Source of the DNA: Moringa oleifera
Taxonomy: Eukaryota; Streptophyta; Magnoliopsida; Brassicales; Moringaceae
DNA: 64,000 nt
Direction of reading: 5' to 3'
Assembly (NCBI GenBank): GCA_021397835.1
Contig: JAJFZO010000191.1
Coordinates: forward strand, 8,194,001 to 8,258,000
A program made the position numbers and the translations under genes. Of this stretch, positions 1 through 64,000 are shown piece after piece. The notes under the pieces are model-generated. The model was given only the letters and a program-made list of their open reading frames with translations, made no database searches and had not been told where the DNA came from. The number at the start of each line of letters is the position of its first letter. The first letter of the stretch is position 1.

Positions 1-14
1 GAGTGGGCCAACTC

Positions 15-19
<5 letters not shown>

Positions 20-47
<28 letters not shown>

Positions 48-48
48 T
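20..48. repeat. AT/AC dinucleotide microsatellite
   Basis: A run of alternating AT that turns into alternating AC. The matching place in copy B (about 52483-52500) has a shorter version, as expected for replication slippage after the segments were copied. Confidence 0.85.
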
Positions 49-2790
49 ATATCCTGCTGGACCTGTCAAAGTGCAAAAAGCTGGTGAAATGCTCAAAGGG
101 GCCGTGAAACTGCCAGTTGGAGTTGGTGAGATTCTTCAACTCTTTTTTATAGGGTAAGACAATAACTACCTATAGGAAGCTGAAACTTGATTCACAAGAA
201 GTGAAAGCTCAACCATATGTTAACGAGGACCACAACTTAGCTAACCACTGCTATGCTTTTAGATAGATATGGGGATATTAGCTACCAGCAGCAAGTGTAG
301 GGAAGAATTATATAGTCATTGATCTCCAGCTGAAAGTTCATCATTCTAGTGGCAAGATAGATGGCAAACCAATCAAACCTATCTATAAACTGCCTGGCTT
401 GTTCAGCTACAACGTCGCTAGATGGGAGGTTTACAAGAGTACTTACATGTGCAGCACATCAGCTTAGTCTTTGCTTTTATTCCAAATTAAACCCATATTT
501 GCCTGAACTGAGCTTAGATAGATATTTATTTACAGATACATGCGCATGACTAAATTTAAGGCTCAAAAGAAGACAGATTTCAACTAAAGTTATCTATTCA
601 GAAAGAATGTATAAAGCTAAAATAAAACTAGATGATCAAGTGACAATGAAGCACATTGATCATATCTGCAGATGACATTGGTTCTAATCTTGAGGGTTCT
701 GGTTCTGTAGCTGTACAAGCTATTACACAGCTTGCAAAAGCATCCAAATTGTACAGATCTAATTCATCACTGGTAAAGTTTGATTAACTTGAATTCATGT
801 TATGGCTTTTGTAAGGTGAGATTGATTATTCTTCTTTTATGTTGGAACACTGATAGAGAGGGTGGCATACAGAACTCTCACTTTACTGCCCTGTACAAGA
901 ATTAAAATTATATGTTTTTCAATGTTCTGTTGGCTTGGAAATTGGATTTTTCATGCATTTAATAACAGTTCGTATTTGATCACAAGATTACCTTCTTATG
1001 ACAAAAGAATAATTAGTGTTGAGAATCCAAGGTGCTTCCCCGAATGAAAAATGATAAAAAAAAAAAAAAAAGCAATAGCCGCAAGGTGGCCATTATATAT
1101 TCTTTTGCTTTTGATATTACAATAAAGCTTTAATTATTAGAACACAATTAGAAGTAGTTAAACAATGGTAAGTAGGAGCAATGTCAACATAAAGCTGGCT
1201 GGTGGGAATGGCAACCCCAGAGCTTTGAGTCCCTCTCTCACTTGTTCTTTCTTTAATGTATTTACAAAACATGCACAGTTAATCAATATCATACACGATG
1301 GCAATTGTGCGCATATAATTAGTACTTTTAAATATTGTGTTTTTCTAGGGACTACTTTAGCTGTGTTGGTATTCCCTATTCTGTGTCTTGCTTTGTGTAT
1401 ATTTCTACTGCAAGCCCATTACAGCTGAGATGCTTTGTACAGGGCACAGAAAATAAATCTCTTCTATCCTTTCCACTTGCAGTACCAGACAACCATTATA
1501 CATGTACTAATTTACAGTCCACACAAAAATTCTATTTCTAATTTATACAAATACCTCTTTCTCTTCTCTCTTTCTCTGAATTCTTTGTCATCACCTTCCA
1601 CATTCTTCTCCTCTCCCTCTTTCTCTATGCTTCAAATTTCAATTCTAAAGTTTTGCTTAAAAGGGTTTTCTCATTGAAACAACAAAAGAATAGAGATTGC
1701 ATAAAAACGTTGGTTGGATTATTTTTAAATTTACTTTTATGAGTATATTTATTCATGGTAGTACTACTAACTGCAAGTAATATTTTCGATGTTGTTTTGA
1801 ATGATTTATGGGGTGGTGGTTTGGTACAGATGGAGTAGAAATAAACCCAGAGAGATAATGTTGTCTGCACAAGGTCACTTTCTGTAGGCATTGTCTGTAT
1901 CCAACTATGATTCTCACAAAACACAGATTATTAATATGCTAATTTATTCAAGAGTACAACGGAGATGGATGCTTCTCGCACTGGTGTGTGATTCATCATT
2001 CTTAGTATTCATTTTCTTGTAGCCTCAATCAACTGTCTCTGTATTGTTTTTCCCTTTATTTATAGATTAATGATGATTTAGACCACTCAATTTATGGCTT
2101 GTCTACATACTACCTCCAGATTCAACTTCTTGAGCAACTGGTTGTGATCATATCTGGGTCAGGTTTCTATTATTTTTCTTGATTTGATCTTGTATCCAAT
2201 CTTTTTATTTTTCTTTGTTTGTTTACCCAAGAAAGGGAATTTTCTCGGGAATGTGGGTAAAGTGTGCTTTGGTGATGGTGATTTTCAGAGAATCATTCAG
2301 TGTACTGTTGGCAAATGAAGCAGAGGTTTTTGTGGATCCAGCTGCATTACTTCTCTGGGAACATAGGTTTGGACTTTTGAGATCATTTTCTTTTTTTGTC
2401 AAAATATTTTTCTTTTTCCCTGAGACCTTTCTCAAGTTTTGATGAAATTTGGGATTCAATTACATGAATACACTTAGTTGTAACATAATATGTAACTTAT
2501 TGAATGTGAACACATTTGTATGGGTATTTTAAGTTATTGGTCTTAGTCAGCTAGAACGAATAGCAAAGTTCTTTTGTATTAATGCATATCCACCATTGTT
2601 TCACAGGAATTCTTATCATAGAATGTCAATAGCTATAGGTGCTTTTCTTCACATTTTTTTGGTTATGCGTATATATATTTTTGTTATAGATTGTTTCTCA
2701 TCTATGTATTATCTGCTTGTGATTTCCATTGCTTTTCAGGTTTCATGATCGATAATTTGTATTACAGTAATACTTTACTGCATCGCTGAA

Positions 2791-3255
2791 ATGGTTCCCA
2801 TACCAAATGTCAAGGACTCTTGCAGCAATATTAGGAGGTACTGCAGGAGCATTGGCATTGGTGGGGATTTTAGTCTTATTTGTATGGTTCTGCTTGTCTC
2901 ACAGTAGGAGGGTGTCGAGAACTTCTGAGACAGGGTCTTCTGATCCATCTGAGACAGGTAGCATCCTTGTCATGTGTTTCTTAAAGTTTCAAAAGTAACT
3001 GACTTAAATGTAGAGAATTTGACCTTATGGTTTCTTTGGATTTCCTGCACTGGGAAGACATGTTGCAATTGAGTTATCCTTACGAGAAGCTAGATGATTT
3101 GAGACGGAAGAGTTGCCCCTGGCCACTAAAAGTTTCAGCGATAAAAGCCTGATTGGGAAAGGAAAATCTGGGGAGGTGTATAAGCCCGGCTTCAAGATGG
3201 ATGCTTGTGGCCATCAGAAAGTGACCAGGGCAAGAGTCAGAACTTTATTGATGAG
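2791..3255 (+). pseudogene. Receptor-like protein kinase pseudogene, 5' exons (copy A)
   Basis: The first two exons of a plant receptor-like kinase with a membrane anchor ahead of the kinase domain. Exon 1 (about 2791-2957) starts at ATG, then SRTLAAILGGTAGALALVG and a hydrophobic run to FVWFCLSHSRR: one transmembrane segment with a basic stop-transfer. It ends TSETGSSDPSE before a GTAGCA donor. Exon 2 (3051-3255) reads VAIELSLREAR, then a region corresponding to the family's glycine loop, here GKGKSGEVYK, and QNFIDE in another frame, before a GTAATAG donor. Lesions: a 2-base loss after MVPIPNV puts SRTLAA out of frame with the ATG; TGA at 3095-3097 interrupts EAR/FE; frame is lost again after the glycine loop; the exon 2 acceptor reads AC instead of AG. 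No catalytic-loop exons follow; T-rich DNA starts about 150 bases later. The family call rests on remembered homologues; no exact orthologue is claimed. Confidence 0.8.
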
Positions 3256-3399
3256 GTAATAGTTACTTCATATTCCTAAAGTTAATAGCATAACATGCTG
3301 CATCATAGATATTAAAGTTCAACTTGTCACTTCTAATGCTAGAATTGCCATGAAGTCTGATAGATATCATGTAGCTAGCTTCTCCAATCATAACAAATT

Positions 3400-6300
3400 G
3401 GGTAGATATTTTATTTACTTATTTTGGATACTTTTAGTATTTTTTTTGCATTTTTAGAATTTTCTCTTTTTGATTTATATTTTATTACAAATGTTTTAAA
3501 GATCAATGCAAATCTAAATTGTGGTTTTAAATTTTTTCTATAGAATATTTTATGATTCTTGAAATGTTTTAAATTATTTTACATTTTCTTCTCATCTTTT
3601 ATTTTTTAAAAGTTTCTACTCTTTTGTGTTTTTCCTGCTTTTTTAATTATTTTCTTTGAATTTTTTTTGGATTTGGTTACATTTTATTTTTATTTTATTT
3701 ACCTTTTTTATGATTATTTTTTATATATATTTTTGATATTTTATTTTATTATTTTCTTTTTCATTTTTATTTTTCAATTTTGTCAAATTTTCTTTTACTC
3801 GTTTTTTCATTTTTTTAAAGTTACTTTGGATTTTTTTAAAAAGAATTCTCATATTTTTTTTATTTTGTTGAGTATTTTAATTTTCAAGCACTTATTTTTT
3901 TTTATAGTAACTTTAGTTTTCTTAAATTTTTATTTTATTTGATTTTTAATCTTTTATTTTTCAACCTTGTTTATGATTTCTTGCACTTTTTAATTTTTTT
4001 GAATTTAAATCATCATTAACTACTTTAACACAAAATGATAAATATTAGACATCATCAAGTGGTTATAATTTTATTAATTTATTTAGCTTTTTTTGTTATT
4101 TTCCATTTTTATTTATCTAATTTTTAAATTTTATTTCATTTTCTACATTCATTTATTCGCTTATTTTACATAAATTTTATATTTTTGTTGTATTTATATT
4201 TTTTTATTGTTTGATTTGTTGTATTTTTATTACTTTTTTTATAAAAGATCACGTAAATCAAAAATATTTTCAATTTTTTACAGACAATTTTATTATTTTG
4301 AAAGTTTTTAAATTATAAAATAGTTTTACATTATTTTTTTCTCATTTTTTATTTTTTAGTTTTATAATCTTTTGTATATGTTATTTTTTTTATTTTCTTT
4401 GAATTTTTGGGATTTTATTATATTATATTATTATTATTTTTTTCTTTTTAGTGATTTCACTTAATATATATTTTTTAAATTTAATATTTTATTTTATTTT
4501 TAAGTATTTTCTTTTTCAATAAAATCTTTTTATTGCTTCGCAAAGAGTTTTTTTCTTTACTTGTACCTTTTTTTATTAACATTTTCTTTATTTTTTTGGA
4601 TTTTTTTTTGTATTTTTGGTTACTTATTTTTTAGAATTTTTTTCTTGCATTTATTTTTTTATTTTACTGTGTGTTTTTTATTTCTTTCACTTAATTTCTT
4701 TTAGTAATTTTATTTTCCTAGGATTTTTTAGTTTATTTGGATTTTTGTTTTTTATTTTTACTTTCTATTTGCTTTTATTTTATTTTTATTTTCTAATATT
4801 TTTTATTTTTTATTTTCCAAAATTTTCTATGATTTTTTTAATTTTTTAATGATTCTTTTATCTTTCCAAGTGGACCGTTGCAATTTTGTTAATTTATTTT
4901 TTTGATGAATTTGCAATTTTTTTTCTATGATTTCTTTATTTCTTATATTTTAATTCAACAAAATTACAAATATTAGATCTTACCAAGTAGTTGCAATTTT
5001 GTTAATTTAATTGGTTTTGAAATTTTTTACTATTTATTTTTATAGGATTGTTGAATTTTATTTTAATTTTAATATATTTTATTTATTTATTTTAAATCCT
5101 TTTATATTTTGTTGATTTTTTTAAATTTGATTTATTTTTTATTACATATTTCTTTAAAAAACAGTGCAAATCAAAATAAATTTTTAAGTTTTCTATAAAA
5201 TATTTTATCATTCTTGAATTGTTTTAAATTATTTTTCTGTTTTTATTTTTAAAATTTTCAAATCTTTTGTGTTTTTTCTTTTTTCAATTATGTTTTGGCT
5301 TCTTTGAAATTTTTGGGTTTTATTACATTTTAATTTTTTTTATTTCATTTGATTTTTGATTTTTTATGATTTTTGTATATATTTTATTTTATTTTTATAT
5401 TATATTATATATTTTACTATTTTTCTAACAAAATTTATGTTTTTTACTTTGTAAAGAGTCTTGTTTTTTTACTATTATATTTTACTTTATATATATTATC
5501 TTGATTTTATGGATTATTTTTATTCTTTTATTCTTTTTTAGTTACTTATGATTTTTTTGATTCTTTACATTTATTTTTAATTTTGTTATGGTTTTTAAGT
5601 TTCTTTTACTTATTTTTTTAGTAATTTTATTTTTTAATTAAAAATTACATGGAATTATGATTTGTCGTTACTTTTACTACCTTTTCTTTGGCTTGTTGTT
5701 GGCATTTACAAGAGTTTTCATTTAATATTTCATCAAATCATAGTTTTTTATTATCTTTTTATTCTCATTTATAATATTTAAAAATTTTAATTAAATTGGT
5801 CCATTATGATTATTAAATATTGTTGTTAATTTTGATTTTTTTGTGACAAATTTTGTTATGGAAGAATAAATTTTTAAAATAATATTGTAGAGAATTATTT
5901 AATATAAATTAATCATGAAATTATAATGGTCAATATTTTTTAAAAAAATAAATTCATAACTTTTTAAAAAATTATTGGTGGAGTTTTCAATGCTTAATGT
6001 GTTTAAAATTCGTATTACCTTAAGTATATGATTTACTATTCTTCCGTTATTTTCTAAATTTTATAAAATTTAACATTTATTGTGTTTCTTGAATTGTTGA
6101 ATTTTTTTTTTAAAGTTTGTTTGGTTTTTCAGTTTTTTATAACTTTTTTAGTTTTTATCATGTTGTTTCGAATTTTATTTTTATTTATTTTTTGTTTGTT
6201 TTTTCTTTGGAATTTGTTTGATTTTTTAAACTTTTTAAATTTTGATTTATTACATTTTTATGATTTTTTAAAACATCAGCATAAATTAAAATATTTTTAA

Positions 6301-6480
6301 ATATATTTGTAGCTTGTAATTTCATTTATTCTATTAATCTTTAAATTTTTTTGTGCAATTTTTAATTTTTTAAATAATTTTTAAATTTTAATAATTTAAT
6401 TTAATTAAATATTTTATATATTTTAAAATTAAATTTATTTTAATTTTTAAAAATAATAATAAAATTAATTAATAAATTAT
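3400..6480 (+). repeat. T-rich low-complexity block (copy A) with degenerate internal repeats
   Basis: About 3 kb in which the plus strand is overwhelmingly T, in runs such as TTTTATTTTATTT. It is not pure low complexity. A motif close to AAAGATCAATGCAAATC, followed by ATTTTATGATTCTTGAA and TTTTGTGTTTTTT, recurs near 3500, 4245 and 5160, with a remnant near 6273. A second motif, close to CAAGTGGTTGTAATTTTGTT, recurs near 4057, 4870 and 4985. This suggests an old array of a roughly 0.7-1.1 kb unit. ORFs here encode only F/L/I/Y strings from T-rich codons and are not genes. Confidence 0.85.
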
Positions 6481-6529
6481 TACTTTTAGTTAGAATGAAA
6501 CAACTCATAAATATCTCATGCATGCCTTC

Positions 6530-6700
6530 AAAATTTGATCGTTGGGCTTAGAGGACTTTTTAAACCAGAGCACTTCACGCCATTAGCATTGTTCTCCCTT
6601 TTCCTTTGCTGCTCTCTCTCTTCCTCTCTCTCTCTCTCTTTATCTCAAAATTCCCTCCGCTTGCCCTAACTTGTCATTGAAGAAAGGGTTTGATGCAGAA
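6530..6700 (+). promoter_or_regulatory. Promoter / CT-rich leader-like module, copy A
   Basis: After the T-rich block the composition becomes normal: AAATTTGATCGTTGGGCTTA, then a TTTTTAAACC stretch and a CT-repeat tract (about 6611-6640) ending in TATCTCAAAATTCCCTCCGC. A TATA-like element 50-60 bases before a pyrimidine-rich leader is typical of plant core promoters and 5' UTRs. Related versions lie at 59755-59924 (near identical) and 46262-46440 (diverged). Here the downstream part is replaced by the tandem array from 6703. Promoter activity is inferred, not shown. Confidence 0.45.
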
Positions 6701-9700
6701 GAATTAATTGGATTAAAAAATAAAAGTGACAGAAAAATTGATCTTCATTGAAATAAAGAACACTAAAGAGAAAAGTTCAATTTGTAAGCTCAGAAACAAA
6801 AGTGGAATCATTACCTAATTTATTGGCTATTAAATCAATAATCCGCATAAGTTTATACAGTTGAAAAACTTCATCATGAAATGAATATAAAAATACATAC
6901 ATAATTAGATAGCTCTATCATTATGCCAAGTAGCAAGATAGTCTCAACCAAAACTTTTAACATCACAAGTAACCATAAGGAAATTTATCAGTTAAAGAAA
7001 TTTAACTTGATGAAAAGCCATCTATCAGTTTTAATAAATATGAAAATGTATTAACTTTCTTTTATGGTCATTTTGAGAACTCCACCATGGTCATAGTTTG
7101 ATTCCAATGATGCCTTATGTGAACTGAAAATAGTAAAGATATATTAAAAGCTATTATCATCTTAACACATATAATGACTAAAATATGCAGCCATAAAAAA
7201 TTACCAAATTTATAATGACAACAGTTAGATTATAGCCCTAGAATAACTACTGCGATAATATCTACATACAAGAGTGAAAAAAATGTTACAACCAAATAAC
7301 ACATATATGACATAAGTTCCCCAACATTATCAGAAAACATTGCTTCAAGAGCACTATGGAGTATCCAATGCAAACACCAAAGAAAAAAGTTCATTTGTAT
7401 ACTTAAACAGAAGAGTAGAAGCATTACATAATTTATTGAGTGTTAAAACAAGGGTGTTCAAAGATCTCTCCTGCTTAAAAATTAGATCAAAAAACGTATA
7501 TACAACTACATACAAAAACAAGGTAAAAGACATGCAAACAAGAATATTACAAATTGAGAGCAACAGACAGAAAGAATGTTTTTTTTTTTTTTGTTACATG
7601 CAAGTGAGGTGAGTGTTCCCAAAAAGGATGTAGAAATGCTATAAACACACACAACCGAACAACACTTACCAATAGTTGCGTATTATTTAATTTGTTGATC
7701 TCCATGAAAATATCAACTTTAGAGAAAAAAAGAATTAATTGGATTAAAAAATAAAAGTGACTGAAAAATTGATCTTCATTGAAATAAAGAACACTAAAGA
7801 GAAAAGTTCAATTTGTAAGCTCAGAAACAAAAGTGGAATCATTACTTAATTTATTGGATGTTAAATCAACAATCCGCATAAGTTTATACAGTTGAAAAAC
7901 TTCATCATGAAATGCATATAAAAATACATATATAATTAGATAGCTCTATCATTATGCCAAGTAGCAAGATAGTCTCAACCGTAATTTTTAACATCGCAAG
8001 TAAACGTAAGGAAAATTTATCAGTTAAAGAAATTTAATATGATGAAAAGCCATCTATTATTTTTAATAAATATGAAAATGTATTAACTTTCTTTTATGGT
8101 CATTTTGAGAACTCCACCATAGTCATAGTTTGATTCCAATGATGCCTTATGTGAATTGAAAATAGTAAAGATATATTAAAAGCTATTATCATCTTAACAC
8201 ATATAATGACTAAAATATGTAGCCATAAAAAATTACCAAATTTACAATGACAGCAGTTAGATTATCGCCCTAGAATAACTACTGCGATAGTATCTACATA
8301 CAAGAGTGAAAAAAATGTTACAACCAATTGAGACATATATGATATAAGTTCCCCAACATTATCAGAAAACATTGCTTCAAGAGCACTATGGAGTATCCAA
8401 TGCAAACACCAAAGAAAAAAGTTCATTTTGTATACTTAAACAGAAGTGTAGAAGCATTACATAATTTATTGAGTGTTAAAACAAGGGTGTTCAAAGATCT
8501 CTCGTGCTTAAAAGTTTAATCAAAAATGTCTATACAACTACATACAAAAACAAGGTAAAAGACATGCAAACAAGAATATTACAAATTGAGAGCAACAAAC
8601 AGAAAGAATGCTTTTTTTTTTTGTTACATGCAAGTGAGGTGGGTGTTCCCAAAAAGGATCTAGAAATGCTATAAACACACACAATCGAACAACACTTACC
8701 AATAGCTGCGTATTATTTAATTTGTTGATCTCCATAAAAATATCAACTTTAGAAAAAAAAGAATTAATTGGATTAAAAAATAAAAGTGACTGAAAAATTG
8801 ATCTTCATTGAAATAAAGAACACTAAAGAGAAAAGTTCAATTTGTAAGCTCAGAAACAAAAGTGGAATCATTACCTAATTTATTGGATGTTAAATCAACA
8901 ATCCACATAAGTTTATACAGTTGAAAAACTTCATCATGAAATGCATATAAAAATACATACATAATTAGATAGCTCTATCATTATGCCGAGTAGCAAGATA
9001 GTCTCAACAGTAATTTTTAACATCGCAAGTAAACATAAGGAAAATTTATCAGTTAAAGAAATTTAACTTGATGAAAAGCCATCTATCATTTTTAATAAAT
9101 ATGAAAATGTATTAACTTTCTTTTATGGTCATTTTGAGAACTCTAACATGGTGATAGTTTGATTCCAATGATGCCTTATGTGTATTGAAAATAGTAAAGA
9201 TATATTAAAAGCTATTATTATCTTAACATATATAATGACTAAAATATGCAGTTATAAAAAATTACCAAATTTGCAATGAAAACAATTAGATTATAGCCCT
9301 AGAATAACTACTGCGATAGTATCTACATACAAGAGTGAAAAAAATGTTAAACCAAATGAGACATATATGACATAAGTTCCCCAACTTTATGAGAAAACAT
9401 TGCTTCAAGAGCACTATGGAGTATCCAATGCAAACACCAAAAGTTCATTTTGTATACTTAAACAAAAGAGTAGAGGCATTACATAATTTATTGAGAGTTA
9501 AAACAATGGTTTTCAAAGATCTTTCCTACTTAAAAATTTCATCAAAAAATGTATATACAACTACATACAAAAACAAGGTAAAAGACATGCAAACAAGAAT
9601 ATTACAAATTGAGAGCAACAGACAGAAAGAATGTTTTTTTTTTTTTGGTTACATGCAAAGAATAGAGCAAACATGCAAATGAGGTGGGTGTTCCCAAAAA

Positions 9701-12700
9701 GGATCTAGAAATGCTATAAACACTCACGATCGAACAACACTTACCAATAGCTGCTTATTATTTAATTTGTTGATCTTCATGAAAATATCAACTTTAGAGA
9801 AAAGAGAATTAATTGGATTAAAAAATAAAAGTGACTGAAAAATTGATCTTCATTGAAATAAAGAACACTAAAGAGAAAAGTTTAATTTGTAAGCTCAGAA
9901 ACAAAAGTGGAATCATTACCTAAATTATTGGATGTTAAATCAATAATCCACATAAGTTTATACAGTTGAAAAACTTCATCATGAAATGCATATAAAAATA
10001 CATATATAATTAGATAGCTCTATCATTATGCCAAGTAGCAAGATAGTCTCAACCGTAATTTTTAACATCGCACGTAAACATAAGGAAAATTTATCAGTTA
10101 AAGAAATTTAATATGATGAAAAGCCATATATCATTTTTAATAAATACGAAAATGTATTAACTTTCTTTTATGGTCATTTTGAGAACTCCACCATGGTCAT
10201 AGTTTGACTCCAATGATGCCTTATGTGAATTGAAAATAGTAAAGATATATTAAAAGCTATTATCATCTTAACACATATAATGTCTAAATAATGCAGTTAT
10301 AAAAAATTACCAAATTTACAATGATAACAGTTAGATTATAGCCCTAGAATAACTACTGCTATAGTATTTACATACAAGAGTGAAAAAAATGTTACAACCA
10401 AATGAGACATATATGACATAAGTTCCCCAACTTTATGAGAAAACATTGCTTCAAGAGCACTATGGAGTATCCAATGCAAACACCAAAGAAAAAAGTTCAT
10501 TTTGTATACTTAAACAGAAGAGTAGAAGCATTACATAATTTAATGAGTGTTAAAACAAGGGTGTTCAAAGATCTCTCCTGCTTAAAAATTTGATCAAAAA
10601 ATGTATATACAGCTACATACAAAAAATAGATAAAAGACATGCAAACAATAATATTACAAATTGAGAGCAACATACAGAAAGAATGTTTTTCTTTTTTGGT
10701 TACATGCAAAGAATAGAGCAAACATGAAAATGAGGTTGGTGTTCCCAAAAAGGATCTAGAAATGCTGTAAACACGCACGATCGAACAACACTTACCAATA
10801 GTTGCGTATTATTTAATTTTTTGATCTCCATAAAAATATCAACTTTTGAGAAAAAAAAGAATTAATTGCATTAAAAAATAAAAGTGACTGAAAAATTGAT
10901 TTCCATTGAAATAAAGAACACTAAAGAGAAAAGTTCAATTTGTAAGCTCAGAAACAAAAGTGGAATCATTACCTAAATTATTGGATGTTAAATCAATAAT
11001 CCGCATAAGTTTATACAGTTGAAAAACTTCATCATGAAATGCATATAGAAATACATAAATAATTAGATAGCTCTATCATTATGCCAAATAGCAAGATAGT
11101 CTCAACCGTAATTTTTAACATCACAAGTAAACATAAGGAAAATTTATCAGTCAAAGAAATTTAATATGATGAAAAGCCATCTATCATTTTTAACAAATAT
11201 GAAAATGTATTAACTTTCTTTTATGGTCATTTTGAGAACTCCACCATGGTCATAGTTTGATTCCAATGATGCCTTATGTGAATTGAAAATAGTAAAGATA
11301 TATTAAAAGCCATTATCATCTTAACACATATAATGACTAAATAATGCAGTTATAAAAAATTACCAAATTTACAATGACAACAGTTAGATTATAGCCCTAG
11401 AATAACTACTGCGATAGTATCTACATACAAGAGTGAAAAAAATGTTACAACCAAATGAGACATATATGACATAAGTTCCCCAACTTTATGAGAAAACATT
11501 GCTTCAAGAGCACTATGGAGTATCCAATGCAAACACCAAAGAAAAAAGTTCATTTTGTATACTTAAACAGAAGAGTAGAAGCATTACATAATTTATTGAG
11601 TGTTAAAACAAGGGTGTTCGAAGATCTCTCCTGCTTAAAAATTTGATCAAAAAATGTATATACAGCTACATACAAAAAATAGGTAAAAGACATGCAAACA
11701 AGAATATTACAAATTGAGAGCAACAGACAGAAAGAATGTTTTTTTTTTTGTTACATGCAAAGAATAGAGCAAACATGAAAATGAGGTGGTGTTCCCAAAA
11801 AGGATCTAGAAATGCTATAAACACGCACGATCGAACAACACTTACCAATAGTTGCGTATTATTTAATTTTTTGATCTTCATCAAAATATCAACTTTAGAC
11901 AAAAAAGAATTAATTGGATTAAAAAATAAAAGTGACTGAAAAATTGATCTTTATTGAAATAAAGAACACTAAAGAGAAATGTTCAATTTGTAAGCTCAGA
12001 AACAAAAGTGGAATCATTACTTAATTTATTGGATGTTAAATCAACAATCCACATAAGTTTATACAGTTGAAAAACTTCATCATGAAATGAATATAAAAAT
12101 ACTTACATAATTAGATAGCTCTATCATTATGCCAAGTAGCAAGATAGTCTCAACCAAAATTTTTAACATCACAAGTAAACATAAGGAAAATTTATCAGTT
12201 AAAGAAATTTAACTTGATGAAAAGCCATCTATCATTTTTAATAAATACGAAATTGTATTAACTTTCTTTTATGGTCATTTTGAAAACTCCACCATGGCCA
12301 TAGTTTGATTCCAATGATGCCTTATGTGAATTGAAAATAGTAAAGATATATTAAAAGCCATTATCATCTTAACACATATAATGACTAAAATATGCAGCTA
12401 TAAAAAATTACCAAATTTACAATGACAACAGTTAGATTATAGCCCTAGAATAACTACTGCGATAGTATCTACATACAAGAGTGAAAAAAATGTTACAACC
12501 AAATGAGACATATATAACATAAGTTCCCCAACTTTATGAGAAAACATTGCTTCAAGAACACTATGGAGTATCCAATGCAAACACCAAAGAAAAAAGTTTA
12601 TTTTGTATACTTAAACAAAAGAGTAGAAGCATTACATAATTTATTGAGTGTTAAAACAAGGGTTCAAAGATCTCTCCTGCTTAAAAATTTCATCAAAAAA

Positions 12701-15700
12701 TGTATATATAACTACATACAAAAACAAGGTAAAAGACATGCAAACAGGAATATTACAAATTGAGAGCAACAGACTGAAAGAATGTTTTTTTTTTTTTTGG
12801 TTACATGCAAAGAATAGAGCAAACATGCAAATGAGGTGGGTGTTCCCAAAAAGGATCTAGAAATGCTATAAACACACACGATCGAACAAAACTTACCAAT
12901 AGCTACGTATTATTTAATTTGTCGATCTCCATGAAAATATCAACTTTAGAGAAAAGATAATTAATTGGATTAAAAAATAAAAGTGACTGAAAAATTGATC
13001 TCCATTGAAATAAAGAACACTGAAGAGAAAAGTTCAATTTGTAAGCTCAGAAACAAAAATGAAATCATTACCTAATTTATTGGATGTTAAATCAACAATC
13101 CGCATAAGTTTATACAGTTGAAAAACTTCATCATGAAATGCATATAGAAATACATAAATAATTAGATAGCTCTATCATTATGCCAAATAGCAAGATAGTC
13201 TCAACCGTAATTTTTAACATCACAAGTAAACATAAGGAAAATTTATCAGTAAAAGAAATTTAATATGATGAAAAGCCATCTATCATTTTTAACAAATATG
13301 AAAATGTATTAACTTTCTTTTATGGTGATTTTGAGAACTCCACCATGGTCATAGTTTGATTCCAATGATGCCTTATGTGAATTGAAAATAGTAAAGATAT
13401 ATTAAAAGCCATTATCATCTTAACACATATAATGACTAAATAATGCAGTTATAAAAAATTACCAAATTTACAATGACAACAGTTAGATTATAGCCCTAGA
13501 ATAACTACTGCGATAGTATCTACATACAAGAGTGAAAAAAATGTTACAACCAAATGAGACATATATGACATAAGTTTCCCAACTTTATGAGAAAACATTG
13601 CTTCAAGAGCACTATGGAGTATCCAATGCAAACACCCAAGAAAAAAGTTCATTTTGTATACTTAAACAGAAGAGTAGAAGCATTACATAATTTATTGAGT
13701 GTTAAAACAAGGGTGTTCGAAGATCTCTCCTGCTTAAAAATTTGATCAAAAAATGTATATACAGCTACATACAAAAAATAGGTAAAAGACATGCAAACAA
13801 GAATATTACAAATTGAGAGCAACAGACAGAAAGAATGTTTTTTCTTTGTTTCATGCAAAGAATAGAGCAAACATGAAAATGAGGTGGGCGTTCCCAAAAA
13901 GGATCTAGAAATGCTATAAACACGCATGATCGAACAACACTTACCAATAGTTGCGTATTATTTAATTTTTTGATCTTCATCAAAATATCAACTTTAGACA
14001 AAAAAGAATTAATTGGATTAAAAAATAAAAGTGACTGAAAAATTGATCTTTATTGAAATAAAGAACACTAAAGAGAAATGTTCAATTTGTAAGCTCAGAA
14101 ACAAAAGTGGAATCATTACTTAATTTATTGGATGTTAAATCAACAATCCACATAAGTTTATACAGTTGAAAAACTTCATCATGAAATGAATATAAAAATA
14201 CTTACATAATTAGATAGCTCTATCATTATGCCAAGTAGCAAGATAGTCTCAACCAAAATTTTTAACATCACAAGTAAACATAAGGAAATTTATCAGTTAA
14301 AGAAATTTAACTTGATGAAAAGCCATCTATCATTTTTAATAAATACGAAATTGTATTAACTTTCTTTTATGGTCATTTTTAAAACTCCACCATGGCCATA
14401 GTTTGATTCCAATGATGCCTTATGTGAATTGAAAATAGTAAAGATATATTAAAAGCCATTATCATCTTAACACATATAATGACTAAAATATGCAGCTATA
14501 AAAAATTACCAAATTTACAATGACAACAGTTAGATGATAGCCCTAGAATAACTACTGCGATAGTATCTACATAAAAGAGTGAAAAAAATGTTACAACCAA
14601 ATGAGACATATATAACATAAGTTCCCCAACTTTATGAGAAAACATTGCTTCAAGAACACTATGGAGTATCCAATGCAAACACCAAAGAAAAAAGTTTATT
14701 TTGTATACTTAAACAAAAGAGTAGAAGCATTACATAATTTATTGAGTGTTAAAACAAGGGTTCAAAGATCTCTCCTGCTTAAAAATTTCATCAAAAAATG
14801 TATATATAACTACATACAAAAACAAGGTAAAAGACATGCAAACAAGAATATTACAAATTGAGAGCAACAGACTGAAAGAATGTTTTTTTTTTTTTTGGTT
14901 ACATGCAAAGAATAGAGCAAACATGCAAATGAGGTGGGTGTTCCCAAAAAGGATCTAGAAATGCTATAAACACACACGATCGAACAAAACTTACCAATAG
15001 CTACGTATTATTTAATTTGTCGATCTCCATGAAAATATCAACTTTAGAGAAAAGATAATTAATTGGATTAAAAAATAAAAGTGACTGAAAAATTGATCTC
15101 CATTGAAATAAAGAACACTGAAGAGAAAAGTTCAATTTGTAAGCTCAGAAACAAAAATGAAATCATTACCTAATTTATTGGATGTTAAATCAACAATCCG
15201 CATAAGTTTATACAGTTGAAAAACTTCATCATGAAATGCATATAGAAATACATAAATAATTAGATAGCTCTATCATTATGCCAAATAGCAAGATAGTCTC
15301 AACCGTAATTTTTAACATCACAAGTAAACATAAGGAAAATTTATCAGTAAAAGAAATTTAATATGATGAAAAGCCATCTATCATTTTTAACAAATATGAA
15401 AATGTATTAACTTTCTTTTATGGTGATTTTGAGAACTCCACCATGGTCATAGTTTGATTCCAATGATGCCTTATGTGAATTGAAAATAGTAAAGATATAT
15501 TAAAAGCCATTATCATCTTAACACATATAATGACTAAATAATGCAGTTATAAAAAATTACCAAATTTACAATGACAACAGTTAGATTATAGCCCTAGAAT
15601 AACTACTGCGATAGTATCTACATACAAGAGTGAAAAAAATGTTACAACCAAATGAGACATATATGACATAAGTTCCCCAACTTTATGAGAAAACATTGCT

Positions 15701-18208
15701 TCCAGAGCACTATGGAGTATCCAATGCAAACACCCAAGAAAAAAGTTCATTTTGTATACTTAAACAGAAGAGTAGAAGCATTACATAATTTATTGAGTGT
15801 TAAAACAAGGGTGTTCGAAGATCTCTCCTGCTTAAAAATTTGATCAAAAAATGTATATACAGCTACATACAAAAAATAGGTAAAAGACATGCAAACAAGA
15901 ATATTACAAATTGAGAGCAACAGACAGAAAGAATGTTTTTTCTTTGTTTCATGCAAAGAATAGAGCAAACATGAAAATGAGGTGGGCGTTCCCAAAAAGG
16001 ATCTAGAAATGCTATAAACACGCATGATCGAACAACACTTACCAATAGTTGCGTATTATTTAATTTTTTGATCTTCATCAAAATATCAACTTTAGACAAA
16101 AAAGAATTAATTGGATTAAAAAATAAAAGTGACTGAAAAATTGATCTTTATTGAAATAAAGAACACTAAAGAGAAATGTTCAATTTGTAAGCTCAGAAAC
16201 AAAAGTGGAATCATTACTTAATTTATTGGATGTTAAATCAACAATCCACATAAGTTTATACAGTTGAAAAACTTCATCATGAAATGAATATAAAAATACT
16301 TACATAATTAGATAGCTCTATCATTATGCCAAGTAGCAAGATAGTCTCAACCAAAATTTTTAACATCACAAGTAAACATAAGGAAATTTATTAGTTAAAG
16401 AAATTTAACTTGATGAAAAGCCATCTATCATTTTTAATAAATATGAAATTGTATTAACTTTCTTTTATGGTCATTTTGAAAACTCCACCATGGCCATAGT
16501 TTGATTCCAATGATGCCTTATGTGAATTGAAAATAGTAAAGATATATTAAAAGCCATTATCATCTTAACACATATAATGACTAAAATATGCAGCTATAAA
16601 AAATTACCAAATTTACAATGACAACAGTTAGATTATAGCCCTAGAATAACTACTGTGATAGTATCTACATACAAGAGTGAAAAAAATGTTACAACCAAAT
16701 GAGACATATATAACATAAGTTCCCCAACTTTATGAGAAAACATTGCTTCAAGAACACTATGGAGTATCCAATGCAAACACCAAAGAAAAAAGTTTATTTT
16801 GTATACTTAAACAAAAGAGTAGAAGCATTACATAATTTATTGAGTGTTAAAATAAGGGTTCAAAGATCTCTCCTGCTTAAAAGTTTCATCAAAAAATGTA
16901 TATACAACTACATACAAAAACAAGGTAAAAGACATGCAAACAAGAATATTACAAATTGAGAGCAACATACAGAAAGAATGTTTTTTTTTTTTTTTGGTTA
17001 CATGCAAAGAATAGAGCAAACATGCAAATGAGGTGGGTGTTCCCAAAAAGGATCTAGAAATGCTATAAACACACACGATCGAACAACACTTACCAATAGC
17101 TACGTATTATTTAATTTGTCGATCTCCATGAAAATATCAACTTTAGAGAAAAGATAATTAATTGGATTAAAAAATAAAAGTGACTGAAAAATTGATCTCC
17201 ATTGAAATAAAGAACACTAAAGAGAAAAGTTCAATTTGTAAGCTCAGAAACAAAAATGAAATCATTACCTAATTTATTGGATGTTAAATCAACAATCTGC
17301 ATAAGTTTATACAGTTGAAAAACTTCATCATGAAATGCATATAAAAATACATAAATAATAAGATAGCTCTATCATTATGCGAACTTGTAAGATAGTCTCA
17401 ACCGTAATTTTTAACATCGCAAGTAAACATAAGAAAAATTTATCAGTTAAAAAAATTTAATATGATGAATAGCCATCTATCATTTTTAATAAATATGAAA
17501 ATGTATTAACTTTGCTTTATGGTCATTTTGAGAACTACACCATGGTCATAGTTTGATTCCAATGATGCCTTATGTGAATTGAAAATAGTAAAGATATATT
17601 AAAAGCCATTATCATCTTAACACATATAATGACTAAAATATGCAGCTATAAAAAATTACCAAATTTACAATGACAACAATTTGATTATAGCCCTAGAATA
17701 ACTACTGCGATAGTATCTACATACAAGAGTGAATAAAATGTTACAACCAAATGAGACATATATGACATAAGTTCCCCAACTTTATGAGAAAACATTGCTT
17801 CGAGAGCACTATGGAGTATCCAATGCAAACACCAAAGAAAAAAGTTCATTTTTTATACTTAGACAGAAGAGTAGAAGCATTACATAATTTATTGAGTGTT
17901 AAAACAAGGGTGTTCAAAGATCTCTCCTGCTTAAAAATTTCATCAAAAAATGTATATACAACTACATACAAAAACAAGGTAAAAGACATGCAAATAAGAA
18001 TATTACAAATTGAGAGCAATAGACAGAAAGAATGCTCTTTTTTTTTTTTTGTTACATGTAAAGACTAGAGCAAACATGCAAATGAGGTTGGTGTTCCTAA
18101 AAAGGATCTAGAAATACCATAAACACACACGATCGAACAACACTTACCAGTAGCTGCGTATTATTTAATTTGTTGATCTCCATGAAAATATCAACTTTAG
18201 AGAAAAAG
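6701..18208. repeat. Tandem array of ~1.05 kb units (11 full copies)
   Basis: Unit starts, taken at the first G of GAATTAATTGGATTAAAAAA (GATAATTAATTGG in units 7, 9 and 11), are 6701, 7732, 8761, 9806, 10859, 11907, 12957, 14006, 15055, 16104 and 17154, with the next at 18208. Spacings are 1029-1054 bases. The units are very similar over their whole length. Each contains a poly-T tract near base 860-880 (minus-strand poly-A) and a minus-strand exon-like piece, MEINKLNNTQLL, ending at a GTAAGTGTTGTTCG donor-like site. Short ORFs recur once per unit because the units are copies; their frames break differently between units, so they are not conserved genes. Confidence 0.97.
10859..17154. repeat. 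Higher-order (2.1 kb dimer) organisation inside the 1.05 kb array
   Basis: Alternate units resemble each other more than their neighbours. Those starting at 12957, 15055 and 17154 share GATAATTAATTGG and a CGATCTCCATG variant; those at 11907, 14006 and 16104 share ACAAAAAAGAATT, a GATCTTCATCAAAATATC variant and GAGAAATGTTC. Identical ORF patterns recur at 12536, 14634 and 16732, and at 11666, 13765 and 15863 (spacing 2098-2099). The blocks 12957-15054 and 15055-17153 are nearly identical, which points to recent dimer-level duplication, as in higher-order satellite repeats. Confidence 0.9.
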
Positions 18209-18500
18209 AATTAATTAGATTTAAAAAATAAAAGTGACCGAAAAATTGATCTTCATTGAAATAAAAAAGACTAAAAGAAAAGTTCAATTTGTAAGCTCAA
18301 AAACAAGTGGAATCATTACCTAAATTATTAGATGTTAAATCAACAATCCACATAAGTTTATACTGTTGAAAAACTTCATCATGAAATGCATATAAAAATA
18401 CATACATAATAAGATAGGTAGACATCCAGATAAACGAGTTATAGATGGAAAGCAAGAGAGAGAAACATTGTCTTATTTTGGTTGCATGCAAAAGAATAAG
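18208..18500. repeat. Truncated 12th unit of the 1.05 kb array
   Basis: The unit opening is present (GAATTAATTAGATTT, AAGTGACCGAAAAATTGATC, TAATTTATTG-like, AACTTCATCATGAAATGC), then homology to the first sub-unit stops near 18410. The sequence moves into a stretch resembling the second half of the unit and the larger downstream repeats (GCAAGAGAGAGAAACATTGTC, TTGGTTGCATGCAAAAGAAT). This is the right edge of the array. Confidence 0.85.
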
Positions 18501-19021
18501 ATATGCACCGTATTAATTGATACCTATCCATTTCTTGACTTCATATAATTATAACTTATCAAAAAAAAAAAAACTTTTATCTAACCGAAACAAATAAAGC
18601 AGTGGATCAACTTAGTGAGATGCCATGTATCAATAAAAGAACATTTAAAAATGATGACTTACTTTTTTATTTTTCTATTTTACTTAAATAATTCCTCATT
18701 AAAAAAAGCACAATTCACAAGATTAAAATCAATAGTAACTTATAGCTGCTTATAAATGTAACATGTTTTAAGAAAGGATATACAAATACTATGGATATAC
18801 TCAATTGGATAGCTGCATGTTGATTAATCTGTTGATCTCCATAAAAAAATCAAATGCAAAGAAAAAAAGAAGAACATGGTTAAATAATAGAAGTGACCAC
18901 AAGAAAAATGAACTTGATTGAAATATCAAAAGTGACCAAAAAATTAACTTTCATTGAAATAAAAAATTTTAAACAAAAAAGTTTAAAGAGAAAAGTGAAA
19001 GCATTAGCTAATTTATTGTGC
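18500..19021. repeat. Transition zone with a diverged half-unit
   Basis: No gene is seen. About 18820-19021 is a diverged relative of the 1.05 kb unit: CTGTTGATCTCCATAAAAAAATC, AAGTGACCAAAAAATTAAC, TTCATTGAAATAAAAAA and GCATTAGCTAATTTATTG all have direct counterparts in the array. It links the array to the larger repeats that start next. Confidence 0.7.
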
Positions 19022-20413
19022 ATTAAAACAAGAGTTTGATGAAAAAACTTCTTTAGGAAATGTATATGCAATTACATACCTAAACAAAGACGACAAGAGA
19101 ACAAGTAGATTATAGGTTGAAAACAAAAGGGAGAAGATTGCCTTGTTTTGGTTGACCCAAACGAATCAAGCAGGCCTTGTTTTGGTTGACAACTATCCAT
19201 TTTCTTGGCTCTATAGAACTATCACTTGTACATAAAATCAATGATTGTGACTCCAAGAAGATGTATAACCAGTGATAAAGTCTTCCATTAACCAAAAAAC
19301 ATTTACAAGTGATGACTAACTCCGTTTCTTATTTTTTTCTAGTGAAAGAGTGACATATAAAAAAGATAATTCAAAATATTACAACACTAACCTTCTTGGT
19401 AACATTGAGTCTACATGATGAGTAACTGTCATAAGTTCTGAGAGGCAAGGTATTTTCAAATAAAATCTACAATAAATAGACACAATTGGACAATACTTAC
19501 CAAGTGTAATTTGCTAATATCCATATAAATCTTGCTAAGGAATAAGTAAGCAAGGCCTAAATTGAAAGGTCTCAATCACAAGAAACATTGCTTAATGAAT
19601 AAGAAAGAATTTATCAAATAAACAAAGGGAAGCCTAATAACAAATGAAAATGAATGAAAAGTTGTGAATCTACCCTAGCAGCATTTGTAAGATCTTGTCA
19701 ACTTTCATGGAAGTAATAAAATTAAAGGAACTCTGAGTACACATGATTGTATGCAAAAACCTAAAAACATCTCTACCCAGTTCCATAACATCATAATTGA
19801 AAAGCCCCTTAGTTGCTTCAAAAATTATGAGATGACTTACACCTCTTAGGCCATGTGTAATGGCACTAGTTATAAAAGAGAAAAGTCAATAAGAAACTAG
19901 AAATATGTTCATACCTGAAATTTCACCGTTCCAATATAAAGCTTCTGCTTTATTTCCTTACGAACATCACGCCATGCAAGTTAATAAAATGAAAAAATAA
20001 GCAGAACTCACCAAGAAGGAATAAACATGTACATCCTTACAAAATATCTAGGAGTCATACAATACATTTCCCTTCCAAAAGTGTGAAAGAAGTTTTTAAA
20101 AAATAAGAAAAAAAAAAGAATAAGAAAGAACAAGGAAAGGCTATGGGGATAAAAATATCTAATCATGTTACAATTGGTCTTTGTTGTATAAAATAATTCA
20201 AACATTTAACATAGGAGGATTAATCAAAGGCAAAGGGTTTAGAGCATTAATTTAATACACTTAAGAACTTACTATTTGAGACCAACCAAACTACCAAATG
20301 GTATAAACAAATTTGCACAATTATTCTTGAAGTAGTGAACATCAAGAAATTTTTTTACACAAAATCTGCAAGCTAGTTACCATATAAAAGAGTCTAGATA
20401 AAGGAATCAACCA

Positions 20414-21582
20414 ACCTTGACTGCTAATTCACCGATAGCTCAACATGCATTGTTGGCAATAAAAATGGATTCTTTCAACTGAGTGGCATCTTGCACATCA
20501 AGTGTTATGTAGAAAGTACAAAACTAAAAACCCCGAATGCAAAAACATAAATTGGATTCCAAAGATGAAAGAGAGTCCTTTTACTAGCTATTTGGCTATA
20601 ACATCAAGGAATTCAGATAGGCGAGGATATAAATATACAAGTCAGACCTGATTGTAAAAGAAAATTTATCATTATATAACATACGTGTATATATTCAGTG
20701 GTAAGAATGTGTGAATATTTATACAAGAAAGTTTCTGGCAAAGAATGTGATTTTAACTCACTCTTGTAAGGTCCCCAAGAAGTTGAAGAGCACCTTGTTG
20801 AACATCGGAAGCATCATCAATACAACACTGCAGAGTGAAGCCTATAATGAAGGTTTAAATCAACAAGTAGGACAAAATGTCTTTAAATGCAATTAGCCTA
20901 TCTAGTAGTCTTCCCAAAATGTGACACCATATGTTAACAACGAGAACAATCGCCCCCTCTCAAGATAGCAGGGTGCTACAAGCATAAAATGCATCGTCAT
21001 CAAACAGCCTATATACCAAAATCATTGTGAGCCTTCAGATCCACTAAAAACCAATAGTTTTTACATCACCAAAGACTTCTACATAAATGCCTTTCTAAAG
21101 ATACTGCATAAAACCCACTATAGCAGAATCGCAAGTTTAATAGTCACTAAAGTTTTGGCCTAGCAATGAAAAGAATGAGCTTAATTGAGTTGTTGTGTCC
21201 ATATAGAACCTCATTTAATAAAACTACTATCACTAAACATTAAGAACAATTTTTTTCATGTTTGGCAGTTAGTGCTATCACACTATAAAGACTAGTGATT
21301 GGCACTACCAACAAGATTTATTCTGTATAATAATACACTAAGAAAAAGTAAAAATTAATTTTGTTGACATTTATTACTTCGAAGGACCCAAAATCAAATG
21401 CAGTTCCAATGACAAATAGAAGCACTCAAGCTTGAAATCATCAAATACAAGAAATAAAAGCCAGATAGGTCTGCAAATATATTCTCAAGATATTTGACAA
21501 AGATAAATACCAAACTTCAATCATACTGCCAAGCCTTTTTACAAGACTTGGGAGCAAGCCTAAGCAGCAGACAATAAACTCC
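20414..21582 (-). pseudogene. Transportin (importin-beta family) pseudogene fragment, repeat unit 1
   Basis: Four consecutive minus-strand exon pieces match the C-terminal HEAT repeats of plant transportin, the nuclear import receptor for M9/PY-NLS cargo, in the right order. At 21511-21582: EFIVCCLGLLPSLVKRLGSM. At 20762-20835: LQCCIDDASDVQQGALQLLGDL. At 20583-20622: LSEFLDV-like. At 20414-20495: QLKESIFIANNAC, then AIGELAVKV. Introns lie between them and donors of GT type remain. Lesions: a TGA (complement of 20440-20442) replaces the Trp of the conserved NNACWAIGELAVKV; other substitutions hit conserved glycines; the flanking exons of the ~890-residue protein are missing. It cannot encode transportin. 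Related fragments lie in units 2 and 4. Confidence 0.85.
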
Positions 21583-22373
21583 TTATCAAATTATACTCTA
21601 CAAACACAAAAGCAACCTATAACATAAGCATCCATTGTTATTTGATGGAAGTTGAAAATAATACCTATTATCTGTTAATCATATGGTCAGAAACTTTTCA
21701 ACAAGTAAAAACATTTAAAATATTAAGTGTTATGAACAAATTGGTGAGGAAAACATATACAGTAAATCCTATAAATAACAAGAGAAAACCCATGTCAGCA
21801 AGCATAAGATAATTATTTCTTCACATCTCAATAATGTGCTTAAAATTAAACATAACTTAAATAAAATAAATGCTCGGATCAGTGGGCATGTTCATTATTG
21901 CAAGGTAACCCAACCTTGGGTCATGCACTTCGAAATGTGGCAGTTTGAAACAATGGACATTTACTGAATTATATCATGTGTTTTGAAGTATCATAAAGTG
22001 GAAGTAAAATCCTAAGCTATTTTTTAAACCCCATAGTAGAGTGCAACTTGATATTAAAGTAGGCCTATAGAAACATGCCTAAGAAACCATAATGAAGTAG
22101 ATCCTGCATCTTTGACAAATAGCAATACAAATGTGACAAAGAAAAGCCTAGCACAACGAAGTTCATATTTTTAATGCTTTTAGGCTAAGGAGCTTAAACT
22201 CCAAACTAGTAACACAAATAAGCCAGATATACAGAATCGCTAAATCATCCATTAGCCAATTCCTACTACCTTCCAACTAGATCACAGCAAATTAAAAACA
22301 AAATTTAAAAAGCTAACTAAATAAAATAGTACATCAACATTGATTAGTTAGCAACGAATCATACCTGAACCAA

Positions 22374-22482
22374 AATCTCTGATGCTTGAATGCATGATGG
22401 GTTCCATAGTTTGCGCACATCAACTTTCTCATTGGCTAGTGGATGAGGTTCAAGAGGAAAATCAAATGTAAACCTAAAATCT
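22374..22482 (-). pseudogene. Unassigned exon-like block (PLEPHPLANEKVDVRKL)
   Basis: On the minus strand, open after a polypyrimidine/AG acceptor and up to CAG|GTATGATT: FTFDFPLEPHPLANEKVDVR, then KLWNPSCIQASEILVQ. Related versions are at about 27690-27795 (FPPEPHPLVNEKVDACKL) and 34147-34262 (FPLEPHPLANEKVDVRKL, then an in-frame TAG). The coding sense is kept better than the flanking intronic DNA, so it is probably an old exon. I do not recognise the protein. It lies directly upstream of the transportin exons, yet does not resemble the transportin segment expected there. Confidence 0.5.
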
Positions 22483-22916
22483 GTGAAAAATAATAAACAC
22501 ACAGTACCTCATTTACTACTTAAAAAAGTTCAAAAATAAAAAAAACAAACAAGAAAATTACTTTAATTACAAAAATAGAATAGCAAAAAATGCAAATCGA
22601 ATTTCTCAGTAGATTTTGGCACAAAAAAAAAACCATGATTTTCCTTCAACAGTATAAAAATTTGAAAACTGTGCATCATAGAAAGTGGGTCCTTTAAATA
22701 ATTAGCACAGACTGACAATAACACTCATAACTCCTTTTGCACCCAAAACCTGTTATTTATCAGAATGTAAACCTAAAAAGAATAATGACATCTAAACCCT
22801 TGACCAGTTAATTCCTTTTGTTGAAATACAAAATAAGGTATATAAACTAAAAGAAAGTTGCAATTGGACTTTGTAGAAAGTAACAGGGAAAACAAAAAAA
22901 TGTTAAGTTAAATACC

Positions 22917-23022
22917 TTTCCAATTCTCCCCCAGTTAAATTTTCTCATCTAAGGCTGCCATTGCTAGGAGCAAATTCCTAGCAACATTAGGTAATTCTGG
23001 TAATGAAAGGGCTGTCATTGGT
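22917..23022 (-). pseudogene. Unassigned exon-like block (LPELPNVARNLLLAMAA)
   Basis: The minus strand reads PMTALSLPELPNVARNLLLA, then MAALDEK, then frame loss before a GGTATT donor. The copy in unit 2 (about 28255-28360) reads PMTALSLPELPNATGNLVLV. Two copies with shared coding sense suggest a real ancestral exon. The helix-like, Leu/Ala-rich stretch would fit an alpha-solenoid protein, but this is only a guess from composition; no family is assigned. Confidence 0.45.
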
Positions 23023-23352
23023 TTTGAACTAACAAAAAATGACTACAAACATGAGAACAGACATTAATGAAGAGCAGAGGAACATAAGAACAAATGATTA
23101 GTTATAGTGAAGCATTACAAGATGAGATCAACTTCCTTACTCCATTTGCACAAATCACAATGGCAAACACAAATATATGTAGATTATTATTAAGCAACAA
23201 GAGCTACTAATGTGATATTTAGTCATCAAGCATGAGACCACATATGATCATCCTCGGTTCTACCATCTTCTTTAAACAAAATATTTTTGCTCTTTTTATC
23301 CTTGAATGCCTCCATATATTGCAAGTTTTATCAAATAATATGAAGGACAAAC

Positions 23353-23420
23353 CTTTTTTTGGATTGCAGGCAATAGAATATCTCTATCATCATGGACACA
23401 GAGCTTCTTTGGAGTTTACA
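23353..23420 (-). pseudogene. Unassigned exon-like block (KLCVHDDRDILLPAIQKK)
   Basis: The minus strand reads KLCVHDDRDILLPAIQKK between CTCCAAAG and a GTTTGTCC donor-like site. Counterparts are at about 28905-28975 (KLHVYGGRDILLRAIQEK) and 30906-30975 (KLHVYGNGDIVLHVIQKK). The frame is open in all three copies and substitutions are largely conservative, so the block was probably once an exon. The protein is not recognised. Confidence 0.5.
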
Positions 23421-24084
23421 AATGGGAGAAAAAGTAGTAGATAACAATAAAGACAAATGATTTTTGTAGCCCACAAAATTTTAACAGGAATCAAGATATG
23501 TAATAAAACATGACTCTTAAGAGAACATAGTGAGGAAAGATTCTATTTTCTGTATGGCGGTTGCATTCACCTAGATAATATTGTTTTTGTGGAGAACAAA
23601 ATCAAGCTTGTTATTTTGCCCTGTGAGAAACTAACATGAAACCCATTTTTAGCTTCACAACTAGGTGTCCGACAATAACATCTGTCTTTGTGTTCATGAA
23701 CGCAGCTTTTTTAGTTTTCTTGTCTCTAAGTCAAACAAATTAGGATCAATTAAGATATGAAAAAAGATCACCTAAATAACTGAGGCAGGAAGGCAAAGGT
23801 GAAGAAACTCCATGGCCAGCTAAATCTTCACATGGTATTGTGTTTTACAAGGTTCACTGTCAAATCACCAAAAATTTGCATCTGCGATTCTGTTAATAAC
23901 AAGGCTATGCCACTTAAGAACACGGAGAATCCTTCATTTCTTTAATAAAGTTACCATGACAAAAGTGTAGGGCATATAATTTACTTTTGTTACTTCTATG
24001 AAGCACACTAGCAAGCATGGATTTTGAAGGAATGTCTCAAAAAAAAAAATAAATAAATGTGTCCATGTGAATGTGCCAATAATT

Positions 24085-24277
24085 CTTCAACTTCAATCCT
24101 AGAAATTGAACAACCTACTTTTCTTGATTTGGCTACAATTTATAGATTTCACCTCTACAAGAAAAATGTTGTAAACAAGCCTATGGTCTGAGAACCTTGT
24201 TTCTCCATAAACATAAGACAGTTGATTCAAGCTTCCCCAATATCATAGTATACGATCACACCTGGATGGGAATGGCA
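24085..24277 (-). pseudogene. Inositol polyphosphate 5-phosphatase pseudogene fragment, unit 1
   Basis: Minus-strand translation gives PFPSRCDRIL, an in-frame stop, then LNQLSYVYGETRFSDHRLVY and NIFLVEVKSIN. PSxCDRIL and SDHRPV are two signature motifs near the C-terminal end of the catalytic domain of type I inositol polyphosphate 5-phosphatases, which remove the 5-phosphate from inositol phosphates and phosphoinositides. Here Trp of P(A/S)WCDR is Arg, Pro of DHRPV is Leu, TGA replaces the Trp after RIL, and stops follow the fragment. Only the last catalytic exon is present. The unit 3 copy (31605-31847) is more open; unit 2 keeps only a scrap near 29425-29455. Confidence 0.8.
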
Positions 24278-24365
24278 TAATAAAACACTAACTTTTACTA
24301 GAATTGACCCATAAGATAGTTGACAATCATGTAATACAAGACTAATATGATTTCACAGTAAATCA

Positions 24366-27300
24366 AGAGTTTGCTAAAAAAACTTCATCAGGAAATGTAT
24401 ATGCAATTATATACATAAACAAAAAGGATAAGCAAACAAGCAGATTATAGGTTGAAAACGAAAGGAAAAAGATTGCCTTATTTTGGTTGACCCATAAAAA
24501 TTAAGAAGGCCTTGTTTTGGTTTACGACTATCCATTTTTTTGGTCTGTGAAACTATCACTTGTACACAAAATCAATGATTATGACTCTAAGAAGATGCAT
24601 AACCAATGAAAAAGTCTTCCATCAACCAAAAAACATTTACAAATAATGGCTAACTCCATTTCTTTTTCGATTCTAGTTAAAGAGTGACACATAAGAAAGA
24701 CAATTCAAAATATTAAAATACTAAGCTTTTTGGTAACATTGAGACTGCATGATGAATAGCTATCATATGTTTTAAAAGGTGAGGTGTTTTCAAATAAAAT
24801 CTATAAATACAATAAATAGACACAATTGGACAACACTTACCAAGTGTAATTTACTGATCTTCATGATAAATCTTGGTAAAGAATGAGCAATGAAAGGCCA
24901 AAATCGAAAGGCCTCAATCATAAGAAAGATTGCTTGACGAATAAAATGAATTCATCAAAAAAACAATGGGAAGCCTAATACTAAAATAAAATGAATGTAA
25001 AGTTATGAATCTACCATAATAGCATTCCAAAGATCTCGTCAACTTGCATAGAAAGAATAAAATTAAAGGAACTCTAAGTACACATGATTGTATGCAAAAA
25101 CCTAAAAAAAATCTCTACCCATTTCCACAACATCACAATTAAACAGCCCTTTAGCTGCTTCAAAAATTATGAGATGACTTACATCTCTTAGGCCATGTGT
25201 ATTGGCGCTGGTTATAGAAGAGAGAAAAGGTAGCAGAAAATTAGAAATACATTCATACCTTAAATTTCACTGTTTAAATATCAAGCTACTACTTGTCTTT
25301 GTTATGAACACCACACTCTACAAGTTAACAAAAATGGAAAAATAAGCAAAAATCATCGAGAAGGTACAAACACAGAAATCGTTATAACACATCTAAGAGT
25401 CATACATTCAAAAGTGTGAAAGAAGTTGACAGAAAAAAAAAAGAATGAGAAAGAACAAGTAAAGGTTATGAAGGTAAGAATATCAAATCATGGTACAATT
25501 GATCTTTCTTGTATAAAACAAACATTTAACTTAGTAGGGTTAATCAAAGGCCAAAGGTTTAGAGCATCAATTACAATACACTCAAGAACTTACCTGCTAT
25601 GGTCAACCAAATTACCAAGTGGCATATACAAATCTGCACAACAGTTCTTGAAGTAGTGAGCATCAAGAAAATTTTTTACACAAAACCTACATGTTAGTTA
25701 CCATATAAGAGAGTCTGGATACAAGAATAAACCACCCTTGACCGTTAATTAACTGATAACCCAACATGCATTGTTGGTAATAGAAATGGATTCCTTTAGT
25801 TGAGTGGCAACTTGCACATCAAGTTTTATGAAGAAAGTACCAACTAAAAACTGAGTGTAGAAACATAAATTAGGTTCCAAAGATGAAAGAAAGTCTTTTT
25901 ACCAGCTGTTTGGTTGTAACCTCAAGGAATTCATATAGGTAAGGATGTAAATATACTAGAGAGACCTGATTGTAAAAGAAAATCTGTCATTATATAACAT
26001 ATATGTATATATTCAATGCAAAAATGTGCGAACATTTATACAAGAAAGTTTCTCATAAAGAATATGATTTTAACTCACTCTTACAAAGTCCCCAAGAAAT
26101 GCAAGAGCACTTTGGTGGACATCAGAAACATCATCAATGCAGCACTGTAGTAGTAGATCCCTCAATGCGCTTTGTGAAGCATAGAATAAAGGATTAAATG
26201 AATAAATAATAAAGAATATCTTTAACTTCAATTAGTCTATCTAGCAGTCTTTCCAAAATGTGACACTATATGTTAACACTGAAAACAATCCCCTTTAAGA
26301 CAGCAAGGTGCTACAGGCAAAATAATGCAACCTTCATTAAACAGCCTAATACCAATCCTATTATGAGCCTTCAAATCTAACAAAAATTGATAGTTTTTAT
26401 ATCACCAAAGATTTCTACGTAAATGGCTTGCTAAAGATACAGCATAAAATCCATTATGGAAGAATCATAAGTTTGATGGTTACTAGAGTTCTAGCCCAGT
26501 AGCAGGAACAAATTAAAAGAATGAGCTCAATTGAGTTGCTGCCTCCAGATAGAACCTCGTTGAATAAAATAACTATCACTGGACATTAAGCACAATTTTT
26601 TTCATGTTTGGCAGTTAGTACTACCACAAGACTAATGATTGGCACTATTAACAAAGATTTATTCTGTACAATATTAGAGTAAGAAAAAGTAGTATTTAAT
26701 TTTGTACTTCAAATCAAATGCATTTCCAATGACAAACAGAAGCATCCAAGCTTGACATCATCAAATAAAAGAAATAAAAACGAGATAGGTGCATAAATAT
26801 ATTTAAAAGATATTTGACAAAGGTAAGTACCAAACTCTCAATCACACTGCCAAGCCCTTCTATAAGCCCTGGGAGCAAATATAAAGAGCATACAATAAAC
26901 TCCTTATTTATACTTCTGCAAACACATGATCAACCTGTAACATATGCATCCATTGTTAGTAGAAGGAAGTTGAAAATAAAACATGCTATCTGCCAATTAT
27001 ATGCTCAAAAAATTTTCAACAAGCAAAAACATTCAAAATATTATATGGTTATGAACAAATTAATGAGGAAAACACAAATAGTAAATATTACAAATAACAA
27101 GAGAAAACTCATGTCAGCAAGCATAAGATAATTATTTCTTCCTATATCAACAATGTAATTAAAATTAAAAATAACATAAATAAAATAAATGCCCACATCA
27201 GTGGACATGTTCATCACTGTAAGGCAACCCAATCCTAGGTCACGCACTTTGAAAAGTGGCAGTCTCAAACAATGGACATTTATTGAATTATATCATGCGT

Positions 27301-29565
27301 TTTGAAGTATCATGGAGCGGAAGTAAAATTCTAAGCTATCTTTTAAAACCCAGACCAGAAAGTGTAAGTTGATACTAAAGTAGGTCCACAGAAACATGCC
27401 TGAGAAACCAAAATGAAGTAAATCCTACATCTTTGACAAATAGTAATATAAATGTGACAAAGAAAAGCCTAGCACAACAAAGTTCATATTTTCTATGCTT
27501 TTGGTCTAAGGAGCTTAAACTCCTAATTAGTAACATAAACAAGCTAGATATACAGAATCGCCAAATCATCCATTGGCAAATTTCCAGAACCTTCCAACTA
27601 GATCACAGCAAATAAAAAAATTTTAAGAAGCTAACCGAATAAAATAGTACATCAACATTGACTAGTCAACAACGAATCATATCTGAATCAAAACCTTCAA
27701 TGCTTGAATGGGGGATGGGTGAGCTTCTGTAGTTTGCACGCATCAACTTTCTCATTGACCAGTGGATGAGGTTCAGGAGGAAAGACAGATGTAAACCTAA
27801 GAAGCTACAAAAAATGATACACACATAGCACCTTTCTCTACTTCTTACGGAAGTTCAAAAATAAAAAACCAAACAAGAAATTTTCTTTAATTACAAAATG
27901 AAATTATAGAAAATGCAAATCAAACTTCTTAGTAGATTTTGATAGATAAAAAAACCTCATTTTCCCTTGAACAGTATAAAATTTTGAAAAAAGTGCATCA
28001 TAAAACGTAGGTCCTTTAAACAATTAGTACAGGCTAACAGTAACACTCATAACTCCTTTCGTGCGAAAAACCAATTATTTACCAAAGTGTTAAACTTTTA
28101 AAAAAAAAAAACCAATGACATCTAAAGCCTTGACCACTCAATTCCTTAATTTAAAATACAGAATAAAGTATATAAACTAAAAGAAAGTTGTAATTGATCT
28201 TTGGAGAAAGTAATAGGTAAAACAAAGAATGCAAAGCTAAATACCTTTCTAATTCTCTCCAAGTTAAATGTTGTCATCCTAGGCCCCAATTACTAGGACC
28301 AAATTCCCAGTAGCATTAGGTAATTCTGGTAATGAAAGGGCCGTCATTGGTTTTGATCTAACAAAAAATGACTTCAAACATGAGAACAGACAGTGACGAA
28401 GAACAAAAGAACTAAGGATTAGTTATAGCAAAGCATTACAGGATGAGATTAACTTGCTTACTCCATTTGCATAAATCACAATGGCAGACACAAATATATG
28501 TAGATTATTATCAAGCAACAAGACCTACTAATGTGATATTTAGTCATCAAGCTTGAGCTTACATATGATCACCCTCAATTCTATCATCTTTTTTTTAACA
28601 AAATATTTTTACTGTTTTCGTCACTGAATGCCTCCATATACCACAAGTTCGGTTGGATAATATGATCAAACCAATCGTAAAGGCTTCTACATCAGTTGCA
28701 TAACAATTCCCTAGAAATTTACTAACGATCGTTACCTTGTTAGAGAGGAGACTGCACATAGTCTGGAGTGGAAGTAAGTAAGTCACAGAGTTATAGAGTC
28801 AGAAGGTATCCATAAAGCAAACATCTGTACTAGTTGGGTTGACGAAAAGGTTTTACATGAGAACAATAATGGACAAAGTGAGACAAGTGAAAAATATGAA
28901 GGACAAACCTTCTCTTGGATTGCACGCAATAGAATGTCTCTACCACCATAGACATGGAGCTTCTTTGGAGTCTACAAATGAGGGACAAAGTAGTAGATAA
29001 CAATAAGGAAAAGTAATCTTCGTAGCCCACATAATTTTAACAGGAATCAAGACATGTAATACAACATGGCTTTTAAGGGAATGTACTAAGTAGAGATTCC
29101 ATTTTTTGAATGGCAGTTGCATTTACTTAAACCATATAGTTTTTATGAAGAAAGAAGTTAGGCTTTTTGTTTTGTCCCATGAGAAACTAACATGAATTTG
29201 GCTTCACTGCTAAGTATCCAATAATAACATCTTTGTGTTCATGAATGCAGCCTTTTTAGTTTTCTTGCCCCGAAGTTAAACAAATTAGGATCAATTGAGA
29301 TATGAAAACAGGTCATCTGAATAACCAAGGCAGGAAGGCAGAGTTGAAAAAACTCCATGGCCAGTTGAATCTTCACATGGTTTTGTGTTTTACAAGGTAC
29401 ACTGTCAACATTACCAAAAATTTGCTTTTGAATAGGATCACACCAGGATGGAAAGCGAACAATTAGACACTAACTTTACCAGAATTGAATTGACAATATT
29501 GTCCACATTATTTTACATTTTGACAATCATGTAATATAAGGCTAATATGATTTCACATTAAATCA
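24366..29565. repeat. Large direct repeat unit 2 (~5.2 kb)
   Basis: Collinear with unit 1 from AGTTTGCTAAAAAAACTTC onward, with the same minus-strand landmarks about 5.2-5.3 kb later: the transportin block at 25735-26903, FPPEPHPLVNEK at about 27690-27795, PMTALSLPELPN at about 28255-28360, KLHVYGGRDILL at about 28905-28975. The 5-phosphatase exon is almost wholly lost: the sequence skips from ATTTGCTTTTGAATAGGATC to the intron beyond it near 29430. No open gene remains. Confidence 0.9.
25735..26903 (-). pseudogene. Transportin pseudogene fragment, repeat unit 2
   Basis: The same four C-terminal HEAT exons as in unit 1, independently decayed. At 26830-26903: LLPGLIEGLGSVIESLV before a GTACTTACC donor. 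At 26078-26170: [20 protein letters not shown], then ALAFLGDF. At 25900-25940: YEFLEVTTKQL with a GTAAAA donor. At 25735-25815: IANNAC-like, keeping the Trp codon lost in unit 1 (NACWVIS) but followed by TAA in place of the Glu of GELAVKV. Because the lesions differ from unit 1, decay continued after the units separated. The first two exons here are the best basis for the transportin call. Confidence 0.85.
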
Positions 29566-31334
29566 ACAGTTTACTGAAAAACCTGCATCAAGAAATGTAT
29601 ATGCAATTACATGCATAAACAAAGAGGACTAGGAAACAGGTAGATTATAGGTTGAAAACAAAAGGGAGAAGATTGCCTTGTTTTAGTTGACCCAAAAGAA
29701 TCAAGCAGGCCTTGTTTTGGTTGGTGACTATCCGTTTCTTAACTCTGTAGAATTATCATTTCTATACAAAATCAATGGTTGTGACTCCAAGAAGATGCAT
29801 AACTAGTGAAGAAGTCTTCCATCAGCTAAAAACATTTACAAATGATAGGCAACTCTTTTTTTTTTTAATTCTAGTTAAAGAGTGCATAAAAAAGACAATT
29901 CAAAATATGAAAACACTAACCTTCTTGGTAACGTTGAGACTGCAAGATGAGTAGCTATTATAGGTTCTAAAAAGTGAGGTGTTTTCAAATAAGATCTACG
30001 AATACAATAAATAGACACATTTAGACAACACTTACCAAGTTTTGCTGATCTCCATGATAAATCTTGGTAAGGAACAAATAACAGAAGGCCTAAATCGAAA
30101 GGTCTCAATCACAAGAAACATTGCTTGAGGAATAAGAATGAATTCAACAAACAAACAACGAGAGACCTAATACTAAAAGAAAATGAATGTAAAGTTATGA
30201 ATATGCCATAGTAGCATCCTAAGATCTCATAAACTTTCATAAAAAGAATAAAATTAGAGGAACTATGAGATACAAAAACCAAAAAACATCTTCACCTAGT
30301 TCCACAACATCATAATTAAACAGCCCCTTAGTTGCTTCAAAAATTATGAGATAACTTACACCTCATAGTTCATGTGTGCTGGTGCTGGTTGTAGAAGAAA
30401 AAGTTAGCAGGAAACTAGAATATGTTCATACCTTAATTCCCTAAACCTACTCCATTATGAACAAATTGCTTACTTTGTTTGCATAAATCACAATGGCAGA
30501 CAAAAATATATGTACATCATTATTAAGCAACAAGACCTACCAATGTGACATTTAGTCGTCAAGCATGAGCCCACGTATGATCATGCTCGATTCTCTCATC
30601 TCTTTTTGATAAAACATTTTTGCTGCTTTTATCGTTGAATGCCTCCATATACTGCAAGTTCTGTTAGATAATATGATTAAACCAACCATAAAGGCTTCTA
30701 CATCAATTGCATAACAATTCTCTAGAAATTTACTAGCCACTGTTGCCTTGTTAAAATGGCTGCACATGGTCGGGACTAGAAGTAAGTAAGTCACAGGGTT
30801 GTGGAGTTAGAAGTTATCCACAAAGCAAACATCTCTACTAGTTGGGTTGCGAAAAAGGTATTACACGAGAACAACAATGGACGAAGTAACACAAGTGAAG
30901 AATATGAAGGACAAACCTTCTTTTGGATTACATGCAACACAATGTCTCCATTACCATAAACATGGAGCTTTATTGGAGTCTGCAAATGGGGGAACAAGCA
31001 GTCAATAACAATAAGGACAAGTGATCTTCATAGCCCATAAAATTTTCAAAGGAATCAAGACATGTAATAAACATGGCTCTTAAAGGAATGTACTAAGTAG
31101 AGATTCTATTTTCTGTGTAGTGGTTGCATTCACCTAGACCATGTAGTTTTTATTGAGAAAGAAGTTAAGATTTCTATTTTGTCCCATGAGAAATTAACAT
31201 GAAACCCATTTTTACCTTCATAACTAAGTATCTAACAATAACATCTGCTTTTGTGTTCATGAATGCAGCTTTTTCAGTTTTCTTGTCTCTAAGTCAAACA
31301 AATTATGATCAATTGAGATATGAAAAAAGATCAC

Positions 31335-31445
31335 CTGAATAATCGAGACAGGAAGGCAGAGTTGAAGAAACTCCATGGCTAGCTGAATCTTCACATTGTT
31401 TTGTATTTTACAAGGTACATTGTCAACATCACCAAAAATTTGCAT
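31335..31445 (-). pseudogene. Unassigned exon-like block (IFGDVDNVPCKIQNNVKIQL)
   Basis: The minus strand reads QIFGDVDNVPCKIQNNVKIQ, then LAMEFLQLCL and on to a GTGATC donor-like site. The unit 1 copy (about 23770-23880) has the same layout but is frameshifted and has a stop; the unit 2 copy lies near 29330-29430. It sits between the 5-phosphatase exon and the KLHVYG block in the same orientation. I cannot name the protein. Confidence 0.4.
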
Positions 31446-31604
31446 TTGTGATGTAGTGAATGACAAGGCTATGCCACTTAAGAATACAGGGAATCTTCCA
31501 TTTCTTCAATAAAGTTATTTTAACAGAAATCTAAAGCATATAATCCACTTCTATTACTTTTATGGAATGCACAAGCAAGCGTGAATTTTGAAGGAGTGCA
31601 TACC

Positions 31605-31847
31605 TCAAAAGAAATTGAGTTCGGTGTATCCATGTGAGTGTGGCAATAATTCTTCAACTGCAATCATAAAACTTGAACAACTCATGCTTTTCTTGATTTG
31701 TATATGGTTTATAGATTCTACCTTTGTCAGAAAAATGTTGTAAATAGGCCTGTGATCTAAGAGCTTTGTTTTCCCACAAATATAAGACAGTTGATTCAAG
31801 CCTCTCCTGTACCATAGTATACGATCACACCTGGATGGAAAAGGCAC
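31605..31847 (-). pseudogene. Inositol polyphosphate 5-phosphatase pseudogene fragment, unit 3
   Basis: An 80-codon open frame on the minus strand reads PSRCDRILWYRRGLNQLSY, CGKTKLLDHRPIYNIF and LTKVESIN. It aligns with the last catalytic exon of plant type I inositol polyphosphate 5-phosphatases: PSWCDRILW (Trp now Arg) and SDHRP (here LDHRP), the latter contributing an active-site His. This copy lacks the stop found in unit 1. The upstream catalytic motifs (the GDLNYR type) are absent from the window, so it cannot be an enzyme. The reading after VESIN runs into presumed intron. Confidence 0.85.
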
Positions 31848-33307
31848 AATCAGATACTAAATTTACTAGAATTGAACAGACAACATAGTCCACATTATTT
31901 CACATTGATAATCATGTAACACAAGGCTAATATGATTTCACATTAAGTCAATTGTTTGCTAAAAATACTTCATCAGGAAATGTAAATGCAATTACATACA
32001 TAAACAAATAAGACTAGGAAATAAGTAGATTATAGGTTGAAAACAAAAGGAAGAAAATTGTCTTGTTTTGGTTGACCCAAAAGAATCAAGCAGGCCTTGT
32101 TTTGGTTGATGACTATCCATTTTTGGGCTCTGTGGAACTATCACTTGTACATAAAATCAATAGTTGTGGCTCTAAGAAGATGCTTAACCAATGAAAACGT
32201 CTTCCATCGGCCAAAAAACATTTACAAATGATGGCTAACTCCATTTCTTTTTTGATTCTAGTATTGACAAATAAAAAATTCAATTCAAAATATTAAAGCA
32301 CTAACCTTCTTGGTGACATTGGGACTACAAGATGAGTAGGTGTCGCATGTTCTGAAAAGTGAGGTCTATTCAAATAAGATCTACAAACACAATTAGACAA
32401 CACTTACTAAGTGTAATTTGCTGATCTTCGTGATAAATCTTTGTAAGAAACAAGCAATGGAATGCCTAAATTGAAAGGCCTCAATCACAAGAAAGATTGC
32501 TTGACGAATGAGAATGAATTCATCAAACAAACAACGGGAGGCCTAATACTAAAAGAAAATGAAGGTAAAGTCATGAATATACCATGGTAGTATTCGTAAG
32601 ACCTCGTCAACTTTCGTGGAAAGAATAAAATTAGAGTAAGTTTGAGTGCACAAGATCGTATGCAAAAACCGAAAAACATCTTTACCTAGTTTCATAACAT
32701 TACAATTAAACAACCACTTAGCTCCTTCAAAAATTATGAAATGACTTAAACCTTTTAGGCCATGTGTACTGGCACTAGTGAGAGAAGAGAAAAATCAGTA
32801 GGAAACTAGAAAAATATTCATACCTTAAATTTCACTATTTCAATATCAACCTTCTGCTTCACTTCTTTATCAACATCAGGCTCTACAAATTAACAAAAAT
32901 GAAAAAATAAGCAAAAATCACTAAGAAGGTACAAACACGTAAATCCTTACAGAACATCTATGAGTGGTACAATACATTTTCCTTCCAAGAGTGTGAAGGA
33001 AGTTTTAGAAAAAAAAAAAGAAAAATAAAGAACAAGGAAAGGTTACGGGTACAAAAATATCTAATCATGTTACAATTGGTCTTTGTTGTATAAAACAATT
33101 CAAAAATTTAACTTAGGAGAGTTAATTAAAGGCCAGGGGTATCAATTGCAATACACTTAAAAACTTACCAATTGAGATCAACCAAATTCCCAAATGGCAT
33201 ATACAAATTTGCACCACTGTTCTCGAAGTAGTGCTCCTCAAAAAAATTGTTTACATAAAACCTGCATGCTAGTTAGTGTATAAGAGAGTCTGCATAATAG
33301 AATAAAC

Positions 33308-33513
33308 CAACCTTGACTGCTAATTCACTGATAGCCGAACATACATTATTGGCAATAGAAATAGATTCCTCTACCTAAGTGGCATCTTGCACATCAAGTG
33401 TTACGTAAAAAGTACCAAACTAAAAACTGTGTAGAAACATAAATTGGGTTTCAAAGATGAAAGAGAGTCCTCTTACCAACTGTTTGCCTGCAACATCAAG
33501 GAATTCAGATAGG
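33308..33513 (-). pseudogene. Transportin pseudogene fragment, repeat unit 4
   Basis: Only the two downstream exons survive. 33477-33513 reads LSEFLDVAGKQL with an intact GTAAGA donor, the best version of this exon in the window. 33308-33390 reads NNVCSAISELAVKV, where Trp and Gly of NNACWAIGELAVKV have become Ser. The two upstream exons were removed by the deletion near 33515. Confidence 0.8.
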
Positions 33514-34146
33514 CTAGTGATTGGCACTACCAACAAGATTAATTCTGTACAATATTAGAGTAAGAAAAAATAGTAATTAATTTTGTTGACTTTTATTACT
33601 TTAGAGGACACAAAATAAAATGCAGTTCTAATGACTAACAGAAGCACTCTGGCTTGACATCATCAAATACAAGAAATAAAAGCCAGATAGGTACACAAAT
33701 ATATTTCCAGGTCATTCATAAAGTGGCAGTCTCAAACAATAGACATTCATTGAATTATATCATGCATTTTGAAGTATCACAAAATGGAAGTAAAATCCCA
33801 AGCTATTTCTTAAAGCTCAGACTAGAAAGTGTAACTTGATACTAAAGTAGGTCCACAGAACATGCCTGAGAAACCACAATGAAGTAGATCCTGCATGTGT
33901 GACAAATAGCAATACAAATGTGACAGAAAATCCTAGCACAACGAATTTCATATTTTCTATGCTTTTAGGCTAAAGAGCTTAAACTCCAAACAAGTAACAT
34001 AAACAAGCAAGATATACAGAATCGCCAAATCATCCATTGGCCAATTCCCAGAACCTTCCAACTAGATCACAGCAAATAAAAAAATTTTAAGAAGCTAACA
34101 GAATAAAATAGTACATTAACATTGACTAGTCAGCAATGAATCATAC

Positions 34147-34262
34147 CTGAATCCAAACCTCCAGTGCTTTAATCCAGGATGGGGTGAGCCTCTATAGTTT
34201 GCGCACATCAACTTTCTCATTGGCCAGTGGATGAGGTTCAAGAGGAAAGACAACAGTAAACC
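34147..34262 (-). pseudogene. Unassigned exon-like block, unit 4 copy (PLEPHPLANEKVDVRKL)
   Basis: The minus strand gives FTVVFPLEPHPLANEKVDVR, KL, an in-frame TAG, then LTPSWIKALEVWIQ up to a GTATGATTC donor. It is the third copy of the block described at 22374-22482. It is the most upstream exon-like piece (minus sense) before the 232 bp repeat and the leader-like region. Protein not recognised. Confidence 0.45.
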
Positions 34263-34360
34263 TGAAAGCTGCCAAAAATGATAAACACACAACACCTCTA
34301 TCTACTTCTTAAGAAAGTTCAAAAATAAAAAAAAAAATTCAAATTACTTTAATTATAAAA

Positions 34361-35056
34361 ATGGAATTGCAGAAAATGCGAATCAAATTTCCCAATAGAA
34401 TAGCCGCTCAGCCACACCAGACTAATTCCGTCTACGTCTAACGAGCCCAACGATTCTAGGGTGAATTCCGTCTATTGCTCCTTACCCTACAGGTTACAGA
34501 GACTCTTCCCAGTGCCAAGAACTAGGAGCTTGACTGAGCAAAGAAGTCAAGGAACGAAGAAGAATTGGTGGAAATTGTTGTAGGTGATAAAAATGGAATT
34601 GCAGAAAATGCAAATCAAATTTCCCAATAGAATAGTCGTTCAGCCATACCAGACTAATTCCGTCTACGTCTAATGAGCCCAACGATTCTAGGGTGAATTC
34701 CGTCTATTGCTCCTTACCCTATAGGTTACAGAGACTCTTCCCAGTGCCAAGAACTAGGAAGCTTGACTGAGCAAAGAAGTCAAGGAACGAAGAAGAATTG
34801 GTAGAAATTCTTGTAGGTGATAAAAATGGAATTGCAGAAAATGCAAATCAAATTTCCCAATAGAATAGCCGCTCAGCCATACCAGACTAATTCCGTCTAC
34901 GTCTAATGAGCCCAACGATTCTAGGGTGAATTCCGTCTATTGCTCCTTACCCTGTAGGTTACAGAGACTCTTCCCAGTGCCAAGAACTAGGAAGCTTGAC
35001 TGAGCAAGGAGGTCAAGGAACGAAGAAGAATTGGTGGAAATTCTTGTAGGTGAAGC
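34361..35056. repeat. Three-copy ~232 bp tandem repeat
   Basis: Units start at ATGGAATTGCAGAAAATGC at 34361, 34593 and 34826 (spacing 232 and 233). They are nearly identical, with shared landmarks CCAGACTAATTCCGTCTACG, CCCAACGATTCTAGGGTG and AAGAACTAGG. The first ~40 bases of each unit match intron sequence of the large repeats (compare 22560 and 27890); the rest does not occur in units 1 and 2. So the amplified unit contains the junction between repeat unit 4 and the DNA to its right. High identity suggests recent amplification. One open 62-codon minus frame (34494-34682) looks like a by-product. Confidence 0.95.
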
Positions 35057-35528
35057 AAATCAAACCTAAACCTATTTTCAGACAAAAAAGTTGAAAAAAG
35101 AAAACTACAGTGCTAGGAAAGCCTCAGAGATTCTATGGGAAATTGGAACCGTCAAAGTATACTTAGCTTGCCCTATTTCTTTGCTGCTCCAATGCAAATT
35201 CAACATTTCCTCTAGCTTTTCTTTCTGAGCCAGGATCCAAACTCCCCAATTGGGGAAAGATATTTTTCTTTCGAGAAGCATATCTTTGTGCCATGCCCGG
35301 ATTTTCGCACAGTTCAGCTTGAGATCTTTCTTGTTTCTCTCTTTCTTTCTGCTTTCTCAAGGAAGAGGAGATTGAGAGAGAAGGGGGGGAAAAGAGAGAA
35401 GCAGAGGAGGAAGGAGAGTGCAGGAGTTGTGAACTTTTCTGTTTAAGGAGGTGTGAACTTTTCTGTTTAAATGATTGTACAACGGTCATCTTTTGAAACA
35501 TGCAAGAAACATGTTCATCGCTCCCCAT
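35057..35528 (-). other. Leader-like / possible first-exon region (minus strand)
   Basis: Between the 232 bp repeat and A-rich DNA lies a stretch of ordinary composition, CT/GA-rich on the minus strand (CTCTCTTTTCCCCCCCTTCTC type). A 121-codon open frame (35528 to 35163) has a Ser/Lys/Arg/Glu-rich product with repeated KQKSSHLL/KQKSSQLL, caused by a direct DNA repeat (GTGAACTTTTCTGTTTAA, twice, about 35428-35468). No domain is recognisable. Its position at the minus-strand upstream end of the repeat block suggests a 5' leader or first exon of the ancestral captured gene, but this is inference. Confidence 0.3.
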
Positions 35529-35574
35529 TCAAATAAAAATAGGTAAAGAAAAATTCATATTCATAAATGCTTCT

Positions 35575-38500
35575 GTTGAAAAAATAGCAAACAATAAAAT
35601 AAAATAAAATAATAAATTTAAAAATATATATTTATACAAATTTTAAAAAAATAATTAAAATGAAAATATTATTTAAAATATTAAAGAAGAATAGAAAATA
35701 AAAAATTTAAGTATTAAAAATTAAAAAATAACATAAATCATTTATAATTTGAAAAATTGAAGAATCATAAAATTTTTTAAAAAATAAAAAAACAAATTTG
35801 TTTTGTATTGATCTTTTAAAAATATATAATAAAAATACAATAAAAAACATAAATACAACAAATATAAAATGTATGTAAAATAAATAAATAAAAGTATATA
35901 AAAAATAAAATAAAATTTAAAAATTAGATAAATAAAAAATAACAAGAAAATAAAAATCAAATAAAGTAATAAAATTGCAACTACTTTATAAGTCTAATAT
36001 TTTTTATTCGATTGTATTAAAGTTGTCAAAGATGATAAAAATTTAAAGAAATTAAAATTCTATAAAAAAAATTTATAAACAAAGTTAAAAGATAAAAAAA
36101 TAAAACCTAAAACAATTTTATAAATTTAAAAACTGAGAAAAATAAAGTTACTAAAAAAATATGTGCTAAAAAATAAAAATACTCTACAAAAAAAGTAAAT
36201 ATGAAAGAAAATTTAAAAAAAAAAACCTAAAGTAACTAAAAAATAAAAAATGAGTAAAAAAATTCTATAAAATCAAATCAATATATATGGACAAAAAAAG
36301 ACAATCATAAAAAAATTAAATTTTTTGCAAAGCAAGAAAATAGATACTTTTATAATTTTATTTCATTTTATAGATATTTTTTATAATTTATTTTTTTTTT
36401 GTCATCTTTGACTATTTTCGTTCAACAAAATAATAAATTTTAAACCACACCAAGTGACCTTAATTTTGTTAATTTATTTAATTTTTAACTTTTTTAACTT
36501 TTTATTTTTTATTCATTTGAGTTGTGAATTTTATTTTAATTTTTTATACTTGTATTTATTTATTTTAAATTTTTTGTTATATTTTTATTTTTTTTATTTG
36601 ATTTAGTATATTTTTATTACATTTCTTTTTAGAAATCAATGCAAATATAATTTTAAATTTTTACCGTTGTTTTAAATTATTTAGAAATTTATTTTTTCTT
36701 TATAATGAGTATTATTTTTTTACTATTGTCTTTTTTTACATTTATTGTTATTGATTTTTTGGATTTTCTTTTACTCCTTTTTTTCCTATTTTCTTCTAAT
36801 TATTTTGAATTTTTTAAATTTTTTCTTGCAAATATAATTTTTTATTTTGTTTTGTATTTTTAGTTTCTTTCACTTATTTCCTTTTAATCAAATTATTTTT
36901 GTTTATTTTTTAGTTTATTTTATTTTACAAGATTTTTTATTTGCTTCTATTTTATTTTCTTTTATTTTTCAAAGTTTTTGCATTTTTTATTTTTTTGAAT
37001 TTTTCTTTGATTACTATAATTCAGTAAATTAACAAATATTATAGCCACATGATAACAATTTTGTTAGTATATTTGATCTTTTTATTTTTGTGATTTTTTA
37101 TTTTATTTTTTGAATTTGATTTTATTTTTTACATACTTTTATTTTATTATTTTGAAACTTTTAATATTTTTATTGTATTTTTAATTAATTTTTGATTTAT
37201 TTTGTTTTATTACAATTTTCTTTAAAAGATCAATGCAAATCTAAATTATGTTTTAAAATCTTTTCTGTCAAATATTTTATGATTCTTGAATTGTTCTAAA
37301 TTATTTTACATTATTTTTTCATCTTTTATTTTTTAAAAATTTCTAATCTTTTGTGTTTTTTTTCAATTATTCTCATTATTTTTTGAATTTTTTTGGATCT
37401 TGTTACATTTCCCATGTTTTATTTTTTTATGCTTTTTTTATAATTTTTCTTGATATCTGTTTTCTATATTTTATTTTATTTTATATTTTATTATTTTTTT
37501 CAACAAAATCTATTTTTTTTCCTTGTAAAGAATTTTATTTCTTTATTGTTGCCTTTATATATATATATATAGTTTTATTTTTTAAGATTTTTTTATATTT
37601 TTTATTTCTTTTAGTTACTTCAAGTTTCTTTTATTTTTATTTTTGTACATATGTTTAATTTCTCTCACTTATTTTCTTTTGGTAACTTCATTTTTCTAAA
37701 ATTTTTTAGTTTATTTGGTTTTTAAATTTTTTTATTTCCTTTTATTTTATTTTATCATTTTTTTATATGTCATAATTTTTGTTTTTTCATCTTTTTCTAT
37801 TTTAATTCAACAAACTAACATGAATAAGTCTTTCTATGAATCTTTTTTATTCTTATTTTTTAATAGATATTTGGGTAGGAAGAAGATCTCTTTATGACAT
37901 TTGATAAATAAGTTAAAAATAATCTTATACTTTTGATATTAATTATAATATAAAAATAATGTTTCATATTTTATTAATATTTTTTTACAAATAAAGTTAA
38001 ATTTTGTTAAGAAAAATAAGTATATTATAAATTAATTCATTATATAACTTAATCAATCAAAATAAACAAGACACTGATCAGAAAAGAACACTTGAAGATG
38101 AAAAACTAAACATAAAAATTTATAAATAACATTAATGCAAAATAAATATAAAACCTAAAACTAAATGAACTAATAAAAATGTAACCACTTGATGAGATAT
38201 GATATTTTTCTTTCTTTTGTATTAAAGTAGTCAAAAACGATAAAAATTTAAAAAAACTAAAAAATAAAAAATTTATAAACAATATTACAAATAAAAGCAA
38301 ATAAAAAACTAAAAATCATATAAAATAAAAAAAACAAAGAAGAATAAAGTTACTAAAAAAATAAGTCCCAGAAAACAAAAATACTCAATAAAATAAAAAA
38401 TAAATATGGGAATTTTTCTTTAAAAAAACCCAAAACAACTAAAAAAATAAGAAAAAAGAGTGAAAGAAAATTCAACAAAATCAAGACAATACATATAAAA

Positions 38501-39340
38501 AAAGATAATAGTAAAAAAAACTAAAATTTTCATAAAAAATAGTTTTTTAAAAAATAAAATAAAACATCAAAAAATATTAAAAACCAAACAAAATGAAAAT
38601 AGAAAAAATGTTATAAAACCAAAGAAAATAAAAAAATAATTCAAAAATTTTAAAAACTTAAAATAATATAAACAACATAATATAATTATTATTTTTTAAT
38701 AAAATCTACTTTTGGTTTTCAAAAAATATTAATAAAATTATAATTTTTTTTAAGTATAATTAATATAATACAAAATTTTAACAAAAAAAAGATAAAATAT
38801 TTTGAGCCACCCATGTAACAAGATGATGTTAATTTAACTACACGTGACATGTGATGATTGAGATAAGAGAAAAAGATAAAGGTTTTCTGAACAAAAATAA
38901 AATAAAATTTTCAGAGAGTTTTACATGTTTGTCGCATGTAAAATTATGTTCATTAAACTAAAATAAATGATTTTGATTTAAAGTTAATTATTTTTTGACA
39001 AAACAAATCTCTCAAAATTATTTAACTGTGATACATCTTATTTGTTATTTTTTAATTTTATTTTTAATATATTAAAAAATTTTATTATTTGTCATATATT
39101 TATTAATAAAATTATAAAATAAATTAATTATCCAACTTATCAACTTTTATTTTGCTTTACTCCCATTTAATAAATTGCTAATCATAAAAATATCAAATTA
39201 TAACATCCATGAAATTGTAATACAAACATAATAATTTGATACAATAATTTTTAAAAATAAATACGATATATTTAATATAATAATATGTAAATTATATTTT
39301 ATATAATAAACATAAAACTTTAATTTAACATAACAAAATT
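35575..39340. repeat. A/T-rich block with T-rich motifs in alternating orientation
   Basis: The same low-complexity family as at 3400-6480, but the strand bias switches: A-rich from 35575 to about 36350, T-rich from about 36360 to 37860, then A-rich again to about 38780, with mixed AT DNA to 39340. Forward motifs (ATCAATGCAAATC near 36636 and 37227; ACAAATATTATAGCCACATG near 37035) lie in the middle; reverse complements (AACCACTTGATGAG near 38182; TATTGATCTTTTAAAAA near 35806) lie in the A-rich flanks. The F/Y/L-rich ORFs here, such as 37353-37658, are compositional. Confidence 0.75.
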
Positions 39341-39488
39341 AATGTACCCGCACAAGTTTTAAGCTATTTGCAAATAGAGCTTGGTGGCCTTGACACCAAA
39401 GATACAAAGCTTTTGCTGCCCAATTATCAAACTTCCTGTACGAATGTCATAAAAGAAAAAAAATTCTAATAAGTATGCAGAAACATAC

Positions 39489-39939
39489 CTTCTTTTCTTC
39501 CCGTAACAGTTTTTGAACAAGCCTAATCGCTGCAGCAACATACAGGTTTTGGAAAGCAACACACTAGACTTGTGGTTTCATTTGCAAGTTTCTCAAACAA
39601 GAAATTCGGTTCTGAATTCTCTTGAGCAAAAAACATTTTCAATATCTTCAAACGAATTTTTGCATTTGGTAAGTCCACGTATATCCTCAATCGTAATCAA
39701 GTCGACATAAATCGATAAGAACTACAGTAGAAGTAGCCACACTAGATACTAAATCCACAATCATTCTTTCTTAAATATTATTGAAGCTACAACCTTACCG
39801 TCTAGGTAAATGATGAAGCACAACATCATCAAGATCATATGGCCGATTAGTGGCACCAAGGATGGTAATTCTTTGGTTGTCTTTTGACCTCAAACCATCC
39901 CAAGCAATTATAAACTCATTTCTCATTCTTTTGGTTTCC
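39489..39939 (-). pseudogene. AAA ATPase (ATAD1/katanin-like clade) pseudogene, two exons
   Basis: Exon 1 (39799-39939) reads TKRMRNEFIIAWDGLRSKDN, then QRITILGATNRPYDLDDVV and LHHLPR without a break. It covers the sensor-1 region (GATNRPYDLD) and arginine-finger helix of meiotic-clade AAA ATPases. Exon 2 (39489-39685) is in phase across the intron (R-IYVDLPNA), continues LKILKMFFAQENSEPNF and FEKLANET, then loses frame where family members have GYSGSDLK, and resumes as NLYVAAAIRLVQKLL and REEKK before GTATGT. Splice sites look usable. Anomalies: the Arg pair expected before LPRR is His-His, and a ~2-base loss shifts the frame in exon 2. Walker A/B exons are not seen in the next 2 kb upstream (40-42 kb), so this is a 3' fragment. 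Confidence 0.85.
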
Positions 39940-40299
39940 TAGTGCTAAAAAAAAGCCATCACAAGCACCAAGCCAACTATCAACCTTTAACACAAAATCC
40001 AATTTCACACGCAACTAGCCAAAGAAATTTAATAGGAGTGCAAAACAAACACAAAAATAATTTTGGCTGCCATTATGGAACATTTTATCCAGAGAACCTA
40101 TATGTAAAACTTTTTTACTTTCTAAGAATAATTCCTAGCTTCTCATAGGTTAAACATTTGTACAAGAATAAAAACAAAAGAATATATTTCATCACATCTT
40201 TATTTCCTAGAACACAACTTTGCCTAAAGGATTACTAGTTTATCAGTTCAAACATCCCTTTGATTATTTAAAAATAAATAAATAATTCTCTTTTCTCTG

Positions 40300-40722
40300 C
40301 TTTTGATTAAATGAAAAGTTTTCCCCTCACGCGCTATTTCACATCTCTCTTTCTCATTCTTCGTATTCATCCCAAAAAGAGAATTGACCATACTTATTCT
40401 GAGATCATGTTAACTTGATACTTTCTCTTGATTTTACTTCATTTAAATTAACATATCTATTCAATTGTAAGACATTTAGCTATGTTCAAGTTAAATCCAA
40501 ATTATAAAATCCATATGTTTATCGATAAAGCAAATTATAAGTTACATTTATCATATAGTATAGCTAAATATATGAATTACATACATGGAAAAGAAATTAA
40601 TCCAAATGAACAACATTTTTTGTTCTCACATCCATATGTTTTGTATTAGCAACTAATTCACATTTAACCAACATCCATGCTTTTTGAATTGAGTAAATTA
40701 TTGTTAGAAGTATTAAAATTCA

Positions 40723-40763
<41 letters not shown>

Positions 40764-41640
40764 ATTTAAAGTAGGAATGTCATACTTAAATTGATAAAGT
40801 TTGAGTTTCAGTAAAATTAAAACAAGTTAAATAACCAAAATAAAGAATTTTGGTACAGTCAAAACTTCAAACTTATGCATATTTATAATTGAGATTTAAG
40901 CTTACTTCATCTCTGCAAAATTTTTAGCCAACATATAGTGAATCCGTGACATGATTAAGAAACGCAAAGTTTTGAAGATGACCATCACAGACTGCTTAGA
41001 AACAAAATGCTATAGAATGGAAATTTTAATACCAATAACATATATAGGTGTAGAAAGTGAAATTTTTATCATCTTAAATATAAAAATTCTATACTACACC
41101 TTATCAGGCCAAAGGAAAAAATAACTATTTGGCTTATATTGTATACCTATGAGCTAATGTCTAAAATTTACAGCAATTACAGTCATAACTTATGAATGGG
41201 AGTCACTTAAACAATTAAGAAAACACGAAACAAACTAAATGAAAAGCAATTTCAGAAAAATAAAAGAGAATAAAACACCAAGAAGAAAAGCGGTGAAAGA
41301 AACACTTACAACGAAAATAGAGGCCAGAGTGGAGCACGAGAACTCTCTCTCCCTCTCCCATTCTCACTCTGACAAATACATTCCTGAGAATATAATGAGC
41401 TTCTGAGTTAGGCCTTTTAAGACATGCAGTGGTTGCTAGAAGCAAGATGAAAAAACCAGAGGCGATCCCTTTGATGATGGAAAAGAGACCTAGAAGCAAA
41501 AGATGGAAACAGACCATACATGTAAGGGAAAATTACCTCTTCTCTCTCTAATTGAATGAAAAGCTTTCCTCTACTCTCATGCACTATTTTACATCTCTCT
41601 CATTCTTCGTATTCATCATCCCAAGAAGAGAATCGGCTAG
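40300..41640. repeat. Pair of ~90-100 bp direct repeats
   Basis: The sequence around 40303-40390 (AAATGAAAAGTTTTCCCCTC, CATTCTTCGTATTCATCCCA) recurs at about 41548-41635 (GAATGAAAAGCTTTCCTCTA, CATTCTTCGTATTCATCATC), about 1.24 kb apart. DNA between them contains an AT microsatellite and no recognisable exon. Minus-strand DNA at 41215-41520 holds a 100-codon frame with hydrophobic stretches and a GAGAGGGAGAGAGAG tract; it may be an old promoter/leader, but nothing identifies it. Confidence 0.65.
40727..40760. repeat. AT dinucleotide microsatellite
   Basis: An uninterrupted run of about 17 AT repeats in unassigned AT-rich DNA. Confidence 0.95.
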
Positions 41641-42060
41641 TGGTTTTCTAGTTGGATGTTTTAAGCAAGTTGATTGGGTTTTTGTTAGGGTCGAATTGTT
41701 GAGTGAGCTTTTCAAGATAAGCATGGCATGGCAAAAGTTTTTCATCTTTGGTTTTCTTTTGACTTACCTAGAGTTTGGCAGACAATAAGCACCGAATCCC
41801 CAAAGACTTCGATTTCTTTTATTTTTAGGGTCAAGGCAGCGTCGTCTTCTAAAATAAGCTGATTGGTTTGGGTTAGGTCTTTCAAGCAAGCCTTTGTGAA
41901 TTTAATTTGGCCTCTCGAATAAGTTGATTAGTTTTTTAGTTGGGCCTGTCTAGTAAGATGATGGATTTTAAAGTTGGGCTTTCTAAATCAACTAACGGGC
42001 TTTTAATTAAGAACTTTTCAAGTATAGCTGAGCCTTCAAATAAGCCCATAAACTTTTAAG
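41640..42060 (+). repeat. Degenerate short tandem phrases, no gene
   Basis: The stretch contains related phrases: GCAAGTTGATTGGGTTTTTG, AATAAGCTGATTGGTTTGGG, AATAAGTTGATTAGTTTTTT, then AGTTGGGCCTGTCTAGTAAG and AGTTGGGCTTTCTAAATC. They look like a decayed tandem repeat of about 40-80 bases. I see no coding potential. From 42060 to 42870 nothing is recognisable. Confidence 0.4.
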
Positions 42061-42879
42061 TTGTACACATTAAATATTTTATTATCGAAATATTATTAGC
42101 AAATAACACAACCATAGATTCTATTTCTAGTTTTTTTTCATCAAATATTATCTCCAAATAACAAGCATAGATTTAAAAAACAGTATAAAAAGATTTATAC
42201 TCATTCCCAAATACGGAGCAAGAAGGAATGGTTATAGCCCCAAGCAAAAACCATCAGTTCAAATTTAGGCACCAAATTAATGCTGCATGAGTATCACTTC
42301 TAAGCCAACTCTTGTTATAAAAGCCAAAGACAAAAAGTGATCCACCATCAGAGAAGTGAAATCCCAATTAGTCCCAAGGCTTTGTATCACAATAAAAGAA
42401 GCTCTTAAAATGGGTTACAATAGAATAATAAATACTCATTTAATAAAGCAACTGACTTTCAATGCTCACATTAATTTAGCAGATGAAGCCATATGCTTCA
42501 ACTCTGTAGAAAGAGAAAAAGAAAAAAAATCAAAACTACTTTCTTATTTAGATTGCATGATTTAAGCAAGGCATCGATTCCTTTTGTTTTTTAAGGAAGT
42601 ATACTAAAAATCAAGTAACATCAACAAAATTAGGATTTTCATTATCTGAGATCATGACCTAATGCAATGCGAATTGTGGAGCAAGAACGGATCTTTGGCA
42701 AAGCCTAATGCTACTTGCAAACAGAGTCAGAGAGAGTTTCGGATCCATCGCTAGATCCATAAAACCCGACCCGTATCATTAGGCACATGCTTCTTTTTTC
42801 ATTAATAAAGCCTAATGCGCACTTTAATTGGGCACATCAAGTTAAAAGGTTTTAAGGTTTGTGTTTCCTCTTTTGCCTT

Positions 42880-45800
42880 TTCAATTATTTTATTTATTTA
42901 TTTATTTGAATTTTATAACATTATATTTTATAATTTTATTTTATTTGATTTTTTTCATTTTTATAATTTTATTTGTTGTATTTTTATTTTGTCTTTTATA
43001 TTTTTTTTTATTTTTTACCATCTTCTTTTCTAACAGAATCTTCTTTCTTGCTTTGCAAATAGTTTTTTCTTTATTATTTTCTTTTTTATATGTATTGTGT
43101 TGATTTTGTTGCACTTTTTTACTCTATTTTCTTATTTTCTTTTAGTTGCTTTAAGTATTTTTAAAAAAATTCTTACATTTATTTTTTTATTTTGCCAGGT
43201 ATTTTTAATTTCTTTCACTGATTTTCTTCTAGTAGCTTCTTTGTTTTTCTGGATTCTTTTAGTTCATTTGGTTTTACAGTTCTTATATGTTTTTATTTTA
43301 ATTTTTTTTTTATTTTTTTGATATTTTTGATAATTTTTTTTAAAATTTTAATTTTTAAAAAATTTTGTTGTCATCTTTGACAACTTTAATTGAAAAACAT
43401 AAGAAATTTTGAAGCCCACCAACTGGTTGTAATTTTGTTAGTTTATTTGGCTTTCAGGTTATTTTTTCTACATTTTTTATTTATCTAAGTGTTGAATGCT
43501 ATTTTAATTTTTTATACTTTTATTTATTCATTTTAGATGCATTAATATTTTTTTGTTATTTTTTTGTTATCCAATTTTTCGTATTTTATTACATTTTTCT
43601 TTAAAATATCAATATAAATCAAAAAAAATTTAACTCTTTTTCAAAAGAATATTTTAACATTCTTGAACTTTTTTAAAATTATTTTATATTATTTTTTCTC
43701 ATTTTTAACTTTTAAAGTATTTAATCTTTTGTGTTTTTTAATTATTTTTATTTTCTTTGAATTTTTGAATTTCATATATTTTAATATTTTTTGTTTTTAT
43801 TTTTTACTTTTTTAACAAAAAATATATATTTTTTGGCTTTATAAGGAGTTCTGTTTTTTTTTACTATTGTCTTTTTCTTACATGTATTGTATTGATTTTG
43901 TAGGATTTTCTTTTACTTTTTTTTTCCTATTTTCTTCTAGTTATTTTGGATTTTTTAGTTTTTTCTTACAATATTTTATTTTAAAGTATATTTTTAGTTT
44001 CTTTCGCTTATTATCTTTAAGTCAAATTATTTTTGTTTGATTTTTTAATTTATTTGGTTTTATGAGATTTTGTTATTTGCTTCTGTTTTGTTTTTTTATT
44101 TTTTAAATATTTTTTATGTTTTTAAATAAAATTAGTCAATTAACAAATATTAGATTCACAAGTGGTTACAAATTTGTTATTATATTTCAATTTTAGCTTT
44201 TGTCATTTTTTATTTGTTTTATTTTTTGAATTTTATTTTATTATTTACTTATTTTTATTTATTTATTTTGAATATTTTATATTTTTGTTATATTTTTAAA
44301 TTTTCACTTTTTGATTTATATTTTATTATAATTTTTTTAAAAGATCAATGTAAATCTAAATTGTGGTTTTAAACTTTTTCTATAGAATATTTTATGATTC
44401 TTGAAATGTTTTACATTATTTTACATTATTTTTTTCTCATCTTTGATTTTTTTTAAGTTTATAATCTTTTGTGTTTTTTTTAATTATTTTCTTTAAACTT
44501 TAGGATTTGGTTACATATTATTTTTTATTTTTATTTTATTTAACTTTTCTAAAATTATTTTTTATATTTTATTTTATTTTACCTTTTATTAATTTTTTCA
44601 ACAGAAGCTATATTCTTACTTTGCAAAGAGTTTTATTTTTGTTTTTTTCTATTACATTTATTTTTTAAGTATTTTTAGTTTTCTACACTTATCTTTTTTT
44701 TAGTAACTTTATTTTTTTATTTTTTTAATTTATTTAGTTTTTTTAATTTTTATTTTTATTTATGTTATTTTATTTTATAAAATTTATTATGATTTTTATA
44801 TTTCTTAATTTTTAAATTTTTTTATCTTTATCTATTTTAATTTAGTAAAATAATAATTATTAAATCTCTCCAAGTGGTTGTAATTTTATCAGTTTATTTA
44901 GTTTAGCTTTCGTTTACTTTTAATTTATTTGATTTTTTGAATTTTATTATATTTTTATATTTTTTATTTATTTATTTTGTTATTTATTCATTTATTGGGT
45001 TTTTATTTTTTTACTATTTTATTTATTTTATTTTAATTATATTTTAAAAAAAATTCCATGCAAATCAAAATTATTTTTAAATTTTTATAAAATATTTTAT
45101 GATTCTTCAATTATTTTATTTTTAAGTTTTTTAAGTTTTTGTGTTTTCTAATTATTCTCCTTTTTTTTTCTTTTTTTAGTTATTTTGATTTTTTAAAAAA
45201 ATTCTCATATTCATTTTCTTATTTTGTTGAGTATTTTTATTTTCTAGCACTTATTTTTTAAGATTTGTTATTTTATTTAATTTTTTAATCTTTTATTTTT
45301 TAACCTTGTTTATAATATTTTGTATTTTTAAATTTTTATCATCATTAGATACTTTAATACAAAATGACAAATCTTAAACATCATCAATTGGCTGTAATTT
45401 TATTAGTTTCTTTGGTTTATAGTTTTTTTTGTTATTTTTTACTTTTATTTATCTGATTTTTGAATTTTATTTTATTTTCATTTACTTTTGTTTACTTATT
45501 TTTCATAAATTTATATTTTTGTTGTGTTTACATTTTTTTATTGCTTGATTTGTTGTATTTTTATTTTACAGTTTTCTTTAAAAGATTAATGTAAGTTAAA
45601 AATATTTTCTATTTGTTCTATAGAATATTTTATGATTATTGAATTGTTTTAAATTATAAAATATTTTACATTATTTTTCTCATTTTTTATTTTTTAGTTT
45701 TCTAATTTTATGTATGTCCTTTTTTTAATTTTTTAATTTTCTTTTTTGATTTTAATACATTTATTTTTTAATTTTTATTTTAACTAATTTTTCCTTTTTA

Positions 45801-46250
45801 ATGGTTTTACTTAATATATTTTCTTTTTTAAATTTAATATTTTATTTTATTTTTAGTATTTTCTTGTTCAACAAAATCTCTTTTATTTTCTTTTTGAATT
45901 TTATTTTATTTTGGTCATTTAATTATATTTCTTGTTTGAAATTTGTCCATTGTATTAAGTTTTTTTAAAAAATTTCTTTACATTTTTGAGTTATTGCATT
46001 TTTACTTTTTAAGACATCAATATAAATCAAAATTATTTTAAAAAATATTTATAGCTTATTATTTTCACTTGTTTTATTAATTTTTAAATTTTTTGTAAAA
46101 TTTTTTATTCTTAAATAATTTTTCAGTTTTAAATTTTTTATATTTTCTGTTAAATTGAATGTTTGAAATTTTTTATTTTAAAATCAAAATTTATTTAAAA
46201 CATAATGATAAAATTAATGAATAAATTATTATTTTTATTCTAGTGAGAAA
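42880..46250 (+). repeat. T-rich low-complexity block, third locus
   Basis: The same T-rich family as 3400-6480 and 56680-59720, but clearly diverged. The ATCAATGCAAATC-like motif occurs near 43606, 44342, 45055, 45582 and 46014. The CAAGTGGTTGTAATTTTGTT-like motif occurs near 43420, 44163, 44870 and 45385, with spacings of roughly 510-745 bases. So a degenerate tandem structure is more visible here than in copy A. ORFs at 42815-43321 are T-rich artefacts. Confidence 0.8.
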
Positions 46251-46261
46251 ACCATACATAC

Positions 46262-46440
46262 CTTTTGCAAGTTTTCAAATTTGACCGTTGGGCATAAAGA
46301 CTCACGGCTTCGGCACCTTCTTCCTCACAGCAAATTCTTCCTCCTCTGGTGTGAGATTTCCATCTTTTTCCTCTTCTGCTGCTTTCTCTCTTCCCCTCTC
46401 TCTCTCTCTCTCTCTCAAAATCCTCATCAGAGGTTTAAAG
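46262..46440 (+). promoter_or_regulatory. Promoter / CT-rich leader-like module, diverged third copy
   Basis: Follows the T-rich block exactly as in segments A and B: CAAATTTGACCGTTGGGCAT (containing TTGACC, a W-box-type core), then CTTCTTCCTC-rich DNA and a CT tract (about 46395-46416) ending TCTCAAAATCC. The module therefore exists three times at the right edge of T-rich blocks. Downstream sequence differs at each locus. Promoter function is inferred from layout only. Confidence 0.4.
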
Positions 46441-47059
46441 AGTTAATGATTTTAGGACTAGAGGGAACAACGTTCAAGTCGACCGATAATAGGCGAACAG
46501 TTAACTTCTCTGGTGTCCGTCAAAGGATTTTGAGGTAGGGGAGGACCTGTAATTAATCTGGCTGTTTAGATTAAAGGGAAGGCCCTCGTCGAAATCATCG
46601 GCTTTCTGCCCAGCGCCACGGCTGGTTATTGGAGAGAATTTCCTAGCGGTGGATCGAGTACAAGGCAAGGCCAGCATAGGCTGAGTCTACTTCACCGTCC
46701 CGCGATTGAGTTATGAATTCTTGTGACAAGGCTTATGAGGTTCTATCTAAGATATTCGGAATAAAGATCCACATAGAATGGTTGGCTTGAAAATCTTCAC
46801 ATTCTAGGAAGAAACAAGAAAACAGGGGAAGATTTCAAGCGACTGGACTGTACGAAAGCCGAGTTCGGTATTGTGCTGGGTGCAATCAGCACTCAAACCC
46901 TCCATCAGCGTACTCACACATATCTCCACGCCGATATGATTCTTTGCGAGAATCAGCTCATGGGACACAGCTATAATGGAATTTCCCTGGGTCTTTGCTG
47001 CGAGCATTCTATCTTGTGCGGACAAAAGGACAAGCGGTCCAGTCATGGGAGTATGCTCG
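46441..47059. other. GC-richer unassigned stretch
   Basis: A stretch of noticeably higher GC than its surroundings, without a recognisable exon. Open frames exist on both strands (for example 80 codons on the minus strand, 47046 to 46804), but none shows a known domain. The composition break suggests DNA of a different origin from the flanking T-rich block. Confidence 0.35.
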
Positions 47060-47668
47060 TGAACATTCTATCTTGTGATGGTGACACATTCAATGCTACT
47101 GAAGGTGCAGCAAAGCCACTTTCTGTGGATGTTGACATTGTCAAAACAGCCACGGGAGCAGCGAAAAAGAGCTATGTCTTCCATGAAGATGGAGACTCCT
47201 ACTCAACTGAGTAAGCATTTCTCTCTCAAGTTTTTATGCTGCACCAGATTTGAATACCTCTAATTCTTTGGGTTTTCATATGTCTTGCTATGCTTTCGGA
47301 CTAGATGCGGGATGCATTTACTATAGTGTTCTTTGTCTTACCTTTTATGCTTCCTTGGAACACAGCAAAATGTTGAGTGGGAAGAAAATAAGGTGGAAAT
47401 GGATCCAAGTACTGGCTCTGAAACAGAGCTGGCTGCTATTTTAAATGCTTGGTATTCCACAGGCTTCTACACTGCCAATTAATTTCTTCATTCCCTTCTT
47501 TTCAGATACTGGATACTTATGGTTGTTTTCTGCAAGTATTCATGCATAATGAACATAACTTGATATTCATGTTTATGGCTGCCACATGCAAATCTTTATT
47601 GAAAGAGGTCTGACTCTTCTTGGTTTTGCATATGATAGGTATCTTGCAGAGCAGTCCATAACTTTAAA
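47060..47668 (+). pseudogene. SMN-like (survival motor neuron) pseudogene, 3' exons, copy 1
   Basis: Three exon pieces match the C-terminal part of plant SMN-like proteins, which take part in snRNP assembly. Exon a (about 47075-47209): NATEGAAKPLSVDVDIVKTA, then TGAAKK; a +1 shift moves KRAMSSMKMETPT into another frame, before a GTAAGC donor. Exon b (47366-47474): QNVEWEENKVEMDPS, ETELAAILNAWYSTGFYT; the donor after ACTG reads CC instead of GT, so the frame runs into a stop. Exon c (about 47639-47668): YLAEQSI, completing the family's AWYSAGFYTGKYLxEQSI ending. N-terminal exons are not found. The DGDIVKTA and NAWYS-GFYT motifs are the main support. A related exon lies at 63680-63852. Confidence 0.8.
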
Positions 47669-47675
47669 AAAAAAA

Positions 47676-47753
47676 AAAAAAGCATCTGTAGACATTCTTC
47701 ATGAATGGGATCCTAAAAAAGCATCTGTAGACATTCTTCATGAATGGGATCCT
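47676..47753 (+). repeat. Perfect 39 bp tandem duplication
   Basis: AAAAAAGCATCTGTAGACAT and the 19 bases after it occur twice in a row, with GCATCTGTAG at 47682 and 47721. The length is a multiple of three, so in the frame following the SMN-like YLAEQSI it duplicates 13 residues, KASVDILHEWDPK. It lies just after a poly-A run. Confidence 0.95.
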
Positions 47754-47837
47754 GAGGCAAAATGGTTTGTCAAAAGATATCTCTAATATGCAGGTAGACG
47801 TTCTCAAAAGATGAATATAAAACTATTAATTGAGAGG

Positions 47838-47955
47838 TTTCTGTTATGAATCTCTTGCCTCTGAAATTTCTACTATTAAAGCTCTTGGGACTTTGAGCAA
47901 TGAAGCTCACAGTACAGATAAGGCTCTTGTGACTTGGATCAGGCCCGATAGTTAA
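47838..47955 (+). other. Possible orphan exon (ASEISTIKALGTLSNEAH)
   Basis: One plus frame reads CYESLASEISTIKALGTLS, then NEAHSTDKALVTWIRPDS before a stop. Composition and the even spread of hydrophobic residues look protein-like, but no family is recognised and only one copy exists. A second weak candidate is 48380-48452, after a TTTGTGCAG acceptor (GGQKTIGIVIATRAGLGW). Confidence 0.25.
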
Positions 47956-48615
47956 ATAATTCTTAGTTAAATCATTCCTTTCTTTGTTGCCAAAATTATG
48001 GTAGAGCCTTGTTGACATGGTTATCTGCTGTAGGTTGCACTTGATTATATTGAAAAGCGAGGAGTAACTGTTGAATAATAAGATTAAGTACACCCTATTT
48101 TGATACTTATTTGAATAATAAGATTTGGTATTTTGGATATTAAGATGCTAATGTAGAGCCCTTTCTGTGTCTTCATCACAAGTATGCCAAAGAGATCCTT
48201 CAAAAATAAATGTTACCTCATGTTGGTATTGAAGATTTTTGTGAGGTAAAGAAAATTTATTATTTGGAGTACATTGGGTTTTTATTGAATGTTGAGTTGA
48301 ATTTTAAAGGTTTCTAAGTCTCTCTATTTTCGCATATATCATTCAGCGGCTTCTTCTTTGTGCAGTTGGCTGGAGGGCAGAAGACGATAGGGATCGTTAT
48401 AGCAACAAGGGCTGGACTTGGCTGGTCTTTTACTCAGGGGCCTGTTTACAATGGTTTGCACTTAATATCTTTTCTGCTGCAGATTTAATAGCTTGGAAGA
48501 TTATAAGGGAGGATTCTTCCCTTCCTTGTACATACTTATATCATGAAAAAATATCACCTTTATTGGCATTATTTTCTGTACACCACAATCATAATTACAT
48601 GTTCTTGTGTTGTTT

Positions 48616-48813
48616 AGCAGTAGCTATAATCTAGGACTAGCAGTAATCTAGTAGTAGCATTAGCAGCAGTAGCAATCTAGCAGTAGCAATAGCAGCAATT
48701 TAGCAGTACTAGTAGCACTAATCTAACAGTAACAGTAGCACTAATATAGCAGTAATCTAGCAATAGCAGTAATCTACTAGTTGTGGCAGCAATAGCAGTA
48801 GCAATAGCAGTAA
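48616..48813. repeat. AGC/AGT-rich imperfect trinucleotide repeat
   Basis: About 200 bases built from CAGTAGCAATAGCAGTAATC-type words, for example AGCAGTAGCAATCTAGCAG. It is an imperfect interrupted minisatellite with no long open frame in a biologically sensible register. DNA from 48814 to 50504 shows no recognisable exon; the 138-codon frame at 49282-49698 has no domain features. Confidence 0.85.
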
Positions 48814-50504
48814 TCCTCTGTTGGAAATTGACCTTCTAACTTCTCAAACAGCTGCAACATATTTTGTGCAACAAGGTAATATTGTATCACCATTAAAGTG
48901 ATGGAACTGTGTGAAAGTTTCCTCTGGTTGCATTAGTTACTACCTAGATCACGTATCTAATAACTATTTATAGCTAAAAATAAAATATTATTAACCAGTA
49001 TTGGCATCATACATCTAGAATAATTGAAAGAATATCCCCTTTTCCACTCTCATCACATGGGAAACAAAACCAAATTTTTATATTAGACTGGTCCACACTT
49101 GATGTCTTAGTGGCTACCGCACCATCTTATTTTGGTATTAAGTTGTGGCAATGTGAAATACTACACAAGAATAAGGTTGAAGCCAGTGCTTTAGATGCTC
49201 TGTCCAAGTTCTTGAATGTCATCTTTAGCTATCAGTGGTCTCATATGGCATGATAAAATATTCATTAGTTGAACACTTATATTGTTTACTATTTGTTCTT
49301 GCATTGGTTCTGATATCAAATATTTTGGCTTTGGTTTTGAGATGTGTTTCGCAAGTTGCAATAGACATTATATTTTGATTCCTCAATCATTAGTTTCATG
49401 CCATATCAACTTCATTTTTTTCATCTTGACACAACAATCTTTCTTATCTACAGTATTATACAATCATTTTCAACTTCTATGCAATGATAAATATGCAATG
49501 TTTCTTGGCAAGGTTATAGATTTTTTTAAACTGTTGGGAAATTCTACTGGAATCAGGAGTTGTTGTGTCAATAATACAACTCTGGGTAATAGAGTAGGGG
49601 GTTATCCTTTATATCAATTATTAAAAGTATACCCAATATCAAGAACACTAAGTACACGTGTGACATCTCCAACAAAAACTTATGATGGAATGCCCTGATT
49701 GCTTTTCTTTTTTTCCCTTTTCTGTTGGTTAATGCTTGTCATGAATAGATCAGCTTAGTGAAATAGTTTGCTTCTGCCATTCTTTGGAGTTCCTTTGAAT
49801 GACTACAAATGTCTAGTTTGATAGAGCAATTTACCTTAGATAATTGATCCTTAAATTCATATAAAGTGTTCCTTGATATCTTGATACTTTTCCAGTCTTT
49901 GACATAGCCATGTTTTCAGACCATTGTCAAATGGGGAATGTGAGGAGGTGTATGAGTGAATGGAGATAGAGTTGTAGTCATTTTGGATATTAGTCATGAA
50001 GACAAGGCAAGAGAGAGAGATGAGAAACTCACAGAAGAGCCAGCAAAATCAGCAGTTTATTAGATAAACTGTACATCTCCAACTCTAGTAAGGCTTATAT
50101 TACAAACTGCAAAATCATCGGTTTATATGCTTTATTTCTCTCTTTTTTCCAAGTGGCTTTTGGTAGCAAACGATCTGAAGATGGGATTCCTTGCAGACTT
50201 GATGGTCTTTGCCCTGTTTGCAGGTTTTGCATTCCATGCAACCTCTATTGTCTATTTTTCAGATTCCTCGCTATGGTTGTTCAGGATGGTTCGAACTCAA
50301 AGCAGAAGGAATTTCTACCTTAGGTTCAAGATATGTTTGACCAATTGCCAAGTCCTATTGTTCTAATTTGAGAACAAAACAAAGTTGAAACTGGGTCAAA
50401 GGAGAAAGATAAACTTGTAAGCCTTAGGATTGATATTAATTTTATACATACGCACTCCCATGCACACAAATAAATTGATTGAATTATTTCTTAAATCTTT
50501 ACTT

Positions 50505-51420
50505 GTTCATAATTAGTGGCTAACATTTTTTTTTTCTTTTTCTTTATCAATGTTAAGCAGAGGATGATACTCCCCAGGTTTGGTTGCCTTGCAAAACTGG
50601 TATTGTTTGCTGACATTTGAGGATTTATTGCCTTAAATGGATGTCTTCTCTTTAAACATGATATTATCTTGATATTTTCTTTTTGTTAGTTTAGGCCTGT
50701 TCATCTTGTTGATTAAAGTTTCAATTGTTGTTGAGAATGGTAGTATGTTGCTAACACCAGTCTCCCTGGCTTCTGTCCTTTAATTTGTTCAAGGAAGCTT
50801 GTTTACATCCTAATGGTTGGAGGCATTAAGTCAAGGGTTTCAAATATTTAAGTATCTTTTCTATAGCTCAGTGTGAAAAGCCTATCATGTTGGATGCTGT
50901 TGTGTCAGTGTCTGGAGGTGTTCTTGCTGCAGAAGCCGCTACACTTTCTTTCATGGTATGAATTCGCCTCTTACCACTTCAATGAATAAAGCTATTTATT
51001 CAATCTTTTTATCATCCTTCGGAAATGAGAAAGTTATGTACTTGCTTCACGGTCTCGGATTTCTTCCTGATAGTGTGGATAATTGTTTTGCTTCATTTAT
51101 TTTAGAAGTGAAAGAGAGTCATGTTCAATTCTGCTTTGTCTCAGCTGAAACGTTCTTATATAAAGGAATTGATGCAGTAACATTAAAGATATAGCAAAAT
51201 GCCCTATCCAAGCTTGTTGCATTCAATGTACATTCTTTGCAAGCATTTTTTTTTTTTTTTTTGGATAGCATCACTTTTCAGCTGTTCAACTTCAATCATT
51301 CAAAAACAATGTGGGTTACAGTATATTGAGCATACTCTGGTAGTGAGAAATTTTAGGTTGTTAATGCAATAGCTCTTTGTTTTTGTTATGCACATTTTTG
51401 AACTTGAGTAGGTGGACGTT
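50505..51420 (+). repeat. Duplicated ~0.9 kb block, copy 1
   Basis: Collinear with 61309-62320: TGTTCATAATTAGTGGCTAA, GATGATACTCCCCA, GGCTTCTGTCCTT, CTTGCTTCACGGTCTCGGAT (TGTCTGGGAT in copy 2). It contains two exon-like pieces: DDTPQVWLPCKTG (about 50562-50602) before a GTATTG donor, and AQCEKPIMLDAVVSVSGG, then VLAAEAATLSFM (about 50868-50957) before GTATGA. Copy 2 keeps traces of both, in decayed form. I do not recognise the protein. 51420-52463 shows nothing identifiable. Confidence 0.85.
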
Positions 51421-52898
51421 AGGATGTCTATATGGCTGTTAATATGTAAAATTTACTTCTGAGAGAGGAGATTTATGACCTGTATGAGTATCTAGAAACT
51501 CCTGTAGTATAGATTTTGAAGTGTCTCCTATGGAGTACATTATGGCAACAAATAAGATACTCTCTGAAAGATATGATATATTAGTGCATTTAGAGCATGT
51601 AATAATTGAAGAGGGTAATTGATTATTTTATATGCTAATTAGGCCATATTAGCTGCAGTAAAGGGACTTCAGAGCTTAGAAGCTCCTGGACTTGGATGAT
51701 TTTTTTTTTCATGTCAATGTGACAGTGGGAAGATGACACTAAAAGCAACTCATCCCAAGGTGTTATTCCAAAGTATCTCAATAAACATATGTATTGGAAC
51801 GTTAGGGCAGTTTCCATGAATTTTTAAGAACAGGAAACACAATTTTCGGGATTGGGATCCCTAGGTGAGCTTTCGATATATGGAATAGAATGTGTGAAAC
51901 TGTAGAAGAATGTAACTGAAGTTCTAAGATTGTAAAGGCTTTCCATTACTGGATTTACATGTCATTTCTCATTAGCCTAAGAGGAATCAAACCCATTTGA
52001 AGTCTACATTAGATCTCTTCCTAGTTCAAAAAAACAGGTGGAATACTGTGTTTTATGGGCAAAATTGATATGAATTTAAGTTTTGCATTAATTGAACAAA
52101 TTTTCTTCTTTAAGAGAAAGACAGCAGTTAAATTGGTAGCATACAAGTATTTACAGGATTTGGCCAAGAAAGAATAAATATTCAGAATCCAATTGAGATT
52201 GGCTTGAACCTGCAATGATTTGGGTTAGGAATATAGAAAGCATGGTAAGGAAGAGAAGACAACAAGGTCATTCTTAAAGCTGAAAGTGATATCTTCTTAC
52301 TTTTAAACAGAGAGCTAGCCTACTCTCCCTCGTAGCCCATTTGATAAAAACCATTCATTGCTGTAGATGAAAAGTCACTCTTACACAGTAATCACCAACC
52401 CTCTCCTAAACGTTTCCCAAGGGCTTAAGCCCCCATAGACATCGACTTCTTAGTACTAAACTAGAGTGGGCCAACTCATATATATATGTACACACACATA
52501 TATCCTACTGGACCTGTCAAAGGGCAAAAAGCTTGTGAAATGCTCAAAGGGGCTGTGAAACTGCCAGTTGGAGTTGGTGAAATTCTTTAACTCTTTTTTA
52601 TAGGGTAAGACAATAATTACCTATAGGAAGCTGAAGCTTGATTCACAAGACGTGCAAGCTCAACCATATCTTAACGAGGACCACAACGTAGCTAACCACT
52701 GTTACGCTTTTAGATAGATATGAGGATATTAGCAACTAGCGGCAAGTGTAATGGAAGAATTATATAGTCTTTGATTTCTAGCTGAAACTTCATCATTTCA
52801 GTGGCAAGATAGATGGCAAACCAATCAAACCTATCTATAAACTGCCTGGCTTGTTCAGCTACAACATCACTAGCTGGGAGGTTTACAAGAGTACTTAC

Positions 52899-53728
52899 TT
52901 CTACATGTGAGAAGGGATGAGATGAAACATATCATTTATGGCAGTATCACAGGTTCGATCCTCCATATGTCTCTGTCATATTCATGGATTGTTCTGTCAC
53001 TACTGAATTTGTATGAGCCAGCTGTGTTCAAAATTGACATTCTTGTCCATCTCTGTGCCATTATCAATCAAATCAGGCATAGGTGGTGACCATATTGGGA
53101 TTGATGCATGCATGTGTATGTCAAACGTAAGTCTAATATGTCAAAGCTGTTGTAATACCCATATTTATATGCATGTGGAGATATTACAGAATAGATTAAG
53201 ATAGCTAGATTTGTGATGTAGGTGATTTTAGGTGAAAGCACTGTCCATGTTCTGGAAAATCAAAACTGAGATATGGTCTTAAGACAAACCAATGGCTTTT
53301 GCTACCTGAACTAGCTGGGATAAGCATCATGTTATGTGCATCCAGATATGCATGATTTATGTGAAAATATAAACATTCACAAGGAGGGAAACACCAGATT
53401 CAGTTCCTCGGGCAGAGGTTTGATGAGCTCAACAGCTTTACATTAATAGAAATCAACAGCCCAAAACTAGTTTTGGGTTGATCCTAGCGGCTTGAGAGTT
53501 ATCCAGCCATCTTCATACTAAGCTTGCAAACATTTCTTCGCACAAAAGACTCCTTTGAGTTTTATCTGTGCCAAGCATTACTTCTATATTTCCACCCATA
53601 AAAGCATTTCAAGTTATCTGTCTTAATGATCGATGACAGACAAGCTTGATAAAATGCCAGTTGATTTCTCAATGGATCTTCTGGTCACAACGGCTCTTTA
53701 CAGCTTAGTTCTGGATGCATGTACTTAC
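52899..53728. other. 830 bp present only in segment B, bounded by GTACTTAC
   Basis: Segment A has one GTACTTAC (439-446). Segment B has two (52891-52898 and 53721-53728) with 830 bases between their starts. This is either an insertion with an 8-base target duplication or, equally well, original sequence lost from A by recombination between short direct repeats. No terminal inverted repeats or transposase are visible, so deletion in A is the simpler reading. The stretch holds no recognisable exon. Confidence 0.7.
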
Positions 53729-56069
53729 ATGTGCAGCACATCAGCTTAGTCTTTGCTTTTATTCCAAATTAAACCAATATTTACCTGAACTGAGCTTAGA
53801 TAGATATTTATTTACAGATACATGCGCATGATTAAATTAAAGGCTTAAAAGAAGACAGATTTCAACTAAAGTTATCTATTCAGAAGGAATGTATAAAGCT
53901 AAAATAGAACTAGATGATCAAGTGACAATGAAGCATATTGATTATATCTGCAGATGACATTGGTTCTAATATTGAGGGTTCTGGTTCTGTAGCTGTACAA
54001 GCTATTATACAACTTGCAAAAGCATCCAACTTGTTGAGATCTAATTCATGTTTATGGCTTTTGTAAGGTGAGATTGATTATTCTTCTATTATGTTGGAAC
54101 ACTAACAGAGAGGGTTGCATACAGAACTCTGACTTTACTGCTCTTTACAAGAATTAAAATTATATGTTTTTCAATGTTCTGTTGGCTTAGGAATTGGATT
54201 TTTCATGCATTTAATAACAGTTGGTATTTGATCACAAGATTACCTCCTTATGACAAAAGAATAATTAGTGTCGTGAATCCAAGGTGCTTCCCCGACTGAA
54301 AAATGATAAAAAAGAAAAGAAGCAATAGCCGCAAGGTGGCCATTATATATTCTTTTGCTTTTGATACTATAATAAAGCTTTAATTATTAGAACACAATTA
54401 GAAGTAGTTAAACAATGGTAAGTAGGAGAAATGTCAACATGGAGCTGGCTGGTGGGAATGGCAACCCCAGAGCTTTGAGTCCCTCTCTCACTTGTTCTTT
54501 CTTTACTGTATGTACACACATGCACAGTTAATCATTATCATCCACGATGGCAATTGTGCATATATAATTAGTGCTTTTACATATTGTGTTTTTCTAGAGA
54601 CTACTTTAGCTGTGTTGGTATTCCCTATTCTCTGTCTTGCTTTGTGTATATTTCTACTGCAGGCCCATTACAGCTGAGATGCTCTGTAGAGGGCACAGGA
54701 AATAAATCTCTTCTGTCCTTTCCACTTGCAGTACCAGACAACCATTATATATGTACTGCTTTACAGTCCACACAAAATTTCAATTTCTAATTGATACAAA
54801 ACACCTCTTTCTCTTCTCTCTTTCTCTGAATTCTTTGTCATCACCTTCCACATTCTTCTCCTCTCCCTCCTTCTCTATGTTTCAAATTTCAGTTCTAAAG
54901 TTTTCCTTAAAAAGGTTTTCTTTTCTTATTGAAACAACAAAAGAATAGAGATTGCATAAAAACGTTGGTTGGATTATTTTTAAATTTACTTTTATGAGTG
55001 TATTTATTCATGGTAGTACTACTAACTGCAAGTAATATTTTCGATGTTGTTTTGAATGATTTATGGGGTGGTGGTTTGGTACAGATGGAGTAGAAATAAA
55101 CCCAGAGAGATAATGTTGTCTGCACAAGGTCACTTTCTGTAGGCATTGTCTGTATCCAACTATGATTCTCACAAAACACAGATTATTAATATGCTAATTT
55201 ATTCAAGAGTACAACGGAGATGGATGCTTCTCGCACTGGTGTGTGATTCATCATTCTTAGTATTCATTTTCTTGTAGCCTCAATCAGCTGTCTCTGTGTT
55301 GTTTTTCCCTTTATTTATAGATTAGTGATGATTTACACCACTCAATTTATGGCTTGTCTACATACAACCTCCGGATTCAACTTCTTGAACAACTGGTTGT
55401 GATCATATCTGGGTCAGGTTTCTATTATTTTTCTTGATTTGATCTTGTATCCAATCTTTTTATTTTTCTTTATTTGTTTACCTGAGAAAGGGAATTTTCT
55501 TCTCAATGTGGGAATGTGGGTAAAGTGTGCTTTGGGTGATAGTGATTTTCAGAGAATCATTCATTGTACTATTGGCAATTGAAGCTGAGGTTTTTGTGGA
55601 TCCAGCTGTTACTTCTCTGGGAGCATAGGTTTGGACTTTTGAGATCATTTTCTTTTTTTTTTTAAATATTTTTCTTTTTCCCTGAGACCTTTCTCTGTTG
55701 TCTATGATCAAGTTTTGATGAAATTTGGGATTCAATTACATGAATACACTTGGTTATAACATAATATGTAACGTACTGAATGTGAACACATTTGTATGGG
55801 TATTTTAAGTTGTTGGTATTAGTCAGCTAGAACGAATAGCAAAGTTCTGTTATATTAATGCATATCCACCATTGTTTTACAGGAATTCTTATCATAGAAT
55901 GTCAATAGCTATTGGTGCTTTTCTTCACATAATTATTCGGTTATGCATATATATATATTTTGTTATAGATTGTTTTTCATCTATGTATTATCTCCTTGTG
56001 GTTTCCATTGCTTTTCAGGTTCCATGATCGATAATTTGTATTACAGTAACACTTTACTGCACCGCTGAA

Positions 56070-56534
56070 ATGGTTCCGATACCAAATGTCAAGGACTCTT
56101 GCAGCAATATTAGGAGGTACTGCAGGAGCATTGGCATTGGTGGGGATTTTGGTCTTATTTGTATGGTTCTGCTTGTCTCACAGTCGGAGGGCGTCGAGAA
56201 CTTCTGAGACAGGGTCTTCTGATCCATCTGAGAAAGGTAGCATCCTTGTCATATGTTTCTTAAAGTTTCAAAAGTAACTGACTTAAATGTAGAGAAATTG
56301 ACCTTATGGTTTCTTTGGATTTCCTGCACTGGGAAGAAATGTTGCAATTGAGTCATCCTTACGAGAAGCTAGATGATTTGAGACGGAAGAGTTGCCCCTG
56401 GCCACTAAAAGTTTCAGCGATAAAAGCCTGATTGGGAAAGGAAAATCTAGGGAGGTGTATAAGCCCGGCTTCAAGATGGATGCTTGTGGCCATCAGAAAG
56501 TGACCAGGGCAAGAGTCAGAACTTTATTGATGAG
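56070..56534 (+). pseudogene. Receptor-like protein kinase pseudogene, 5' exons (copy B)
   Basis: The counterpart of 2791-3255 with the same two exons (about 56070-56236 and 56330-56534), the transmembrane segment SRTLAAILGGTAGALALVG and the glycine-loop region GKGKSREVYK (the second Gly of GSGEV is lost to Arg here). It shares every major lesion with copy A: the 2-base loss before SRTLAA, AC for AG at the exon 2 acceptor, the TGA within EAR-FE, and the late frameshift. Only minor substitutions distinguish the copies (ASRTSETG here, VSRTSETG in A). The gene was therefore already dead when the segment was copied. Confidence 0.8.
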
Positions 56535-56679
56535 GTAATAGTTACTTCATATTCCTAAAGTTAACAGCATAACATGCTGCATCATAGATATTAAAGTTCC
56601 AACTTGTCACTTCTAATGCTAGAATTGCCATGAAGTCTGATAGATATCATGTAGCTAGCTTCTCCAATCATAACAAATT

Positions 56680-59600
56680 GGGTAGATATTTTATTTACTT
56701 ATTTTGGATACTTTTAGTATTTTTTTGTATTTTTAGAATTTTCTCTTTTTGATTTATATTTTATTACAAATGTTTTAAAGATCAATGCAAATCTAAATTG
56801 TGGTTTTAATTTTTTTTTATAGAATATTTTATGATTCTTGAATTGTTTTAAATTATTTTACATTTTCTTCTCATCTTTTATTTTTTAAAAGTTTCTACTC
56901 TTTTGTGTTTTTCCTGCTTTTTTAATTATTTTCTTTGAATTTTTTGGATTTGGTTACATTTTATTTTTATTTTATTTACCTTTTTTATGATTATTTTTTA
57001 TATATATTTTTGATATTTTATTTTATTATTTTATTTTTCATTTTTATTTTTCAATTTTGTCAAATTTTCTTTTACTCGTTTTTTCATTTTTTAAAAGTTA
57101 CTTTGGATTTTTTAAAAATAATTCTCATATTCTTTTTTTATTTTGTTGAGTATTTTAATTTTCAAGCACTAATTTTTTTATAGTAACTTTAGTTTTCTTA
57201 AATTTTTATTTTATTTGATTTTTAATCTTTTATCTTTCAACCTTGTTTATGATTTCTTGCACTTTTTAATTTTTTTTTAAATTTAAATCATCATTAACTG
57301 CTTTAATACAAAATGATAAATCTTAGACATCATCAAGTGGTTGAAAATTTATTAGTTTATTTGGTTTTTACTTTTTTGTTATTTTTTGTTTTTATTTATC
57401 TAATTTTTAAATTTTATTTCATTTTTTACATACATTTATTCGTTTATTTTACATAAATTTTATATTTTTGTTGTATTTATATTTTTTTATTGTTTGATTT
57501 GTTGTATTTTTATTACCTTTTTTTATAAAAGATCATGTAAATCAAAAATATTTTCTATTTTTTTATAGACTATTTTATTATTCTTGAAAGTTTTTAAATT
57601 ATAAAATAGTTTTACATTATTTTTTCTCATTTTTATTTTTTAGTTTTATAATCTTTTGTATATGTTTTTTTTTTATTTTCTTTGAATTTTTGGGATTTCA
57701 TCATATTTTATTTTTATTTTAATTATTTTTTTCTTTTTAGTGATTTCACTTGATATATATTTTTTAAATTTAATATTTTATTTCATTTTTAAGTATTTTC
57801 TTTTTCAATAAAATCTTTTTATTGCTTCGCAAAGAGTTTTTTCCTTTACTTGTACCTTTTTTTATTAATATTTTTTTTATTTTTTGGATTTTTGGATTTT
57901 TTCATATTTTTTGGTTATTTATTTTTTAGAATTTTTTTCTTGCATTTATTTTTTATTTTACTGTGTGCTTTTTGTTTCTTTCACTTATTTTCTTTTAGTA
58001 ATTTTATTTTCCTAGGATTTTTTAGTTTATTTGGATTTTTGTTTTTTATTTTTATTTCTATTTGCTTTTATTTTATTTTTATTTTCTAATATTTTTTATT
58101 TTTTATTTTCCAAAATTTTCTATGATTTTTTAATATTTTAATATTTTTTTATCTTTCCAAGTGGACCGTTGCAATTTTTTAATTTATTTTTTGATGAATT
58201 TGCAATTTTTTATTTTCTATGATTTCTTTATTTCTTATATTTTAATTAAACAAAATTACAAATATTAGATCTTACCAAGTAGTTGCAATTTTGTTAATTT
58301 AATTGGTTTTGAACTTTTTTTACTATTTATTTTTATAGGATTGTTGAATTTTATTTTAATTTTAATATATTTTTATTTATTTGTTTTAAATCCTTTTATA
58401 TTTTGTTGTATTTTTTTTTTAAAATTTGATTTATTTTGTTTTTATTTCATATTTCTTTAAAAAATAGTGCAAATCAAAATAATTTTTTAAATTTTTCCAT
58501 AAAATATTTTATCATTCTTGAATTGTTTTAAATTATCTTTCTATTTTTTATTTTTAAAATTTTCAAATCTTTTGTGTTTTTTCTTTTTTCAATTAAGTTT
58601 TGGCTTCTTTGAAATTTTTAGATTTTATTACATTTTAATTATTTTATTTTTATTTCATTTGATTTTTTTATTTTTTATGATTTTTGTATATATTTTATTA
58701 CTATTTTTCTAACAAAATTTATGTTTTTTGCTTTGTAAAGAGTCTTGTTTCTTTACTATTATATTTTATTATATATATATTATCTTGATTTTATGGATTA
58801 TTTTTATTCTTTTATTCTTTTTTAGTTACTTATGATTTTTTTAATTCTTTACATTTATTATTAATTTTGTTATGGTTTTTAAGTTTCTTTTACTTATTTT
58901 TAGTAATTTTATTTTTTAATTAAAAATTACATGGAATTACAATTTGTCATTACTTTTATTACCTTTTCTTTGGCTTGTAATATTTCATCAAATCATAGTT
59001 TTTTATTATCTTTTTATTCTCATTTATAATATTTAAAAATTCTAATTAAATTGGTCTATTATGATTATTAAATATTGTTGTTAATTTTCGTTTTTTTGTG
59101 ACATATTTTGTTATGGAAGAATAATTTTTTAAAATAATATTGTAGAGAATTATTTAATATAAATTAATCATGAAATTATAATGGTCAATATTTTTTAAAA
59201 AATAAATTCGTAACTTTTTAGAAAATTATTGGTGGAGTTTTCAATGCTTAATGTGTTTAAAATTTGTATTACCTTAAGTATATGATTTACTATTCTTCCG
59301 TTATTTTCTAAATTTTATAAAATTTAACATTTATTGTGTTTCTTGAATTGTTGAATTTTTTTTAAGTTTGTTTGGTTTTTCAGTTTTTTATAACTTTTTT
59401 TAGTTTTTATCATGTTGTTTTGAATTTTATTTTTATTTATTTTTTGTTTGTTTTTTCTTTGGAATTTGTTTGATTTTTTAAATTTTGATTTATTACATTT
59501 TTATTATTTTTTAAAACATCAACATAAATTAAAATATTTTTAAATATATTTGTAGCTTGTAATTTCATTTATTCTATTAATGTTTAAATTTTTTGTGAAA

Positions 59601-59720
59601 TTTTTAATTTTTAATAATTTATTAAATTAAATATTTTATATATTTTAAAATTAAATTTATTTTAATTTTTAAAAATAATAATAAAATTAATTAATAAATT
59701 ATTACTTTTAGTTAGAATGA
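56680..59720 (+). repeat. T-rich low-complexity block (copy B)
   Basis: Near-identical partner of 3400-6480, with the same recurring motifs and small indels in T runs. A loss of about 35 bases relative to A (5695-5730) lies near 58978. No coding content. Confidence 0.85.
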
Positions 59721-59754
59721 AAAAAACTCAGATATCTCATGCATGCCTTCAAAA

Positions 59755-59924
59755 TTTGACCGTTAGGCTTAGAGGACTATTTAAACCAGAGCACTTCACG
59801 CCTTTAGCATTGTTCTTCCTCTTTCTTTGCTGCTCTCTCTCTTCCTCTCTCTCTCTCTCTATATCTCAAAATTCCCTCCGCTAGCCCCAACTTGTCATTG
59901 AAGAAAGGGTTTGATGCAGAAGAA
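59755..59924 (+). promoter_or_regulatory. Promoter / CT-rich leader-like module, copy B
   Basis: AAAATTTGACCGTTAGGCTT includes a TTGACC W-box-type core. It is followed by a TATTTAAA TATA-like element (about 59779-59786), a CT-repeat leader (59832-59860) and TTGATGCAGAAGAACTGC, the natural continuation that copy A lost to the tandem array. It is the best preserved of the three modules. No open gene begins downstream; a plastid-derived insert follows within about 100 bases. Confidence 0.45.
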
Positions 59925-60024
59925 CTGCTCTAGATGCCAAGGATTGCGGCACTGGCTCCACTTCAGATGCTTCCATAAATTCGATCGGGGTTTACAATTA
60001 TAGCTTCCATACCTGCTTTGTTTA

Positions 60025-60405
60025 TTTAGGATGATCCTCAGATCAAGAAAGAGCAAGAGTCAAAGAAAAGGTAGCGATCTAAATCAAGATTTTTTCAGTA
60101 CCCTATGCCAAATCGCGAACAGAAAACTGAAGCAAAAAACAACAAAGCAGTGTTGCACCAGACTCTTGTCTTCATGTAGTTGTATCTCCAAGATTTTGGA
60201 ATGTTTCGAATTCCACTTGAGCATCTAAATCTGGATCAATACCAGCAAAAACATCTCTAAACAGGGTTCTAGTACCATGGCAAATGTGTCTGAAGAAGAA
60301 TAGCAGAGCAAACGAAGCATGACCACAAGTAAACCAACCCCTTGGACTGCTACAAAAAAGCACCATCGGATTTCAAGTAGCACGACCTAATTCAAAAATT
60401 CCAAA
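60025..60405 (-). pseudogene. Nuclear plastid DNA insertion: psbB 3' end and spacer
   Basis: The minus strand encodes the C-terminal end of photosystem II CP47: GIFELGRAT, a one-base loss, then [20 protein letters not shown] and [19 protein letters not shown] up to GDTTT. CP47 is a chlorophyll-binding core antenna protein normally encoded in the chloroplast. Beyond the coding end the similarity to plastid DNA seems to continue into the psbB-psbT spacer (TTGGCATAGGGTACTGAAAA, TTTGACTCTTGCTCTTTCTT). Lesions: frameshift near 60375, Trp to Cys in HICHGTRTL, a stop near the C terminus. Only about 380 bases are present, so it is an inert NUPT. A 9-base inverted repeat (CCTGCTTTG at 60012, CAAAGCAGG at 60402) flanks it. 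Confidence 0.9.
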
Positions 60406-60412
60406 GCAGGTA

Positions 60413-60985
60413 ATTCTGTTTTTCTTTTCATGGTTTAAAATTAAACAATTTTTCTTACAGAGTAACTCAAAAGAGAAGCAGATGAATCATTGATTTTACC
60501 AGAGATTCAACTTCGAGTGCTTCAAGGACTTCATGTGCTTCTGCCACGATAAACTCAGAACTCACATATTCAACTTGTCCAAGCATCGGTACAGTTACGT
60601 CCACTATCCTCTTCCATTTGAAATACTGCATTAGTTTCTTTGTTCTAGACACAATTCTGTTTTTTCTTTTCTTGGTTAAAAATTGAACATTTTTTATTAG
60701 AAAGTAACCCAAAGAGAAAAAGAAAGGATTAAATTTTATTGTTCTATGCTGCTTGATCATATTTGATTTTAGCAGAGATTCGACTTTGTGTGCTTCAGAG
60801 AACTTCGTATGCTTCTGTCGTGATGAACTCACAGGTTCGACTGTCCAAACATCTGTAAAGCTACGTTCACTATCCTTTTCCTTTTGAAATTCTACATTAG
60901 TGTCTCTGTTCTAGATATAATTCTATTTTTTCTTTTATTGATTTAAAATTGAACATATTTTTGGTTACAGAGTAACTCAAAGAGA
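60413..60985. repeat. ~0.24-0.27 kb tandem repeat, about 2.3 copies
   Basis: Starts at ATTCTGTTTTTCTTTTCATGG (60413), ATTCTGTTTTTTCTTTTCTT (60652) and ATTCTATTTTTTCTTTTATT (60920). Each is followed by TTAAAAATTGAAC, AGAGTAACTCAAAGAGAAA and, in the first two, an AG-acceptor-like site and AGATTC(A/G)ACTT. The copies are diverged, so the duplication is old. The 121-codon minus-strand frame across it (60832 to 60467) shows no recognisable domain. 60985-61308 holds nothing identifiable. Confidence 0.85.
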
Positions 60986-61308
60986 AAAAAAAAAGGATTA
61001 GATTTTATTGTTCTATACTGTTTGGTCATATAAGGATTAGATTTTGTTATTCTATTATAAGTAGATCAATCATTGATTTTACTAGTTCAATGCATAACTG
61101 GTTTTTAATCTAGGAAGGTTATACAGAGGGGAAATGATTTGTTTCTATTAATTTTCAATTCATTTGTATGTTATGCTTATGAAGAATTGTCAGAGGAATC
61201 TTCGAATCATAAATTTCTTTAAGTTATCTGTGAGTAATTTGAATTCCGATGCTTTATGTAGTAAGTCTAAAGTAAATCATGTTTCGAACATTGCATGGGC
61301 CAAGGATT

Positions 61309-62320
61309 GTTCATAATTAGTGGCTAACATTTTTTTTTCTTTTTCTTTATCAATGTTAAGCTTACGATGATACTCCCCAATTTTGGTGGCCTTGTAAAAC
61401 TGGTACTGTTTGCTGGCATTTAAGAATTTGTTGCATTAAATGAATGTCTTCTCTCTGAGCATGATATTATCTTGATGTTTTGTTTTTGTTAGTTCAGTCC
61501 TGTTTATCTTTTTAATTAAAGTTTCAATTGTTGTTGAGGATGGTAATATGTTGCCAACACCAGTTTCACCGGCTTCTGTCCTTAAATTTGTTCAAGGAAT
61601 CTTGTTTGCATCCTAATGGTTTGAGGCTTTAAGTCAAGGGCTTCAAATATTTAAGTACCTTTTATGTACGTCACTGTGAAAAGCCTGTCATGTTGCTTTT
61701 ATGTCTGTGTTTGGAGTTGTTCTTGTTGCAGAAGCTGCTACAATTACTTTCATGGTATGAATTCACCTCTTATCACTTCAAATGAATAAAACTGTTTATT
61801 CAATCTTTCCATGGTCATTTGAAAATGAAAAAGTTATGTACTTGCTTCACTGTCTGGGATTTCTTCCTGGTAGTGTGGATACTTGTTTTCTTTCATGTAT
61901 TTTAGAAGTGAATGTTAAGCTGAAATGTTCTTATATATAGGAATTGATGCTGTAACGTCAAAGATATAGCAAACTGCCCCATCCAAGCTTGCTCGAGGTG
62001 TAAATAAATTAAGCTCGAGGTTGTTGGTACAAAACTTAAAACTTAACTATGTGATCTCAGATTTCTCCAGTAGTAACTATCTGACAAGATAGTAATAGTT
62101 TTGTTGCATTCGATATACATTTTTTGTGTATTTTTTTATATAGCATTCCTTTTCACTATTTTATTTCAATCATTCAAAAATTATGTGAGTTCCTCTTTAT
62201 TGAGCACACTTTGGTACCTGAGGAATTTTAGGTTGTTAATGCGTTAGCTCTCTGTTTTTGTTATGCACACTTTTAAACTTTAGATGGCATATCATTTAGG
62301 GTCAGGTAGGTGCCCTTAGG
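61309..62320 (+). repeat. Duplicated ~0.9 kb block, copy 2
   Basis: Collinear with 50505-51420, more decayed, with an extra stretch near 61995-62100. The exon-like pieces are degraded: DDTPQFWWPCKTG near 61366-61403 and a frameshifted counterpart of AAEAATLSFM near 61725-61755. From 62320 to 63679 I see no recognisable feature; short ORFs there have no domain. Confidence 0.85.
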
Positions 62321-63679
62321 ATGTGTATATGGCTGCCAAACCCTTATTCTTCTTAATGGAAAGAACAAAATTTATTGTGGAGGAGTAGGAAATGGTTCAG
62401 TAAGTTCTTTTACAGGCTTAACATTGCTACTCTTTAAATTTTTTTCATCTCCCCTTCCTTATTTTCCTTGTTATAGATGGAGTTTGTGGCTGATAAGTTA
62501 ACAATAGTAATCTAATAGACTTACTTCTGCTGCATGTGCCCAATGTGCATAGAAATAATACTTTGTCATTGTATATTAGAAACTTGTCCTTATCCAAAAT
62601 ATGTTTTTGTGATTGTGACATCTATGGCATGGTTGTTCATTTAGGCAGTAAAGATCTGCAACAATTGGGCAATGGTTGTGAGTATGCTTGGTGTTTCAGA
62701 AGTGCTTGCTCTTGGTCAATCATTAGAAATCTCTATCAGTGTTGTTACATAAGTTTTTAACACTTTAAGTGCTTGCTGTTGGAGTAGGTAATGCTCTGAC
62801 TAGTCAGATGATGATGCAACCTATAAGCTAACAAAGTTCAGTGCCATCTTATATGCCTAGGAAGTTAATGAGCTGTGAAAATTTGTCCTTCTCTTCCATT
62901 ACTTTTTTTTACATGTTCTAGCAAAACAAAATAAGAGAAAATAAATAGAAGGTTTATTTTAGATAAGTCAATGAGTAGAAAAAAATTAAGCTGAATTCCT
63001 TTAGATTCTAATTATAAGTGGTTGCAAGTATTGCTTATGTTACTTGAATGTCAACATGTTGCTTTTTTCAACATGCTCCTTGGTGTTTTACCAGCAAAAT
63101 TTTAAGAATATTTGATCACTTACATTTTTTTCTTTTTTTTTTCCTAGTCTCTCCCTTCGAAGTGCCTTACCAAGGGATTCATGGTAACAAAGAAATCTTA
63201 TGATAATGAAATCAATAAGCTCCTTACTAATGTCATGTGCATTCATAAATGAGACATATATAGGCTCATCCAACAGAGAATTTTAGTGTCACCTCAGATA
63301 CTTAAACTAATATACATGCACTTGAATCCTACATTGATTCTTCAAATGGTGTACCCATGAATGATGTGAAAGATGCACCAAGAGGCTATTCACATGCACA
63401 AGGTCCAGGGGACTATAATCAATTGTTTATTGAGTATTATGAGGTCGAGAAGAAGAGGTAAAAGATTCATCGGCATCTTTATTAATCTAGTTACAGGAAT
63501 TACAGTTTTTCTGGTGAAAGTTCTTATGCTGCTACATGAGAGTCATGAATTCTGCTTCTCAAGAGTATCTAGTTGCATTAAACCAGGCCTTTCATCCTAA
63601 TGTTTACTATTCGTGTTACCCATATGTAGGTCATTGGTTGGTGGCCCCTTAGGCATTGTATCCTGCTTGTTCCTCAAGT

Positions 63680-63852
63680 GTGACATGTGATAGTAACACT
63701 TTCAACGCTACTGAAGGTGCTGTAAAGCCACTTTCTGTGGATGGTGACATTGTCAAAACAGCCATGGGAGCAATAAAAAGAGTTATATCTTCCATGAAGA
63801 TGGAAACTCCTACTAATCTAAATGTCAATGGAGATAAGCATTTCTCTTTTAA
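63680..63852 (+). pseudogene. SMN-like pseudogene exon, copy 2
   Basis: Reads NTFNATEGAVKPLSVDGDIV, then KTAMGAIKRVISSMKMETPT in one frame, closer than copy 1 to the plant SMN-like motif DGDIVKTAMGA. The splice donor that follows exon a in copy 1 (GAG|GTAAGC type, read as GAGTAAGC) is GAGATAAGC here, so GT has become AT and the frame continues to a stop in what was the intron. The next exons are absent: homology to copy 1 ends at GTCTTT near 63972, where segment A/B-like sequence begins. Confidence 0.8.
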
Positions 63853-63969
63853 GTAGTGTAGTATACTTTATGCTGCACTAGCTTTGAATACCTCTAATTC
63901 ATTGGGTTTTCATATGTCTTGTTATGCTTTTGGTCTACATGAGGGATGCATTTACTATAATGTTTTTTG

Positions 63970-64000
63970 TCTTTGATCTCTAGCTGAAACTTCATCATTC
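63970..64000 (+). repeat. Start of a possible third segment A/B copy, cut by the window end
   Basis: TCTTTGATCTCTAGCTGAAA and the last 11 bases match 52768-52797 (B) with one or two differences, and 317-346 (A) with a few more. It begins inside the segment, not at its left edge, directly after the SMN-like intron. Only 31 bases are visible, so the call depends on the sequence beyond the window. Confidence 0.6.

What the first reader, a model, noticed from the sequence alone, without database searches (positions are those of the whole stretch)
6701..18500. Satellite-like array with three nested repeat levels, apparently grown from intron/exon DNA
Seen directly: eleven ~1.05 kb units plus a truncated one; alternate units form ~2.1 kb dimers; and each unit has two diverged sub-units. 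In the second unit, AAAGAGAAAAGTTCAATTTG (about 7796) and AAAGAAAAAAGTTCATTTTG (about 8411) open parallel stretches (TAATTTATTGGATGTTAAA versus TAATTTATTGAGTGTTAAA, then AACTTCATC...ATGCATATAA versus ATTTGATC...ATGTATATAC). Inference: an internal duplication made the monomer, which was amplified and then re-amplified as dimers.
Basis: partly seen in the sequence, partly recalled or inferred. Interest (0 to 1): 0.75.

Follow-up and report, generated by a model that had tools for sequence, protein, structure and literature searches.

The report
Young tandem array of golgin-gene fragments
A 1-kilobase piece of a decayed, fused gene copy has been repeated eleven times in a row, and sister copies with one, three and six repeats let us watch step by step how a satellite-like array is born.

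Summary
The array is real: eleven units of 1029-1053 bp plus a 213-bp stub, window 6699-18417. The alternate-unit (dimer) pattern holds for U5-U10 only. The sub-unit similarity is real, but it covers about 235 bp, predates the array and is cut by the array's edge, so it did not make the monomer.

Units descend from gene DNA. In 11 of 11 units about 448 bp matches, at about 70%, three exons with introns of a golgin/TMF-type gene elsewhere in the genome (PF12325). That block belongs to a dispersed family: 38 of 39 non-self places listed share the golgin breakpoint, and L010 carries an AIR9-type exon upstream on the same strand.

Single-copy relatives show the pre-duplication state and a TAG microhomology at the duplication junction. 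Neighbouring duplicated segments carry 1 and 3 copies. Contig C61, with flanks 99% identical to the window's, carries 6.2 copies and has the dimer once where the window has it three times. All 11 window units lost two splice sites.

Best reading: a non-coding, copy-variable, macrosatellite-like array grown by local duplication and unequal exchange. Known kind, unusually well resolved.

The parts
6699..18417 (.). tandem array: units U1-U11 (6699-7728, 7729-8757, 8758-9802, 9803-10855, 10856-11903, 11904-12954, 12955-14002, 14003-15052, 15053-16100, 16101-17151, 17152-18204) and partial U12 (18205-18417)
10856..17151 (.). dimer zone: three copies of a 2.1-kb dimer, U5-U6, U7-U8, U9-U10; present once in contig C61
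6910..7356 (-). golgin/TMF-homologous block in U1 (exon A 7293-7355, then intron, exon B, intron, part of exon C)
7941..8388 (-). golgin/TMF-homologous block in U2 (exon A 8325-8387); similar blocks at 8970-9416, 10015-10462, 11068-11515, 12116-12563, 13167-13614, 14215-14661, 15265-15712, 16313-16759, 17364-17811
7941..7943 (.). TAG at the duplication junction (example in U2), lying inside golgin exon C
7790..7943 (.). sub-repeat copy A in U2 (unit positions 62-215)
8405..8633 (.). sub-repeat copy B in U2 (unit positions 677-905)
18415..20382 (.). right flank collinear with single-copy family members, including the rest of sub-repeat A; the part from about 19.7 kb corresponds to DNA beside the AIR9 gene through locus L010 (inferred)
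5049..6698 (+). left flank joined directly to unit position 1; its second copy in the window (53721-59924) runs on into unrelated DNA, so this edge is a rearrangement join, not the original family edge (inferred)

Best explanation
A local, copy-number-variable, macrosatellite-like array made from a degenerate gene copy. Shown: (1) A segment from the 3' part of a golgin/TMF-type gene (exons with introns, so copied as DNA) is present in 39 listed dispersed places, 38 of them ending at one breakpoint inside a golgin exon. (2) In single-copy places the sequence runs unit 213-1029, unit 1-215, right flank, without interruption. (3) In the C12 cluster that 1.03-kb segment is tandemly repeated, and the repeat junction lies at a TAG shared by both ends. 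(4) Copy number is 1, 3 and 11.2 in three C12 places and 6.2 in contig C61. (5) A dimer present once in C61 is present three times in the window. Inferred: the first duplication was microhomology-mediated (end joining or template switching). Later growth was by unequal exchange in register, first of single units and then of a dimer. C61 is the other haplotype. The golgin fragment had earlier been joined to AIR9-type gene DNA and spread with it by tandem and segmental duplication. The array itself most likely encodes nothing.
For: Array and identities. Collinear single-copy relatives: 9 of the 14 loci compared (L009-L014, L017, L018, L020) run across both edges in one alignment; L015 has 3 copies; L016, L019, L021 and L022 align in two pieces broken near unit position 900. 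TAG junction. Golgin homology in 11 of 11 units, E 7e-63 to 2e-56; exon A found in 11 of 11 units at E 0.003-0.12 with permissive settings. Parent exons joined in frame match PF12325 at 9e-16. Shared golgin breakpoint in 38 of 39 non-self places (40 of 94 candidates scored). AIR9: PF23197 at 6e-10 in L010, 120 matches in the genome (150 of 211 candidates scored; none in the 14 control genomes). DNA next to the AIR9 exon of L010 matches, at 86%, DNA beside the last A9 match of a stop-free series at C533. C61 flanks 99.3% (left, 1647 bp) and 99.0% (right, 1330 bp). Copy numbers and dimer history. Exon B donor and exon C acceptor lost in 11 of 11 units.
Against: C61 could be an unplaced paralogue rather than an allele; only parts of it were read. 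Only its last three units pair closely with window units: C61_1 is 96.7% like U1, C61_2 and C61_3 are nearest U5 at 96.2% and 96.7%, and U2-U4 have no close partner there, so the left half has a less simple history than the dimer zone. Arrays of 1-kb units can be mis-sized in assembly; no reads could be checked. C570 and C60 share the left flank (98.4%, 96.7%), but their arrays run into other DNA on the right, so their counts (about 6.9 and 5.1) are lower bounds or broken arrays. The left TAG is TAG in 4 of 6 loci compared and TAA in 2 of 6, and a 3-bp match can be chance. The parent is only about 70% identical, so the donor could be a lost relative. No transcription data.
Confidence: 0.85

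Rival explanations
1. A true satellite family: the window holds a small outlier of a repeat that forms large blocks elsewhere in the genome.
For: Units are 93.9-99.8% alike and some follow a higher-order (dimer) pattern, as satellites do.
Against: In the own-genome search, runs of complete units occur only in C12 (window and 8133 kb) and the small contigs C60, C61 and C570 (39 of 85 candidates scored). Unassembled blocks cannot be excluded.
Confidence: 0.06
2. A transposable element that captured gene fragments (CACTA or Helitron type) carries the unit, and the array is its internal or subterminal repeat.
For: Mosaic of golgin, AIR9 and AAA-ATPase pieces; CACTA transposase domains (PF13963, PF02992) lie about 10 kb from the single copy at C84:320.6 kb.
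Against: No Pfam domain at all was found in the three minus-strand frames of window 18.5-37.9 kb (the plus strand was not scanned). Collinearity between copies runs for more than 7 kb without a common end inside the stretches read. Copies sit in clusters. Terminal repeats and target-site duplications were not tested.
Confidence: 0.08
3. The repeats are a functional exon array: successive golgin exons are spliced into a lengthened coiled-coil protein.
For: Exon A is open in all 11 units and its donor GT is kept in 10 of 11 (U3 had a gap there).
Against: At the aligned positions the exon B donor (GT to GA or CA) and exon C acceptor (AG to GA) are lost in 11 of 11 units; exon C is cut by the junction. 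No convincing codon-like pattern across relatives.
Confidence: 0.03

Closest known systems
Macrosatellites / large variable-number tandem repeats derived from genes (recalled, human examples)
   Same: Kilobase-scale units, one or a few loci, gene-derived, variable copy number, partial higher-order structure
   Different: Plant-like genome; a unit made partly of golgin exons and introns; single-copy and 3-, 6- and 11-copy stages present in one assembly
Satellite DNA arising from tandem repeats inside retrotransposons (PMC7004042; search listing and start of abstract only)
   Same: A pre-existing short tandem array as the seed of satellite-like DNA
   Different: The seed here is a degenerate gene copy, not shown to be a mobile element
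Segmentally duplicated gene clusters with decayed copies (recalled)
   Same: Segments 74-75 kb apart in C12, clusters on several contigs, broken copies
   Different: Adds internal amplification of one exon-intron block in one cluster, and of another block elsewhere

Membership tests
Satellite DNA | head-to-tail tandem units of near-constant length | tested here: met
Satellite DNA | large or numerous arrays genome-wide | tested here: not met
   runs of complete units only at C12 and contigs C60, C61, C570 (39 of 85 candidates scored; assembled DNA only)
Macrosatellite / large VNTR | kilobase units at one or few loci | tested here: met
Macrosatellite / large VNTR | copy number differs between homologous places or alleles | tested here: met
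   1, 3 and 11.2 in three C12 places; 6.2 in C61. Allelic status of C61 is inferred from flanks of 99.3% and 99.0%.
Macrosatellite / large VNTR | copy number varies between individuals | not testable with these tools
   one assembly only
Golgin/TMF (PF12325) gene family | homology to the TMF C-terminal exons | tested here: met
Golgin/TMF (PF12325) gene family | intact splice sites and frame | tested here: not met
   11 of 11 units lack exon B donor and exon C acceptor; the window units are remnants, not members
Gene-capturing transposon (CACTA/Helitron) | shared termini and target-site duplications | not tested
   ends of the family not mapped; nearby CACTA domains seen only at C84

The most novel reading that the evidence does not exclude
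The AIR9-golgin family is a nursery of satellites: different exon-intron blocks of it have become tandem arrays independently in different copies. Seen here: the 1.05-kb golgin block in C12; a 413-bp block holding an AIR9 exon remnant, about 16 copies at roughly 75-80% identity at C563:5002-5010 kb; and a block of about 740 bp in three copies at C563:5321-5324 kb. If the family itself favours tandem amplification (sequence, replication or chromatin), it offers a natural series for studying how satellites start.
Probability: 0.3. Interest if true: 0.62.

Novelty: new member of a known kind. Interest (0 to 1): 0.43.

Why it matters
The birth of satellite arrays is usually inferred from finished ones. 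Here one assembly keeps single-copy relatives, the duplication junction, a three-copy stage, a six-copy stage with one dimer and an eleven-copy stage with three dimers, and the source gene can be named. That makes the steps (microhomology duplication, unit growth, dimer growth) directly testable with reads and relatives.

Tried and rejected
Coding signal: stop-free and synonymous-change windows, a conservation profile and third-position enrichment gave no convincing exon. They did not point to the golgin exons, probably because those are short and decayed. The link came from reading the exon next to the junction, where the golgin likeness was first recalled, and was then tested. In one search the two PF12325 matches beside unit loci had E of 0.62 and 0.66 and the two at C523 0.003 and 0.013, none over the curated cut-off, and that search also rang in 7 of 14 control genomes; taken alone they prove nothing. 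The weight rests.

Rejected: the unit as part of an AAA-ATPase gene. An AAA exon remnant lies near several copies, but L042, a stretch with a better-kept AAA gene, matched only that exon among the loci held then. Rejected: an Rfam RNA or tRNA origin (0 Rfam matches at gathering score, 0 tRNAs in the window). Discarded: the first sub-unit shuffle test, circular; replaced. Pfam scans of the three minus-strand frames of window 18.5-37.9 kb gave nothing.

Literature: seven searches, listings of 2 to 15 papers and starts of abstracts only; no paper was opened. None of the listed titles or abstract starts described an AIR9-golgin fusion or this array; several searches held far more papers than were listed, so this is not proof of absence.
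Full report
What is there. The window lies at C12:8194001-8258000 of a 279.5-Mb, 669-contig genome, plant-like by its AIR9 and golgin genes (inference). Window 6699-18417 holds eleven units of 1029-1053 bp and a 213-bp partial unit. Most pairs are 94-96% alike. U5/U7/U9 (98.4-99.8%) and U6/U8/U10 (98.9-99.6%) form two sets that alternate, so a 2.1-kb dimer is repeated three times. U3 and U4 join these sets loosely but in the opposite phase; U1, U2 and U11 stand apart.

Single-copy relatives. The own-genome search with one unit gave 147 matches (39 of 85 candidates scored). Outside C12 and the small contigs C60, C61 and C570 the main matches are single copies at about 76-86% identity, with shorter and weaker pieces beside them. 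In them the order is unit 213-1029, unit 1-215, then the window's right flank. Of 14 fetched loci, 9 run across these edges in one alignment, L015 has three copies, and four align in two pieces. Collinearity between copies goes on for more than 7 kb. So the array is an internal block of a longer dispersed family.

The junction. In single-copy loci the right edge ends in TAG (5 of 5 compared) and the left edge begins with TAG in 4 of 6 and TAA in 2 of 6; in the array the two meet over one TAG. Three shared bases suggest a microhomology-mediated first duplication (inference). C12:8133 kb (L015) holds three copies with the same edges; C12:8067 kb (L014) holds one. The window's left edge is different: the array starts at unit position 1, joined to a block whose second copy in the window (53721-59924) runs on into unrelated DNA.

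What the unit is made of. The exon just left of the single-copy block reads as the C-terminal part of a plant golgin/TMF protein (recalled, then tested). A 1.5-kb stretch of C523 (L043) carries part of such a gene; its exons joined in frame give PF12325 at 9e-16. L043 positions 99-562 match all eleven window units at 68.7-70.4%: exon A (SAFEATLRQKEGELASYMSRL in the parent), exon B, part of exon C, and the introns between. Introns are kept, so this was copied as DNA. With L043 as query, 38 of 39 non-self places end at L043 554-562 and one at 527; seven further short pieces lie beside listed places (40 of 94 candidates scored). One founding breakpoint, inside a golgin exon, explains this. The rest of the unit (positions 661-1029 and 1-212) does not match L043.

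The partner. Upstream on the same strand, L010:6450-6584 matches the AIR9 A9 domain (PF23197, 6e-10). The genome has 120 such matches (150 of 211 candidates scored), 15 of them a series without stops at C533:2486596-2501582, others on contigs such as C12, C51, C84, C519, C522, C563 and C572. L010 DNA next to its AIR9 exon matches C533:2501588-2502478 at 86%, just beyond the last A9 match of that series. Thus AIR9-type DNA lies next to golgin-type DNA in this family, on one strand. That it was once a working fused gene is inference. No AIR9 match was found in the window itself at the cut-off used.

Decay. In 11 of 11 window units the exon B donor and exon C acceptor are lost at the aligned positions. 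Among 14 other loci the exon B donor is GT in 10 (GC in 2 more) and the exon C acceptor is AG in 4; L016, L020 and L022 keep all five sites examined. The array is most likely non-coding; some relatives may not be.

Sub-units. Copies A and B align at 68.5% over about 235 bp, beyond all of 1000 shuffles. A weaker third relative lies in the right flank. A and B are separate in the nine single-copy loci of the tree. They are older than the array, and one is cut by the array edge.

Growth. Contig C61 shares both flanks with the window (99.3% over 1647 bp on the left, 99.0% over 1330 bp on the right) and has 6.2 units. Its fourth unit is 99.1% like U5, its fifth 99.9% like U10 and its sixth 99.0% like U11. 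So the dimer is single there and triple in the window. Its first three units have no partner closer than 96.7%, and U2-U4 none in C61: the left half has changed more. C570 shows its own dimer doubling (units 4 and 6 are 99.1% alike, 3 and 5 are 97.6%). For the same right flank C12:8133 kb is 95.7% and C12:8067 kb 91.1% identical, which fits an order of 1, 3, then 6 and 11 copies. The region copied at window 34.3-35.7 kb recurs at C12:8079312, 8153026 and 8228300, that is 74-75 kb apart.

Other arrays in the family. At C563:5002-5010 kb an AIR9 exon remnant recurs every 413 bp, in TRF rows of 6.0, 6.9 and 3.0 copies at 78-80% matches. At C563:5321-5324 kb three copies of a block of about 740 bp occur.

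Verdict. Real, ordinary in kind, unusually informative in its preserved steps. No function is claimed.

Noticed in passing
L019/L029 (C563:5002-5010 kb): A second tandem array, 413-bp units with AIR9 A9-exon remnants, about 16 copies at roughly 75-80% identity.
   Followed up: partly
C563:5321661-5324566: Three tandem copies of a block of about 740 bp from the family's left part.
   Followed up: no
window 34355-35053: Three copies of a 233-bp repeat (96%); a 121-bp part of it matches many dispersed places in the genome.
   Followed up: no
window 19021-33521: Diverged (about 82%) large repeats, some spaced about 5.3 kb apart, in the right flank.
   Followed up: partly
window 439-6703 and 53721-59924: A 6.3-kb block, duplicated at 93%, with a receptor-kinase-like exon (name recalled; no Pfam match; 12 matches in the genome).
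   Followed up: partly
window 39798-39938 (-): AAA-ATPase exon remnant (PF00004 at 0.0013, below cut-off); 28 matches in the genome, several near unit loci.
   Followed up: partly
L041 (C84:331-332 kb): CACTA-type transposase domains (PF13963, PF02992) about 10 kb from a single-copy unit.
   Followed up: no
window 4-6, 36-38, 44-46, 58-60 kb: Very AT-rich blocks (13-18% GC), partly similar to each other.
   Followed up: no
L012-L015, L017, L018, left of the unit: Golgin exon C is longer than in the parent (139-167 against 114 bp, 6 of 14 loci), with short internal repeats visible in L012, L013, L017 and L018.
   Followed up: no
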